Shown here one piece after another: positions 1 through 64,000 of a stretch of 64,000 nucleotides of DNA (positions are counted from its first letter, which is position 1; the number at the start of each line of letters is the position of its first letter). The notes beneath the pieces were generated by a model. It did not search any database, was not told where the DNA came from, and saw nothing but the letters and a program-made list of their open reading frames with translations. The stretch covers positions 1,854,001 to 1,918,000 of the forward strand of contig NZ_CP139957.1 of assembly GCF_034343125.1 (NCBI RefSeq). Direction: 5' to 3'. The translations under genes were made by a program, and so were the position numbers. This DNA comes from Caldicellulosiruptor danielii. GTDB lineage: Bacteria > Bacillota > Thermoanaerobacteria > Caldicellulosiruptorales > Caldicellulosiruptoraceae.

Positions 1-182
1 CCTGTAATAATTCCTCTTTCAACCATAAACTTTACAGCATTATAAGCCCAGTGATTTTGCGGTAAATCTGAAAAAATAGGACTTGATGTGCCTTGCGCAA
101 AAGCAATTGCAGAAAAAATTTGTACAATAGCAAAAACCAACATCACACATATCAGCAATAGACGTTTTTTAAATACTTTCAT
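1..182 (-). CDS. SLH-domain secreted protein, N-terminal fragment
   Basis: The gene starts at 182 and runs off the left edge, so only about 60 codons are visible. It opens with a basic stretch (MKVFKKR), a hydrophobic core and an alanine-rich cleavage region ending FAQ, which is a clear signal peptide. The following residues, FSDLPQNHWAYNAVKFMVERGII, match the start of an S-layer homology (SLH) repeat, which ties proteins to the cell wall polymer. An AGGAGG directly abuts the ATG, with an AGGGG further upstream, so the ribosome-binding spacing is unusual. It is divergent from the GAF/GGDEF operon. The domains that would define its function lie outside the window. Confidence 0.75.
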   Translation of the reverse strand, partial: MKVFKKRLLLICVMLVFAIVQIFSAIAFAQGTSSPIFSDLPQNHWAYNAVKFMVERGIIT

Positions 183-376
183 CCTCCTCTGAACCCCTTT
201 CTTAAATTAATTTTGCTTATGATACTTCCATTATAACCATAATTTTTATAATTCATATTATCAAATGATTACAAAATTGTGTAATTTACTTCTAACCTTA
301 TTTTTGATTGATTTACCAACTAAATTTTGCGATAATTTTAATATAGCGACTTTCTCAAAGTGGTGACTCTGACATT
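183..376. other. divergent intergenic region
   Basis: AT-rich spacer between the SLH gene (minus) and the GAF protein (plus). Both genes must be expressed from here. Several TATAAT-like hexamers are present, but I cannot assign a convincing -35/-10 pair to either direction. Confidence 0.4.
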
Positions 377-1525
377 ATGATTGAACTTTATGATCAAATT
401 TCAAAACTCCGAAATATTCTTGAGAAATTAAGCTCCTATATATTATATGTCTCAACTGAAAAAAATATAGAGGATATCCTCCTTCAAACCATTGATATAT
501 GTTTAGAACTTACAACAAGTGATGGTGCCACAATTTATCTTAAAGAAATGATTGAAAACGAGGAAAAACTTGTAATCAAAGCTGCAAAAAATCAATCAGT
601 CAATTTTGAGTTCTACTTGGGATACTCACTGCCTATAAACTCTATTAGTTTAGCAGGATATGTTGCTTCTAACCGCAAACCTGTGGTTATAAATAACACT
701 TTATCTTTACCTGAAAATCATGAATATAGGCAATTCAAATTTTTTGACAGGAGTTTGCATTATATTACAATTAACACTATAACAGTACCAATTTTTGATT
801 ACACAAACAGTGTTATAGGAGTTTTGCAAGTTGTTAATAAGAAAGCAAAACCTCAATTAAAACTTGAAGAAAATAATGCTCATCTATTTACTATTGACTA
901 TACTGATAACGATGCAAGAATAATATTAGCAATCTCGGCACTTTTAGGAATCATTTTAGACAGAATTTGGCTTTATCAAAAAAATGATCAACTGATAACA
1001 AATACTCAAAAGATGCTAAGTAATATTTTCGACTCGGTAAAAAAATCAATTTTGACTTTAAATGACATAATGCTAACAGGTCAGCAAAAGTTCATAGAGT
1101 ATCTTCAAGCTGAGAAAAGAAAAAAAGTTCTTGAGTTTAAAGAAGGACTTGAACTTTGTAAAAAACAAATTGAACTCTCAAAAGTTACTGAGACAATTAT
1201 AACTGTATGTTATTTATCAATCGAAACTTCAGATAATAAAGTATCAAATATATTCTATGAAGTACTTTCATCAGAAATAAGAATATATGACATTCCTGTT
1301 ATGGTAAAAGAAAATGAGTATGTCCTTTTGCTTTACAACGTTGACTTGATAAAAGCTAAAATGATTGCCAAAAGGATAGAAAGAAAAATGATTGAAAAGG
1401 CAAATTCACAAAATTATAACCTTCCATTCAAAACCAAATGGAGTTTTTATGAAATAAAACCTTCAGAAGAAAAAACTCTTGAGGAAATATGTGAAGGTTT
1501 AAAAAGTACTATGACAGAGCTTTAA
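377..1525 (+). CDS. GAF-domain protein with degenerate GGDEF domain
   Basis: A 382-residue cytoplasmic protein without signal peptide or membrane segment. Residues ~15-200 form a GAF sensor domain (small-molecule binding). They are closely similar in order and motifs to the protein at 2300-3505, for example SDGATIYL against SDGGTLYI and GVLQVVNKK against GVLQIINKK. The C-terminal ~130 residues align with the GGDEF domain of that paralogue, but the signature is lost: KENEYVLLLY stands where the paralogue has RYGGDEFVLILY, and the segment with the first metal-binding Asp is shortened. It is therefore probably catalytically dead and may act as a receptor or partner. It is first in a three-gene operon with a 46-base gap to the next gene. 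Confidence 0.8.
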   Translation: MIELYDQISKLRNILEKLSSYILYVSTEKNIEDILLQTIDICLELTTSDGATIYLKEMIENEEKLVIKAAKNQSVNFEFYLGYSLPINSISLAGYVASNRKPVVINNTLSLPENHEYRQFKFFDRSLHYITINTITVPIFDYTNSVIGVLQVVNKKAKPQLKLEENNAHLFTIDYTDNDARIILAISALLGIILDRIWLYQKNDQLITNTQKMLSNIFDSVKKSILTLNDIMLTGQQKFIEYLQAEKRKKVLEFKEGLELCKKQIELSKVTETIITVCYLSIETSDNKVSNIFYEVLSSEIRIYDIPVMVKENEYVLLLYNVDLIKAKMIAKRIERKMIEKANSQNYNLPFKTKWSFYEIKPSEEKTLEEICEGLKSTMTEL

Positions 1526-1571
1526 ATTGCTTTTAAGCTGTTAATTAATAAATGGTGGTGAAGAAGAAAAA

Positions 1572-2303
1572 ATGTCAAAGGAAAACCCTTTAACATTTCT
1601 GGGAATCGGAAGCGCTTTTAATCCTAATTACAACAATACCTCTGCTTACTTTGAATTGGAAGATAATCTTTTTTTGATTGACTGTGGTGGAGGTATATTT
1701 AACTCCCTTTTGAGTTTGAAACTACTTGAAAAATATCTAAATTTAAATGTTTTAATAACTCATACACACCCTGACCACATTGCAAGTTTAGGTCAATTAA
1801 TCTTGTATTGTTATTATCAACTAAGCAAGAAAATAACTCTTATCTTCCCTCAACCTGAAATAATATCAAATTTACTTGACTATATGGGTATCAGAAATGA
1901 GATATACACTTTGAAAACCCCTCAGGACTTTGTTAACTATCTCAGTAAACTTACGGTAATATCCTTTGAACAAGTTCATGTAAATGAATTGCCTTGTTTT
2001 GGATATTTAATTTACTTGAATAATGTAACATTTTATTACAGTGGGGACTCAAAATCAATTCCTCTTTATATTCTAACCAAATTTTTGGAAGGCGAAATAG
2101 ATTTTTTATTCCAAGATACTTGTTCAGAAAATCATAACCTTCATCCCCATCTTTCCATAAAGGAACTTTCAGAACAAATACCGCCCTCAAAAAGAAAACA
2201 GGTCTATTGTATGCATATTGATGAAAGGTTTGATGTAAATTTAGCTAAAAATTTAGGTTTTAACATACCTCAAGAAATTGTAGCTAAGAGGGATGCAAAA
2301 TGA
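1572..2303 (+). CDS. metallo-beta-lactamase-fold hydrolase
   Basis: A 243-residue soluble protein. The zinc-site motif THTHPDH (HxHxDH) lies near residues 63-69, and a downstream YSGDSK supplies the conserved Asp. CMHIDE near residue 214 could supply the late His. The order matches the ribonuclease Z/phosphodiesterase-like branch of the metallo-beta-lactamase superfamily. The stop overlaps the ATG of the diguanylate cyclase (ATGA at 2300-2303), so the two are translationally coupled. A nucleotide phosphodiesterase role in second-messenger signalling would fit this position, but that is inference. Substrate unknown. Confidence 0.8.
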   Translation: MSKENPLTFLGIGSAFNPNYNNTSAYFELEDNLFLIDCGGGIFNSLLSLKLLEKYLNLNVLITHTHPDHIASLGQLILYCYYQLSKKITLIFPQPEIISNLLDYMGIRNEIYTLKTPQDFVNYLSKLTVISFEQVHVNELPCFGYLIYLNNVTFYYSGDSKSIPLYILTKFLEGEIDFLFQDTCSENHNLHPHLSIKELSEQIPPSKRKQVYCMHIDERFDVNLAKNLGFNIPQEIVAKRDAK

Positions 2304-3505
2304 TCGAATATAATAATCCCCAAGATTTAAAAAGACTAATCAGAAAACTCAATAAAATTGGAATTACAATTTCACGGGAGAAAAACGTCGATACCATTTT
2401 AGAAATGATCTTAAATGAAAGCATTGACATCACAAATAGTGATGGTGGTACCCTCTATATCGTAAAAGAATTCGAAGGACAAAAATATTTAGTCATCACA
2501 CTTGCCAAAAACTACTCAGTTGATTTCAATTACATTGGTTATAAAATACCTATAGATAATCAAAGCATCGTCGGATATGTTGCACAAAATGGCATTCCTG
2601 TTACAATTAACAACATTCAAAATATCCAAAATTCTCACCTGCAGCAGTTTAAACTTTTCGACCAAGCTTTACATTATAAAACCCTAAATCTTATGGCAAT
2701 ACCTATGATTGATTATCAAGGCAATGTGATTGGTGTTTTGCAGATAATAAACAAAAAGAAAGACAAGTCCATTAAGCTAACAGAAGACAACATCTACCAA
2801 AATATTGTTGACTTTACAAAAGAAGATGAAGAAATTATTTTGTCACTTGCATCTCAAGCGTCTTTATTAATTGAACGAATTCATCTTTACCAAAGGATAG
2901 AAAAAAATATTGCAAACACTCGTTATGCTCTAATCAGTTTATTTAATTCTATGAAACAAGTGATTGCAAACTTGAGTGAAGATATTTTAATTGAACAAGA
3001 AGAGTTTAAGAAATATGCATCTTTGGACGATCTGACAGGTCTATTTACGCGAAATGAAGGAATGATTTATTTAGAAAAGCAGATACAACTCTCCAAAATG
3101 AATGAAACACACTTTGTTGTTTGCTTTATTGACGTCGATGGATTAAAACAAGTAAATGACACATTTGGCCACCAAATAGGTGATGAACTTTTAAAAAGCT
3201 TTGCTCAAATTCTAAAAGAAAGTATCAGAAGTTACGATATAGCGTTTAGATACGGGGGAGATGAGTTTGTGTTGATACTTTATAAAGCAACAATAAGAGA
3301 AGCCAATATTGTTCTTACAAGAATTCAAAACAAAATTGATGAGTTTAACACAAAAATCCAGAAGCCATATAAGATTCAAATAAGCTATGGATTTGCTGAA
3401 TATTCCCCAACTTCTAATTTGAGTACTGAAGACTTGATTAAAATTGCTGATGAGAATATGTACAAGGTCAAGAAAGAAAAGAAAAAAAGTCGACCCTCAT
3501 ATTAA
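2300..3505 (+). CDS. GAF-GGDEF diguanylate cyclase
   Basis: A 401-residue cytoplasmic enzyme predicted to make cyclic di-GMP from two GTP. Residues ~15-200 are a GAF sensor domain, followed by a helical connector and a GGDEF domain (~245-395). The active-site loop RYGGDEF is intact, as are the upstream DVDGLKQVND metal/nucleotide segment and the GH(Q)IGDELL motif. An RSYD (RxxD) sequence lies exactly five residues before GGDEF, the classical inhibitory I-site for product feedback. It overlaps the metallo-beta-lactamase gene by four bases. The neighbouring transcription unit carries a c-di-GMP riboswitch, so synthesis and sensing of the messenger are adjacent. Confidence 0.92.
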   Translation: MIEYNNPQDLKRLIRKLNKIGITISREKNVDTILEMILNESIDITNSDGGTLYIVKEFEGQKYLVITLAKNYSVDFNYIGYKIPIDNQSIVGYVAQNGIPVTINNIQNIQNSHLQQFKLFDQALHYKTLNLMAIPMIDYQGNVIGVLQIINKKKDKSIKLTEDNIYQNIVDFTKEDEEIILSLASQASLLIERIHLYQRIEKNIANTRYALISLFNSMKQVIANLSEDILIEQEEFKKYASLDDLTGLFTRNEGMIYLEKQIQLSKMNETHFVVCFIDVDGLKQVNDTFGHQIGDELLKSFAQILKESIRSYDIAFRYGGDEFVLILYKATIREANIVLTRIQNKIDEFNTKIQKPYKIQISYGFAEYSPTSNLSTEDLIKIADENMYKVKKEKKKSRPSY

Positions 3506-3517
3506 TTATGAGGGTCG
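3491..3517 (+). terminator. hairpin overlapping the stop of the diguanylate cyclase gene
   Basis: Perfect 11-base arms (CGACCCTCATA and its complement) around a 5-base loop that contains the TAA stop. The following T-tract is poor (TTC), so it is a terminator candidate only. Confidence 0.45.
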
Positions 3518-3567
3518 TTCAAAATATATAAAGGAGTTCGAGGGGTTATGAGGATAGAGGGATTATC

Positions 3568-3987
3568 TTAGAATGACCATACAAACCTTGAAAAATGATC
3601 TGTTTTTAGCTGTTGTTTTTTAAGTTTGACATAAATATTCTTCCCCGCAGACCTATCATAGATGTACCCTTCATATCCTTCACATCTTAGGTGCACATCT
3701 TTTTTGAACTTAGCATCTGGTGAAAATTCAATGTACACAGTTCCATTTTCAGCATATATCTGTGCATAAAAGGTAATTGCCTCTATTCCATCAGGTAGCG
3801 AGTCTTTCTTAAAATCAATTTCTACAAAGCCTACCTGGAATTTTCCTCCTTCATTTGTTACAGTAAAACTACCACTAAATTGAATAGGAGTTTCATCTTG
3901 TGCAAAAGCAATGCTACCCAAACCCAACGATAAAACAAATACCAAAAGTATAGCAATTGACCACTTCTTCAAAACATGAAGCTTCAT
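3568..3987 (-). CDS. small secreted protein controlled by a c-di-GMP riboswitch
   Basis: A 139-residue protein of no family I recognise. It has a clear signal peptide (basic MKLHVLKK, long hydrophobic core, cleavage after AFA). The mature part (~110 residues) is rich in alternating beta-prone residues and ends in FVWSF, suggesting a small beta-sandwich secreted or surface protein. I place the start at 3987 rather than at the upstream in-frame ATG at 4032 because AAGGAGGTGA lies at normal spacing before 3987 and the longer form would put 15 non-signal residues ahead. A c-di-GMP-I aptamer and intrinsic terminator precede it, so its expression should respond to c-di-GMP. An adhesion or matrix role is inference. 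Confidence 0.75.
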   Translation of the reverse strand: MKLHVLKKWSIAILLVFVLSLGLGSIAFAQDETPIQFSGSFTVTNEGGKFQVGFVEIDFKKDSLPDGIEAITFYAQIYAENGTVYIEFSPDAKFKKDVHLRCEGYEGYIYDRSAGKNIYVKLKKQQLKTDHFSRFVWSF

Positions 3988-4036
3988 AACTTTTTTCACC
4001 TCCTTAAGTTGAGCAAGCAAAGCCCTGCTCATAATA

Positions 4037-4071
4037 TATAAAAGGCACCTGACTTTTCAGCCAGGTGCCTC
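4037..4071 (-). terminator. riboswitch expression-platform terminator
   Basis: On the minus strand, complementary arms GGCACCTG and CAGGTGCC (plus 4044-4051 and 4062-4069) are followed by a short U-tract. It lies between the c-di-GMP aptamer and the small secreted protein gene, where a transcriptional switch is expected. Confidence 0.8.
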
Positions 4072-4111
4072 TCTGCCAAAGGTAAATACTCCTTTTACTC
4101 ACTTTACCCTT

Positions 4112-4225
4112 GACATATGTTTCGGCAGCCTGGCGATCATAGGAAAAGGTAAAAAACCCTTTTCCGACAGACCCATGGCTTTGCGCCCCTGCCTTTCGAC
4201 AGGTTTGCCTTTATCGACATATGTG
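4112..4225 (-). ncRNA. cyclic di-GMP-I riboswitch (GEMM motif)
   Basis: Read on the minus strand this has the GEMM hallmarks in order: GGCAAACC, the CGAAAG tetraloop, GGGGCGCAAAGCCA, a variable hairpin, and GCCAGGCTGCCGAA, closed by a P1 stem (CATATGT/ACATATG). The core is nearly identical to the second element at 59838-59936. It is followed by a terminator and the small secreted protein gene. Identification is by motif recognition. Whether ligand turns expression on or off cannot be decided by eye. Confidence 0.9.
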
Positions 4226-4362
4226 TCTTATTTATTTTTAAAAACTCTGTTCAAATGAGCATTCTTTGTGTATAATTTTTATGTGGTTTTCTAATTATAT
4301 TATCGCATAAATTTTTAAATTTTCAATAGCTTTTTAAAAAAATTTTTGGGTTGTGAAAAACT

Positions 4363-5475
4363 ATGATTTGTTTTAACTGTGGCAATAAAATTCAATCTCC
4401 TAATGCTGAAAAATGTATCTTTTGCGGAATGAAATTTAAGGGTGTGTGTCCATCTTGCAATTCATTATTACCTACCTACATTAATTTCTGCCCTAATTGT
4501 GGGGAATTTGTAAGACAAGGTGAAACTAATCAACAATCTGTTGACGAATTAAAAAAGGTAGCTGTGCTATTTGCAGATATATCAGGGTTTACTAAGCTTT
4601 CCGAAAAAATAAGCCCTGATGAGGTTAATAATATAATCAATGAATTTTTTGAATATATTTTAAAGCCTGTTTACTACTATGAAGGTACCATAGATAAATT
4701 CATTGGAGATTGTGTTATGATACTATTTGGTGCAAAAAACTCTCACTTGGATGACCCAAAGCGTGCTGTGTTGTGTGCTCTTGAAATGTTAAAACTCTGT
4801 AACGAGTTTTCAGTACAAAAAAGTTTAAAAATATCAATGAGTATCGGCATAAATTATGGTATAGTTGCAATTGGCAAAGTCGGAGGATATTATGAAAAGG
4901 ATTATACTGTTATTGGGGACGTTGTTAATGTGGCTCAAAGATTACAAGCAGCAGCACCTGAGAATACTATTTATGTATCAGAAAGTATTTATAGGGAGAC
5001 TTTTGATTTATTCCTATATTCAGAGGCAAAAGAAATCTATGTCAAAAATAAAAGCAATCCCATAAGGTGTTATATACCTTTAGAAATTGTCAATGAAGCT
5101 ACAACATTTGATGTAATTTCTCGTATCCAGGATAGCTATTTATCAAAACTATTTAATATAATCGCATCAAAAGATACAAATAGCGTTCTTTTACTGGGGC
5201 CAAACGGTGTTGGAAAAACTTCTCTTTTAGAAAAATTAACTAATCATTTAGTTGCAAACAATATAAAAACGTATTATATTAGATGTAGTTTTAATAATTA
5301 TTCGCGTCCTTACTTGTTAATTTCTCAAATAATATGTAAAGTATTAAATGTAAGTGTAGACGATGTGCAAACCATAAAGCAACATCGATTAATCTCTTTT
5401 CTTGACTTTTTATTTAAAGATGACTTAGAAAAAAAGAAACCTGTATCAAATTTCTTTCTATCATTCTGCAATTAG
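4363..5475 (+). CDS. zinc-ribbon class III nucleotide cyclase/ATPase, 5' part of a frameshifted gene
   Basis: Residues 1-50 hold two zinc ribbons (CFNCG..CIFCG and CPSC..CPNCG). Residues ~60-235 are a class III adenylate/guanylate cyclase domain with metal-binding aspartates in FADISGF and DKFIGDCVMILFGA and a late IGDVVNVAQRLQ segment. From ~255 an AAA/STAND-type ATPase begins, with Walker A GPNGVGKTS. The frame ends at 5475 shortly after an A-rich run. The -1 frame continues the same protein without a gap (see 5511-7823), so the full product would be about 1150 residues. The ribosome-binding site is weak (GGGTTGTG). Upstream lies the riboswitch region in the opposite direction. It probably senses a signal through its TPR part and makes cAMP or cGMP. 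Confidence 0.8.
   Translation: MICFNCGNKIQSPNAEKCIFCGMKFKGVCPSCNSLLPTYINFCPNCGEFVRQGETNQQSVDELKKVAVLFADISGFTKLSEKISPDEVNNIINEFFEYILKPVYYYEGTIDKFIGDCVMILFGAKNSHLDDPKRAVLCALEMLKLCNEFSVQKSLKISMSIGINYGIVAIGKVGGYYEKDYTVIGDVVNVAQRLQAAAPENTIYVSESIYRETFDLFLYSEAKEIYVKNKSNPIRCYIPLEIVNEATTFDVISRIQDSYLSKLFNIIASKDTNSVLLLGPNGVGKTSLLEKLTNHLVANNIKTYYIRCSFNNYSRPYLLISQIICKVLNVSVDDVQTIKQHRLISFLDFLFKDDLEKKKPVSNFFLSFCN
5430..5436 (+). other. A-AAA-AAG slippery heptamer at the frame change
   Basis: In the reading frame of the upstream half the codons are GAA AAA AAG, so the heptamer A AAA AAG is in the exact register of the classic bacterial -1 slippery site (dnaX type). The protein continues in the -1 frame directly after it (DLEKK then ETCIKFLS). 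I see no obvious downstream stem-loop. A homopolymer sequencing error or a real mutation is equally possible. Confidence 0.6.
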
Positions 5476-5510
5476 ATATAGAGGATGATTTTAGAAATAT
5501 TGTTTCATCC

Positions 5511-7823
5511 ATGACCCAAGAAGATTTGGAATTTGAAATTCGGCAAAATGTACTTCTATTTTTTGATGCTTTTTTGAGCTCAAACTTTTCTATTTTTTTA
5601 ATAGATGACATCCATTATGCTGACATTGAATCAATTCAAATCCTGGAATATTTAAAGACAAATTTGTATTGTGATAAAGTAATCTTTATCATAACTTCAG
5701 AAAATGAAAGTATCCACCTTAACGCCGAAAAAACCATCTATGTGCAGAAATTGTCACTTCAGGAAACAGAGGAATTTCTGAAATCTTTCTTTAATGTTAA
5801 TACTGTTGATGAAAAATTTACTCAACTAATGGTGGACATATCAGAAGGAAAAATTTCTTATCTTAAAGAGGTTTGTAGATGGCTTTATTTGAATCATCAG
5901 TTGTGCATTCACAACAATAAGCTGTTTCTTCAAAACACTAATATAAATGCTTCAGAAATATTTTATAAAATTGTTGAACACAGACTTTCTCAACTCGATA
6001 AGGAATTAATACAATTTTTGAAAATAGCTGCTGTTTTTGGACAAAGATTTAATTTACGTATAGTATTAAATGTTCTAAAACCTTCAAAATCTGAAAATGA
6101 TATCATCTTAACTCTTTCAAAAAGTAATTTCATTAAATTTGTTGACATAACTTATCAATCTTCAACAGCAGACAAAATCTTCGAATTTGCAAATAATATT
6201 ATTTTTGAAACAGTCCTGAGGTCAATACCAAAAAGTACTAAAATAAGTCTTCATCTTAAAATTGCCAAATCTATTGAAAAACTATTCAGAGAAAATATTA
6301 GTTATTATTACGAGCTTTTGATTTATCATTACCGTGAAGCAAACGATATAATAAATTCTTCCAAATATTGTATATTGCTTGCAAATTATTATAAAAAGCA
6401 GCTTTTGTACAAGTACGCAGTAAAATACTTTAAAATTGCAATTGAAATGTTAGAAAATTACAACCAACAAAAAAACAATCTATATACAAGAGCACTTGAA
6501 GAATTATCAAGTTTAGAAAAACAAATGGGTAACTATGTTGAAGCTCTTAAGTACTTAAATATCTTAGATAGTGTAGCAGATGCCGAAAAAAGTCTATTTA
6601 TAAAATGCGAAATATGTGAATGTCTCATCCTTACTGCTGACTTTGCTAAAGCGAAGGAAATACTCATAGGGCTTGAAAAAAATATTGACAGGAATAGTAC
6701 CTTATATTCAAAATTAGTCTACCTCAAGAGTCTATTTCAATGTTATACTGGGGCTTCAGACATTAACCAAATTTTGGAAGAGGCAGAAACTATAATAATG
6801 CAAGATAATGAGATTGAGAATCTTGTGAAAATCTTTAATGTAGTTGCATATACATTTTATAGAAACTATGGAGATATTAATAAGGCAATAAATTACTTAC
6901 AAAAAGCTAAATCTGCCGCAATTAAAACTAATAATATTGGTTTACGTGTCAAACTTACCAGTAATCTTGGTATTCTTTATTTTCAAACTGGTCAAATTAA
7001 TAGCGCAATACAAAATTTAACATTAGCCTTAGAAGAAAGCAAAAAAATTTCCGATAGACATACACAAATTCATATTTTGATAAATTTAGGGATAATTTAT
7101 ACAAAAAAAGGACTTCTTAAAAAAGCATACGAATATCTAAACCAAGCTTATGAAAATGCTGAAAAATGGAATTTCTCGTATGAAGAATGTGCTTGCCTAC
7201 TTAATATAGGCGAAATCTACATTGAAAAAGGTTTATTAATACATAGCTATGAATTGTTTTTAGCCTCACTAAATATCAGCGAAACAAAAATGTTCACTGC
7301 CGAAAAAGCTTTGAGTTTTATAAATCTCGCAAAAGTTTTGCTCCTTCTGAAAAATTGGCAAGCTGCTGAAGAATTTCTTAATAAAGCAACAAGTTTTATT
7401 GAAAATTTAAAAGACATAGATACATCTTATGAATATCATCTAACTAAGGCAGAGTTTTTTTTGTTGACAAACAATCTTTTAGATGCAGAGAGAGAAATTG
7501 ATATTTCATTAAAGTTTGCAGAAAAAAACATATTCAGACAAATAGAATGCATAAGAAAGAAAGGGGAGATACTTTCTGCTGCTGAAAAGTACAGTGAAGC
7601 AATAGATTGCTTCAAAAATGCAATAAAACTTAGTGAAACAACTGGTTCTGCCTTAGAACTTGCAAAGTGCTATTTTCTCTTAGCAAAAACTTATCTAAAA
7701 ACTTCGCAAAAAGACCAAGCAAAGTATTATTTTGAAATGTTAGAAAAATGGAGCAAATTAATTGATGATGAGTGCAGTATCAAGGCTGAAATAGCTTCAT
7801 TTAAAAAGTGTTTGATAAGTTAA
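5511..7823 (+). CDS. ATPase C-terminal part and TPR repeats, 3' part of the frameshifted cyclase gene
   Basis: This frame is open from 5424, overlapping the end of the upstream half. The first ATG (5511) has no ribosome-binding site, so it is most likely not an independent gene. It begins inside the ATPase domain: IFLIDDIHYADIESIQIL is a Walker B with following sensor residues. About 110 residues of winged-helix-like sequence follow, then a long array of tetratricopeptide repeats from about residue 265 to the end, e.g. ANYYKKQLLYKYAVKYFKIAI and LGIIYTKKGLLKKAYEYLNQAY. The architecture (cyclase, STAND ATPase, TPR) is a known bacterial signalling type in which the TPR part binds a regulator. 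No signal peptide or membrane segment is seen. Confidence 0.75.
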   Translation: MTQEDLEFEIRQNVLLFFDAFLSSNFSIFLIDDIHYADIESIQILEYLKTNLYCDKVIFIITSENESIHLNAEKTIYVQKLSLQETEEFLKSFFNVNTVDEKFTQLMVDISEGKISYLKEVCRWLYLNHQLCIHNNKLFLQNTNINASEIFYKIVEHRLSQLDKELIQFLKIAAVFGQRFNLRIVLNVLKPSKSENDIILTLSKSNFIKFVDITYQSSTADKIFEFANNIIFETVLRSIPKSTKISLHLKIAKSIEKLFRENISYYYELLIYHYREANDIINSSKYCILLANYYKKQLLYKYAVKYFKIAIEMLENYNQQKNNLYTRALEELSSLEKQMGNYVEALKYLNILDSVADAEKSLFIKCEICECLILTADFAKAKEILIGLEKNIDRNSTLYSKLVYLKSLFQCYTGASDINQILEEAETIIMQDNEIENLVKIFNVVAYTFYRNYGDINKAINYLQKAKSAAIKTNNIGLRVKLTSNLGILYFQTGQINSAIQNLTLALEESKKISDRHTQIHILINLGIIYTKKGLLKKAYEYLNQAYENAEKWNFSYEECACLLNIGEIYIEKGLLIHSYELFLASLNISETKMFTAEKALSFINLAKVLLLLKNWQAAEEFLNKATSFIENLKDIDTSYEYHLTKAEFFLLTNNLLDAEREIDISLKFAEKNIFRQIECIRKKGEILSAAEKYSEAIDCFKNAIKLSETTGSALELAKCYFLLAKTYLKTSQKDQAKYYFEMLEKWSKLIDDECSIKAEIASFKKCLIS

Positions 7824-8222
7824 ATCAACCCCATTGTAACATCACAATTAAGCATGAAATAACAGGAAAGTAGAGTCTAACTAATCAGAACTTGTATGTA
7901 TACGTAGGGAAGATGGAAGAACAAAGAAATACTATGAAGACTATGAAGATAAACCTAAAAATAGAAATAGGCTACACAAACTAATGTTATGACGAGATGA
8001 AATCAAAATTTGTTATAAAAAGAGAGTTATAATCAGAAGTATTTACAGGTATTCAGAACCACAAGATAAAAATAAAGCCATAGCTTCGTACACATATTTT
8101 GTATAATTTTGTATCACCAATATTACACATGGTTCGAAGCTATGGCTTTAATATTTTTATTCGTCGTATTTTTAATTTGCAATTAACAATTTTTTGTCAT
8201 TAAATTATTTTCTATAAACCTA
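7824..8222. other. gene-free spacer with long inverted repeat
   Basis: Convergent spacer between the TPR gene (plus) and PL11 (minus). At about 8076-8153 complementary arms AAAGCCATAGCTTCG / CGAAGCTATGGCTTT flank a ~45-base AT-rich loop. T-rich sequence lies on both outer sides, so this may end transcription from both directions. Bases 7890-8070 contain fragments that look like decayed coding sequence, but I cannot name a family. Confidence 0.5.
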
Positions 8223-8700
8223 TTATTTTGGATTTTGTCCCCATACCAGCACACCATCTATATACGCCGTTACCTTCACATTCTCTCCATAACTCGTCAT
8301 GCTCTGTAACCATGACCAGTCATTCCCCTGATTGTAATTGCTCCAGTCACTCTTGTTAAACCTTATCTGTATCTCTCCCGTGTCCTTCCCAGGCTGCAAT
8401 TGCCCCGCTCCACTCTTAAATCCTATCTCCAAGTAATAGTCCGCTCCACTTACGCTACTGCTCAGCTTCACAAACTTGAATGTTACATTGCTTGCTCCTA
8501 TCTGTGCCCAGTCTGATATCGCACTCTGTGCCCTGTCCCCATCTACTGTGTACCAGTACCTTATCGTTACCCTGCTCAAATCTATACTACTGCTTCCAGT
8601 GTTCACTACCTTCAACCACGGCCTTATCGTGTTTGTCGTGCTGTTCGTCTCCTTGTTAGCATACAATACCTTTATCTGCCCGCTTGTCGCAGGTGTGCTA
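8223..8700. repeat. CBM3b cassette family (12 copies in window)
   Basis: One representative of a ~475-bp block encoding CBM3b. Further copies lie at about 25574-26050, 26155-26627, 36475-36950, 37095-37565, 41328-41805, 41940-42415, 47693-48170, 51708-52180, 52320-52795, 56130-56605 and 56700-57175. They differ at only a few positions (e.g. CACTAC/CGCTAC, ACT/ATCC at the Ser/Asp codon before WSNYNQG). The level of DNA identity across genes of different function indicates gene conversion or recent shuffling. Confidence 0.9.
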
Positions 8701-10751
8701 ACAGGTGTCGGCGTCGGTGTTGGTGTTGGCGTCGGTGTTGCTGTTACTGTTGGTGTCGGTATCGGGGTTGGAGTCGGTGTTGCTGTTGGAGTTGGCGTAG
8801 ATGTTGCAGTTGATGTTGGTGATGGAACTGATGTAGGCGTTGGGGTTTTTGTCGGGGTTAGCGACGGTGTAGCGGTTGGTTGTTGCCCATACCCTTCAAA
8901 ATATTGATATATGTTGTTCACATTAGTCTCATATCCTAAATAAAAACTTACGTGAGGTGGTTGATTATATGCAACGTTCTGCCATGCTATAGACACCCTA
9001 TATTGCCTGTTGTGCATAAGCGTAGGAATCTTATAATTTGTCAATGTAGTGGTTGTATATATCCTGATTGCATTGTTATCACTAGTCCTAAATATAACCT
9101 CTTCACGCCAATCTCCAAATATATCTGCACTCAGGCAGGGTGTTGCCTTTGTGCTGTTATTTGATGAACACCCACTTGCTGTAAATATTGTGTTTGTTCT
9201 ATTATTGTTATAATCCCATTTGTAAATATATGTTTTATCCAATAATTCTCTGCCTAAATCTCCGTCCCACCAAATTGAAAAGTTATATGGTGGTGTCGCA
9301 TTACTGATTACATTTCCCTTACAATCTCTAATACTTACCCCTGCTGCCCACACTTCTAACCCCTTATATCTCGGATCAACGTCTGCCGCCAATGCACGCC
9401 CACAATCTCCAGATGTCAAAACTCTCACCAATATCTGCCCAGTTCGCGCATCTCTTAAACTCGCTCCTGTGCTTCCTTCATGACACTGCCAAACTTCTAA
9501 TCCGGGTCTGTCTGGGTTAATATCTGTTACATGCATTGCATCCCCATGCCCTAATTTGGTTGAATATAACGGTGCTCCATTATCATCTACTGCCATCGCG
9601 CCGTATATTATTTCATCCTTACCATCATTGTCAACATCAGCTACACTCAAATTGTGGTTTCCTTGACCTTCGTAATCATCTCTATATCCATCTTTAATCT
9701 CTCCTGTGTCAAATTGCCATAACTTTGTTAAATCGCCATTTTGCCAATTCCAAGCAACTATATATGTCTTTGTGTAATATCCTCGGCACATAATAAGGCT
9801 AGGCCTCTTCCCATCCAAATAAGCTACTGCTGCTAAAAACCTGTCAACCCTGTTTCCATATGAATCGCCCCATGATGAAACATTTCCACGCGGCGGAATA
9901 TAATTAACTGTCTTTATTGCTCTTCCTGTCGCACCATCAAATACGGTCAAATATTCAGGACCTGATAAAACATAGCCAGACGAATTCCGCCAATCAGCAT
10001 TTGGATTTCCTATCACATTGCCTTGTCCGTCTATTGTTCCATCAGCTGTTTTACATGCAACTTCAGCTTTTCCGTCACCATCTAAATCATATACTATAAA
10101 TTGTGTATAATGTGCTCCTGCTCTTATATTTCTACCCAAATCAATTCTCCATAAGAATTTGCCATTTAATTTGTAAGCGTCTAAAAACACATTGCTTGTA
10201 TATCCAGATTGTGAGTTGTCCTTTGAATCACTTGGATCCCACTTCAGAACAATCTCATATTCCCCATCACCATCTAAATCGCCGACACTTGCATCATTTG
10301 GCGAATATGAAGCACCGAGTGGAGAATTCGCTGGTTTATTTAATCTTATTTCAATATAATTGCTATTAAGCACACTTACTTCTTCAGATTGTTCTACCTC
10401 TGCCCCATTTATCACTGCTCTTACATAATACCTCGAACTGGTTGTTCCATCAGTATCAACGTAGTTTGTGCTGTTCTGAATTGGTGCTTTAGTTATCTTT
10501 GCTCCATTTCTGTAAATATTAAATCCTATATTCGCTGGATCTGAACCAAACATTCTCCAACTTAAAAATACTCCGTTTGTCACTTTTATTGCAATTAATC
10601 CTCTATTTAACTTCTCAATTTGACTTCCCGTTGCCGCCATTGCTAAATTACTTTTGCTCACATTTATCTGCCCATTTAACAATATAACACTCATAAAAAA
10701 AATAATCGTTACAAAATATACATACTCGTTAAGCTTTTTCTTAGTTAACAT
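8223..10751 (-). CDS. rhamnogalacturonan lyase PL11-CBM3b
   Basis: An 842-residue secreted enzyme predicted to cleave the rhamnogalacturonan I backbone of pectin by beta-elimination. After a signal/anchor region (hydrophobic stretch ~14-32) comes the PL11 beta-propeller (~45-620), with repeated calcium-binding DxDGDGxx[10 protein letters not shown] elements (e.g. [30 protein letters not shown]). A Pro/Thr linker (~625-690) and one cellulose-binding CBM3b (~690-842) follow. I place the start at 10751 because GGAGGTGA sits five bases upstream; the longer frame would need a TTG without such a site. It is last in the pectinase cluster, 189 bases after PL3, with a hairpin between. The CBM3b is nearly identical in DNA to those of the GDL enzymes. 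Confidence 0.9.
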
Positions 10752-10814
10752 TGAACTCACCTCCAAAACTTTTCTCCTTATCTTCAATTGTAATAACCTA
10801 CAAAAGACTCATCC

Positions 10815-10877
10815 AAAAAAAGTGGCGTGTGATGAATTTAAGGACTTCATATAAATATCGAATTCATCACACACACT
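10815..10877 (-). terminator. hairpin after the PL3 gene
   Basis: Twelve-base arms GTGTGATGAATT (10827-10838) and complement (10861-10872) surround a 22-base loop. On the minus strand a run of seven U follows five bases after the stem. It would end or attenuate the PL9/PL3 transcript before PL11. Confidence 0.55.
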
Positions 10878-10940
10878 CTTATCTACTTTTTTCCTTATTT
10901 TACTCACTAAAACGTCATCATTACTTTCTTAAATGAACAA

Positions 10941-12296
10941 TTAGTATTGATGTATCTGCGATTGGGACGGAAATTCAAATAATGTTTTACAATTATTTAC
11001 ATTCAAGTTATGATACCACAGTTCTGATACTGGACTATCAGATTTTGCAACACAGCTTTTTACATTGTTTAATGTTACATCTTCAAGATAAATAACTACT
11101 TTGAAAGTAGTACCACCATTTTGTCTTACAAGCTTCCCTATATTTGTAGCTGTAAAGTTTTTTACTTTGAATGTACACGGTGCATTAAGTTGGAACACCT
11201 TGTCAGCAGCTTCTTTTGCTGAACCACCAATAACTTCCACTACCCCTTCACCTTTTACAGTCAACGCATCCTCTCCAACATCTTCCCATACAACATTTTC
11301 AACCACATTGTCACCATAACAATGTACCCCGTCACAACCTGGCGCTCCAATTATTACATTTTTCAATTTTGCACCTTTTTCAAGTTTAAATATGGGTTTT
11401 TGATTTTCAGATTGACTTCCGTCACCCATTCCTTGAGCTATTATTTTTATTCCTTTACCGTCATATGTTTGACCGGATTTAACAATTATTGTATCTGTAA
11501 TAACTAAAACACCACCAGTATTTTGGGTTGGAGTAGGTGTTACTGTTGGAGTTTGCGTTGGTACTGGTGTGGAAGTTGGAGTAGGTGTTTCGGTTGGCGT
11601 TGGAGTCAACGTTGGTGTTGGCGTTGGTGTTGGTGTCACTGATGAAGTCGGTGTTGGTGCCGGAGTAGGTGCTGTACCACTCACACTTGAATTTACAATT
11701 ACATCATCAAATTCAGCAACACACCTGTCAGCTATTAAACCTGCTTTCCCTATTGCAATCGATGAATCACTTGCACTTAATACTTGACTCCCATTAACAT
11801 ATCCAATTAACTCGTTCCCACTTACCTCTAATTTTACATTATACCATGCATTCTGATTCAACGTAAATGACTTGGACGTCAGCGTACTCCACTTACTGTT
11901 TAATTTCTTCCCTATCTCTATCTTTGAACCCCTTAGCACCACCGCATAAAAGTTACCTGAGTTTTTATATCTCACTATCACTCCCGCACCTGAACTCGAA
12001 TCCTTCACATTTAATACCTTAACTTTCGCTTCAACTGCATAATTGCTCCAGTCAGATGAACCAGTATACGCTCTCGCCTCAGAACCTGTACTAGCCTGCT
12101 TTAAAACCTTGCTCCCATCTACTACTACTCTCCAGCTACCGTTCGATGTCGACCACCCATCCCTGTTGCCATCCTCAAAATCATCTGTCAAAAGCGTCGC
12201 TGCTTTTGCAACTTCATTATGCAAACTAATCCCTGTAAATAATGATATAACCATTATCAAACTGACCACAATAGATAAAATCTTCCTGTAACTCAT
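10941..12296 (-). CDS. CBM66-PL3 pectate lyase
   Basis: A 451-residue secreted lyase for pectate/polygalacturonate. Residues 1-32 are a signal peptide (cleavage after VAKAA) and ~33-205 a beta-sandwich I assign to CBM66. A short Pro/Thr linker follows. Residues ~265-451 are the compact PL3 beta-helix with [24 protein letters not shown] and KLVRQNGG motifs; the Asp/Glu residues bind calcium and the Arg/Lys act in elimination. The DNA from 11525 to the 5' end is identical to the matching part of the three PL9 genes upstream, so this is a chimera: the same signal, CBM66 and linker start with a different catalytic domain. Confidence 0.9.
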
Positions 12297-12333
12297 CTCC
12301 TAAACCCCCTTCTTATTTTATTCACAATTTTTT

Positions 12334-12394
12334 ATTACCCTCCCCCTCCGCTTGACTTATCTACTTTCTATTTTCAAGCGGAGAGGGTGGGGTA
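12334..12394 (-). promoter_or_regulatory. GC-rich intercistronic hairpin between PL9 copy 3 and PL3
   Basis: About 20-base arms (CCCTCCCCCTCCGCTTGA and near-complement) with a ~19-base loop. There is no U-tract on the minus strand, so it more likely protects or punctuates mRNA ends than terminates. Exact copies lie at 14407-14467 and 16480-16540. Confidence 0.6.
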
Positions 12395-12395
12395 A

Positions 12396-14369
12396 TTACC
12401 TTGCTCCTATTCCCTCCAAACCACTTCCAGGCTTGGGTTTTAAAAAGTCTCCTAAATTTAAACTTCCATCACTATTCCTTGTTATGGTTGGTGTTAAGCT
12501 GTAAAAGTCATTATCTGTTACCAGCTGACCATTTGGCTTTACCGCTTGTCTATTACTCCACAAAACACAATTAATTACCGTTCCGCTGACTAAATCACTC
12601 GATGCACTTTCTTTGTATGATAAGCAATTCTTCAGCACGTGCGTACCTTCTTCAAAATAGAAGTTTCTACCACTTACCTTTAAGCCGTTGTTATAACCTG
12701 TACAATTTTCTACCGTTATGCTACCGGGATTGCTATTATAAGTAAAGCCATGTTTATTGTTGTTAAACGCAATACATCTTCGCACTGTATGATTGACCTT
12801 TATATTACTGCCTCCTAGTTTAAAACCATTTCCATCACTGCTGGATGTAGCACTTCCATTTGATGTTTGTCCGTGACCAAATGCCACACAATCCTCAATT
12901 AATACTTCTCCAATAGCTCCTGTCTCACTTTTCGTGTACAAATCCCAGCCATCATCGACATTGAAGTATGCTACACAACCTTTGAATACATTTCCTGGAC
13001 CTGCTGTTAATTTGCATGCAAAACCATCTGCATCTTCGCCGTTATCTGGATCCATATTGTCATGTGATGTACAATTCAAAATTAAATTATAACTAGGCCA
13101 CTCATCTTTGGTTGCAGAACTTATATACCTGCTTATCTGCAAACCTGAATCTCTGTTATGATGAATTTCACACTGTTCAATTATGTTGTAACTACCACCA
13201 ACGAAGATTCCATTGTCCGCAGCTCCCATTACTTCTAACCCTTTTATATGCCAGTAGCTTCCGTTAATTTGTAAACCTCTTGGATTTGAGTCTACATTTC
13301 CATACGGTTGAGATGAAAAGTCTAATATTGGTCTTTCATTTGGAAACGCATATATGCATTTTCTTGCACTGCTTGTGCCATTATTATTTCTTTCGATTGT
13401 AATCTGCACAGAATACTTATACGTCCCACCTCTCATATAGATTACCTGTCCGGGTTTTACAATCGTGATTGCCTTTTCTAATGTAGTAGGTTTATCAATG
13501 GTACCAGGATTATCTGGGCTTCCTCCTGGCGCCACATAAATAGCATTCTCACCAGGAACAGGAGTCGGTGCAGGGGTTGGAACTGTAGTTGGAGTTGGGG
13601 TTGGAGTAGGTGTTACTGTTGGAGTTTGCGTTGGTACTGGTGTGGAAGTTGGAGTAGGTGTTTCGGTTGGCGTTGGAGTCAACGTTGGTGTTGGCGTTGG
13701 TGTTGGTGTCACTGATGAAGTCGGTGTTGGTGCCGGAGTAGGTGCTGTACCACTCACACTTGAATTTACAATTACATCATCAAATTCAGCAACACACCTG
13801 TCAGCTATTAAACCTGCTTTCCCTATTGCAATCGATGAATCACTTGCACTTAATACTTGACTCCCATTAACATATCCAATTAACTCGTTCCCACTTACCT
13901 CTAATTTTACATTATACCATGCATTCTGATTCAACGTAAATGACTTGGACGTCAGCGTACTCCACTTACTGTTTAATTTCTTCCCTATCTCTATCTTTGA
14001 ACCCCTTAGCACCACCGCATAAAAGTTACCTGAGTTTTTATATCTCACTATCACTCCCGCACCTGAACTCGAATCCTTCACATTTAATACCTTAACTTTC
14101 GCTTCAACTGCATAATTGCTCCAGTCAGATGAACCAGTATACGCTCTCGCCTCAGAACCTGTACTAGCCTGCTTTAAAACCTTGCTCCCATCTACTACTA
14201 CTCTCCAGCTACCGTTCGATGTCGACCACCCATCCCTGTTGCCATCCTCAAAATCATCTGTCAAAAGCGTCGCTGCTTTTGCAACTTCATTATGCAAACT
14301 AATCCCTGTAAATAATGATATAACCATTATCAAACTGACCACAATAGATAAAATCTTCCTGTAACTCAT
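12396..14369 (-). CDS. CBM66-PL9 pectate lyase, tandem copy 3
   Basis: A 657-residue secreted lyase, identical in protein and DNA to the two genes upstream. Signal peptide 1-32, CBM66 ~33-205, Pro/Thr linker ~207-275, PL9 right-handed beta-helix ~276-657. [17 protein letters not shown] and [13 protein letters not shown] carry the clustered calcium-binding aspartates typical of PL9, and DGNGFKLGG holds a conserved Lys that is a candidate catalytic base. It cleaves pectate/polygalacturonan by beta-elimination. It lies 99 bases before PL3, with an intercistronic hairpin. The ribosome-binding leader is AGGGGGTTTAGGAG directly before ATG. Confidence 0.9.
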
Positions 14370-14468
14370 CTCCTAAACCCCCTTCTTATTTTATTCACAA
14401 TTTTTTATTACCCTCCCCCTCCGCTTGACTTATCTACTTTCTATTTTCAAGCGGAGAGGGTGGGGTAA

Positions 14469-16442
14469 TTACCTTGCTCCTATTCCCTCCAAACCACTTC
14501 CAGGCTTGGGTTTTAAAAAGTCTCCTAAATTTAAACTTCCATCACTATTCCTTGTTATGGTTGGTGTTAAGCTGTAAAAGTCATTATCTGTTACCAGCTG
14601 ACCATTTGGCTTTACCGCTTGTCTATTACTCCACAAAACACAATTAATTACCGTTCCGCTGACTAAATCACTCGATGCACTTTCTTTGTATGATAAGCAA
14701 TTCTTCAGCACGTGCGTACCTTCTTCAAAATAGAAGTTTCTACCACTTACCTTTAAGCCGTTGTTATAACCTGTACAATTTTCTACCGTTATGCTACCGG
14801 GATTGCTATTATAAGTAAAGCCATGTTTATTGTTGTTAAACGCAATACATCTTCGCACTGTATGATTGACCTTTATATTACTGCCTCCTAGTTTAAAACC
14901 ATTTCCATCACTGCTGGATGTAGCACTTCCATTTGATGTTTGTCCGTGACCAAATGCCACACAATCCTCAATTAATACTTCTCCAATAGCTCCTGTCTCA
15001 CTTTTCGTGTACAAATCCCAGCCATCATCGACATTGAAGTATGCTACACAACCTTTGAATACATTTCCTGGACCTGCTGTTAATTTGCATGCAAAACCAT
15101 CTGCATCTTCGCCGTTATCTGGATCCATATTGTCATGTGATGTACAATTCAAAATTAAATTATAACTAGGCCACTCATCTTTGGTTGCAGAACTTATATA
15201 CCTGCTTATCTGCAAACCTGAATCTCTGTTATGATGAATTTCACACTGTTCAATTATGTTGTAACTACCACCAACGAAGATTCCATTGTCCGCAGCTCCC
15301 ATTACTTCTAACCCTTTTATATGCCAGTAGCTTCCGTTAATTTGTAAACCTCTTGGATTTGAGTCTACATTTCCATACGGTTGAGATGAAAAGTCTAATA
15401 TTGGTCTTTCATTTGGAAACGCATATATGCATTTTCTTGCACTGCTTGTGCCATTATTATTTCTTTCGATTGTAATCTGCACAGAATACTTATACGTCCC
15501 ACCTCTCATATAGATTACCTGTCCGGGTTTTACAATCGTGATTGCCTTTTCTAATGTAGTAGGTTTATCAATGGTACCAGGATTATCTGGGCTTCCTCCT
15601 GGCGCCACATAAATAGCATTCTCACCAGGAACAGGAGTCGGTGCAGGGGTTGGAACTGTAGTTGGAGTTGGGGTTGGAGTAGGTGTTACTGTTGGAGTTT
15701 GCGTTGGTACTGGTGTGGAAGTTGGAGTAGGTGTTTCGGTTGGCGTTGGAGTCAACGTTGGTGTTGGCGTTGGTGTTGGTGTCACTGATGAAGTCGGTGT
15801 TGGTGCCGGAGTAGGTGCTGTACCACTCACACTTGAATTTACAATTACATCATCAAATTCAGCAACACACCTGTCAGCTATTAAACCTGCTTTCCCTATT
15901 GCAATCGATGAATCACTTGCACTTAATACTTGACTCCCATTAACATATCCAATTAACTCGTTCCCACTTACCTCTAATTTTACATTATACCATGCATTCT
16001 GATTCAACGTAAATGACTTGGACGTCAGCGTACTCCACTTACTGTTTAATTTCTTCCCTATCTCTATCTTTGAACCCCTTAGCACCACCGCATAAAAGTT
16101 ACCTGAGTTTTTATATCTCACTATCACTCCCGCACCTGAACTCGAATCCTTCACATTTAATACCTTAACTTTCGCTTCAACTGCATAATTGCTCCAGTCA
16201 GATGAACCAGTATACGCTCTCGCCTCAGAACCTGTACTAGCCTGCTTTAAAACCTTGCTCCCATCTACTACTACTCTCCAGCTACCGTTCGATGTCGACC
16301 ACCCATCCCTGTTGCCATCCTCAAAATCATCTGTCAAAAGCGTCGCTGCTTTTGCAACTTCATTATGCAAACTAATCCCTGTAAATAATGATATAACCAT
16401 TATCAAACTGACCACAATAGATAAAATCTTCCTGTAACTCAT
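14469..16442 (-). CDS. CBM66-PL9 pectate lyase, tandem copy 2
   Basis: The middle copy of the 2073-base repeat. The product is indistinguishable from copies 1 and 3 (657 residues: signal, CBM66, linker, PL9 with DGEDADGF and VDDGWD calcium sites). The 99-base spacers on both sides are identical too, so each copy carries its own ribosome-binding site and 3' hairpin. I see no separate promoter inside the unit, so copies 2 and 3 probably depend on transcription from upstream of copy 1. The effect would be a gene-dosage increase within a single transcript. Confidence 0.9.
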
Positions 16443-16541
16443 CTCCTAAACCCCCTTCTTATTTTATTCACAATTTTTTATTACCCTCCCCCTCCGCTTG
16501 ACTTATCTACTTTCTATTTTCAAGCGGAGAGGGTGGGGTAA

Positions 16542-18515
16542 TTACCTTGCTCCTATTCCCTCCAAACCACTTCCAGGCTTGGGTTTTAAAAAGTCTCCTA
16601 AATTTAAACTTCCATCACTATTCCTTGTTATGGTTGGTGTTAAGCTGTAAAAGTCATTATCTGTTACCAGCTGACCATTTGGCTTTACCGCTTGTCTATT
16701 ACTCCACAAAACACAATTAATTACCGTTCCGCTGACTAAATCACTCGATGCACTTTCTTTGTATGATAAGCAATTCTTCAGCACGTGCGTACCTTCTTCA
16801 AAATAGAAGTTTCTACCACTTACCTTTAAGCCGTTGTTATAACCTGTACAATTTTCTACCGTTATGCTACCGGGATTGCTATTATAAGTAAAGCCATGTT
16901 TATTGTTGTTAAACGCAATACATCTTCGCACTGTATGATTGACCTTTATATTACTGCCTCCTAGTTTAAAACCATTTCCATCACTGCTGGATGTAGCACT
17001 TCCATTTGATGTTTGTCCGTGACCAAATGCCACACAATCCTCAATTAATACTTCTCCAATAGCTCCTGTCTCACTTTTCGTGTACAAATCCCAGCCATCA
17101 TCGACATTGAAGTATGCTACACAACCTTTGAATACATTTCCTGGACCTGCTGTTAATTTGCATGCAAAACCATCTGCATCTTCGCCGTTATCTGGATCCA
17201 TATTGTCATGTGATGTACAATTCAAAATTAAATTATAACTAGGCCACTCATCTTTGGTTGCAGAACTTATATACCTGCTTATCTGCAAACCTGAATCTCT
17301 GTTATGATGAATTTCACACTGTTCAATTATGTTGTAACTACCACCAACGAAGATTCCATTGTCCGCAGCTCCCATTACTTCTAACCCTTTTATATGCCAG
17401 TAGCTTCCGTTAATTTGTAAACCTCTTGGATTTGAGTCTACATTTCCATACGGTTGAGATGAAAAGTCTAATATTGGTCTTTCATTTGGAAACGCATATA
17501 TGCATTTTCTTGCACTGCTTGTGCCATTATTATTTCTTTCGATTGTAATCTGCACAGAATACTTATACGTCCCACCTCTCATATAGATTACCTGTCCGGG
17601 TTTTACAATCGTGATTGCCTTTTCTAATGTAGTAGGTTTATCAATGGTACCAGGATTATCTGGGCTTCCTCCTGGCGCCACATAAATAGCATTCTCACCA
17701 GGAACAGGAGTCGGTGCAGGGGTTGGAACTGTAGTTGGAGTTGGGGTTGGAGTAGGTGTTACTGTTGGAGTTTGCGTTGGTACTGGTGTGGAAGTTGGAG
17801 TAGGTGTTTCGGTTGGCGTTGGAGTCAACGTTGGTGTTGGCGTTGGTGTTGGTGTCACTGATGAAGTCGGTGTTGGTGCCGGAGTAGGTGCTGTACCACT
17901 CACACTTGAATTTACAATTACATCATCAAATTCAGCAACACACCTGTCAGCTATTAAACCTGCTTTCCCTATTGCAATCGATGAATCACTTGCACTTAAT
18001 ACTTGACTCCCATTAACATATCCAATTAACTCGTTCCCACTTACCTCTAATTTTACATTATACCATGCATTCTGATTCAACGTAAATGACTTGGACGTCA
18101 GCGTACTCCACTTACTGTTTAATTTCTTCCCTATCTCTATCTTTGAACCCCTTAGCACCACCGCATAAAAGTTACCTGAGTTTTTATATCTCACTATCAC
18201 TCCCGCACCTGAACTCGAATCCTTCACATTTAATACCTTAACTTTCGCTTCAACTGCATAATTGCTCCAGTCAGATGAACCAGTATACGCTCTCGCCTCA
18301 GAACCTGTACTAGCCTGCTTTAAAACCTTGCTCCCATCTACTACTACTCTCCAGCTACCGTTCGATGTCGACCACCCATCCCTGTTGCCATCCTCAAAAT
18401 CATCTGTCAAAAGCGTCGCTGCTTTTGCAACTTCATTATGCAAACTAATCCCTGTAAATAATGATATAACCATTATCAAACTGACCACAATAGATAAAAT
18501 CTTCCTGTAACTCAT
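16542..18515 (-). CDS. CBM66-PL9 pectate lyase, tandem copy 1 (first in transcription)
   Basis: The first of the three identical PL9 genes and probably first of the pectinase transcript (PL9 x3, PL3, PL11). Protein as in the other copies: signal peptide, CBM66, Pro/Thr linker, PL9 beta-helix. The leader differs from the other copies beyond 18538: instead of the preceding gene's spacer it runs into the end of an IS element. A TATAAC and a TTGAGC lie 18 bases apart near 18541-18570 on the minus strand, with the possible -35 inside the IS end. The native promoter may therefore have been replaced or altered by the insertion. Confidence 0.9.
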
Positions 18516-18611
18516 CTCCTAAACCCCCTTCTTATTTTGTTATAATAGCCTTTTGCAAAAACGCTCAAGATGAGCGTTATCAAGCTCTTCAAAACTTTTA
18601 AAAAAGTCTTC

Positions 18612-18673
18612 CTTCCTCCTCATAGATAGTGTAAAATTTATCTATATAAAACATACTTTCTATGAGGAGGAAG
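18612..18673 (+). promoter_or_regulatory. hairpin that would sequester the transposase ribosome-binding site
   Basis: Perfect 15-base arms: CTTCCTCCTCATAGA (18612-18626) pairs with TCTATGAGGAGGAAG (18659-18673). The second arm contains the AGGAGG six bases before the transposase ATG. The 32-base AT-rich loop could hold the element's own -10. Only transcripts entering from outside would contain both arms, so this looks like a read-through protection device as known for other IS elements. Confidence 0.6.
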
Positions 18674-18678
18674 ATAAA

Positions 18679-20120
18679 ATGTTCAAAAGCCAAAACAAAC
18701 AACTATCCTTCTTAGAACTCTATGAGCACGTTAAAAACGTTGCTCTCGACAACCCACACACTTTGCTCGGCTTTTTCAGCAATTTCATTGATTTAAACCA
18801 GTTCATACCTACATCCTTCTTCAAAACTTACTACAAATACTTCGGAAGACAAAGAGATTTCTCTTTGCAATCTATGCTCTGCGCTTTCTGCGTCCAAAAT
18901 ATCCTCAAACTCCCTACATTAACTCAGTTGCGCGCTATCTTACTCAACTCTTACGAACTCAGAATCTTTTGCAACTTCAATAAAATACCTTCTATCTCTA
19001 CCTTCTCAAGATTCAGAAAAATATTTTGCCTTAATATTGAAAATCTTTTCTACAATATCGCAAACTATGCTCAAAAAATCGCCCTTAGAATAAACCCTGA
19101 CCTTGCTTCTACTATCATCTTCGACACTACCGCTTTAGAACCCAAGGTCAAAGAAAATAACCCTAAATTCATTCAAGCACAACTTAAAAAAACTAAGTCA
19201 CAAAACCCTGACCTACAATCTCATCTTGTCTATTCTCTTACATATTCTAACCTCCCTCAAACTGCTTCTGCTTCCCCATATATCGTCCGCATGCTCTTAA
19301 GCGGCCATTTCTGCTATGGCCATAAATTCTCTATTCTCACCAATGGCTTTGGCATCCCTCTCGTAATCTCACCTACTTTTACTTTTTCGTCAGATGACAC
19401 ATCTGACCCAACCTGCGCTAAAGCTATCTCCGATTCAAAAGCTCTTATCCCTGCTTTGATTACTTTGAATAAAAACTTTCAAAACTCTTTCTCAACCTTC
19501 ATCGCTGATAGCGCTTCTTTACTCATATGCAATCTACTCTACTTTAATCAATAACTTTAAATTCTTCTTATGCTATTATCCCTATAAACTATAGATGCTC
19601 AAAATCAAATTCAACCTCGCCTACTTCCGACCCAAATATCTCTATATCGCCAGAAGGTGTGCCTTTTTGTAATAAGCTTAACAAACCTTTTATCCGTGAA
19701 GGCTTTTGTAATGGCAAAAACGCTTGCTACGTATCAAGTGGCGTTGTCCCTGTTCTCAAATTAAAGATGGTAAACGCTTTTGCAACTGCCCGCATCCCTG
19801 TACTTCTTCTAAGTCAGGTAGGATGTTTTATACCTACCCAGACTCTGACCTGCGCAACTTCCCTGGCATAGACAGAAATTCTAAAGAATTTGAGCAGCTC
19901 TACAAATCAAGAGTTACTACAGAAGCAAACTATCTTCCAGCTAAAATCTTTCCTCGGCTATGATACATTATTCTCCTATGACACAACTTCACTTTTTTCT
20001 GACCTCTTGCTCTCTGCTATCTGTATGCTTTTGATTTTTATTCTCTCTTACTTTATCTTAACATCTCACAAAAACATTACTTACAAAAAACTTCAAAAAC
20101 TTAAAAAACTTATAGCGTAA
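18679..20120 (+). pseudogene. IS4/IS1182-like DDE transposase, frameshifted
   Basis: The first 291 codons (18679-19554) read from an ATG with AGGAGG. They give an N-terminal DUF772-like helical domain (FIPTSFFKTYYKYFGRQRDFS, STFSRFRK) and the start of the catalytic domain (TIIFDTTALEP with the first Asp, STFIADSA with a second). After a stop at 19554 the sequence continues in other frames: a Cys-rich segment around 19724-19860 (FCNCPHPC, CRCP-like), then NYLPAKIF/TTEANYL and a hydrophobic C-terminus to 20120. At least two frame disruptions are needed, so the transposase is inactive as read. Family assignment is by general resemblance only. Confidence 0.7.
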
Positions 20121-20733
20121 GCCTAACTTCAGCTTCTAACAAATTCCTTTTTGCTTATTCTGCGTAAACTTTCTTCTTCATCTAAAAGCCCTTTAGCAAT
20201 CAAATTCAGAAGGGCTTAAGATAATTTTGCCTTTTTTGAATTTGGTATCACTTACCATTTGTCTGGTATATGCTTTTATTGTTTGCAATGCTATACAATG
20301 GCATCTGTAAATACTCTTACCTATCATCTGCCTTGTTCTTTATTACTTCATTTCCATTTTATTGCTCACATTTTCATCTATTTTGCAAACGCCTAATTTT
20401 TTTATAATTGTTCACAGTCTGCATCAAAAAATTTGTTGAAAATGGTTCTTTAACTGTCACTCAAAAAAGTGTGCTATCAAATTCATCCCTCCCTTGGTGT
20501 ATTGTTATCTTATTCTTTTGAATCTCCAGATGGAGTAGAAATATTCTCTTTTGCCCCTCTACTCCCCTGTTAGCATAAATATAATAATTTGAATTCTTTG
20601 TTTCAAGGGACACTTTTTTAGTTTTATAATATGGTTAAACAATGTTTGTTTAACTAATTTGTTTATTTTTAATAAAGAAAATTTTAATGTGATAGGATTT
20701 TATTAAGGTATGTTTAAATACACATATGGTCCT
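20121..20733. other. gene-free region behind the IS
   Basis: It holds the 20186-20217 inverted repeat (8-base arms) and AT-rich, decayed-looking DNA. Near 20383 TTTTGCAAACGCC resembles the IS left-end sequence in direct orientation, but the match is short. I see no gene here and no clear terminator for the AraC-type gene that ends at 20734. Confidence 0.4.
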
Positions 20734-23103
20734 CTATATATCCTGTTCATTTATGTTTGAAATTTCACTGGGTAAACAACCTTTAACCCTTTTAAAAGCT
20801 CTTCTAAAGGTTTTAATGTTGGTATATCCTACCATTTTACTAATATCGTCTAAATTCCACTTTTTTTGCTTTATCAATTTATATGCTTCTTCTATTCTCA
20901 ACTTTTCTACATAATCACTGAACTTAATACCTACTACATTTTTAAAAATATTAGAAAAATAAGATTCAGATATATTAAATCTTTCAGCGACAAAGGATAT
21001 ACTCATGTTTGGATTAAACAAGTTTTTGTTTATAAATTCTAATATCTCCTCTATTAATTTTTCTCTGGAAGCTTTCCTGTTTCTCTTGATTTGTTCTGTT
21101 ATATTAATAAATACTTGTTTTATATCTTCAAATAACCAGTCGAAGGCATTTTCTTTAATAAAAATAAAGTTCTTAATGTCAAATAGATTGTTAATATCTA
21201 CATTTGTCCTATCTGCAATTTTAATAATTGTTCCAATTAACTCACTAATTAGCACATACTTTAAACTCAGTGATAAATTGTTTTCTACAAAGTTTTTATA
21301 ATATAATAGGTTTAGTATTTCTTCAATCTCAGATATTTTTCCCAAATTAACTAACAACATTAATCTCTCTTCTATTTCTATTGGATACCATATACTATTA
21401 TCTTTCTTAACAACATCATAATACCACAATATGCCATTCTCAACGTTCTCTGTTGTGATTAATTTATTCGCTTCAATCAGTTCTTTTGCATCTAAAAATG
21501 AAATTCTATATTCGTCAATGTTATTAACTATACGGCCAACTGCAATTAAATATTTGTCACATATTTTAATTAGTAATCTATCACTTATCAACTTCAGTAA
21601 AAGATTTACATTCTGACTTACTTTTTCATCTTCATCTTCATCAAATGCTAAAATTAAAGCAAGCTCACTATCTGCAAGTTGGTAAACATAATTAAATACC
21701 AAGCTAATTTTTGAGTCAATCCTAATACATTCTAACTCACTTTTTATTATATCTCTTGTTCTAACTTGTTTGGTAAGAGATAGTATTCTGATTATGGCAA
21801 CTAAATATTTTCTTCCCCCAATATTTAAGCCTATACTTTGGATTTTTTCTTCTATTGCCCCTTTGCTGTAAGACCAACCATAAATAAGTTTTTCTATTAT
21901 CATATCGTTTAATATTTCTTGTTGACTGATTATTTTAAAATTTGAAATTTTAGTGTATAGTAATCTGCGGTCTTTCTTCTTTAACTTGTTTAACCTCCCA
22001 AAAGGAAGTATTTTATTTTCATTCTCCTTGTTTACTATTTTTAAGTCCTGAGTTATTTTATATGTCTTTATTTTATATAATTTGATATAAATAGCATATA
22101 AACTTATAATAACCAAAAAAATTGTAAATCCCGTTAGATACAATGTATACACAGTTCTTGAAATGTATATCTCACTTTTTAAGCTGTTATACGGTACAAG
22201 ATAAATATAATCCCAATCATATACATTTGAAGTTAACTGTAAAAATATGTACTTTTTGTTTTGGATTACCACTACATCATGCGGGTTAGCAATATATTTT
22301 TGAGTTTTGCTAAGATTTTTTATAATGTCATTTCTCATATTGTTAATATCTGATTTATTTGAAATTAATATTTTTTTCTCAGACCTATCATAAATTAAAA
22401 TTATTGAATCTTGGCTGTTTAATTTGTTTTCTTTTAATAACTTCCATAACTTAGCAACATCAATAATTACCAGAAGAATTGTCATTGTATTACTATAATT
22501 ATCAAATGGTAAGTAATATGTTGCGTGCAATGCTAAAATTCTTTGTCCTCCAATTAAATATTCTTGTGATATTAAATTATTTTTGTATTTACTGTTGTTT
22601 TTATTGAACATTATATTGTGCCAAACGCGGTAGTTCATTCTATCAGGTGAAAAGTAATTACAAAAATTTTCAAATCCAAATGTAAAAAAAGAGCCAAATT
22701 CTTCGGAAGCAAAATATACTATTTCTCCATCGCATAAAAAAAGTACAATAATAGGCTTTAACTCTCCATTAATCATACTAATGTCTTTAAAGTGTTTATA
22801 ATATTCAAAGTATTCCCACAAATCTGAAGAATTTTCTCTTAAACCCCTTAGATTCCCTACCCATTTTAATTCATCATCAGTAAGAATGCGTGTAACTATC
22901 TCATTCATTTTCTTTAGTTCGTAGTCTATTTTTTCGCGAAGTTTATCTAATTGAATTGACTTATTATTAATTTTGTCTCTTATAACAAGTTCTTTAGTCA
23001 CATATAATAAGAAAACTGACATTAGAAATTGAAGTAGAAAAACTATAACTAAAAAGATTAAGAACATATTTGCACTTTTTTTAAAACATATAATTCTTCT
23101 CAT
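20734..23103 (-). CDS. membrane-bound AraC-family regulator with extracellular sensor
   Basis: A 789-residue transcription factor anchored in the membrane. One membrane helix lies at ~15-40. An extracellular ~260-residue region of the dCACHE/YesM type follows, then a second membrane helix (~325-348) and a cytoplasmic linker. The C-terminal ~100 residues are an AraC DNA-binding domain with two helix-turn-helix motifs (SFVAERFNISESYFSNIFK and ISKMVGYTNIKTFRRAFKRVKGCLPSE). Such proteins sense sugars or oligosaccharides outside the cell and activate carbohydrate genes. Its position between pectinases and GDL makes both possible targets; this is inference. The start at 23103 is an ATG preceded by GGGGTTAGGGGGTT; an in-frame TTG at 23115 is less likely. 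Confidence 0.85.
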   Translation of the reverse strand: MRRIICFKKSANMFLIFLVIVFLLQFLMSVFLLYVTKELVIRDKINNKSIQLDKLREKIDYELKKMNEIVTRILTDDELKWVGNLRGLRENSSDLWEYFEYYKHFKDISMINGELKPIIVLFLCDGEIVYFASEEFGSFFTFGFENFCNYFSPDRMNYRVWHNIMFNKNNSKYKNNLISQEYLIGGQRILALHATYYLPFDNYSNTMTILLVIIDVAKLWKLLKENKLNSQDSIILIYDRSEKKILISNKSDINNMRNDIIKNLSKTQKYIANPHDVVVIQNKKYIFLQLTSNVYDWDYIYLVPYNSLKSEIYISRTVYTLYLTGFTIFLVIISLYAIYIKLYKIKTYKITQDLKIVNKENENKILPFGRLNKLKKKDRRLLYTKISNFKIISQQEILNDMIIEKLIYGWSYSKGAIEEKIQSIGLNIGGRKYLVAIIRILSLTKQVRTRDIIKSELECIRIDSKISLVFNYVYQLADSELALILAFDEDEDEKVSQNVNLLLKLISDRLLIKICDKYLIAVGRIVNNIDEYRISFLDAKELIEANKLITTENVENGILWYYDVVKKDNSIWYPIEIEERLMLLVNLGKISEIEEILNLLYYKNFVENNLSLSLKYVLISELIGTIIKIADRTNVDINNLFDIKNFIFIKENAFDWLFEDIKQVFINITEQIKRNRKASREKLIEEILEFINKNLFNPNMSISFVAERFNISESYFSNIFKNVVGIKFSDYVEKLRIEEAYKLIKQKKWNLDDISKMVGYTNIKTFRRAFKRVKGCLPSEISNINEQDI

Positions 23104-23424
23104 CTTTCTACACAAACCCCCTAACCCCTCATGCTAAAAATTGTCGGATTTTATATGAATTTTAATTTTATCTGCTATAGCCACTTCACAATAAAGTTTA
23201 TCACGCAACTTGTCACACTTAAAGCAAGAAAATTTTATTTTGGACAGGAAAATTTTAAACACCTTTAAAAATAGTTTTTATCATATTACAGCAATTTTGT
23301 ATGTTGGTTATTACTTAATACGTATGTTATAGTTATTTCGTAGCTTAAAATACATCTCAGATTACACAACTTTATTTATGCAATTTTCCCATATACTTTA
23401 ATTTACCAAAATTATGTATTCAAA

Positions 23425-23465
23425 CAAAAAAGGGTAGCACACCATACCTATAGATGTGCTACCCC
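23425..23465 (-). terminator. intrinsic terminator after GH74-GH48
   Basis: On the minus strand GGGTAGCAC pairs with GTGCTACCC (arms 23432-23440 and 23456-23464), followed by UUUUUU. It ends the GDL transcript before the AraC-type gene. Confidence 0.88.
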
Positions 23466-25808
23466 GCTAAATTTCTATTTACCTACTCATTATTGATTAC
23501 CGAACAGAATTTCATATGTTGCATTAGCAATTGCTATGTCACACTGTGCCCAGAACCTGTGATATCTGAACTCCGGTACCTGCCCTGACTTGTATGCCGC
23601 CTCTAACTTCGGCCAATCAGGATCTTGTTTGTACTTGCTCCTTATGTCTATAAACTTAACTCCACTCTTTATTACATCTCCATTCGGCATCTTCCCTGTC
23701 CATCCTGCTGGAATGTATACCTCTTGCTCAAAGAACCTCTTGTAATCCGCTCTCTTCTCTGGCGCTGATAAACCTTTCTCATCCCTGTACAACTTCCACA
23801 TCCTGTCCAGCAATTCCTTCGCTAAATTCTTCGCTTCCTCATCAAATACTCCGTACTTCTTCGTTGCCGCACTGTAGTACAAAAGCGCATTCGCAAGTGA
23901 TGCCGTTATACCCAAATCTGTACCATAATCTACTACCTTCACATGCAAGTTCGGATTACCTGTATATGTCCCATTCCATGTGTCTGGCTGCCCACTCCAA
24001 TCAAGCGTCGATGGTATCGCAAATGTACCATCACTGTTCAACTTCACTACACTCTTAATCCAGCTTACCCACTTCTCAAGCAGTGCTCCTGCATCCTTAT
24101 CCCCTGTCACATAGTAATACTCCGCTACCCTCTGCATCGACCATGCCTGGAATCCAAACCATGTGTTGCTACCCGGATCCCTATACACAGGGTTCGGTTC
24201 ATACGCCATCCCATAAAATGTCGCTGTCCCTGCCGGATATTTCTCGTACCTGCCATTCCATGAATTTGTCGCGCCTCCTGCTATCGCTCCCTCCGCTGAC
24301 TGCAACCACCTGTAAAATTCTATCTGCCTCTTCAAACTCTTCGCCCAGTCACTCGCTCCGTTCGGTGACTTCGGCTTCATATCACTATCATTTGCTAACG
24401 CCCATGCAGCCATCGGATTCTGATATCCAAAGTGCGCATGACTGCACCCTATCTTCCATGACCATGCACCATCAAGTGCTCCGCCCCATGCATAGTACCA
24501 TGATAACAGATAATGTGCACTGTCATATCCTGTTCCTCCAGCCGCATTCTTGTCCTGACATCCTAATGGCTTGAAATACTTGTCAAACATCGCATACCTC
24601 AAATAGTCACCCATCTTCGCTGCCTTCGCTACATAGCTGCTTATCTCATTAAACTTACCTTGCTCCTTTGCCCATTCCTTCGCCCAGTAAGTAGCCTGAA
24701 TAGCTCTCGCATCCGCATCCGGTGCGTTCGTATACCTCCACTGCTTCGAATAGTTCTGATCCTTAATAAACAGATCTAAAAATCCATTCGGTCCGCCCCA
24801 TTTGAATTCCTCCCAGCTCGGATGCGGTACAGTCTCCCATACAGACTCCTCAGGCCCTCTCTGGAACGTGTTGATAAATGATGCCCGGCTCACTCCGTCC
24901 CCTCTCTTGCCATATCCATACCAGTTGTCTACGTCCATCAACCAGTGCATACCATACATCAATGTGCTACCATATGTGCTCACAAGCTCATTATGCAACG
25001 GATCCTTCCCAACAGGTACATTAAACTCAAGCGGCGATGGATACTTGTCCGGTGTCTCCCACTCACCTGCATACGTCGCTGGCTTGTTAGGATCATATGA
25101 CCTCATCGGCTGATCTTCAGCCGACGGTATCATATACTTCTCTAATGTGTCCCATGCCGTCTTAAACTTGCTCCAATCACCTGTTAACTTCCCATACACT
25201 GCCTCAAGCCATACATAGTACGAAAATGCTTCGCTCGTGGTCAAATGACCATAATCAGGTGCCTCGCATATCAATGTCTCTACTGAATGATATGGTATCC
25301 CATCCTGGTTAAAATACCCATTCGCAGGATCATGTATCTTGTTCCACAACCACATAAACCTCTGCCCATATTCTCCAAGACCGCTAGGTGTGCCGCTCGG
25401 TGTAGGTGTAGGCGCAACTGTCACCGTCGGCGTCGGCGTCACCGTCGGACTCGGAGTTGGTGTCGGGGTCGGCGTCGGTGTCGGTGCTGGCGTCGGGGTT
25501 GGTGTTGGTGTCGGTGTCGCTGTTACTGTCGGTGTCGGTGTCGGTGTTGCTGTTGGTGCTGGTGCAGGTGTCGCTCCACTCGGCTCCTGACCCCATACCA
25601 GCACACCATCTATATACGCCGTTACCTTCACATTCTCTCCATAACTCGTCATGCTCTGTAACCATGACCAGTCATTCCCCTGATTGTAATTGCTCCAGTC
25701 ACTCTTGTTAAACCTTATCTGTATCTCTCCTGTGTCCTTCCCAGGCTGCAATTGCCCCGCTCCACTCTTAAATCCTATCTCCAAGTAATAGTCCGCTCCA
25801 CTTACACT
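23441..25808. repeat. GH48 cassette copy A (with linker, CBM3b part and 3' flank)
   Basis: About 2.37 kb that I read as identical to 53990-56357 at the end of celA (offset 30549), including 3' non-coding sequence. The first difference noted is in the CBM3b codons near 25806 (CACTAC against CGCTAC in celA). The GH48 part is also shared with 44852-46862. Confidence 0.85.
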
Positions 25809-28800
25809 ACTGCTCAGCTTCACAAACTTGAATGTTACATTGCTTGCTCCTATCTGTGCCCAGTCTGATATCGCACTCTGTGCCCTGTCCCCATCTACTG
25901 TGTACCAGTACCTTATCGTTACCCTGCTCAAATCTACACTACTGCTTCCAGTGTTCACTACCTTCAACCACGGCCTTATCGTGTTTGTCGTGCTGTTCGT
26001 CTCCTTGTTAGCATACAGTACCTTTATCTGCCCGCTTGTCGCAGGTGTGCTAATAGGTGTCGGCGTCGGGGTTGGTGTTGGTGTCGGTGTCGCTGTTACT
26101 GTCGGTGTCGGTGTCGGTGTTGCTGTTGGTGCTGGTGCAGGTGTCGCTCCACTCGGCTCCTGACCCCATACCAGCACACCATCTATATACGCCGTTACCT
26201 TCACATTCTCTCCATAACTCGTCATGCTCTGTAACCATGACCAGTCATTCCCCTGATTGTAATTGCTCCAGTCACTCTTGTTAAACCTTATCTGTATCTC
26301 TCCTGTGTCCTTCCCAGGCTGCAATTGCCCCGCTCCACTCTTAAATCCTATCTCCAAGTAATAGTCCGCTCCACTTACACTACTGCTCAGCTTCACAAAC
26401 TTGAATGTTACATTGCTTGCTCCTATCTGTGCCCAGTCTGATATCGCACTCTGTGCCCTGTCCCCATCTACTGTGTACCAGTACCTTATCGTTACCCTGC
26501 TCAAATCTATACTACTGCTTCCAGTGTTCACTACCTTCAACCACGGCCTTATCGTGTTTGTCGTGCTGTTCGTCTCCTTGTTAGCATACAGTACCTTTAT
26601 CTGCCCGCTTGTCGCAGGTGTGCTAACAGGTGTCGGCGTCGGTGTTGGTGTTGGTGTCGGTGTTGGTGTTACTGTCGGCACAGGTGTCACTGTCGGGGTC
26701 GGCGTCGGTGTCGGTGTAACCGTCACCGTCGGCACAGGTGTTGGTGTCGGGGTTGGAGACGCAGTTGTTGTTGAAACTGGCGCTGATGTTGGAACAATAG
26801 CACTGTCAGCAATTTCTCCCCATTTTATACCTAAGCCGTTGGTAGCAACGAATACTCTTCCATATACTCTCGGGTCTCCAGTAATGTCAGCATTAGCACA
26901 ACCAAACTGATTATTATCGTCATTTATTCTTACCCAGCTCATTCCTGCATCATCAGATCTAAATATACCTCTGATGCCATTAATTTTAGCATATGTGTAT
27001 ATCGCTGGGTACGTTTTCCCCTCTGCGGGTTTACCAAATCCAATGCTTGCTGCTTCATTGACATTTTCTATTTTTGTAAATGTATAGCCACCATCAACTG
27101 AACGCCACATTCCATTATCTCCAACTAACCATATATCGCCTTCTCGACCGGGAACAGCCTTAAAATTGCCGCTTGTTGGTAAACCAGTAGCTGGTGACTG
27201 AATGAACGTTTTACCTTTATCGTTGCTAATGTAGAATTTTCCATCTTTAAAAGCATAAAACTTGTTTGGATTAACTCTATCAGAGTATACTATTGCTCCT
27301 GAAGGTACATTAGTACATTGATTCCATGTATTCCCATTATCTGTAGAATAGCACACTGGTGCCCCTTTTGGCGCCCAAACGACAACACTACCATCAGCAG
27401 CTGCAGCAACTGTTCCACCTTCTGTCATTCCTTGAGGCTCTTGATTACCCTGGAACCATGATTTTCCACCGTCATATGAAAAACCAATTCTATTTGTATT
27501 TGGATTCCATTTTTTATCTACATTTCCCACGCGTACCATAAAGTTAGGATTTAATTCAGCGTAATCTATATCTGTTGTTGACCCCATATTGGGCTGAGTA
27601 TATGTCCAACTTGGTGCCTTTTCTAAATCATCGTGTCTAAACCCTGCTATATCATATATTGCACTAAACAAATGTGGTCCAACTGGAGGACTTACTAATG
27701 CTGCAACAGAAGTTTCCTCTATTCCAATTCCCTTTACCTTGATAGTTATCTTTTCTCCTCTATCCCATTTTGTCAAATCATCAGAACCATATAATGTGGC
27801 ACCTGTACCATACAACATTCTATCAGAATTAAAAGGATCTATTTCAAGGGTTGCAACCATCCATCCAAGTTTAGGACTCGTCTCAGGTGGAACTGGACTT
27901 GTTATACCAAAGTTTAACCACGGAGCTGCCGAAATATCCATTGTATAATGCAACGTTCTGTTAGGATATCCAGCCCATTCCCATATACACTTCCATGTTT
28001 CACCACCATCTGTACTACGCCAGATATAAGTATCAGGCCACCATGAACTTAATGCCGCAACCATAACTACCTTCGGGTTCTGAGCATCAATAGCTAACCC
28101 ACCATAACCAAAATAAGTATCTTTTGCTGGCATTGGGCTTATATTTTTCCATTCCCTAGTTTTAGTATTATACCTCCATACTTCACCATAATCACCATTA
28201 TATGGTCCCTGCGTGTTACTATAAGTTATATATAGCATTCCATCTGAACTTAATTTCGCACGTTGTGGAAGTAATCCTGTTGGTTGCCCTGGTAATGGTT
28301 CCCACGTTTGCCCACCATCTTTTGTATAATATATGCTTGTATTTTTATCTGCAACACCTACATATATTACTTTACTTCCCTCTCCTGGCTTTCCGCTTGA
28401 TGGATCAAATACAACCCACACAACGCCTGTGATATGATTTAAATAATCGTTTGGACAATTAGGATCTTCGATATACGTTCCTGGATTTGGAAAACTATCA
28501 ACTTTTTTCCATGTAACTCCATAATCGGTGCTTTTCCACAGGCCGTTCCCTTCTCGTGTGCCTAAATATAGGATACTGTTGTTATTCGGATCAATTGCTA
28601 ATCTTTCTCCCATATTACGACCCGGCATATTACCACCCAGTTTGAACGGCAAAGGAGTTCGTTCAAATGTATTACCTTTGTCTTTTGAACGTAAAAGAAC
28701 ACCGTTCATGTTTGTCCAACTATTCGTGTAAGTACCAGCAGCAATGTAGAGTAGATTTGGATCAACAGGATCTGTTGCTATACTTTCTACGCCTAATAAA

Positions 28801-29084
28801 TTCCACTCATCAAAACTAACCCAATTCATAAGCTGTGTCCACGTATTGCCACCATCTGTACTTCTGTAAGCACCACCAATATCTGTTCTTACATAAACCA
28901 AGTTTTTTTCTTTAGGATTAAAAACTATTCCCGTAATAAAACCGCCGCCACCTTCAATTTTTACATTTTTCCAAATGTATTTTTGAGTAGCAACTGTACT
29001 CTCTGCCCTCACAGGAATGACTAAACTGTAAAGAGTTGTACACAGAAAGATAAGTCCAATAATTAACGCTATACCCCTTCGCAT
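23490..29084 (-). CDS. GH74-CBM3b-CBM3b-GH48 xyloglucanase/cellulase
   Basis: An 1864-residue secreted bifunctional enzyme. Signal peptide 1-27. GH74 domain ~30-765: two seven-bladed propellers with many Asp-box motifs ([35 protein letters not shown]) and VRTDIGG holding a catalytic Asp candidate. It cleaves xyloglucan endo-wise. CBM3b ~819-976 and ~1011-1170 bind crystalline cellulose. Pro/Thr linkers follow, then GH48 ~1233-1864, a processive cellobiohydrolase acting from reducing ends; [13 protein letters not shown] carries the general acid Glu. GH48 and the adjoining linker and CBM3b are identical to celA's. It is the last gene of the GDL run, with the leader AGAGGGGGTTAAA before ATG. Confidence 0.93.
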
Positions 29085-29356
29085 TTTAACCCCCTCTTTC
29101 TCTTTTTTTAAATAGGAAAGTATTTGAAGCTTACATGTTACATGTACAACATTACCTTCCTTTTATCACCCCACATCTGTCACTGTGTTGTTTTAGATTT
29201 GATACATTATTCTTTTTAGCAACATTTTATACTTTCGAAATGCGCTGAATCTATAATTATCTTGCAAAAAATTATAACAATATTGCTCTTAATGCACTAA
29301 CAATTGTTGGACTTTTCTTATCGCATATGCAATGTGTAAAAAAATTAGAATTTCAT

Positions 29357-30379
29357 TTATAGATCTTTTACTCTGTCTTTATAAATATTGATCTTTGACA
29401 TTTTTTTCAAGCTCTCAATATACGACTTGAAAACTTCATCCTTCTTTTGTTTTATTAACTTGGTTTGAATTTCTCCCTTCACTTCATCAAAAGGCATATA
29501 CTTTTCATCAATTACTTTTACAATGTGATAACCATTAACAGTTTTAATAACGTTGCTAATTTGCCCAACAGCTAATTTGAATACCTCTTCCTCAAAAACA
29601 CTACCGTACTGTGCTTCTTTTTCACCTTTTCTAAAGTAATCAATTATTCCTTTTTTTCCGTCTAAACTCTCAACTTCTGAATACTTTTTAACTAACTTTT
29701 CAAAATCCTCTCCCCTCTTTAACTCTGATATTATCTCATTTGCAACTTTCCTTTTTTGTGCATCCTCTTCTGCATTTTCTACTCTCAGAAAAATGTCCAT
29801 AACTTTTATTTTTCTAAACTGACTTTTATTAGAATTATAATATTTAATCACTTCTGAGTCACTAAGTGTTATTCTTTCTGTAACATATTTATAAAGTTTA
29901 TTAATGATTCTCGTCTTTTGCAAGTCTCTATAAAAATGATTTTCGTCTGAACCAATTTTTCGGAGATACTGATTAAAATAATTTCTCATTTCCATGTTCC
30001 TTTTCAACTCTTCAATGTATTTTCTTATTTCTTCTTCTTCTTGTCTGGTAAGATAAATATTTTTTCTCCTTGCTTCCTGCAAGCATAGTAATTCTTCAAT
30101 TAAAATCCTAAACAATTCATCTTTCAATAACTCTCTATATGTTTTTCCATTAAACACTTGATCCAAGATATCCGTACGTGATGAAAATTGAATTGCATTT
30201 TCCTTTAATGTATTAAACCTTATTTTATACTCCCTTTTAGTGATTTGATCACCATTTACCTCCAACACCACTTTATTATCATCAATCATTTTTACAATAT
30301 GATCCTTTAAGATAAACAGTGACAATATGATTGATACAAAAATTATACCGGTTATTAAAATCAGACTTTTTTTATTCAT
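29357..30379 (-). CDS. membrane-anchored PpiC-type peptidyl-prolyl isomerase
   Basis: A 340-residue protein with one N-terminal membrane helix (~5-23) and no lipobox, so probably anchored outside the membrane. It has a SurA/PrsA-like N-domain (VLEVNGDQITKREYKIRFN) and a PpiC rotamase domain (~195-305: KVMDIFLRVENAEEDAQKR, GEDFEKLVKKYSE, VNGYHIVKVIDEK). Such proteins fold exported proteins on the outer membrane face. Being inside the GDL, it likely serves the giant cellulases, by inference. AGGAGG lies eight bases before the ATG. It is 65 bases after the WG-repeat gene. Confidence 0.88.
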   Translation of the reverse strand: MNKKSLILITGIIFVSIILSLFILKDHIVKMIDDNKVVLEVNGDQITKREYKIRFNTLKENAIQFSSRTDILDQVFNGKTYRELLKDELFRILIEELLCLQEARRKNIYLTRQEEEEIRKYIEELKRNMEMRNYFNQYLRKIGSDENHFYRDLQKTRIINKLYKYVTERITLSDSEVIKYYNSNKSQFRKIKVMDIFLRVENAEEDAQKRKVANEIISELKRGEDFEKLVKKYSEVESLDGKKGIIDYFRKGEKEAQYGSVFEEEVFKLAVGQISNVIKTVNGYHIVKVIDEKYMPFDEVKGEIQTKLIKQKKDEVFKSYIESLKKMSKINIYKDRVKDL

Positions 30380-30444
30380 ATAATAAGCCTCCTAATATAG
30401 TATATTTTAGTTATTCCCTACTTAATAATCCAGTAACTTTAACA

Positions 30445-31971
30445 TTATTTTTTCAGTATAATGATTTTCATTCCTTTATCTATAGTATATGCCCAAATAT
30501 TGTCATTTATTTTCATTACAGAAAATGTTTTGAACTTATAAAAGTACTTTTTATTATTCACAATTACTATTAGAAACCAAATGTCATTTTGTTTAGCAAA
30601 TATATAACTCTTTTTATGAATCACAATTTGGTCAAATTTCGGTTTCAAAAGTATCTTCCCTGTTTTTTTCATTACACCCCATTTCCCATTTTTTAGAAAA
30701 GTGATATACTCATCTTTTACTTCACCAATTAGATCATATTTTGGGGGTATTAAAACCTTCCCATCTGTCTTTACTATTCCCCATTTTTTATTAAGATAAG
30801 TCACAATTATGTCTTTATCAGCTATCCAAATTGAATCATATTTTGGTTTAATAACATATTCTCCCTTCTCAGTTATCAATCCCCACTTTTCTTTAACCTT
30901 AACTGCCGCAAATCCATTGTTAAATACTGATATATCTTGTGCTTTTATGTCAATCGTTTTTCGTGTATTAAGATTCAATAACGTGACCACGCAATTATCT
31001 TGTTTTATTGAAATTATTTTGTTTGAAGAAACAACTACTGAATCCCTTTTAAAATTTTTAGGTAACATTTTGCCGTCAGAAAACATAATATATAACTTTT
31101 TGTCCTTTTTTAGTTCAAACCAACCTTCATTGTGGACCCATATTTCATCATATATGGGTGGACAAAGTTCTGATAATGTTTCAAGATTTAATACACCCCA
31201 CTTATGATTCCTAAAAACTGGCAGCAATTTCCCAATGTTTAACGAATAGTTGCTGTAGTTTTCTTTGCTCTCTTTTTTATTTACTATTGATATAACCTTA
31301 TAATTACTCTTTTCCTTGGCAACAAACACACCTTTGTAATTTAAAATTTGTACTTCGTTGTATTTAAAAGGAATAATCTGATTGCCCTTTTTATCAATAA
31401 TACCCCATTTATTTTGCTTTTTAGCTTGAATCATTTTATTCGGATGTATAATTATATCTTGGTACTGAGGCTTTATAGTAAAATTACCTGACTTATCTAT
31501 AATTCCCCATCTGTTATTGATGCACACAGCTGCTAACTGATTTGTGAACGCAGATACATTGTCAAATTGCGGTTTTATTCTAATCTTTCCATGAATATCT
31601 ATAAACCCCCATTTATTTCTAATCTTTACTGGAATCATTCCCTCGCTTTCTAACAGGATTCTTTCGTATATAGGTTTTGCTATAATTTTTCCTTTTATAT
31701 CCATTACTCCCCATTTGCCGTTCTTTTCAAACATAGCCAATTTACTATTGATGTATGCTACATTTTGATAACTTTCGTTTGAAACAGCGAAAAATTGGTT
31801 AGCAATATTTCTCTTGATTACCATTAAAGTTGTGCCATATATTATGAACACCACCAGTGATAAAATTAATACTATTATAAGACTTCTTAAAATAGGCAAC
31901 TTTAAAAGTTCCTTAGGTTGATTTTTCGTTAGCTGTTTTTTGACTATTTTGTTCTTCTTTTTGCGTTTCAT
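30445..31971 (-). CDS. membrane-anchored WG-repeat protein
   Basis: A 508-residue protein with a lysine-rich N-terminus and one membrane helix (~30-52), followed by an extracellular array of about eight WG repeats: NKWGFIDIHGKIRIKPQFD, NRWGIIDKSGN, NKWGIIDKKGN, EKWGLITEKGE, KKWGIVKTDGK, GKWGVMKKTGK. WG repeats form beta-rich solenoids or propellers, and their ligands are generally unknown. It lies between the glycosyltransferases and the PpiC foldase in the same run of genes. A role in display, export or quality control of the secreted enzymes is possible but unproven. Confidence 0.85.
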   Translation of the reverse strand: MKRKKKNKIVKKQLTKNQPKELLKLPILRSLIIVLILSLVVFIIYGTTLMVIKRNIANQFFAVSNESYQNVAYINSKLAMFEKNGKWGVMDIKGKIIAKPIYERILLESEGMIPVKIRNKWGFIDIHGKIRIKPQFDNVSAFTNQLAAVCINNRWGIIDKSGNFTIKPQYQDIIIHPNKMIQAKKQNKWGIIDKKGNQIIPFKYNEVQILNYKGVFVAKEKSNYKVISIVNKKESKENYSNYSLNIGKLLPVFRNHKWGVLNLETLSELCPPIYDEIWVHNEGWFELKKDKKLYIMFSDGKMLPKNFKRDSVVVSSNKIISIKQDNCVVTLLNLNTRKTIDIKAQDISVFNNGFAAVKVKEKWGLITEKGEYVIKPKYDSIWIADKDIIVTYLNKKWGIVKTDGKVLIPPKYDLIGEVKDEYITFLKNGKWGVMKKTGKILLKPKFDQIVIHKKSYIFAKQNDIWFLIVIVNNKKYFYKFKTFSVMKINDNIWAYTIDKGMKIIILKK

Positions 31972-32026
31972 TTTAGTGCACCCCCTTTTGTATATTTTTT
32001 GCTTTTGTACTTTTACTCTCTAACAC

Positions 32027-33472
32027 CTATATACCTTTTTTCTTGCATTTCAGTAGGTTGTGAGTAATAACGTAAATTAGCACGATGAGAATTATAATAT
32101 TTGCTATTGCCACTAAAAAGTTAGAAAATTCTCTTTGTACAAAATAAATATTCGACAGAGAAAGGTCTAAAACCTTAGATATATTCATAAATGATAACAA
32201 CGAGATAACCATTGCACCCCTTAACAATATTATGTCATTACTCATCAAATATAACATTAGGCAAAATAACCATGCAAATATAGCGTACCTCTCATGCATC
32301 CCAGTCATAAAATTATATGAAAGTAAACCAACTATTAAACCACCTTGCATAAGATACTTTAGTTGGACTATTTTATCGTTTGTTTTATTCAATCCAAGGC
32401 CAAATTGAACTAACACCAAAACGTAGGCAATTGCCAATACAATTAGATTTATGAAATTGTACATACCACCTATTTTAATCCAGTTAAGACCCGCAGCGTA
32501 ATAGATATTAAATGCATTTACTGTGTAGTAAGGATATTCTCCTGCTACTTTCGCAAAAAACGCAGGAAGCCATAATATGTCTTTATAAGGCATAAAAAGA
32601 AAATATAAAGCACTACTTAGAATGCCAAAAGAAATTATTTGTTTTATTACGTCCTTTGTATTGTTTCTTATCCAAAGGTTGTATATCCAGTACAGTATTA
32701 TTAGTGGTAAATATAAGATAAATTGGGGTTTAGTGAATAATAAATATGCTGTTACACATCCAGCTAAAATATGAAAATTGCAGACTAAACTTACAAATAA
32801 TGTAATAAATAACATTGATACAAAGCTGTCGCTTTGACCCCACAGTGAGGAAAGCATTATTAGTGCTGGATTAAATAAAATTACTATGCTTTCCACTCGC
32901 GTTAGTCGACTTCCAAACTTCCGTTTAATTCCTAACACCATTATTATAATAGCAACATCAGCTATAATGTTCGGTAATTTGATAAGTAGTTCTTCTGAAA
33001 TAGAATAGGAAACAATTGAAACAATGTTTTTAAATAATGCTAAGACAATTAAATATCCTGGTAAATAGTCAATAAAAATATTCTTTTCATAAATATTGAA
33101 CATATCATTTGAAACAATATTCATCCATGCCTTAAAGCAGTTTACATCTATTGGATGTCCTGATACCGCCCTACCTAAAGCTAATCTAACAAAAAATGCT
33201 ACTATTAACATCCATATTAATTCTACTTTTGTAATGTATGACTTTTTACCACAAAAAATCAAGTAATAACTGTATAAAATAATTCCAATTAATGTTGTAA
33301 TACCTACTATTATCCTATCTGGTTGCCTGCTTTTAAATATTGCTTCACTGAAATTAAAAATCCACCAGCTAAATAATAATATTGTAATTAGGATACTATA
33401 CACTATAATTACTCCAACTTTTTCATTTGCAATGTCTAGCTTGTTTATTACTTCAAATTTTTTATCTGTCAT
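32027..33472 (-). CDS. multi-spanning GT-C type glycosyltransferase
   Basis: A 481-residue integral membrane protein with about ten hydrophobic helices. The first extracellular loop carries SGHPIDVNCFKAWMNIV followed by KNIFIDYLPGY, resembling GT-C mannosyltransferases that use lipid-linked sugar. The exact family is uncertain. It starts 39 bases after the GT39 gene, so the two are one operon. I prefer ATG at 33472; the TTG at 33484 would sit directly on the AAGGAGA. A role in making or transferring the sugar for linker glycosylation is inference from context. Confidence 0.75.
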   Translation of the reverse strand: MTDKKFEVINKLDIANEKVGVIIVYSILITILLFSWWIFNFSEAIFKSRQPDRIIVGITTLIGIILYSYYLIFCGKKSYITKVELIWMLIVAFFVRLALGRAVSGHPIDVNCFKAWMNIVSNDMFNIYEKNIFIDYLPGYLIVLALFKNIVSIVSYSISEELLIKLPNIIADVAIIIMVLGIKRKFGSRLTRVESIVILFNPALIMLSSLWGQSDSFVSMLFITLFVSLVCNFHILAGCVTAYLLFTKPQFILYLPLIILYWIYNLWIRNNTKDVIKQIISFGILSSALYFLFMPYKDILWLPAFFAKVAGEYPYYTVNAFNIYYAAGLNWIKIGGMYNFINLIVLAIAYVLVLVQFGLGLNKTNDKIVQLKYLMQGGLIVGLLSYNFMTGMHERYAIFAWLFCLMLYLMSNDIILLRGAMVISLLSFMNISKVLDLSLSNIYFVQREFSNFLVAIANIIILIVLIYVITHNLLKCKKKGI

Positions 33473-33511
33473 CTTGTTTTTCAATCTCCTTTTTATGCTT
33501 ATACTTTTATG

Positions 33512-35209
33512 CTAAAATATCCAACTTTTCATTATTCTTAATAACTCAATGTACTTAGCTGATACTGTCAAACCGCTCACAGCTGGATAGAATATGACAA
33601 GCATAATCAATCCCAAAACACTTAAAGTAATTGCAACCTTCTTTTTTAAACTATGCTTAAGATTTAGATTATCAATTACCATAACTACTGCTATATAAAG
33701 CCATGGTAATGCGAGGTAATAATGATATATGAATTTAATTCTGCTTATGAAAATCCAAGGAACAATTGAAGATACATAACTTGCAATTTCTATAAAAAGG
33801 CTCAAATTGTTTTTGGGATTTTTTGCGGCAACTACCAATAAATATACCATTGCTAACAACCCCAGGCCCCACATAACTGGATTACCTAAATATGCAATAG
33901 TCGAACGCAAATTCATTGGCAGCGAATTATCATAATAAGCCCATAGCGGTTTTGTTGATAAAAGCCATTGATACCACTCAGAAGAAAATGGATGCGTTGC
34001 TACTAATGTTGAATGGTATTTCCATATATGTTTTTGTAACATTATAAAATCACTTATAATTGCCCATGGTAAATTGTAATATGGATACTTTATAGTTATT
34101 GGTAAATACGTAAGATAATAAGGTATTGTGAAAGCTATAATAGACAATACACTTTGCTTGACTGTTTTTATAATCCAACTCTTGTTATTATCATTTATAA
34201 TATTATAAACCTTGTAACCGAATGAAATAATTAGTATAGGCATAATTGGATACAAGGCATTCCATTTACATGCAAAAGCCAACCCCCCAGCTGAAAAGGT
34301 TAAAAAGTATACCATATTTGTCCTGTCTAATTTTTCTCTCATGTATCGCATATTATTTATGTATGACATCCCAAAAATAGAACATAAAATAACAAAAAAC
34401 AAACTGAATGTGTCAATGTTTGCTGTCCTCGATAAACTATTGTGCAAAAAGTCACTTGCCAGCAGTATAGTAACTGCTATTCCACACCAAAATGATGGTT
34501 TATACAGTTTTGTGAGTAAAATTAATATAAGAACTATCACAATTGAACCAAAAATTAAGTTAACAAATCTCCACCCAAATGGATTTACTCCCCATATTGC
34601 CATTCCGATTGATATTAACCACTTACCCAATGGCGGATGGACTAAATCATAGGGAGGCAATCCCTTTAAAAGTTCATAAGCAGTCCTCGCGTGATATATT
34701 TCATCAAAATATGAACTGTAACGGTAATTTAAAATTGTTCTCATTTTTGACTGTTCATCAACTATATTGTTAGGATTCCCTATATATTTTGAACCTTTTA
34801 AAATGTTAATTACTGCTTTCGATAAGTTTAGGAAATTTTTGTAATCCTTCCGTGCTGCAATTTCTTTGATCTCAAAATTATTTCCGTGTGTTACAATGAT
34901 GATTTTGTCAACAATATTGTTCACTGGTACAATTTTCCCTTGGTAAAAAGCAGCTTGAACAGATTGCTGTAATATTATAGAGTTATCTTTTAAAAATTGT
35001 ATATCAATTTTTCCATCACCATAGCCAAAATAGGCAAAGAAATCCTTTATAAATTTTTTTGCAATAGAAATTTCAATGATGCATCCTTCTTCCTTAGGAG
35101 CCCAATATGTCACTGGGATATCTCTTGAACCAATCGTAATGACTTGTAACATAAAGTATATTGTTGCAATTAGTATCGCGAAAATTATTAAACTGTTTTT
35201 ATTTTGCAT
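33512..35209 (-). CDS. GT39 (PMT-like) protein O-glycosyltransferase
   Basis: A 565-residue membrane protein with an N-terminal helix, an extracellular loop and then around ten membrane helices. The GT39/PMT signature region is clear: FDEIYHARTAYELLKGLPPYDLVHPPLGKWLI, with the acidic DE pair for catalysis and the HPPLGK motif. The C. bescii homologue in the same position (Athe_1864, from memory) is reported to O-glycosylate the Pro/Thr linkers of CelA and other GDL enzymes, protecting them from proteolysis. The same role is likely here, as the surrounding genes encode very long Thr-Pro linkers. Good ribosome-binding site AAGGAGTGAT before ATG. Confidence 0.87.
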   Translation of the reverse strand: MQNKNSLIIFAILIATIYFMLQVITIGSRDIPVTYWAPKEEGCIIEISIAKKFIKDFFAYFGYGDGKIDIQFLKDNSIILQQSVQAAFYQGKIVPVNNIVDKIIIVTHGNNFEIKEIAARKDYKNFLNLSKAVINILKGSKYIGNPNNIVDEQSKMRTILNYRYSSYFDEIYHARTAYELLKGLPPYDLVHPPLGKWLISIGMAIWGVNPFGWRFVNLIFGSIVIVLILILLTKLYKPSFWCGIAVTILLASDFLHNSLSRTANIDTFSLFFVILCSIFGMSYINNMRYMREKLDRTNMVYFLTFSAGGLAFACKWNALYPIMPILIISFGYKVYNIINDNNKSWIIKTVKQSVLSIIAFTIPYYLTYLPITIKYPYYNLPWAIISDFIMLQKHIWKYHSTLVATHPFSSEWYQWLLSTKPLWAYYDNSLPMNLRSTIAYLGNPVMWGLGLLAMVYLLVVAAKNPKNNLSLFIEIASYVSSIVPWIFISRIKFIYHYYLALPWLYIAVVMVIDNLNLKHSLKKKVAITLSVLGLIMLVIFYPAVSGLTVSAKYIELLRIMKSWIF

Positions 35210-35382
35210 TAACTTATCACTCCTTTAATTTTTTGCATAGAATAGTTTAATTTTATGATGACATTTTTCTAAAATGTATGTTATTAATAGAATACCATTA
35301 ATGATATTAAATGTTTATTTCCCAGCCAATTGTCCAAATAATTTAATATTACTGTTTTTACAACATGTTTATTCATAAAATC

Positions 35383-35415
35383 AACAGGGCGGGCGTACAG
35401 AAAACCCACCCTGTG
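35383..35415 (-). terminator. hairpin between GH9-GH5 and GT39 genes
   Basis: Arms CAGGGCGGG / CCCACCCTG (35385-35393, 35405-35413), followed on the minus strand by UUGAUUUUAU. A weak U-tract suggests partial termination, which would lower the glycosyltransferase genes relative to the cellulases. Confidence 0.55.
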
Positions 35416-35465
35416 AGTTTAAAAGTAACCAATTTTTCAATTATCACTTTGAATTATTCATGCTT

Positions 35466-38400
35466 TTACTTGGTACCAATTGCATTAGTTTTATACCATT
35501 GTCCCCATGGAGTTGGATTATTGGGGTCCCAATTGTTTACCATGTCCAAATACCCCACATAGCTCGAATTTCCACACCACGACCAACTAAATAATCCTAT
35601 CTTGTACTGTTTTGCATACCTGACAATAGCTTCTTCATCAGGGTCACCATCTGTGTGCTGATGTCCAAATTCCCCAATAACCAATGGCAACCCCTTATCA
35701 ACAAATGATTTGATGTATTCTTCGACCTTGCTTGCTGTATTGTATACACCATACATATGAATCGAAAATACCAAATTGCGCAGCGGATCTGCTTCCATTA
35801 TGCTCTGGGCATTATCTCTCATAGTATTAGACCAATCCTGACCCCAGTTCGGTGCATCAATCATTATCGTGTGCTTGAACCCTGCATCCCTTAGAGCCTT
35901 TATTGCATTCTTCGTGTCATTAACCCAGTTTTGATAGTTATTGTTCCCATACGGCTCATTACCGATGTTTATAATTACAAAATCTTCGTTACCGTCTAAT
36001 ACGCTCTTTATCTCCTTCCAATATTCTACTGCTTGTGCCAATGAACATGCTGCCCCGTCCTCACCATATCCTGTCGTGTCGTGAACTTCTAATACAATAG
36101 CTCTGAACCCAAGACTTCTTGACAATGATATAATATTTGCCACTTCACTTGCTGGTATCTTCGTCCATCGGTAGCCATTACTCAGCACTACCCTCACAGA
36201 ATTCATACCCCATGACCTTATTCCTTGCAATGCCGTCTCCAGTTTATCTCTGTACCAGCAATGTGCGTGATTGGTTCCTATCAATGTGCTTGTGTCAATC
36301 CTTACAACTCCATTGTTTGGAGTTGGTGTTGGTGTCGGCGTCAGTGTAGGTGTTGGAGTCGGTGTTGGTGTTACTGTTGGTGTCGGTGTCGGGGTTGGCG
36401 TTACTGTCGGCGTAGGTGTCACTGTCGGTGTCGGTGTCGGTGTTGCTGTTGGTGCTGGTGCAGGTGTCGCTCCACTCGGCTCCTGACCCCATACCAGCAC
36501 ACCATCTATATACGCCGTTACCTTCACATTCTCTCCATAACTCGTCATGCTCTGTAACCATGACCAGTCATTCCCCTGATTGTAATTGCTCCAGTCACTC
36601 TTGTTAAACCTTATCTGTATCTCTCCTGTGTCCTTCCCAGGCTGCAATTGCCCCGCTCCACTCTTAAATCCTATCTCCAAGTAATAATCCGCTCCGCTTA
36701 CGCTGCTGCTCAGCTTCACAAACTTGAATGTTACATTGCTTGCTCCTATCTGTGCCCAGTCTGATATCGCACTCTGTGCCCTGTCCCCATCTACTGTGTA
36801 CCAGTACCTTATCGTTACCCTGCTCAAATCTATACTACTGCTTCCAGTGTTCACTACCTTCAACCACGGCCTTATTGTGTTTGTCGTGCTGTTCGTCTCC
36901 TTGTTAGCATACAGTACCTTTATCTGCCCGCTTGTCGCAGGTGTGCTAATAGGTGTCGGCGTCGGTGTTGGTGTTGGAGTCGGTGTTGGTGTTACTGTCG
37001 GTGTCGGTGTCGGGGTTGGTGTCGGTGTTGAGGTTACTGTTGGTGTCGGAGTTGGTGTTGCTGTTGGTGCTGGTGCAGGTGTCGCTCCACTCGGCTCCTG
37101 ACCCCATACCAGCACACCATCTATATACGCCGTTACCTTCACATTCTCTCCATAACTCGTCATGCTCTGTAACCATGACCAGTCATTCCCCTGATTGTAA
37201 TTGCTCCAGTCATCCTTGTTAAACCTTATCTGTATCTCTCCTGTGTCCTTCCCAGGCTGCAATTGCCCCGCTCCACTCTTAAATCCTATCTCCAAGTAAT
37301 AGTCCGCTCCACTTACACTACTGCTCAGCTTCACAAACTTGAATGTTACATTGCTTGCTCCTATCTGTGCCCAGTCTGATATCGCACTCTGTGCCCTGTC
37401 CCCATCTACTGTGTACCAGTACCTTATCGTTACCCTGCTCAAATCTATACTACTGCTTCCAGTGTTCACTACCTTCAACCACGGCCTTATCGTGTTTGTC
37501 GTGCTGTTCGTCTCCTTGTTAGCATACAGTACCTTTATCTGCCCGCTTGTCGCAGGTGTGCTAATAGGTGTCGGCGTCGGTGTTGGTGTTGGAGTCGGGG
37601 TTGGTGTTACTGTCGGTGTCGGTGTCGGGGTTGGTGTTACTGTCGGCGTAGGTGTCACTGTCGGGGTCGGCGTCGGTGTCGGTGCAACCGTCACCGTCGG
37701 CGCAGGTGTTGGCGTTGAACTTGAGGATCCCTCTGGTTCTTGTCCCCACACCAGCATGTTACCTTCATAAGCTGCTATGAATTTATTTTTACTAAGTTCT
37801 TTTGTTAACCCTGCATAAGATGGGTCATTAGTTGGATCCCATGGAACGCCTTGTGGTACAGAGATCTTAAATTGAGCTTGTTTTTTGTGTTCTACTTCCC
37901 CACCTGGATATATTTTTGTTCCTGTAAAATCAACTAATATATAGTAAAGGTTTTTTGACGCATTCCATACGTATGGTCCAGATATTTTTCCACCTTCCGA
38001 ATAATATGTCTCTACTTTAACAATATCAGGACCATACCCAGCCTTGATTAACTCACTTAGGTCAATAAAATACTTAAAGTTTAAAGTATCTGTGACTCGT
38101 GGTGGCCATCCTGTTCTGTTATAAATGTATGAAATTATTTCAGTATAGTTTGCACCCTGTGAATTACCAAACTTGGATTCAACAAAAATTTCATCATTAG
38201 ATGGCTTTTCGATAGCTTTGAAATTAGGTATTGGGTCTCCTCCATACATAAGGTACATTTTTGCAAGAGCACCCACAATACCAGCATTGTAGTCACAAGC
38301 TACTTCGTTTTGTACATAGTCAGTAATATCATCATTGTAACTATCATCAGAGCCTGGTCCGCCTACTAATGCACCATAAAGTATGTGTCGATGATATTCA

Positions 38401-39641
38401 GGTATTCGCATACTGTTCGCCCATGAACTGTGTGCATTTCTGTGATGTGGATGTTGTGGATAATTTTGTCCAAATCCTACCATAAAGCTTCTTCCTGTTG
38501 AACCTAATGCATAGTTAATCTGACTCTCACCAAATTTTAGATAAGCTGTTCGCTTATTTTCTGGACATCCCGACCAATCCGCATAAACAAATGCTAAGAA
38601 AGCTGCAGTTGTAGCATACCTAAGTGAGCCCCACCCTGTTAGCCATGCAAGACCCTTTGGTGTATATGTTATGTTATATGTCCAATGATCAAGATTTCTT
38701 TCAACAGCACCTTTATACATGTCTTTATTAGTAATCTTTGCCAAAAGTAATATTGCTCCGTATCTTACATCATCCCAGCACTGTGTCCATGTATTTGTGC
38801 CACCGGCATATTCTGCCATAAGCGCCTCAGCTTTATCCAAATATGATTTGTCATTTGTCGCAAGATATAACCACACTGCCGCCCAGCCAAGATCATCAAT
38901 AAAACCACCTGATGTGTAAAAGCCGGTTGCTGCTGTATACCCTGCATCGCTACGAGTTCTATCGGCAAAATCAAAGAGTTCTATTGCATGCTGCAAATAT
39001 ATGTCTGCCTTTTGACTGTTTCTTTCACGTATAACGATTGAAGCTGCAGCTAAGGATGCTGCTGTTTCTGCAACAACTGAACTTGCTGGATTATTTAAAT
39101 CACACTTGTATGCAGGCCGTTTCATTTGCATAACTTCAGCTGGTCCCCAGAAGTTATGATCTTCAATTGGATCACCAACTTGATAGTAGTATACATACTT
39201 TGATGGATGGCATTTTACAAAGTAGTCGTTTACCCATTCTATCTGGTTAAGTATATGTTCAAGCTGGCCACTTTTCTCAAATGCTGCTTTATACTCATAA
39301 ACTGCCCACGAAAGCATTGAAGCACTGTATGACATTGGTAGATTAAACTTTACATGATCGCCTGCATCATGCCAACCACCAGTAAGATCTAAACCTACAT
39401 CTTTACCATCATTTAGACCAGAATCTCCGCGCCAGTTGTTACGGATCCATGATGGCAGTTTACCTGACATCTGAAATTCATAAAACATAATCGCTTTTTG
39501 GAGAGCTTCACCATAGTTAAAGGTTGTTGCTGCTTTTACATCACTGCTATTATATCTTGAAAATAGAAAGAAAATTTGAAAAAGAAATACTACAACAACA
39601 CACAATGTTATCCTTTTTATTGCTTTTTTTAGTTTAAGCAT
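35466..39641 (-). CDS. GH9-CBM3c-CBM3b-CBM3b-GH5 endoglucanase/mannanase
   Basis: A 1391-residue secreted enzyme. Signal/anchor 1-38; GH9 ~40-475 with [19 protein letters not shown] (Asp base pair) and [10 protein letters not shown] (acid Glu); CBM3c ~485-637, which in GH9 enzymes confers processivity; CBM3b ~692-849 and ~897-1055; Pro/Thr linkers; GH5 ~1111-1391 of the mannanase type (subfamily 8 likely), with [10 protein letters not shown] acid/base Glu and LVIGEFGHQ nucleophile Glu. The GH9 is a paralogue of celA's. The GH5 is nearly identical in DNA to the N-terminal domain of the gene at 49973-53884. It combines cellulose and mannan attack. Leader GGGGGTTAGGG before ATG. Confidence 0.93.
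35473..36281. repeat. GH5 mannanase cassette copy A
   Basis: About 809 bases matching 52917-53725 (offset 17444) with only isolated differences (e.g. GAATTC at ~36200 against GAGTTC at ~53644). Here it encodes the C-terminal domain; in the other gene it is N-terminal. Confidence 0.85.
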
Positions 39642-39883
39642 TTTTAACCCTAACCCCCTTTTTTGATTTGATAGTTAATCTTAATTAATCGTATTGGATG
39701 GCATAATTTCGAATCTTATATTTAGTTCCCACAATAAATGTTTAATAATTACTTAGTTTTTAGCCGTTTTCTATCACCCCCTTCTTCCCTTTAATTCACT
39801 TGCTTAATGACTTTAACTATGCAGTCCCCTACTGACCTTAAATTTTTCTCATATATCCACAAATTCCCATTTAACGTTTATTA

Positions 39884-42800
39884 TCATTTTGTAGCTGGAA
39901 CTGGCTCTGGTTCATTATTGTTGTAGTATGTTGTAATATTAATGTTTTTCCCATTTGTACCTAAGGGTCGCTTGTGATCTAATCCAACAAACCTACCTTG
40001 ACTGTCTTGCCAAAGAGCCGGTTTCAAAAATGAGTACTTTTTTTCATCCCATGTCGTAAAATCGTATCCAACCAACCCTCCAGTGTCGCCTGAGTTAGCA
40101 TTAAAGCACCAAAATGTGTGATGAATATGATTTTCTATGATATAATCTCGTAGATACTTCATCCACTTTTCGTTATCGGCTCCATCCAGATGACCACCCC
40201 ACTCACCTATCAGAAGAGGCGCAATGTTTTCTTCCATAATGTACGCCCAATTCGGACGCCAACAATCTTGTAGCAAAGACTCTTTTGTGAACCCTGGATA
40301 AAACCACGGCTGCTGGTAAACAGATGGCCCGTAATCATGTGGTGAATATACCACTTTATTTTGATATTTACCCAGATTAATAGGATACTTTCTAACACCT
40401 CGTAAGTTACCGCCCCACCATGTTGAATAGTAGTCGCTGGAGGATTTTGATGTCCATGTGACGTCATCCTTTGGATAGGCTTCAATCCCTTCAATTACAA
40501 TAAGTAGGTTTGGATTTATATTTAGTATACGTTTTGCACATGTTTCAGCTGCATATTTCCAATTATTTATATCTGTTGAATTATCCCATTTCGCAAATGT
40601 TGTATCTTGCCACGGTTTTCCATGTGGCTCATTTTTTAGGTCAAAAGCTATAATAGTGTCATCATTTTTATACCTATTTGTAATCCACTCGCACGCTTTA
40701 TAAAAATCCTCTGGAGTAAATTTTTCATCATACCATACTGGATAGATATGTCCCATTGCATCTGTTTTTATGCTGTGAATATCCAACATAATTTTCAATC
40801 CAACTTCTTTGCATGTTTGTACAACTATGTCAAATACTTCTAAACTGTTTTTGCCTTCAAGCTCTGGATTTACGTAGTAGTTTATATTTGGTTTTGGATA
40901 AATACCTTGCGACCAGTTCAATATAAGTTCTGCAGATATTGGAACTCTTAGCAGGTTAAAGCCTCTATTAGCTATTTCAGCAAGAGTATCTTTCAGATTA
41001 CAACTCCATACACCATCAAATACATTTGTACCTGTATTGTATCCAAACCAGTTAATACCTGTTAACCATACAGGTCTACCATCTTTATCAACTATTTTGT
41101 TACCACTTACATAAAGCCAATCATCATTTGTATCATCAGGAATACTCGATGTTGGCGTTGGATTTGGAGTTACTGTTGGCGTTGGTATTGCTGTCTGCGT
41201 CGGCATTGGCGTCGTCGTCACCGTCGGAGTCGGAGTTGGTGTCGGTGTCGGGGTTGGTGTCGGTGTTGAGGTTACTGTTGGTGTCGGAGTTGGTGTTGCT
41301 GTTGGTGCTGGTGCAGGTGTCGCTCCACTCGGCTCCTGACCCCATACCAGCACACCATCTATATACGCCGTTACCTTCACATTCTCTCCATAACTCGTCA
41401 TGCTCTGTAACCATGACCAGTCATTCCCCTGATTGTAATTGCTCCAGTCATCCTTGTTAAACCTTATCTGTATCTCTCCTGTGTCCTTCCCAGGCTGCAA
41501 TTGCCCCGCTCCACTCTTAAATCCTATCTCCAAGTAATAGTCCGCTCCACTTACGCTACTGCTCAGCTTCATAAACTTGAATGTTACATTGCTTGCTCCT
41601 ATCTGTGCCCAGTCTGATATCGCACTCTGTGCCCTGTCCCCATCTACTGTGTACCAGTACCTTATCGTTACCCTGCTCAAATCTACACTACTGCTTCCAG
41701 TGTTCACTACCTTCAACCACGGCCTTATTGTGTTTGTCGTGCTGTTCGTCTCCTTGTTAGCATACAGTACCTTTATCTGCCCGCTTGTCGCAGGTGTGCT
41801 AATAGGTGTCGGCGTCGGTGTTGGTGTTGGAGTCGGGGTTGGTGTTACTGTCGGTGTCGGTGTCGGGGTTGGTGTCGGTGTTGAGGTTACTGTTGGTGTC
41901 GGAGTTGGTGTTGCTGTTGGTGCTGGTGCAGGTGTCGCTCCACTCGGCTCCTGACCCCATACCAGCACACCATCTATATACGCCGTTACCTTCACATTCT
42001 CTCCATAACTCGTCATGCTCTGTAACCATGACCAGTCATTCCCCTGATTGTAATTGCTCCAGTCATCCTTGTTAAACCTTATCTGTATCTCTCCTGTGTC
42101 CTTCCCAGGCTGCAATTGCCCCGCTCCACTCTTAAATCCTATCTCCAAGTAATAGTCCGCTCCACTTACGCTACTGCTCAGCTTCACAAACTTGAATGTT
42201 ACATTGCTTGCTCCTATCTGTGCCCAGTCTGATATCGCACTCTGTGCCCTGTCCCCATCTACTGTGTACCAGTACCTTATCGTTACCCTGCTCAAATCTA
42301 TACTACTGCTTCCAGTGTTCACTACCTTCAACCACGGCCTTATCGTGTTTGTCGTGCTGTTTGTCTCCTTGTTAGCATACAGTACCTTTATCTGCCCGCT
42401 TGTCGCAGGTGTGCTAATAGGTGTCGGCGTCGGTGTTGGTGTTGGAGTCGGGGTTGGTGTTACTGTCGGTGTCGGGGTTGGTGTTACTGTCGGTGTCGGG
42501 GTTGGTGTTACTGTCGGCGTAGGTGTCACTGTCGGTGTCGGCGTCGGAGTTACGCTTGCAGTTGGCGTTGGGGTTAATGTTGGAAGTTGAATCTCTGGCG
42601 GAGTTGGTAAAGTTGTGGTTGTTGGAACAATAGATGGATCTATCAAACTCCAAAAAGCATACTTAGACATATAGTTTTCATCAAATAGCAACGGATAATC
42701 TTTCTTTCCGTAGTTTTTGCTTAACCATGAATAATCATCTTTTAATCCCCAAAACGTAACATTTGTGACTACATTCTTATATTTTTTGAATAAATCAAAC

Positions 42801-44668
42801 AATTCTTTATATCTCTGAGCTTGCTTAATAAGCAACTCTCTTGGAGGGACAGCATAATTAGTGCTCGACCCCCACTGATAAAAACTCATATCAAGCTCTG
42901 TAATGTGAATCTCTAAGCCAGGTATTGAGCTAAACAACTTTATTGTATTCTCTATCTCACTAATTGATGGCCAATCTAAATTTATATGACACTGTAAACC
43001 CACTCCATGAATTGGAACTCCTTTTTCTTTCAAACTCTTTATCAGGTTGTATATAAACTGTCTCTTTTGGCTATTTTCTGTATTGTAATCGTTGTAAAAC
43101 AATTTTGCATTTGGATCTGCTTCATGTGCCCATATAAATGCCTTCTCAATATATTCAGGTCCACATATGTTATACCAATTAGATCTTCTGTATCCATCAC
43201 TCTGACCCTCATCTATAGCTTCGTTCACCACATCCCATGCATAAACCTTGCCTTTGTACCTTCCAACCACATCGTAAATATACTGTTTTAACCTACTAAG
43301 CAATGCATCTTTATTCAATGTATTTCCATTCGAGTCTTTAAAAAACCAATCAGGTGTTTGCTGATGCCATACAAGTGTATGACCTCTTATTGTCATGTTA
43401 TTGCTTATCGCAAAATTCACAAATGAATCTGCTTTGCTAAAATTGTACGTATTTTCATTTATTAACAATTCAGAAGGTTTCATTTCATTCTCTGGTGTAA
43501 TGCTGTTGAAATGTTTTAAAATGAGTTTCTTTTCCATCTCCGAAGCAAGGCTTGTATTTCCAAAAGCAACTCCAATTCTGAAATCATCTCTGTATTTCTC
43601 AACTAAGTTAGGTATCTCCCATTCAGGTTCAGCTAACTTAGATGAATCATATATTTTTAATTCATCAACCCAGAATGATAAACTTGCATTCTGAGCTTCT
43701 ACGTACAGTATCAACTCATTTACCGTAACACCTGCTGGAACTGAATAACTTCCGCTGAGCTCAACCCAAGTATTATTTGGTACATCCTTGTTATATATCA
43801 AGTTTTCGTAACTTGTTATAGAATCAGTTGCAAATCTCCTTTGCATAGTCAATGACATCTTTTGTGTCGAACCGCTGTTCTGATATACCCAAACGCTTAT
43901 CTTATATACTTTCCCTTGCTCCAAAATAGTGTTAACAGGAATTTGTGCTCCATGCCAATTAGATGTACGCCCACTAACGTACAGACTGTACTTACCAGAA
44001 TACGCAACTGAACTGTCAGCCTTTATTGATACACCACTTCCCCTTGCCTGCCATCCCTCAGTTGTACCGCTTTCAAATCCAGTGGAATGTATTACTCCAC
44101 CTGACAAATAGCTGTTCTCGTCCATTATACGAATACAGTCAACATTGAAATCTATTTTACTTTCCACAATAGTGTGTATGACAATTACCAAATTTTTTAC
44201 ATTGTTTAAATTTGGATTCCACCTGCCAACAATTTTTTTCCAATAATTTGGTATCGCTACAACCTCGCCTAATAGAGCACTTTTTACTCCACTTCCATCA
44301 TCATAAACTGCAGAAATGCCGAAAGCAACTGGTTTTTGATTGTTGTGCTTTATATATCCAGATATCACCCATGTGGTTCCATTTTTAATAATGTTCTTAA
44401 CATCAACAGCCACACCGCTCCATATTGAATTCCTGTTCGCCACTTTAATACTTTTCTTCCCATTATATGCGTCGTTTTCGTCAATCGTAATATTCGAACC
44501 ACCGTACGCAAAATATGAAATTGATTCATTTTCTTCTTCAAAGTCCAATGCATATGTTTCTGCATTTACATTCTCTTGAAATAGGCTAATACCCATTAAT
44601 ATATTAAATAAAAATGTTAGTATTACTAATATCGACGTAATTCTATTTTTTGCATTTTTTGTTTTCAT
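39884..44668 (-). CDS. CBM22-CBM22-GH10-CBM3b-CBM3b-GH5 xylanase/endoglucanase
   Basis: A 1594-residue secreted enzyme. Signal peptide 1-36. Two CBM22 modules (~37-185, ~190-345) bind xylan. GH10 ~350-680 has [12 protein letters not shown] (acid/base Glu) and [11 protein letters not shown] (nucleophile Glu). CBM3b ~751-909 and ~954-1113; long Pro/Thr linkers. GH5 ~1181-1594 has [10 protein letters not shown] (acid/base) and PLLIGEWGG (nucleophile), a cellulase-type GH5 distinct from the mannanase GH5. It resembles C. saccharolyticus CelB (GH10-CBM3-GH5) extended by CBM22s and a second CBM3b. I place the start at 44668, where AGAGGGGGTTAGG precedes the ATG; a longer frame to 44698 would read through that site. 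Confidence 0.92.
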
Positions 44669-44765
44669 CAACAACCTAACCCCCTCTCTTAAATTCAACG
44701 CTAATCAGAGACATAATATTACTTAATTCCTTCATTCTTCTTTGGAATGCCATGTCAATTTATAA

Positions 44766-44807
44766 CTATGAGGAGGAGGTGGTTCTCAATACCACCCCTC
44801 CTCATAA
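44766..44807 (-). promoter_or_regulatory. intercistronic hairpin after GH10-GH12-GH48
   Basis: About 15-base arms (ATGAGGAGGAGGTGGT against ACCACCCCTCCTCAT, one bulge), loop of seven, no U-tract. It probably stabilises or punctuates the polycistronic mRNA between two cellulase genes rather than terminating. Confidence 0.55.
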
Positions 44808-44851
44808 GCATATCCATAAACTTTTACATTCACCTTCTTTTTTACAGATTC

Positions 44852-46862
44852 TTACTGATTACCGAACAGAATTTCATATGTTGCATTAGCAATTGCTATA
44901 TCACACTGTGCCCAGAACCTGTGATATCTGAACTCCGGTACCTGCCCTGACTTGTATGCCGCCTCTAACTTCGGCCAATCAGGATCTTGTTTGTACTTGC
45001 TCCTTATGTCTATAAACTTAACTCCACTCTTTATTACATCTCCATTCGGCATCTTCCCTGTCCATCCTGCTGGAATGTATACCTCTTGCTCAAAGAACCT
45101 CTTGTAATCCGCTCTCTTCTCTGGCGCTGATAAACCTTTCTCATCCCTGTACAACTTCCACATCCTGTCCAGCAATTCCTTCGCTAAATTCTTCGCTTCC
45201 TCATCAAATACTCCGTACTTCTTCGTTGCCGCACTGTAGTACAAAAGCGCATTCGCAAGTGATGCCGTTATACCCAAATCTGTACCATAATCTACTACCT
45301 TCACATGCAAGTTCGGATTACCTGTATATGTCCCATTCCATGTGTCTGGCTGCCCACTCCAATCAAGCGTCGATGGTATCGCAAATGTACCATCACTGTT
45401 CAACTTCACTACACTCTTAATCCAGCTTACCCACTTCTCAAGCAGTGCTCCTGCATCCTTATCCCCTGTCACATAGTAATACTCCGCTACCCTCTGCATC
45501 GACCATGCCTGGAATCCAAACCATGTGTTGCTACCCGGATCCCTATACACAGGGTTCGGTTCATACGCCATCCCATAAAATGTCGCTGTCCCTGCCGGAT
45601 ATTTCTCGTACCTGCCATTCCATGAATTTGTCGCGCCTCCTGCTATCGCTCCCTCCGCTGACTGCAACCACCTGTAAAATTCTATCTGCCTCTTCAAACT
45701 CTTCGCCCAGTCACTCGCTCCGTTCGGTGACTTCGGCTTCATATCACTATCATTTGCTAACGCCCATGCAGCCATCGGATTCTGATATCCAAAGTGCGCA
45801 TGACTGCACCCTATCTTCCATGACCATGCACCATCAAGTGCTCCGCCCCATGCATAGTACCATGATAACAGATAATGTGCACTGTCATATCCTGTTCCTC
45901 CAGCCGCATTCTTGTCCTGACATCCTAATGGCTTGAAATACTTGTCAAACATCGCATACCTCAAATAGTCACCCATCTTCGCTGCCTTCGCTACATAGCT
46001 GCTTATCTCATTAAACTTACCTTGCTCCTTTGCCCATTCCTTCGCCCAGTAAGTAGCCTGAATAGCTCTCGCATCCGCATCCGGTGCGTTCGTATACCTC
46101 CACTGCTTCGAATAGTTCTGATCCTTAATAAACAGATCTAAAAATCCATTCGGTCCGCCCCATTTGAATTCCTCCCAGCTCGGATGCGGTACAGTCTCCC
46201 ATACAGACTCCTCAGGCCCTCTCTGGAACGTGTTGATAAATGATGCCCGGCTCACTCCGTCCCCTCTCTTGCCATATCCATACCAGTTGTCTACGTCCAT
46301 CAACCAGTGCATACCATACATCAATGTGCTACCATATGTGCTCACAAGCTCATTATGCAACGGATCCTTCCCAACAGGTACATTAAACTCAAGCGGCGAT
46401 GGATACTTGTCCGGTGTCTCCCACTCACCTGCATACGTCGCTGGCTTGTTAGGATCATATGACCTCATCGGCTGATCTTCAGCCGACGGTATCATATACT
46501 TCTCTAATGTGTCCCATGCCGTCTTAAACTTGCTCCAATCACCTGTTAACTTCCCATACACTGCCTCAAGCCATACATAGTACGAAAATGCTTCGCTCGT
46601 GGTCAAATGACCATAATCAGGTGCCTCGCATATCAATGTCTCTACTGAATGATATGGTATCCCATCCTGGTTAAAATACCCATTCGCAGGATCATGTATC
46701 TTGTTCCACAACCACATAAACCTCTGCCCATATTCTCCAAGACCGCTAGGTGTGCCGCTCGGTGTAGGTGTAGGCGCAACTGTCACCGTCGGCGTCGGCG
46801 TCACCGTCGGACTCGGAGTTGGTGTCGGGGTCGGCGTCGGTGTCGGTGCTGGCGTCGGGGTT
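44852..46862. repeat. GH48 cassette copy B
   Basis: GH48 plus adjoining Pro/Thr linker, matching 23490-25500 and 54039-56049 almost base for base (one difference noted: GCTATATCAC near 44895 against GCTATGTCAC). Identity stops in the linker at 46862, where GH12 coding sequence begins, and also breaks just 3' of the stop codon, unlike copies A and C. Confidence 0.85.
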
Positions 46863-49387
46863 GAATAAATTGGAGTTCCCACGTTTACAGCATAATTTGT
46901 GATCTTTACCGTAGCCTGCCCATAAAACACCTCAGTTCCAACTTCAACGCTAATTATATACTTTGATGGATTCAAACCTCTCTGATTCACCAGCCAATTT
47001 ACAAAATCCATTATATTGAAATTTGCAGTTGTAGTGCCTGTTGTTCTAACAAAAGAGTATACGTTCCAGCCAATATTGCCTTCATACACATCCCAAGTTG
47101 CTCCCGCTATATTAACTGTCGCAACCTTATTCCCCAATGGTCCTGCACCATTCCATCTATTTAGCCATATCATTATCTCATCAGTTGGAGTTGTACTCCA
47201 AGTCGGTTGGCTCGTATTAGCCAGCCAAATATCATATGCAAAATTCATACAGCTATTCTCAACACCTGTTATGCTGTAGCTAACAGTTGTATAGATACCT
47301 GTATTTGATGAAACCTGAACAGGCAACCCTGTTCCAGCGCCACAACCATCAGTCCAATGCCATCCACATACTATCGACTGATACGCTTTAACATCATAAG
47401 GATTAACATTCGGGAAATAAAAGCTCCATCCCATATCTGATTGATAAGTATTCATATCATAAGAATTAAAATATATTTTAGACCACCAGCCACTTCCAGC
47501 AAAGTTTTTTCCCCATGTATTATTGAACAAGTAATATTTATTGTTTGCAAAATATATTTTTGCATTTTCAGCCGACGACTCAATATTAGCCGGTGTAGAA
47601 GTCGGAGAAGGTGTTGGTGTTGGTGTTGGTGTTGGTGTCGGGGTCGGCGTCGGGGTCGGTGCAACCGTCACCGTCGGTGCAGGTGTCGCTCCACTCGGCT
47701 CCTGACCCCATACCAGCACACCATCTATATACGCCGTTACCTTCACATTCTCTCCATAACTCGTCATGCTCTGTAACCATGACCAGTCATTCCCCTGATT
47801 GTAATTGCTCCAGTCACTCTTGTTAAACCTTATCTGTATCTCTCCTGTGTCCTTCCCAGGCTGCAATTGCCCCGCTCCACTCTTAAATCCTATCTCCAAG
47901 TAATAGTCCGCTCCACTTACGCTACTGCTCAGCTTCACAAACTTGAATGTTACATTGCTTGCTCCTATCTGTGCCCAGTCTGATATCGCACTCTGTGCCC
48001 TGTCCCCATCTACTGTGTACCAGTACCTTATCGTTACCCTGCTCAAATCTATACTACTGCTTCCAGTGTTCACTACCTTCAACCACGGCCTTATTGTGTT
48101 TGTCGTGCTGTTCGTCTCCTTGTTAGCATACAATACCTTTATCTGCCCGCTTGTCGCAGGTGTGCTAACAGGTGTCGGCGTCGGTGTTGGTGTTGGAGTT
48201 GGTGTCGCTGTTACTGTCGGTGTCGGAGTCGGGGTTGGTGTCGGTGTCGGAGATGATGTTGTTACCCCAGAAGCTTCAATTACTGCCCAATAGGCTGGCT
48301 TCGCACTATAATCTTCAAAAAACAACAACGGCCAATCATTCTTACCGTAGAATGATCTTAACCATGAATAGTCATCTTTCAATCCCCAAAAAGTAACACT
48401 TTTTACTACATTTTTGTATTTTTTCAGCATTGTAAAAATCTCTTTGTATTTCTGAGCCTGCTTTTGAAGTAAATCCTGTGGTGGTGTGGAATAATTTTCA
48501 CTGGAACCGTAGTTGTATAGACTCATATCAAGTTCTGTAATGTGAATCTCAATACCTGGTATCGAACTAAATAACTTAATACTGTTTTCTATTTCGCTAA
48601 CAGATGGCCAGTTAACATTTATATGACATTGCATGCCAATACCATGAATAGGTATACCTTTAGATTTCAGGTTTTTTACCATGTTGTATATAAATTCTCT
48701 TTTCTTAGAAATCTCGGTATTATAGTCATTATAGAATAGCTTTGCATTAGGGTCTGCTTCATGAGCCCATATAAATGCTTTTTCAATGTACTCAGGACCA
48801 CAAATTTCATACCATGTTGAACGTCTATAACCATCTGACTGATTCTCATCGATAGCTTCATTGACAACGTCCCATGCATACACTTTCCCTTTATACCTTC
48901 CAACAACATCATAAATATATTGCTTTAGTCTTGCTAATAATGCATCTTTGGATAATCTTTGCCCATTGCTATCTTTAAAGAACCAATCAGGTGTCTGATT
49001 ATGCCAAACCAATGTATGACCTCTTATACCTATCTTGTTTGTACTCGCAAAGTCAACAAAAGCATCAGCAGTACTAAATCTATAACTTAGCCCAGTACTT
49101 GTCTGACCAGCTAATAAGCTTTCCGGCTTCATTTCATTCTCTGCCGTTATACTGTTAAAATGTTTCAATACCATTCGTTTGTCAGTATCATTGCTCAAAC
49201 ATCTTGCAGGTATTGCCACGCCTATTATAAAATCGTCTTTATAACTCTCACATAAACTTGGAATACTCCAGTCCGGCGCAGCTTGAGTTTCAACTGGAAA
49301 ATAACTTATTGCACCAACCAGAGAAATACTAACAATAAACGCTACTAATACAACTCGAGAAATAATTCTAAATAGATTTCTCTTCAT
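44852..49387 (-). CDS. GH10-CBM3b-GH12-GH48 triple-catalytic enzyme
   Basis: A 1511-residue secreted enzyme with three catalytic domains. Signal 1-37; GH10 ~38-375 ([12 protein letters not shown] acid/base Glu, [11 protein letters not shown] nucleophile Glu); CBM3b ~406-566; linker; GH12 ~602-837 with [11 protein letters not shown] (nucleophile Glu) and [12 protein letters not shown] (acid/base Glu); linker; GH48 ~881-1511 ([13 protein letters not shown]). It joins xylanase, endo-beta-glucanase and processive cellobiohydrolase activities. Most GDL enzymes carry only two catalytic domains. As I recall, this order is reported from C. danielii. Leader AGAGGGGGTTAG before ATG; the 585-base upstream region separates it from GH5-GH44. 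Confidence 0.93.
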
Positions 49388-49972
49388 TTTATCTACTAAC
49401 CCCCTCTTCTTATTTTTAAATTTTTAATTTTAAATTTTGTCAAAACAAATTGGCGACACTATTTAATTGTTCAATTTTGACACTATATGTTACCATTTTT
49501 TGAAAGCATATTTGTAATTACGAAATTCTTAATATGAGCAAAACTTTAAACAAAGGCTCTGGTGCTGCCGAATGTCTCACATCACATCGTGCAGCGTAAA
49601 CCTAAATATTTTTTCGGCTTTTATTTAAACCTATTTTCTTATGTTAATCTTATATATACCATATGTGGCACATTGACTTTATAGAATTGATCATCATTAA
49701 AAACTCAGTTACAGCTTTTTCTTCCACAGTATCTAATTTTAAAAACCTTACTTTGAAGTTATAACTCTTTTTCCAAATTTTAAAGCTTCACATTTAAACT
49801 CTCAGTCTATTTAAAATGGCAATACTCATTTGAAAATATTTCAACCTCTGTGCAAAAATACTATCAACACATTTGACACAATTCTTACATCCAAGTTACA
49901 TCACCAATTGCCACTTTGGCATTACACCAGAGCCCTCCATAAAAACCAAATTCCTTATGCTTACATTGAAAT
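49388..49972 (-). other. long intergenic region with candidate promoter and distant inverted repeat
   Basis: A TTGACA on the minus strand (plus 49438-49443) lies shortly upstream of the GH10-GH12-GH48 start, but its partner -10 is poor (TTTAAA). The decamer GGCTCTGGTG (~49555) has its exact complement CACCAGAGCC (~49926), spanning most of the region. No gene is seen. Confidence 0.4.
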
Positions 49973-52900
49973 CTAACGTAATACTATGTGATAAACCGTT
50001 AAATTTGGAACCTCAAGTGTAAATACATTGTTCTCAATATTATCTATATTCCCCATCTTCCTTACAGCTGGGCTGTTGCTGTCAAATCCATATATTTCTG
50101 CTTTTGTATATTTCGTTGTGCTTGTTATGTTTATTTTGACTTGTAATTTTTGATCATAGTTTCTGTTTATTAGTATAATATGAAGCTCAGAATCATCCTG
50201 TCCATTTATTGAGGCATATACTGGCATATTTTCAACATCACTCGTATTTGCACTTACATTTGTATTGCCATATTTTGAGCCTTTTCCATCATAATTAAGA
50301 TAAATGTTATATGCAGCTGTTGCATAACTACCAGAATCGCCCCATCTTGCCGCAAAGTACACTCCATATTTACCAAATATACCAAGTACATCTGCTAAGG
50401 CTATACCACCAGAAATATGATTTCGACCGCCATAGTCAAACTCACTTATAGCTAATTTAGTACCAGGAAAATATTTTTCAATGTCCGCTTTTATGTTTGG
50501 TATAATTGGCAGATAATCTGAAAACCACTGGTTTATCCAGCTGTTCTCACCAGCCGTAACTTGTCCTTTCACTGATGTTTTATATGTCGGGTCCCATAGT
50601 GTTCTCGGAGCTTGCATCCTAGCTATAGCAACTTCTTTTGAAGTGTCATTTTCACCATCAAAGCATATGCGAATGTTATTGCCTCGTGCTTCTGGATACC
50701 AATGTAAATCAAGCACATCCAATAGTCTTCTTCCAAAACTGTCTGATGCCTTTTTCATCTGTTCAAGATACCAGCTAATAAACCATCTGTGTTCTCCTTT
50801 AACCTGATTCCAATCAGGTGCATCCTGTAAACTATAATAACCCATAAACCCGTATGATGCATATCCAAAAACTTCAGCTGAAGGATCAAGGGTTTTTATA
50901 ACTTTTGCCAGTTCAACAGATTTATCAATCAACTCTTTGCATGTTACTTTATTAGGATGTATACGTGGATGTGTTGATGCCCACAAATCAGGCTCATTAT
51001 CCAATATATATCCTTTTATTCCAGTTGGCGATGATGCATATCCATATTTACTAATTAAATAATTTACAAACTCATCCATATAGACAAAGCTATCATTCAA
51101 ATCAGGAGTCAAAGATAGCGGACCATCCTTTTTAAATTTAACTTCTGCCCACCTGTTAGATGGAGCAGTTTCGCTTTCATTAACAGTGCCATAATTGTCT
51201 TTTGACACATAGCCAGCCATCTGCAAAGTTATAGCCGAATACGCATTATTTTTTAAGGAATACTCATGAAATTTCGATACCACAGCTGCTGGAACCTTTG
51301 CATCATCACCTGAAATTCCCATACTCCAGCATAAATAGTCATCACTTGAATGATACCAATCATTCCCTGCATTTGAGAAATTGTTTTCCCAATTATATCC
51401 TGTTAGTCTATTTCCACCTAATCTTCTTGCTGGGTGCACAACCCCCTCAATATCTTGGTTTGCACCATATATATACGGGCTAATTTGCGTTCTTCCTGCA
51501 TTTGTATTTATTGTAATTTCAACAACAGATGGAGATGGCGATATTGTCGGTAATGGTGTTACTGTTGGTGTCGGGGTCGGGGTTGGTGTTGGGGTTGGTG
51601 TCGCTGTTACTGTCGGTGTCGGTGTCGGGGTTGGTGTCGGTGTCGAGGTTACTGTTGGTGTCGGAGTTGGTGTTGCTGTTGGTGCTGGTGCAGGTGTCGC
51701 TCCACTCGGCTCCTGACCCCATACCAGCACACCATCTATATACGTCGTTACCTTCACATTCTCTCCATAACTCGTCATGCTCTGTAACCATGACCAGTCA
51801 TTCCCCTGATTGTAATTGCTCCAGTCACTCTTGTTAAACCTTATCTGTATCTCTCCTGTGTCCTTCCCAGGCTGCAATTGCCCCGCTCCACTCTTAAATC
51901 CTATCTCCAAGTAATAGTCCGCTCCACTTACGCTACTGCTCAGCTTCACAAACTTGAATGTTACATTGCTTGCTCCTATCTGTGCCCAGTCTGATATCGC
52001 ACTCTGTGCCCTGTCCCCATCTACTGTGTACCAGTACCTTATCGTTACCCTGCTCAAATCTATACTACTGCTTCCAGTGTTCACTACCTTCAACCACGGC
52101 CTTATTGTGTTTGTCGTGCTGTTCGTCTCCTTGTTAGCATACAATACCTTTATCTGCCCGCTTGTCGCAGGTGTGCTAATAGGTGTCGGCGTCGGTGTTG
52201 GTGTTGGTGTCGGTGTTGGTGTTACTGTTGGTGTCGGTGTCGGGGTTGGTGTCGGTGTCGAGGTTACTGTTGGTGTCGGAGTTGGTGTTGCTGTTGGTGC
52301 TGGTGCAGGTGTCGCTCCATTCGGCTCCTGACCCCATACCAGCACACCATCTATATACGCCGTTACCTTCACATTCTCTCCATAACTCGTCATGCTCTGT
52401 AACCATGACCAGTCATTCCCCTGATTGTAATTGCTCCAGTCATCCTTGTTAAACCTTATCTGTATCTCTCCTGTGTCCTTCCCAGGCTGCAATTGCCCCG
52501 CTCCACTCTTAAATCCTATCTCCAAGTAATAGTCCGCTCCACTTACGCTACTGCTCAGCTTCACAAACTTGAATGTTACATTGCTTGCTCCTATCTGTGC
52601 CCAGTCTGATATCGCACTCTGTGCCCTGTCCCCATCTACTGTGTACCAGTACCTTATCGTTACCCTGCTCAAATCTACACTACTGCTTCCAGTGTTCACT
52701 ACCTTCAACCACGGCCTTATTGTGTTTGTCGTGCTGTTCGTCTCCTTGTTAGCATACAGTACCTTTATCTGCCCGCTTGTCGCAGGTGTGCTAATAGGTG
52801 TCGGCGTCGGTGTTGGTGTTGGTGTCGGTGTTGGTGTTACTGTTGGTGTCGGTGTCGGGGTTGGAGTCGGTGTCGAGGTTGGTGTTACTGTCGGCGTAGG

Positions 52901-53884
52901 GGTTAGTGTAGAAGATGTACCAATTGCATTAGTTTTATACCATTGTCCCCATGGAGTTGGATTATTGGGGTCCCAATTGTTTACCATGTCCAAATACCCC
53001 ACATAGCTCGAATTTCCACACCACGACCAACTAAATAATCCTATCTTGTACTGTTTTGCATACCTGACAATAGCTTCTTCATCAGGGTCACCATCTGTGT
53101 GCTGATGTCCAAATTCCCCAATAACCAATGGCAACCCCTTATCAACAAATGATTTGATGTATTCTTCGACCTTGCTTGCTGTATTGTATACACCATACAT
53201 ATGAATCGAAAATACCAAATTGCGCAGCGGATCTGCTTCCATTATGCTCTGGGCATTATCTCTCATAGTATTAGACCAATCCTGACCCCAGTTCGGTGCA
53301 TCAATCATTATCGTGTGCTTGAACCCTGCATCCCTTAGAGCCTTTATTGCATTCTTCGTGTCATTAACCCAGTTTTGATAGTTATTGTTCCCATACGGCT
53401 CATTACCGATGTTTATAATTACAAAATCTTCGTTACCGTCTAATACGCTCTTTATCTCCTTCCAATATTCTACTGCTTGTGCCAATGAACATGCTGCCCC
53501 GTCCTCACCATATCCTGTCGTGTCGTGAACTTCTAATACAATAGCTCTGAACCCAAGACTTCTTGACAATGATATAATATTTGCCACTTCACTTGCTGGT
53601 ATCTTCGTCCATCGGTAGCCATTACTCAGCACTACCCTCACAGAGTTCATACCCCATGACCTTATTCCTTGCAATGCCGTCTCCAGTTTATCTCTGTACC
53701 AGCAATGTGCGTGATTGGTTCCTATTAACGTACTCGTATCTATCTTCACTACTCCATCATTAGATGTAGCTGCATTAACTTTTTGTAAATTCGTTACATT
53801 TGCTATAAACAAAACGTTCAATAACAAAACAACTGTACATAGTATACTCAACCATTTCTTTCCTATTTTTGTCTTTAATCTCAT
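49973..53884 (-). CDS. GH5-CBM3b-CBM3b-GH44 mannanase/endoglucanase
   Basis: A 1303-residue secreted enzyme. Signal 1-39; GH5 (mannanase type, subfamily 8 likely) ~42-335 with [10 protein letters not shown] and LVIGEFGHQ catalytic glutamates; CBM3b ~363-521 and ~568-725; Pro/Thr linkers; GH44 ~786-1303 with [11 protein letters not shown] (acid/base Glu) and [11 protein letters not shown] (nucleophile Glu). GH44 enzymes are endoglucanases also active on xyloglucan. The same architecture occurs in the C. bescii GDL, from memory. The GH5 half is nearly identical to the C-terminal domain of the gene at 35466-39641. Leader AGAGGGGGTTAGG before ATG; celA lies 154 bases upstream. Confidence 0.92.
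52917..53725. repeat. GH5 mannanase cassette copy B
   Basis: Counterpart of 35473-36281. The match ends within the first residues of the domain (near 53725) and at the domain's last codons (52917), i.e. cleanly at module boundaries. Confidence 0.85.
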
Positions 53885-53975
53885 CTTAAAGCCTAACCCC
53901 CTCTTTTTTATGCATTTTTGCCATTATACCTCATTATTTTTTGTACTATTTTTTGAACACCTCTATATAGGATTT

Positions 53976-54018
53976 TAGCGAGGCAGCACACCATACCTAT
54001 AGATGTGCTACCCCGCTA
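53976..54018 (-). promoter_or_regulatory. 3' hairpin of celA without U-tract
   Basis: On the minus strand 14-base arms UAGCGGGGUAGCAC / GUGCUGCCUCGCUA pair fully when two G-U pairs are allowed, but AAAAUCC follows instead of U. It shares its upstream arm and loop with the real terminator after GH74-GH48. It probably allows read-through into GH5-GH44 and may protect the celA 3' end. Confidence 0.6.
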
Positions 54019-56357
54019 AATTTCTATTTACCTACTCATTATTGATTACCGAACAGAATTTCATATGTTGCATTAGCAATTGCTATGTCACACTGTGCCC
54101 AGAACCTGTGATATCTGAACTCCGGTACCTGCCCTGACTTGTATGCCGCCTCTAACTTCGGCCAATCAGGATCTTGTTTGTACTTGCTCCTTATGTCTAT
54201 AAACTTAACTCCACTCTTTATTACATCTCCATTCGGCATCTTCCCTGTCCATCCTGCTGGAATGTATACCTCTTGCTCAAAGAACCTCTTGTAATCCGCT
54301 CTCTTCTCTGGCGCTGATAAACCTTTCTCATCCCTGTACAACTTCCACATCCTGTCCAGCAATTCCTTCGCTAAATTCTTCGCTTCCTCATCAAATACTC
54401 CGTACTTCTTCGTTGCCGCACTGTAGTACAAAAGCGCATTCGCAAGTGATGCCGTTATACCCAAATCTGTACCATAATCTACTACCTTCACATGCAAGTT
54501 CGGATTACCTGTATATGTCCCATTCCATGTGTCTGGCTGCCCACTCCAATCAAGCGTCGATGGTATCGCAAATGTACCATCACTGTTCAACTTCACTACA
54601 CTCTTAATCCAGCTTACCCACTTCTCAAGCAGTGCTCCTGCATCCTTATCCCCTGTCACATAGTAATACTCCGCTACCCTCTGCATCGACCATGCCTGGA
54701 ATCCAAACCATGTGTTGCTACCCGGATCCCTATACACAGGGTTCGGTTCATACGCCATCCCATAAAATGTCGCTGTCCCTGCCGGATATTTCTCGTACCT
54801 GCCATTCCATGAATTTGTCGCGCCTCCTGCTATCGCTCCCTCCGCTGACTGCAACCACCTGTAAAATTCTATCTGCCTCTTCAAACTCTTCGCCCAGTCA
54901 CTCGCTCCGTTCGGTGACTTCGGCTTCATATCACTATCATTTGCTAACGCCCATGCAGCCATCGGATTCTGATATCCAAAGTGCGCATGACTGCACCCTA
55001 TCTTCCATGACCATGCACCATCAAGTGCTCCGCCCCATGCATAGTACCATGATAACAGATAATGTGCACTGTCATATCCTGTTCCTCCAGCCGCATTCTT
55101 GTCCTGACATCCTAATGGCTTGAAATACTTGTCAAACATCGCATACCTCAAATAGTCACCCATCTTCGCTGCCTTCGCTACATAGCTGCTTATCTCATTA
55201 AACTTACCTTGCTCCTTTGCCCATTCCTTCGCCCAGTAAGTAGCCTGAATAGCTCTCGCATCCGCATCCGGTGCGTTCGTATACCTCCACTGCTTCGAAT
55301 AGTTCTGATCCTTAATAAACAGATCTAAAAATCCATTCGGTCCGCCCCATTTGAATTCCTCCCAGCTCGGATGCGGTACAGTCTCCCATACAGACTCCTC
55401 AGGCCCTCTCTGGAACGTGTTGATAAATGATGCCCGGCTCACTCCGTCCCCTCTCTTGCCATATCCATACCAGTTGTCTACGTCCATCAACCAGTGCATA
55501 CCATACATCAATGTGCTACCATATGTGCTCACAAGCTCATTATGCAACGGATCCTTCCCAACAGGTACATTAAACTCAAGCGGCGATGGATACTTGTCCG
55601 GTGTCTCCCACTCACCTGCATACGTCGCTGGCTTGTTAGGATCATATGACCTCATCGGCTGATCTTCAGCCGACGGTATCATATACTTCTCTAATGTGTC
55701 CCATGCCGTCTTAAACTTGCTCCAATCACCTGTTAACTTCCCATACACTGCCTCAAGCCATACATAGTACGAAAATGCTTCGCTCGTGGTCAAATGACCA
55801 TAATCAGGTGCCTCGCATATCAATGTCTCTACTGAATGATATGGTATCCCATCCTGGTTAAAATACCCATTCGCAGGATCATGTATCTTGTTCCACAACC
55901 ACATAAACCTCTGCCCATATTCTCCAAGACCGCTAGGTGTGCCGCTCGGTGTAGGTGTAGGCGCAACTGTCACCGTCGGCGTCGGCGTCACCGTCGGACT
56001 CGGAGTTGGTGTCGGGGTCGGCGTCGGTGTCGGTGCTGGCGTCGGGGTTGGTGTTGGTGTCGGTGTCGCTGTTACTGTCGGTGTCGGTGTCGGTGTTGCT
56101 GTTGGTGCTGGTGCAGGTGTCGCTCCACTCGGCTCCTGACCCCATACCAGCACACCATCTATATACGCCGTTACCTTCACATTCTCTCCATAACTCGTCA
56201 TGCTCTGTAACCATGACCAGTCATTCCCCTGATTGTAATTGCTCCAGTCACTCTTGTTAAACCTTATCTGTATCTCTCCTGTGTCCTTCCCAGGCTGCAA
56301 TTGCCCCGCTCCACTCTTAAATCCTATCTCCAAGTAATAGTCCGCTCCACTTACGCT
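53990..56357. repeat. GH48 cassette copy C
   Basis: Matches copy A (23441-25808) through 3' flank, GH48, linker and part of CBM3b, and copy B (44852-46862) over GH48 and linker. Confidence 0.85.
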
Positions 56358-59270
56358 ACTGCTCAGCTTCACAAACTTGAATGTTACATTGCTTGCTCCT
56401 ATCTGTGCCCAGTCTGATATCGCACTCTGTGCCCTGTCCCCATCTACTGTGTACCAGTACCTTATCGTTACCCTGCTCAAATCTATACTACTGCTTCCAG
56501 TGTTCACTACCTTCAACCACGGCCTTATTGTGTTTGTCGTGCTGTTCGTCTCCTTGTTAGCATACAATACCTTTATCTGCCCGCTTGTCGCAGGTGTGCT
56601 AATAGGTGTCGGCGTCGGTGTTGGTGTTGGAGTCGGTGTTGGTGTTACTGTCGGTGTCGGTATCGGTGTTGCTGTTGGTGCTGGTGCAGGTGTCGCTCCA
56701 CTCGGCTCCTGACCCCATACCAGCACACCATCTATATACGCCGTTACCTTCACATTCTCTCCATAACTCGTCATGCTCTGTAACCATGACCAGTCATTCC
56801 CCTGATTGTAATTGCTCCAGTCACTCTTGTTAAACCTTATCTGTATCTCTCCTGTGTCCTTCCCAGGCTGCAATTGCCCCGCTCCACTCTTAAATCCTAT
56901 CTCCAAGTAATAGTCCGCTCCACTTACGCTACTGCTCAGCTTCACAAACTTGAATGTTACATTGCTTGCTCCTATCTGTGCCCAGTCTGATATCGCACTC
57001 TGTGCCCTGTCCCCATCTACTGTGTACCAGTACCTTATCGTTACCCTGCTCAAATCTATACTACTGCTTCCAGTGTTCACTACCTTCAACCACGGCCTTA
57101 TCGTGTTTGTCGTGCTGTTCGTCTCCTTGTTAGCATACAGTACCTTTATCTGCCCGCTTGTCGCAGGTGTGCTAATAGGTGTCGGCGTCGGTGTTGGTGT
57201 TGGAGTCGGTGTTGGTGTTACTGTCGGTGTCGGGGTTGGTGTCGGTGTTGAGGTTACTGTTGGTGTCGGTGTTGGAGTCGGTGTTGGTGTCGGGGTTACA
57301 CTTGCAGTTGGTGTTGGTGATACTCCAGATGTACCTGGCTCTTCACCCCATACCTTGACATCTCCATCATATAATGGTATATATTTTGTTTTAACAACTG
57401 AACCACTAGAAACTCCCTTTATATCTTGGAATGAATAGTCGTTGGAATTATCCCACTGCACATTCTGTGGCGCTGCAATTCTGAATTGAACTTCTTTCTT
57501 ATATTTGTCTTGGCCACCTGGATAAATCAATGTGCCAGTAAAATCTACTAAAATGTAGTATATATTCTTGCTTGCATCCCATTCATAAGGTCCACTTACT
57601 TTTGCACCTTGATTATAATTGGTACTCAATGTTAACTGATTAGGCGAATACCCAGCTTTAATTATTTCGCTCAGGTCAATAAAATACTTAAATTTGAGCT
57701 TATCTGTTGCTCTTGCGGGCCAACCACTCTGATTATTAACAATCGCCTTAATTTCAATAAAGTTTGTTCCAGAAGCATTTATACCAGCTTCAACAAAGAA
57801 CTCGTCATTTGTTGGTGTTTCAATGGCTTTGAAGTCAGGTATTGGATTTCCACCATATAATAAGTACATCTTTGCCAATGCACCAACAAATCCTGCGTTG
57901 TAGTCACAAGCTACCTCATTATTCACATAGTTGCTAATGTCATCTGTATAGCTATCATCAGAGCCTGGACCACCAACAAGCGCTCCATATAATGTATGTC
58001 TATGATATGAAGGTATACTCTGGCTGTCTGCCCATGAGCTATGAGCAGTTCTGTGATGTGGTCTCTTGGGCGGATTTGTACCAAATCCTACAACAAAACT
58101 TCTTCCGGTTGAACCCAATGCATAATCTATCTGGCTTTCTCCGAATTTTCTATATGTTTCTTTTTTGGTGCTTGGGCAACCAGACCAATCGCTATAAACA
58201 AATGCTAAAAACGCTGTAGTTGTTGCATATCTCAAAGAACCCCATTGATCAAGCCATGCTAATCCTTTCGGAGTATACTTTATCCTTTCGCCGTTGTACC
58301 CTGTAGTCCAGTAATCTAAGTGACTCTCAATAATTTGTTTGTAAGTATCCTTGCCGGTAATTTTTGCTAACAATAATGCTGCTCCATTGTGAACATCATC
58401 CCAGCAATGAGCCCACTTGTAGTCAATTGTGTTACTACCTGAAATTTTTGGCCAATTTTGAACATATGACTCAGCTTTTGTTAGATATGTTGAATCATTT
58501 GTTGCCAAATACAACCAAACTGCTGCCCAAGAAAGCTCATCATAGAAACCGCTCCATGAATTATAATATCCATTTGCTGCCGTGTAACCAGAATCGCTTT
58601 TTGTCACTTCTGCAAACTCATATAAATCTTTTGCATGTTGCAGATATGTTGCTGCTTTAGTCGGATTTCTGTCTTTTAAAACAATTGAAGCTGCTGCTAA
58701 GGAAGCTGCTGTCTCTGCTACTACCGCAGAACCTGGACTGCTCTGGGTGACCTTAAATGAAGGTCTCTCCATTTGCATAACCTCAGCAGGACCCCACCAT
58801 GCATGATCTTTACTTCCATCTCCAACCTGGTAATAGTATACATATTTGCTTGGATGACATTTTACAAAATAATCGTTAACCCACTCGATTTGGTTTAAGA
58901 TATGTTCTAATTGGCCACTCTTAACAAACGCGTCTTTGTACTCGTATACTGCCCATGACAACATTGTGCCAGTATACGACATTGGAAGGTTAAATTTGAC
59001 ATGATCACCTGCATCGAACCATCCACCAGTTAGATCAAGTCCATTGTCTTGACCATCCTTTAATGCTGAATCACCACGCCAGTTGTTTCGTACCCAACTA
59101 GGAAGTTTACCAGACATCTGAAATTCGTAAAACATGATAGCTTTTTGTAAAGCTTCTCCATAGTTAAACGAACCAGCTCGAACCTCCTGCCATGGTTTAA
59201 CCCCATATACCACTCCCAAAACAAATATAAAGATTACAACCATGGCAATAATTCTTCTGTAACGCTTCAT
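54039..59270 (-). CDS. celA: CelA-type GH9-CBM3c-CBM3b-CBM3b-GH48 cellulase
   Basis: A 1743-residue secreted multimodular cellulase, close to the length of C. bescii CelA. Signal 1-33; GH9 ~34-480 with [19 protein letters not shown] (catalytic Asp pair) and [10 protein letters not shown] (acid Glu); CBM3c ~485-640; CBM3b ~698-855 and ~888-1046; Pro/Thr linkers; GH48 ~1112-1743 with [13 protein letters not shown]. It couples endo-processive GH9 with reducing-end exo GH48 and is the main enzyme for crystalline cellulose in this genus. It is first in the GDL run. A promoter (59309-59337) lies close upstream, and a c-di-GMP riboswitch with its own promoter lies further upstream. Leader GAGGGGGTTAG before ATG. 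Confidence 0.95.
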
Positions 59271-59308
59271 AAATCTCTAACCCCCTCATTCAATTTATTT
59301 CAGTTTTA

Positions 59309-59337
59309 ATTATATAACTAAAATGCGTATAAGCCAA
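59309..59337 (-). promoter_or_regulatory. candidate celA-proximal promoter
   Basis: TTGGCT (-35, four of six) and perfect TATAAT (-10), spaced 17 bases, about 40 bases before the celA ATG. It would allow celA expression independent of the upstream riboswitch. Confidence 0.6.
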
Positions 59338-59629
59338 TTGATTTTTTTTGTCTAATTTGTTTGTTTAATTGTCAAAAATGCAGTACACCCTATATACTTT
59401 CTGTTCCTTAGATGCGCTTATATTTCTGATATTTCTTTTTATTGTAAAATTATAGCACAAATGTTTCTAATAATTTGTATTTTTTTGCCCTATTGGAGGT
59501 CAAAAAAATACAACATGATATTTAGTTTCTAAATGAAAACTAAACAAATTTGTTCTATGTAGAAATAATTGTTATATTTTATTGATTAAATTAGGAAGTG
59601 AATAAAACTTTTTTTTGATTATACAAAGT

Positions 59630-59666
59630 TAAATATTGGCTGCCGAGCAATGGCAGCCAATATTTA
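59630..59666. repeat. 15-bp perfect inverted repeat in the celA leader
   Basis: Arms TAAATATTGGCTGCC and exact complement with a 7-base loop. No T-tract follows on either strand, so it is either an RNA structure or an operator-like site. It lies between riboswitch terminator and celA promoter. Confidence 0.6.
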
Positions 59667-59775
59667 ATGTAAGATATGTTAAAAGAGGGGGTTAGGGGAT
59701 AGCTTTCTTCAGCGTTACAGAAGAATATACATGAATTTAGAATAACTTAATTTCTTTTAAATTTTTCATATATAC

Positions 59776-59810
59776 TAAAAAAAAACGGCGTCTTGCCAGA
59801 CGCCGTTTTC
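59776..59810 (-). terminator. strong terminator directly after the celA-upstream riboswitch
   Basis: On the minus strand AACGGCGTC and GACGCCGTT surround a 6-base loop, followed by at least eight U. It is the expression platform of the riboswitch at 59838-59936. Confidence 0.9.
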
Positions 59811-59837
59811 AACCACTCCTCAAGTATTTCACACCTC

Positions 59838-59936
59838 GAGTAGTTTCGGCAGCCTGGCAACCATAGGAAGTTTTTCTTCCGACAGGCCCATGGCTTTGCG
59901 CCCCTGCCTTTCGACAGGTTTGCCTTTTCGACTACC
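59838..59936 (-). ncRNA. cyclic di-GMP-I riboswitch (GEMM) upstream of celA
   Basis: On the minus strand: GGCAAACC, CGAAAG tetraloop, GGGGCGCAAAGCCATGGG, variable hairpin, GCCAGGCTGCCGAA, closed by P1 (GTAGT/ACTAC). The core is nearly identical to the element at 4112-4225. A consensus promoter lies ~45 bases upstream and a strong terminator ~30 bases downstream. The next gene in this direction is celA, ~505 bases after the terminator. The released P1 strand ACTACTC could pair with GAGTGGT just before the terminator, a possible alternative structure. Confidence 0.92.
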
Positions 59937-59981
59937 CACTTTCTATTCAATTTTTCTATATTTTATCTTTTTATATAAGGA

Positions 59982-60010
59982 ATTATATCATTAACTCAGT
60001 AATTTGTCAA
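59982..60010 (-). promoter_or_regulatory. perfect sigma-A promoter for the celA-upstream riboswitch
   Basis: TTGACA (plus 60005-60010) and TATAAT (plus 59982-59987) with 17-base spacing on the minus strand, a full consensus match, placing the start of transcription just before the aptamer. Confidence 0.88.
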
Positions 60011-60815
60011 CTACTTTTTCAACTTGGACCTCGAATAGGTGTGAAGATATTTACCACAGCGAAAGAATGTGCGAAAATAGTGAGGAGAAGGTCATAAAAA
60101 GAATAGAGGCTGCCTCCATCCCCACATGAATATAATTAGAAAGTGTAATCTCCCATTCAAAAGAAACATTCAAAAACTACCAGGATGAGAGGACAGTTGC
60201 CTGTGTATGTTATTATACCAAATCCATAAACTCAAGAATCTTTTTAAAAACAAGAAAAGTATTTCGAAAAGTGACAGGTAGAAAATAACAAAAGCATATT
60301 TAAAACTTCTAAAAAATTAGGTATATTAAAAACACTCTGTAAGAAAAGCTATATATTGTCCTTCTGAGGATAAGTCCAAAAAACTTTCTTCTGACCTCGA
60401 AAATCTCATTATTGAAAAACCTATAAGAACTCCCATAGAAAATATAGGCATTTATCCTTTCTATCTTTTCAGAAAATGTAGTATCAAAATAACCAAAAAT
60501 ACGATAAAATTTATTCTCAAACGAAATGCTGTTCCCTGGAAAAAAAAAGATTGTGTAAAAGTAGGTCTATATAATAATCTTTCATTCTATTTTTTATGTT
60601 GAACTTTGGTGCATAATAATTAAACAATGATAACTTCAAAAGATGAAAACGAACATATAAAAATATAATTTAGCTTGCAAAGAATAAAAAAAGATATATA
60701 TAGTAACAAGTGCAATATTTGCAGCTAACCTTCAGTACACCACTAATTGCTTTTAGTTTATGTTTATATTTCGGGTTTCTTGAATATTGTCACCGTAATT
60801 CTCGCAAATGTAAAA
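60011..60815. other. decayed region without intact gene
   Basis: No complete gene. About 60335-60600 (plus) reads as a ~85-codon open stretch in one frame with plausible composition (KSKKLSSDLENLIIEKPI, IENIGIYPFYLFRK) but no start, suggesting a gene remnant of unknown family. Confidence 0.35.
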
Positions 60816-60892
60816 AATGAACGGGAGGACACCATTCGCAAAGTTTTTAATTAAAAACTTTGGTCTCCTCCCCTCAATTCATTTTCCTATTT
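60811..60892 (-). terminator. terminator of the NHL-repeat gene
   Basis: Long imperfect hairpin. Outer arms AATGAACGGGAGGAC (60816-60830) and its near-complement (60863-60883) enclose an inner palindrome AAAGTTTTTAATTAAAAACTTT. A U-run follows on the minus strand. Confidence 0.7.
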
Positions 60893-60988
60893 CAGTATGC
60901 ATGGTAAACACAAGTCTTCAACATATAACAATTTTAATCATTTAATAATTTAATCATTTTCTTAGAGAAAACCATTACTTGCGCTTCA

Positions 60989-61912
60989 TTATTTGTTAAA
61001 CACAATTTTCACTATTCTGCTGTTATACGTATCTGCAACTATAATATTCCCTTTTAAGTCAAAACACACACCAGTTGGATAATTCAAATTGAATTTGTTT
61101 TTCTCATTTTTGCCCCAAGTATAAGCTTTTCTCATCTTTGTAGAATATAAAATAACTCGATGGTAATCAGTATCCGTGATAGCGATATTCACGCCACTCT
61201 GATCTATTGCAATACCTAATGGGTGATGAAGTTTAAAATAATTGCCTATTTTGTTATATATATTTACTACATTACCTTTCTGGTTTATAACAACAACCCT
61301 ATTGTTTCCACTATCAGCTACATATAGATTTCCAGCTGGATCCACAGCAATACCGCGAGGGAAGTTCAATTTATCTCCTTTTATATTTAATTTTGTTATT
61401 TCAGACACAAATTGCCCTTTACTGTTGTATTTAACAATTTTACTTAGTGAATAATCACTAACATATATATAACCTTTTCTATCTACAGCAATTCCCATAG
61501 GAGTCTGTAATTTACCGCGTTTTACTTTAACTTTTTCCCATGAAGCAAGCCACTTACCATCTGGTGATAACTTTACTAATCTTGAATTTCCAGTATCTGC
61601 TACATATATATTGCCATTCTTATCGCAGGTAACTGCTGCAGGGTATGAAAACTGATTTTTCTGATTACCCTTCATTCCAATTGAAAAAACTTTCTTACCA
61701 GTAGGATCAAATTTCATTATTCTGCAATTATCTGTATCAGCTACAATTATAAACCCCTTTGAATCAACTGCCACGCTGTTTGGCAAACGCAAAACCTCAT
61801 TTTTGCCCTTAGATGGTATAATTTGGCTCACACTTGCAAATGCAAAAACTGATGTTAGCAAAATAGTTACGCATACAAATAAATACATAGTGACAAAAAT
61901 AAGTCTTTTCAT
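60989..61912 (-). CDS. secreted NHL-repeat (six-bladed propeller) protein
   Basis: A 307-residue protein with a signal peptide (~1-27, cleavage after FAFA) and about five to six NHL repeats of ~45 residues: PNSVAVDSKGFIIVADTDNCRIMKFD, PAAVTCDKNGNIYVADTGNSRLVKL, PMGIAVDRKGYIYVSDYSLSKIVKY, PRGIAVDPAGNLYVADSGNNRVVVI, PTGVCFDLKGNIIVADTYNSRIVKI. NHL propellers bind proteins, peptides or sugars. No catalytic residues are evident, so a surface binding or scaffold role is the best guess. It is a single-gene unit with its own terminator; AGAGAGGGGGT precedes the ATG. An IS remnant lies directly upstream. Confidence 0.85.
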   Translation of the reverse strand: MKRLIFVTMYLFVCVTILLTSVFAFASVSQIIPSKGKNEVLRLPNSVAVDSKGFIIVADTDNCRIMKFDPTGKKVFSIGMKGNQKNQFSYPAAVTCDKNGNIYVADTGNSRLVKLSPDGKWLASWEKVKVKRGKLQTPMGIAVDRKGYIYVSDYSLSKIVKYNSKGQFVSEITKLNIKGDKLNFPRGIAVDPAGNLYVADSGNNRVVVINQKGNVVNIYNKIGNYFKLHHPLGIAIDQSGVNIAITDTDYHRVILYSTKMRKAYTWGKNEKNKFNLNYPTGVCFDLKGNIIVADTYNSRIVKIVFNK

Positions 61913-61950
61913 TTTATATATACCCCCTCTCTCAAATATAATATAATTTA

Positions 61951-62560
61951 GCCACTTGCAAAAACGCTCAAAATGAGCGTTTCCACACTATTTTGAAATT
62001 TTTGATAAACTTCCTTTATCTTGCAGATAGTCCAAACATAAACTATTGATAAAGATGAGTATAACAAAATATTCAAAAATCAAACCAAAAGCTTTCTTTC
62101 TAAGGACTTTATGAGCTGTTAAAAATATTTATCTCAACAGTTCTCATTTCTTACTTGCCTACTTCAGCAACTTCCTCGACATTCTTAAACTCATTCTCTA
62201 ATCTTTTCCGAAGCTTTCTAAAGCTACTCTGATAACCGTTAATAATTTTCATTAGAGCTTATCCTTTGAGTTTCCTTCGCTCAATAATTACTTTACTTAG
62301 TTTATTTTGGATATATTTTGCAACTTCGTACATGATGTATTTTTAATAACTGAAATTTACATTTTATGAATGACTGAATCCCAAACGACTGCATAAGTAA
62401 AGCTCATCTGTCAGCTTAGGTACTAGCAAATAAATGCCAACTGTTATTGGAAAACTAAAGATGTATACCTTCCTAATAGTTTTGAAATTTTTCATAAGTA
62501 CAAATTAACACTACCTTTACTTCTGCTCTGGAATAATAAGCAAAACATTCTGCAGATATC
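61951..62560 (+). mobile_element. decayed IS copy related to 18548-20220
   Basis: Starts with TTGCAAAAACGCTCA..TGAGCG as in the element at 18548, followed by a recognisable but mutated leader and transposase start (ATATTCAAAAATCAAA against ATGTTCAAAAGCCAAA, then GGACTTTATGAGC against GAACTCTATGAGC). The right boundary is not visible. No intact transposase. Confidence 0.6.
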
Positions 62561-63600
62561 ATACATTTTTTGAATTTGACTATAAAATTTACTAACGTTT
62601 GATTGTGAATATTGAAATTAATAGTCTGTCACATTCAATCTTCTTCACTTTCAACTTTGATGAGAAATCATTTGATAAAAACATTTTTCATAGCCTTACA
62701 GCAAAGATTGTACTTATATATTTTTCATAAATATTGTTAACTGCTACACGTAATAATAAGATATCTCTTGCTGTCAGCAGTGAAAATAAACTTCTGAATA
62801 TCAATAAAATTACTAAAAATACTGACAATTTTGAATACTCGTCAAAATATAATATCCTCTCGCAATTGTTAAATGATCGGAAATCGGCAAGATTTAATTT
62901 GTCAAAAACAAAGTTAGTATGGACAAATATTTTAATAAAGTTTGAATTCAGCACCAATTAAAGGTCATCAATTCCCTGAAACTACTTTGAGTAAACGTAA
63001 TAATCAACTTTCTCGTATTACTATCTTTTTACAAGCAAACTATAGAATAAATAACTCTTCTCAAATAAAATTCCCACTAACAAATCAATAGTCAAATCCT
63101 CGTCTGAGTAGCTTAATATTTTTTTACTTTTTAGTCCTGATTATCTTTACAAAATTTTCCGCTACTTTCTTCACAATGTGTAGTATGACTAACTATATGT
63201 ACTTTATCAAATTTTATTAAAATTTTGTTACAGTGTCAAGAGACTTAAGAAAAAGGATGTGCTTATTCGTTGTAAAATAAAATTCAGTATACCCCCAAAA
63301 AAATCGTGTTCATAACTTATAATAATAATACCACAAAAAATAAAATTTAAACACCAAAGTGAACAAAAAGTGGTATTATAAAAAACTGTATGAACTAAGC
63401 AGAGGAGCAAATGTAATATTATACGAAGTAATTCAAAAGAAAATTCTTAGTTAAAAGCTGATCTAAATACACTCGAAAAAAGTTTTTATAAAGATAGGTA
63501 AAGCCATGCATAAAAACTAAACAACCTGTATCGGATATAGTAAATTTTTAATTCTATAATTTCCAAAAAATAAGGCATAGTTTTTATTAATTCTTTTGTA
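62561..63600. other. gene-free AT-rich region
   Basis: Probably further decayed IS sequence. Short open stretches (e.g. 62734-62961 plus, 63228-63410 minus) lack ribosome-binding sites and recognisable products. No RNA gene or repeat array is seen. Confidence 0.45.
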
Positions 63601-64000
63601 CTATTTCACAATAATATTTCTTCTCATTACCCTATACAAAGTACCGCTTTGAATTGTATCCCTTCGGCTGGATATTGTTACAGGCGGAACATATCCAGTA
63701 CTATTTGTTACCTGATTCTGTATGAGTGAACTTGGCGAACCATATATTAAAGATACACCATCGAATGGATTTCCGTCTGAACTGTTTATATTAAGTGTAT
63801 TCCCTAAAGCAATTAATTGCCCATTTAATATTCTGGTACCTACTGAAACAGTAATGTTATTTCTTGCAAAAACATGTAATTGAAGTGGACTTGGAACTGG
63901 TGAAACACCCATACTTACTAATCTATTTTGAACCTCTACTTCAATTTCACCAGCATCACAATTTTCTCCAATAACTACAACCTGCGGAGGTGACTTGGAA
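63601..64000 (-). CDS. 3' end of an unrecognised, probably secreted protein
   Basis: The frame stays open from the right edge to the stop at 63601, about 132 residues. The visible part begins SPPQVVVIGENCDAGEIEVEVQ and is rich in Val, Ser, Asn, Gly and Thr with alternating polarity, suggesting beta-sheet repeats of an extracellular protein. It ends in a basic tail RVMRRNIIVK. I recognise no family. In C. bescii the tapirin (cellulose-binding) and type IV pilus genes lie just beyond celA, from memory, so this could belong to that block; that is a weak inference. The internal ATG at 63912 is not a real start, since the upstream frame is open. Confidence 0.55.
   Translation of the reverse strand, partial: SKSPPQVVVIGENCDAGEIEVEVQNRLVSMGVSPVPSPLQLHVFARNNITVSVGTRILNGQLIALGNTLNINSSDGNPFDGVSLIYGSPSSLIQNQVTNSTGYVPPVTISSRRDTIQSGTLYRVMRRNIIVK

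Follow-up and report, generated by a model that had tools for sequence, protein, structure and literature searches.

What does a c-di-GMP riboswitch control when it stands upstream of a cellulase gene, and does the signal raise or lower the output? The question is raised by a 64,000-nucleotide stretch of the genome of Caldicellulosiruptor danielii, a hot-spring bacterium (hereafter, the window) that carries the glucan degradation locus (GDL) gene celA (54039–59270, minus strand), whose product has the Pfam architecture GH9-CBM3-CBM3-CBM3-GH48. GDL enzymes drive Caldicellulosiruptor cellulose breakdown; in a detailed regulon study, the locus yielded no dedicated regulator (PMC8579813). A sequence-only reading of this DNA had described a promoter, a GEMM aptamer and a terminator reading toward celA, and had proposed that c-di-GMP sets the read-through that feeds celA and possibly the whole GDL.

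Each of the three parts is present on the minus strand at the place described. The distal promoter of the riboswitch RNA, TTGACA-17-TATAAT (59982–60010), is a 12/12 match and the only such site within 58800–61000; related leaders also keep promoter-like sequence in the alignment. A covariance-model search, which had been put forward as a check, matched Rfam family c-di-GMP-I-GGC (RF03167) at 59844–59933 with 70.8 bits, above the gathering score of 59, spanning the full model (positions 1–80) with E-values of 9.7e-15 for the whole window and 5.3e-17 for a 351-nt stretch. Downstream lies a conserved intrinsic terminator with its T run (59773–59810), the hairpin of which (59810–59781) has 13 pairs, 6 of them G-C, and a long T run 3′. 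Predicted folds couple the aptamer to this expression platform, with the terminator opposed by a competing antiterminator built from the aptamer 3′ strand. Judged by sequence, the c-di-GMP riboswitch in the celA leader is complete, its own promoter and terminator included.

The claim that no intact gene intervenes was also borne out: between 59776 and the celA ATG (59270), a distance of about 505 nt, no open reading frame of 60 or more residues starts. The sole such frame near this gap, a 67-residue TTG-initiated one at 59950–59747, overlies the aptamer. A lost reading frame between terminator and celA was considered and rejected; none was found, and conservation there is limited to a block, a hairpin and proximal boxes, described below. 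The sequence-only reading knew of no published description for the genus, and we likewise found none on riboswitches and celA in open-licence papers.

The direction of the switch was approached through predicted folds. With polymerase at 59796–59792, the best fold pairs 59860–59847 with 59805–59793. The first of these strands, UUGCCAGGCUGCCG (59847–59860, minus strand), is the aptamer 3′ strand and the first half of the proposed antiterminator; the second half, CGGCGUCUGGCAA (59793–59805, minus strand), overlaps the terminator 5′ arm and loop and is supported by the predicted fold and by loop conservation. In the full-length RNA, aptamer and terminator form together, and constrained energies at 37 °C, computed ligand-free, were −68.9 kcal/mol for the terminator state and −64.3 kcal/mol for the antiterminator state; this 4.6 kcal/mol advantage of the terminator in the ligand-free full RNA would leave the antiterminator as a kinetic state. 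In the terminator loop, UGGC is invariant across the seven celA leaders compared here and the bases after it vary, while CUGGC recurs in the terminators of tapirin and up154 leaders, though the stems differ. The antiterminator cannot form with a ligand-bound aptamer, and the element is therefore predicted to act as a transcriptional OFF switch.

Conservation of the leader was examined in a genus set of 12 genomes, eight with a GDL and four without GH48, all 12 of which carry at least one c-di-GMP-I-GGC aptamer. The leader comparison suggested by the sequence-only reading came out in its favour, with the arrangement kept in seven of the eight GDL genomes (G000, G002, G003, G006, G008, G009 and G011); in these, the aptamer ends 561–613 nt before the celA start, and the alignment gives the same order of promoter, aptamer, terminator and block. 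The eighth GDL genome, G007, has no aptamer near its GDL. Mean pairwise identity among the seven celA leaders alternates along the sequence, from 0.98 in the aptamer and 0.88 in the terminator to 0.63 in the post-terminator spacer, then 0.96 in the block at 59726–59681, 0.58 in the next spacer, 0.85 in the hairpin and 0.98 in the proximal box. The G003 leader departs from its relatives in one half only: its promoter/aptamer region resembles that of the other riboswitch leader in the same genome (alignment score 97.5 over 150 nt) and scores only 28.5 against the G000 celA leader, yet it retains the celA-type terminator and block despite the differing sensor half. With the sensor replaced and the output the same, this swap suggests selection for c-di-GMP control.

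The block, ATTCTTCTGTAACGCTGAAGAAAGCTATCCCCTAACCCCCTCTTTT (59681–59726, minus strand, 46 nt), is conserved more strongly in the seven leaders than any other element between terminator and proximal box, and its sequence is antisense to the start of celA. Its first 16 nt (59726–59711) are perfectly complementary to celA codons 2–7 (59251–59266, minus strand); a search of the window allowing up to three mismatches returned two sites only, the block itself and celA. Its second half (59702–59681) is an anti-Shine-Dalgarno sequence, the reverse complement of the celA Shine-Dalgarno (SD) GAGGGGGTTAG (59277–59287, minus strand) over an 11-nt SD match. The predicted duplex between block and celA start has an energy of −48.9 kcal/mol; against a slightly shorter celA target the value was −45.7 kcal/mol, compared with a mean of −19.7 and a best of −34.5 kcal/mol for shuffled blocks. 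The celA SD is GAGGAGG or AAGGAGG in four of the seven genomes, leaving one or two mismatches to the block. A conserved hairpin follows 3′ of the block (59629–59667, minus strand) with a 16-pair stem, a weak U tract, two compensatory changes in G002 and mismatches at the same pairs in G006; it could form the 3′ end of a short RNA.

Complementarity to the C-rich half of the block extends to the SD of every one of the six multidomain GDL glycoside-hydrolase genes, each on the minus strand. Beyond celA, exact copies of GAGGGGGTTAG serve the GH5/GH44 gene 49973–53884 (SD at 53893–53903, pairing −33.0 kcal/mol), the multidomain gene 44852–49387 (49396–49406, −31.9 kcal/mol) and the GH10/GH5 gene (44676–44686, −31.2 kcal/mol); the listed TTG start of the last, 44698, precedes the SD, so the true start must lie further in. 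The SD of the GH9/GH5 gene 35466–39641, AAGGGGGTTAG (39650–39660), holds the exact AGGGGGTTAG core and pairs at −29.3 kcal/mol, and that of the CelF-like gene 23490–29084, GAGGGGGTTA (29087–29096), pairs at −38.9 kcal/mol, with the pairing extending into the first codons. The cellulose operons of C. bescii are published as celA1-celB1-X-celA2-celB2-celC and celF; by position and domains, celA and the CelF-like gene, for which the predicted pairing is strongest, correspond to the first genes of these operons.

Genome-wide and background controls were used to gauge how specific these matches are. The core AGGGGGTTAG has six occurrences in the 2.82-Mb genome, of which five are SDs of GDL genes and the sixth is the block's antisense copy; the reversed pattern, used as a control, has seven, so the count itself is ordinary and the striking part is the concentration in one locus. 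With one mismatch allowed, the longer motif AAGAGGGGGTTAG has nine sites, seven of them in the GDL or its leader. Among 283 background genes taken from 18 stretches of 20 kb of the same genome, block pairing with gene starts had a mean of −19.0 kcal/mol (sd 4.5), whereas the six GDL genes span −29.3 to −45.7 kcal/mol, a range reached by 5 of the 283, and the value for the CelF-like gene is equalled by none. The best background pairing is −37.0 kcal/mol and a few unrelated genes pair nearly as strongly; the C-rich half resembles any anti-SD. GGTTAG lies near the start of five of the six GDL genes and of one of the 283 others (Fisher 2e-9). We conclude that the block contains a conserved seed matching several mRNAs, the six GDL SDs, above expectation.

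Two simpler origins of the shared SD were rejected. A generic G-rich SD of the region fails since non-CAZyme genes inside the GDL (−12.7 to −20.1 kcal/mol) and the NHL gene match poorly, and since only 13 of the 283 background genes carry GGGGG near the start and only one carries GGTTAG. Recent duplication of gene starts also fails to explain the motif because the flanks of the six SDs are not alike upstream, where likeness is at the shuffled level; downstream it is slightly above.

Across the genus, riboswitch, anti-SD seed and target SDs co-occur. In each of the seven leader-riboswitch genomes, the SD motif is present exactly once in antisense, in the celA leader, and between two and five times in sense orientation in the GDL. 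It has zero copies in the four genomes without GH48, and the GDL of G007, where the leader riboswitch is missing, also lacks it. Separately, upstream of an AraC-type regulator gene in the window (20734–23115, minus strand), a sequence TGAGGGGTTAGGGGGTTTGTGTAG near 23115 (minus strand) pairs with the block at −35.0 kcal/mol; it contains a start codon immediately followed by a stop.

Taken together, a model for the celA leader emerges. Aptamer, promoter, terminator, competing fold, conserved block, genome-wide specificity and co-occurrence with the SD motif are computed features, and on these we lean, narrowly, toward an OFF riboswitch that gates an antisense anti-SD RNA and thereby derepresses GDL translation at high c-di-GMP. 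At low c-di-GMP, aptamer strand 59860–59847 would pair with the terminator 5′ arm and loop at 59805–59793; with the antiterminator formed, polymerase would pass the terminator and transcribe the block. The block RNA would pair with the celA SD and first codons and so block ribosome loading, and would pair likewise with the unusual SD common to the other GDL glycoside-hydrolase genes. Its action may be in trans, as a short RNA whose 3′ end might lie near the hairpin 59667–59629, in cis on celA messages started at the distal promoter, or both. At high c-di-GMP, the bound aptamer would free the terminator, the block would not be made, and GDL mRNAs from their own promoters would be translated. 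Production of the RNA, repression by it, the polarity and its trans action on several genes are what we infer from the computed features. For the strongest form of the model, in which a trans RNA silences the whole cellulase locus via a dedicated SD and attachment signalling releases cellulose degradation by double negation, we put the chance somewhat below even. As background, c-di-GMP has been measured in the genus, with low levels in pure C. saccharolyticus and C. kronotskyensis cultures and higher ones where biofilm forms.

The model has to be set against the sense-leader account of the sequence-only reading, in which c-di-GMP governs the amount of sense mRNA read through into celA and possibly the GDL; on that account the block would be incidental. 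One part of that account stands: the device adjoins celA in seven genomes, on the same strand, with promoter and terminator in order and its position before celA conserved. Any read-through RNA, however, would carry an antisense copy of the celA start, and it is this antisense element that is best conserved between terminator and proximal box. When the region from aptamer into celA was folded as a single transcript, the SD was paired with the block at a probability of 0.67–1.00 in all seven genomes; since the block occupies the celA SD in this fold, read-through should repress celA. The distal promoter would give celA a 5′ UTR of ~700 nt, and a C. bescii 5′-end mapping study, which mentions no riboswitch, puts the maximum 5′ UTR length of carbohydrate-use operons at 329 nt; such a maximum would fit celA transcription mainly from a proximal promoter. 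The simple sense-leader account is probably wrong in both mechanism and direction, and we regard it as quite unlikely; the read-through RNA would be expected to serve poorly as celA mRNA and could act as a repressor. As for the second promoter that had been placed nearer celA, the candidate TTGGCT-17-TATAAT (59309–59337, minus strand) is a 10/12 match, and such matches occur in the region at chance frequency (13 found, 10.8 expected), although conservation around the candidate is strong. A conserved TATAAT at 59449–59454 (minus strand) in the alignment is a candidate proximal −10 element. A box TTTTTGACAATTAAACAAACAAATTAGACAAAAAAAATCAATTG (59358–59400, minus strand) before celA is 98% conserved in the seven genomes and is likely a promoter or regulator site; it was not found before the CelF-like gene.

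The other readings accept the block or its motif and assign them different work. Were the block to act in cis only, it would disable or slow its own distal-promoter celA transcript, and the other GDL genes would share the SD for another reason; the SD–block pairing in the one-transcript fold of every leader, together with the extra 16-nt match specific to celA, speaks for this, but it leaves unexplained the matching SD at five other GDL genes and its absence from G007, and there would be little point in a promoter whose only product is celA mRNA that cannot be translated. We judge this reading unlikely. Alternatively, the shared GAGGGGGTTAG may be a DNA site for an unknown GDL regulator, placed at gene starts and once inverted in the leader, and a published regulon study proposes unknown GDL regulators and describes unnamed motifs before celA1 and celF. 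Yet the motif lies at the SD position of each gene and is neither palindrome nor repeat, and the leader copy extends to the 16-nt celA codon match with a different spacing (14 versus 10 nt); RNA pairing therefore suits these features better than a protein footprint, and among the readings the DNA site has the slimmest chance. Scarcely more probable is the same RNA under opposite polarity, an ON switch in which c-di-GMP favours read-through and the signal represses the GDL. For it speak the folds, computed without ligand, in which the full-length RNA favours the terminator; against it, the antiterminator consumes aptamer strands, so that a bound aptamer excludes it, and tapirin and up154 leaders retain this strand match.

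Besides the celA-leader aptamer (59933–59844), the genome holds two further c-di-GMP-I-GGC aptamers, at 4218–4120 of the window and 5.9 kb further upstream of celA. The riboswitch at 4120–4218 (minus strand) precedes a 154-residue predicted secreted protein without a Pfam match (3568–4032) and, among the neighbouring genes 377–5475, sits between a GAF-GGDEF gene (2300–3505) and a class III nucleotide cyclase gene (4363–5475). The third riboswitch (L031:11711–11800, minus strand) is directly upstream of a probable tapirin gene and has an OFF-type aptamer–terminator competition; its predicted sign is opposite to that of the GDL, for with the same polarity as the celA leader the tapirin gene would be off at high c-di-GMP, which is awkward beside a GDL that is on. 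The idea that the tapirin leader carries the same antisense block was rejected, as the block is absent there. In six of the seven leader-riboswitch genomes, another aptamer precedes a probable tapirin gene, assigned from its position after type IV pilus genes; published work places tapirin genes directly upstream of the GDL. In G008, the riboswitch is followed by a tapirin gene (L036:7189–11301) that two inserted open reading frames, transposon-like by eye, have broken into fragments. Two genomes have riboswitches (L038:8905–8994 and L039:9459–9547, minus strand) with AACTCC(N)TATATGGAGTT repeats near the SD, which suggests translational rather than terminator control; these precede a secreted protein of ~330 residues. 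Elsewhere in the window, 10941–18515 holds tandem pectate-lyase-type genes, with identical 2073-bp units at 12396 and 14469, a unit at 16542 with 56 differing positions and a related 451-residue gene next to it; the tandem units may reflect recent amplification or an assembly effect.

The preferred model, in which the riboswitch gates the anti-SD RNA, would make the block RNA a specific candidate GDL regulator, tying cellulase output to an attachment signal. If it is true, riboswitch-gated antisense RNAs would be extended from single targets to coordinated locus control, with the SD sequence itself as the address, and removal of the 46 nt should raise C. bescii cellulase synthesis, an engineering handle.

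Within the genus, the up154-type and tapirin riboswitches belong to the same c-di-GMP-I-GGC family and share with the celA leader the competition between aptamer strand and terminator arm; unlike the celA leader, they lead straight into a gene that has an SD of its own, and they lack an antisense block. In Firmicute sRNAs such as RsaE/RoxS, a C-rich single-stranded element pairs with the G-rich SDs of several mRNAs. To our knowledge, such sRNAs have no riboswitch in front, and we know of no dedicated SD for them that is common to one gene cluster. The open-licence papers searched described neither a locus-specific SD address spanning several genes nor a cellulase as target. The kind to which the celA-leader RNA would belong, riboswitch-gated antisense RNA, is already known. 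In Listeria monocytogenes, the antisense RNA AspocR is regulated by a vitamin B12 riboswitch, and ligand binding stops transcription early so that the target-silencing RNA is not made (PMC7968456). The celA leader likewise places a riboswitch terminator 5′ of an antisense sequence in one unit, with extensive complementarity to the target mRNA. The two differ in that AspocR responds to B12 and lies opposite pocR, its only target (PMC7968456), whereas the celA-leader RNA lies upstream on the same strand, has a c-di-GMP sensor and matches a target sequence common to several genes. The Clostridioides difficile antisense RNAs RCd11 and RCd12, listed under c-di-GMP-I riboswitches (PMC11477304), share the association of a c-di-GMP-I aptamer with an antisense RNA; they are antitoxins of type I toxin-antitoxin pairs, whereas the predicted targets of the celA-leader RNA are cellulase gene starts.
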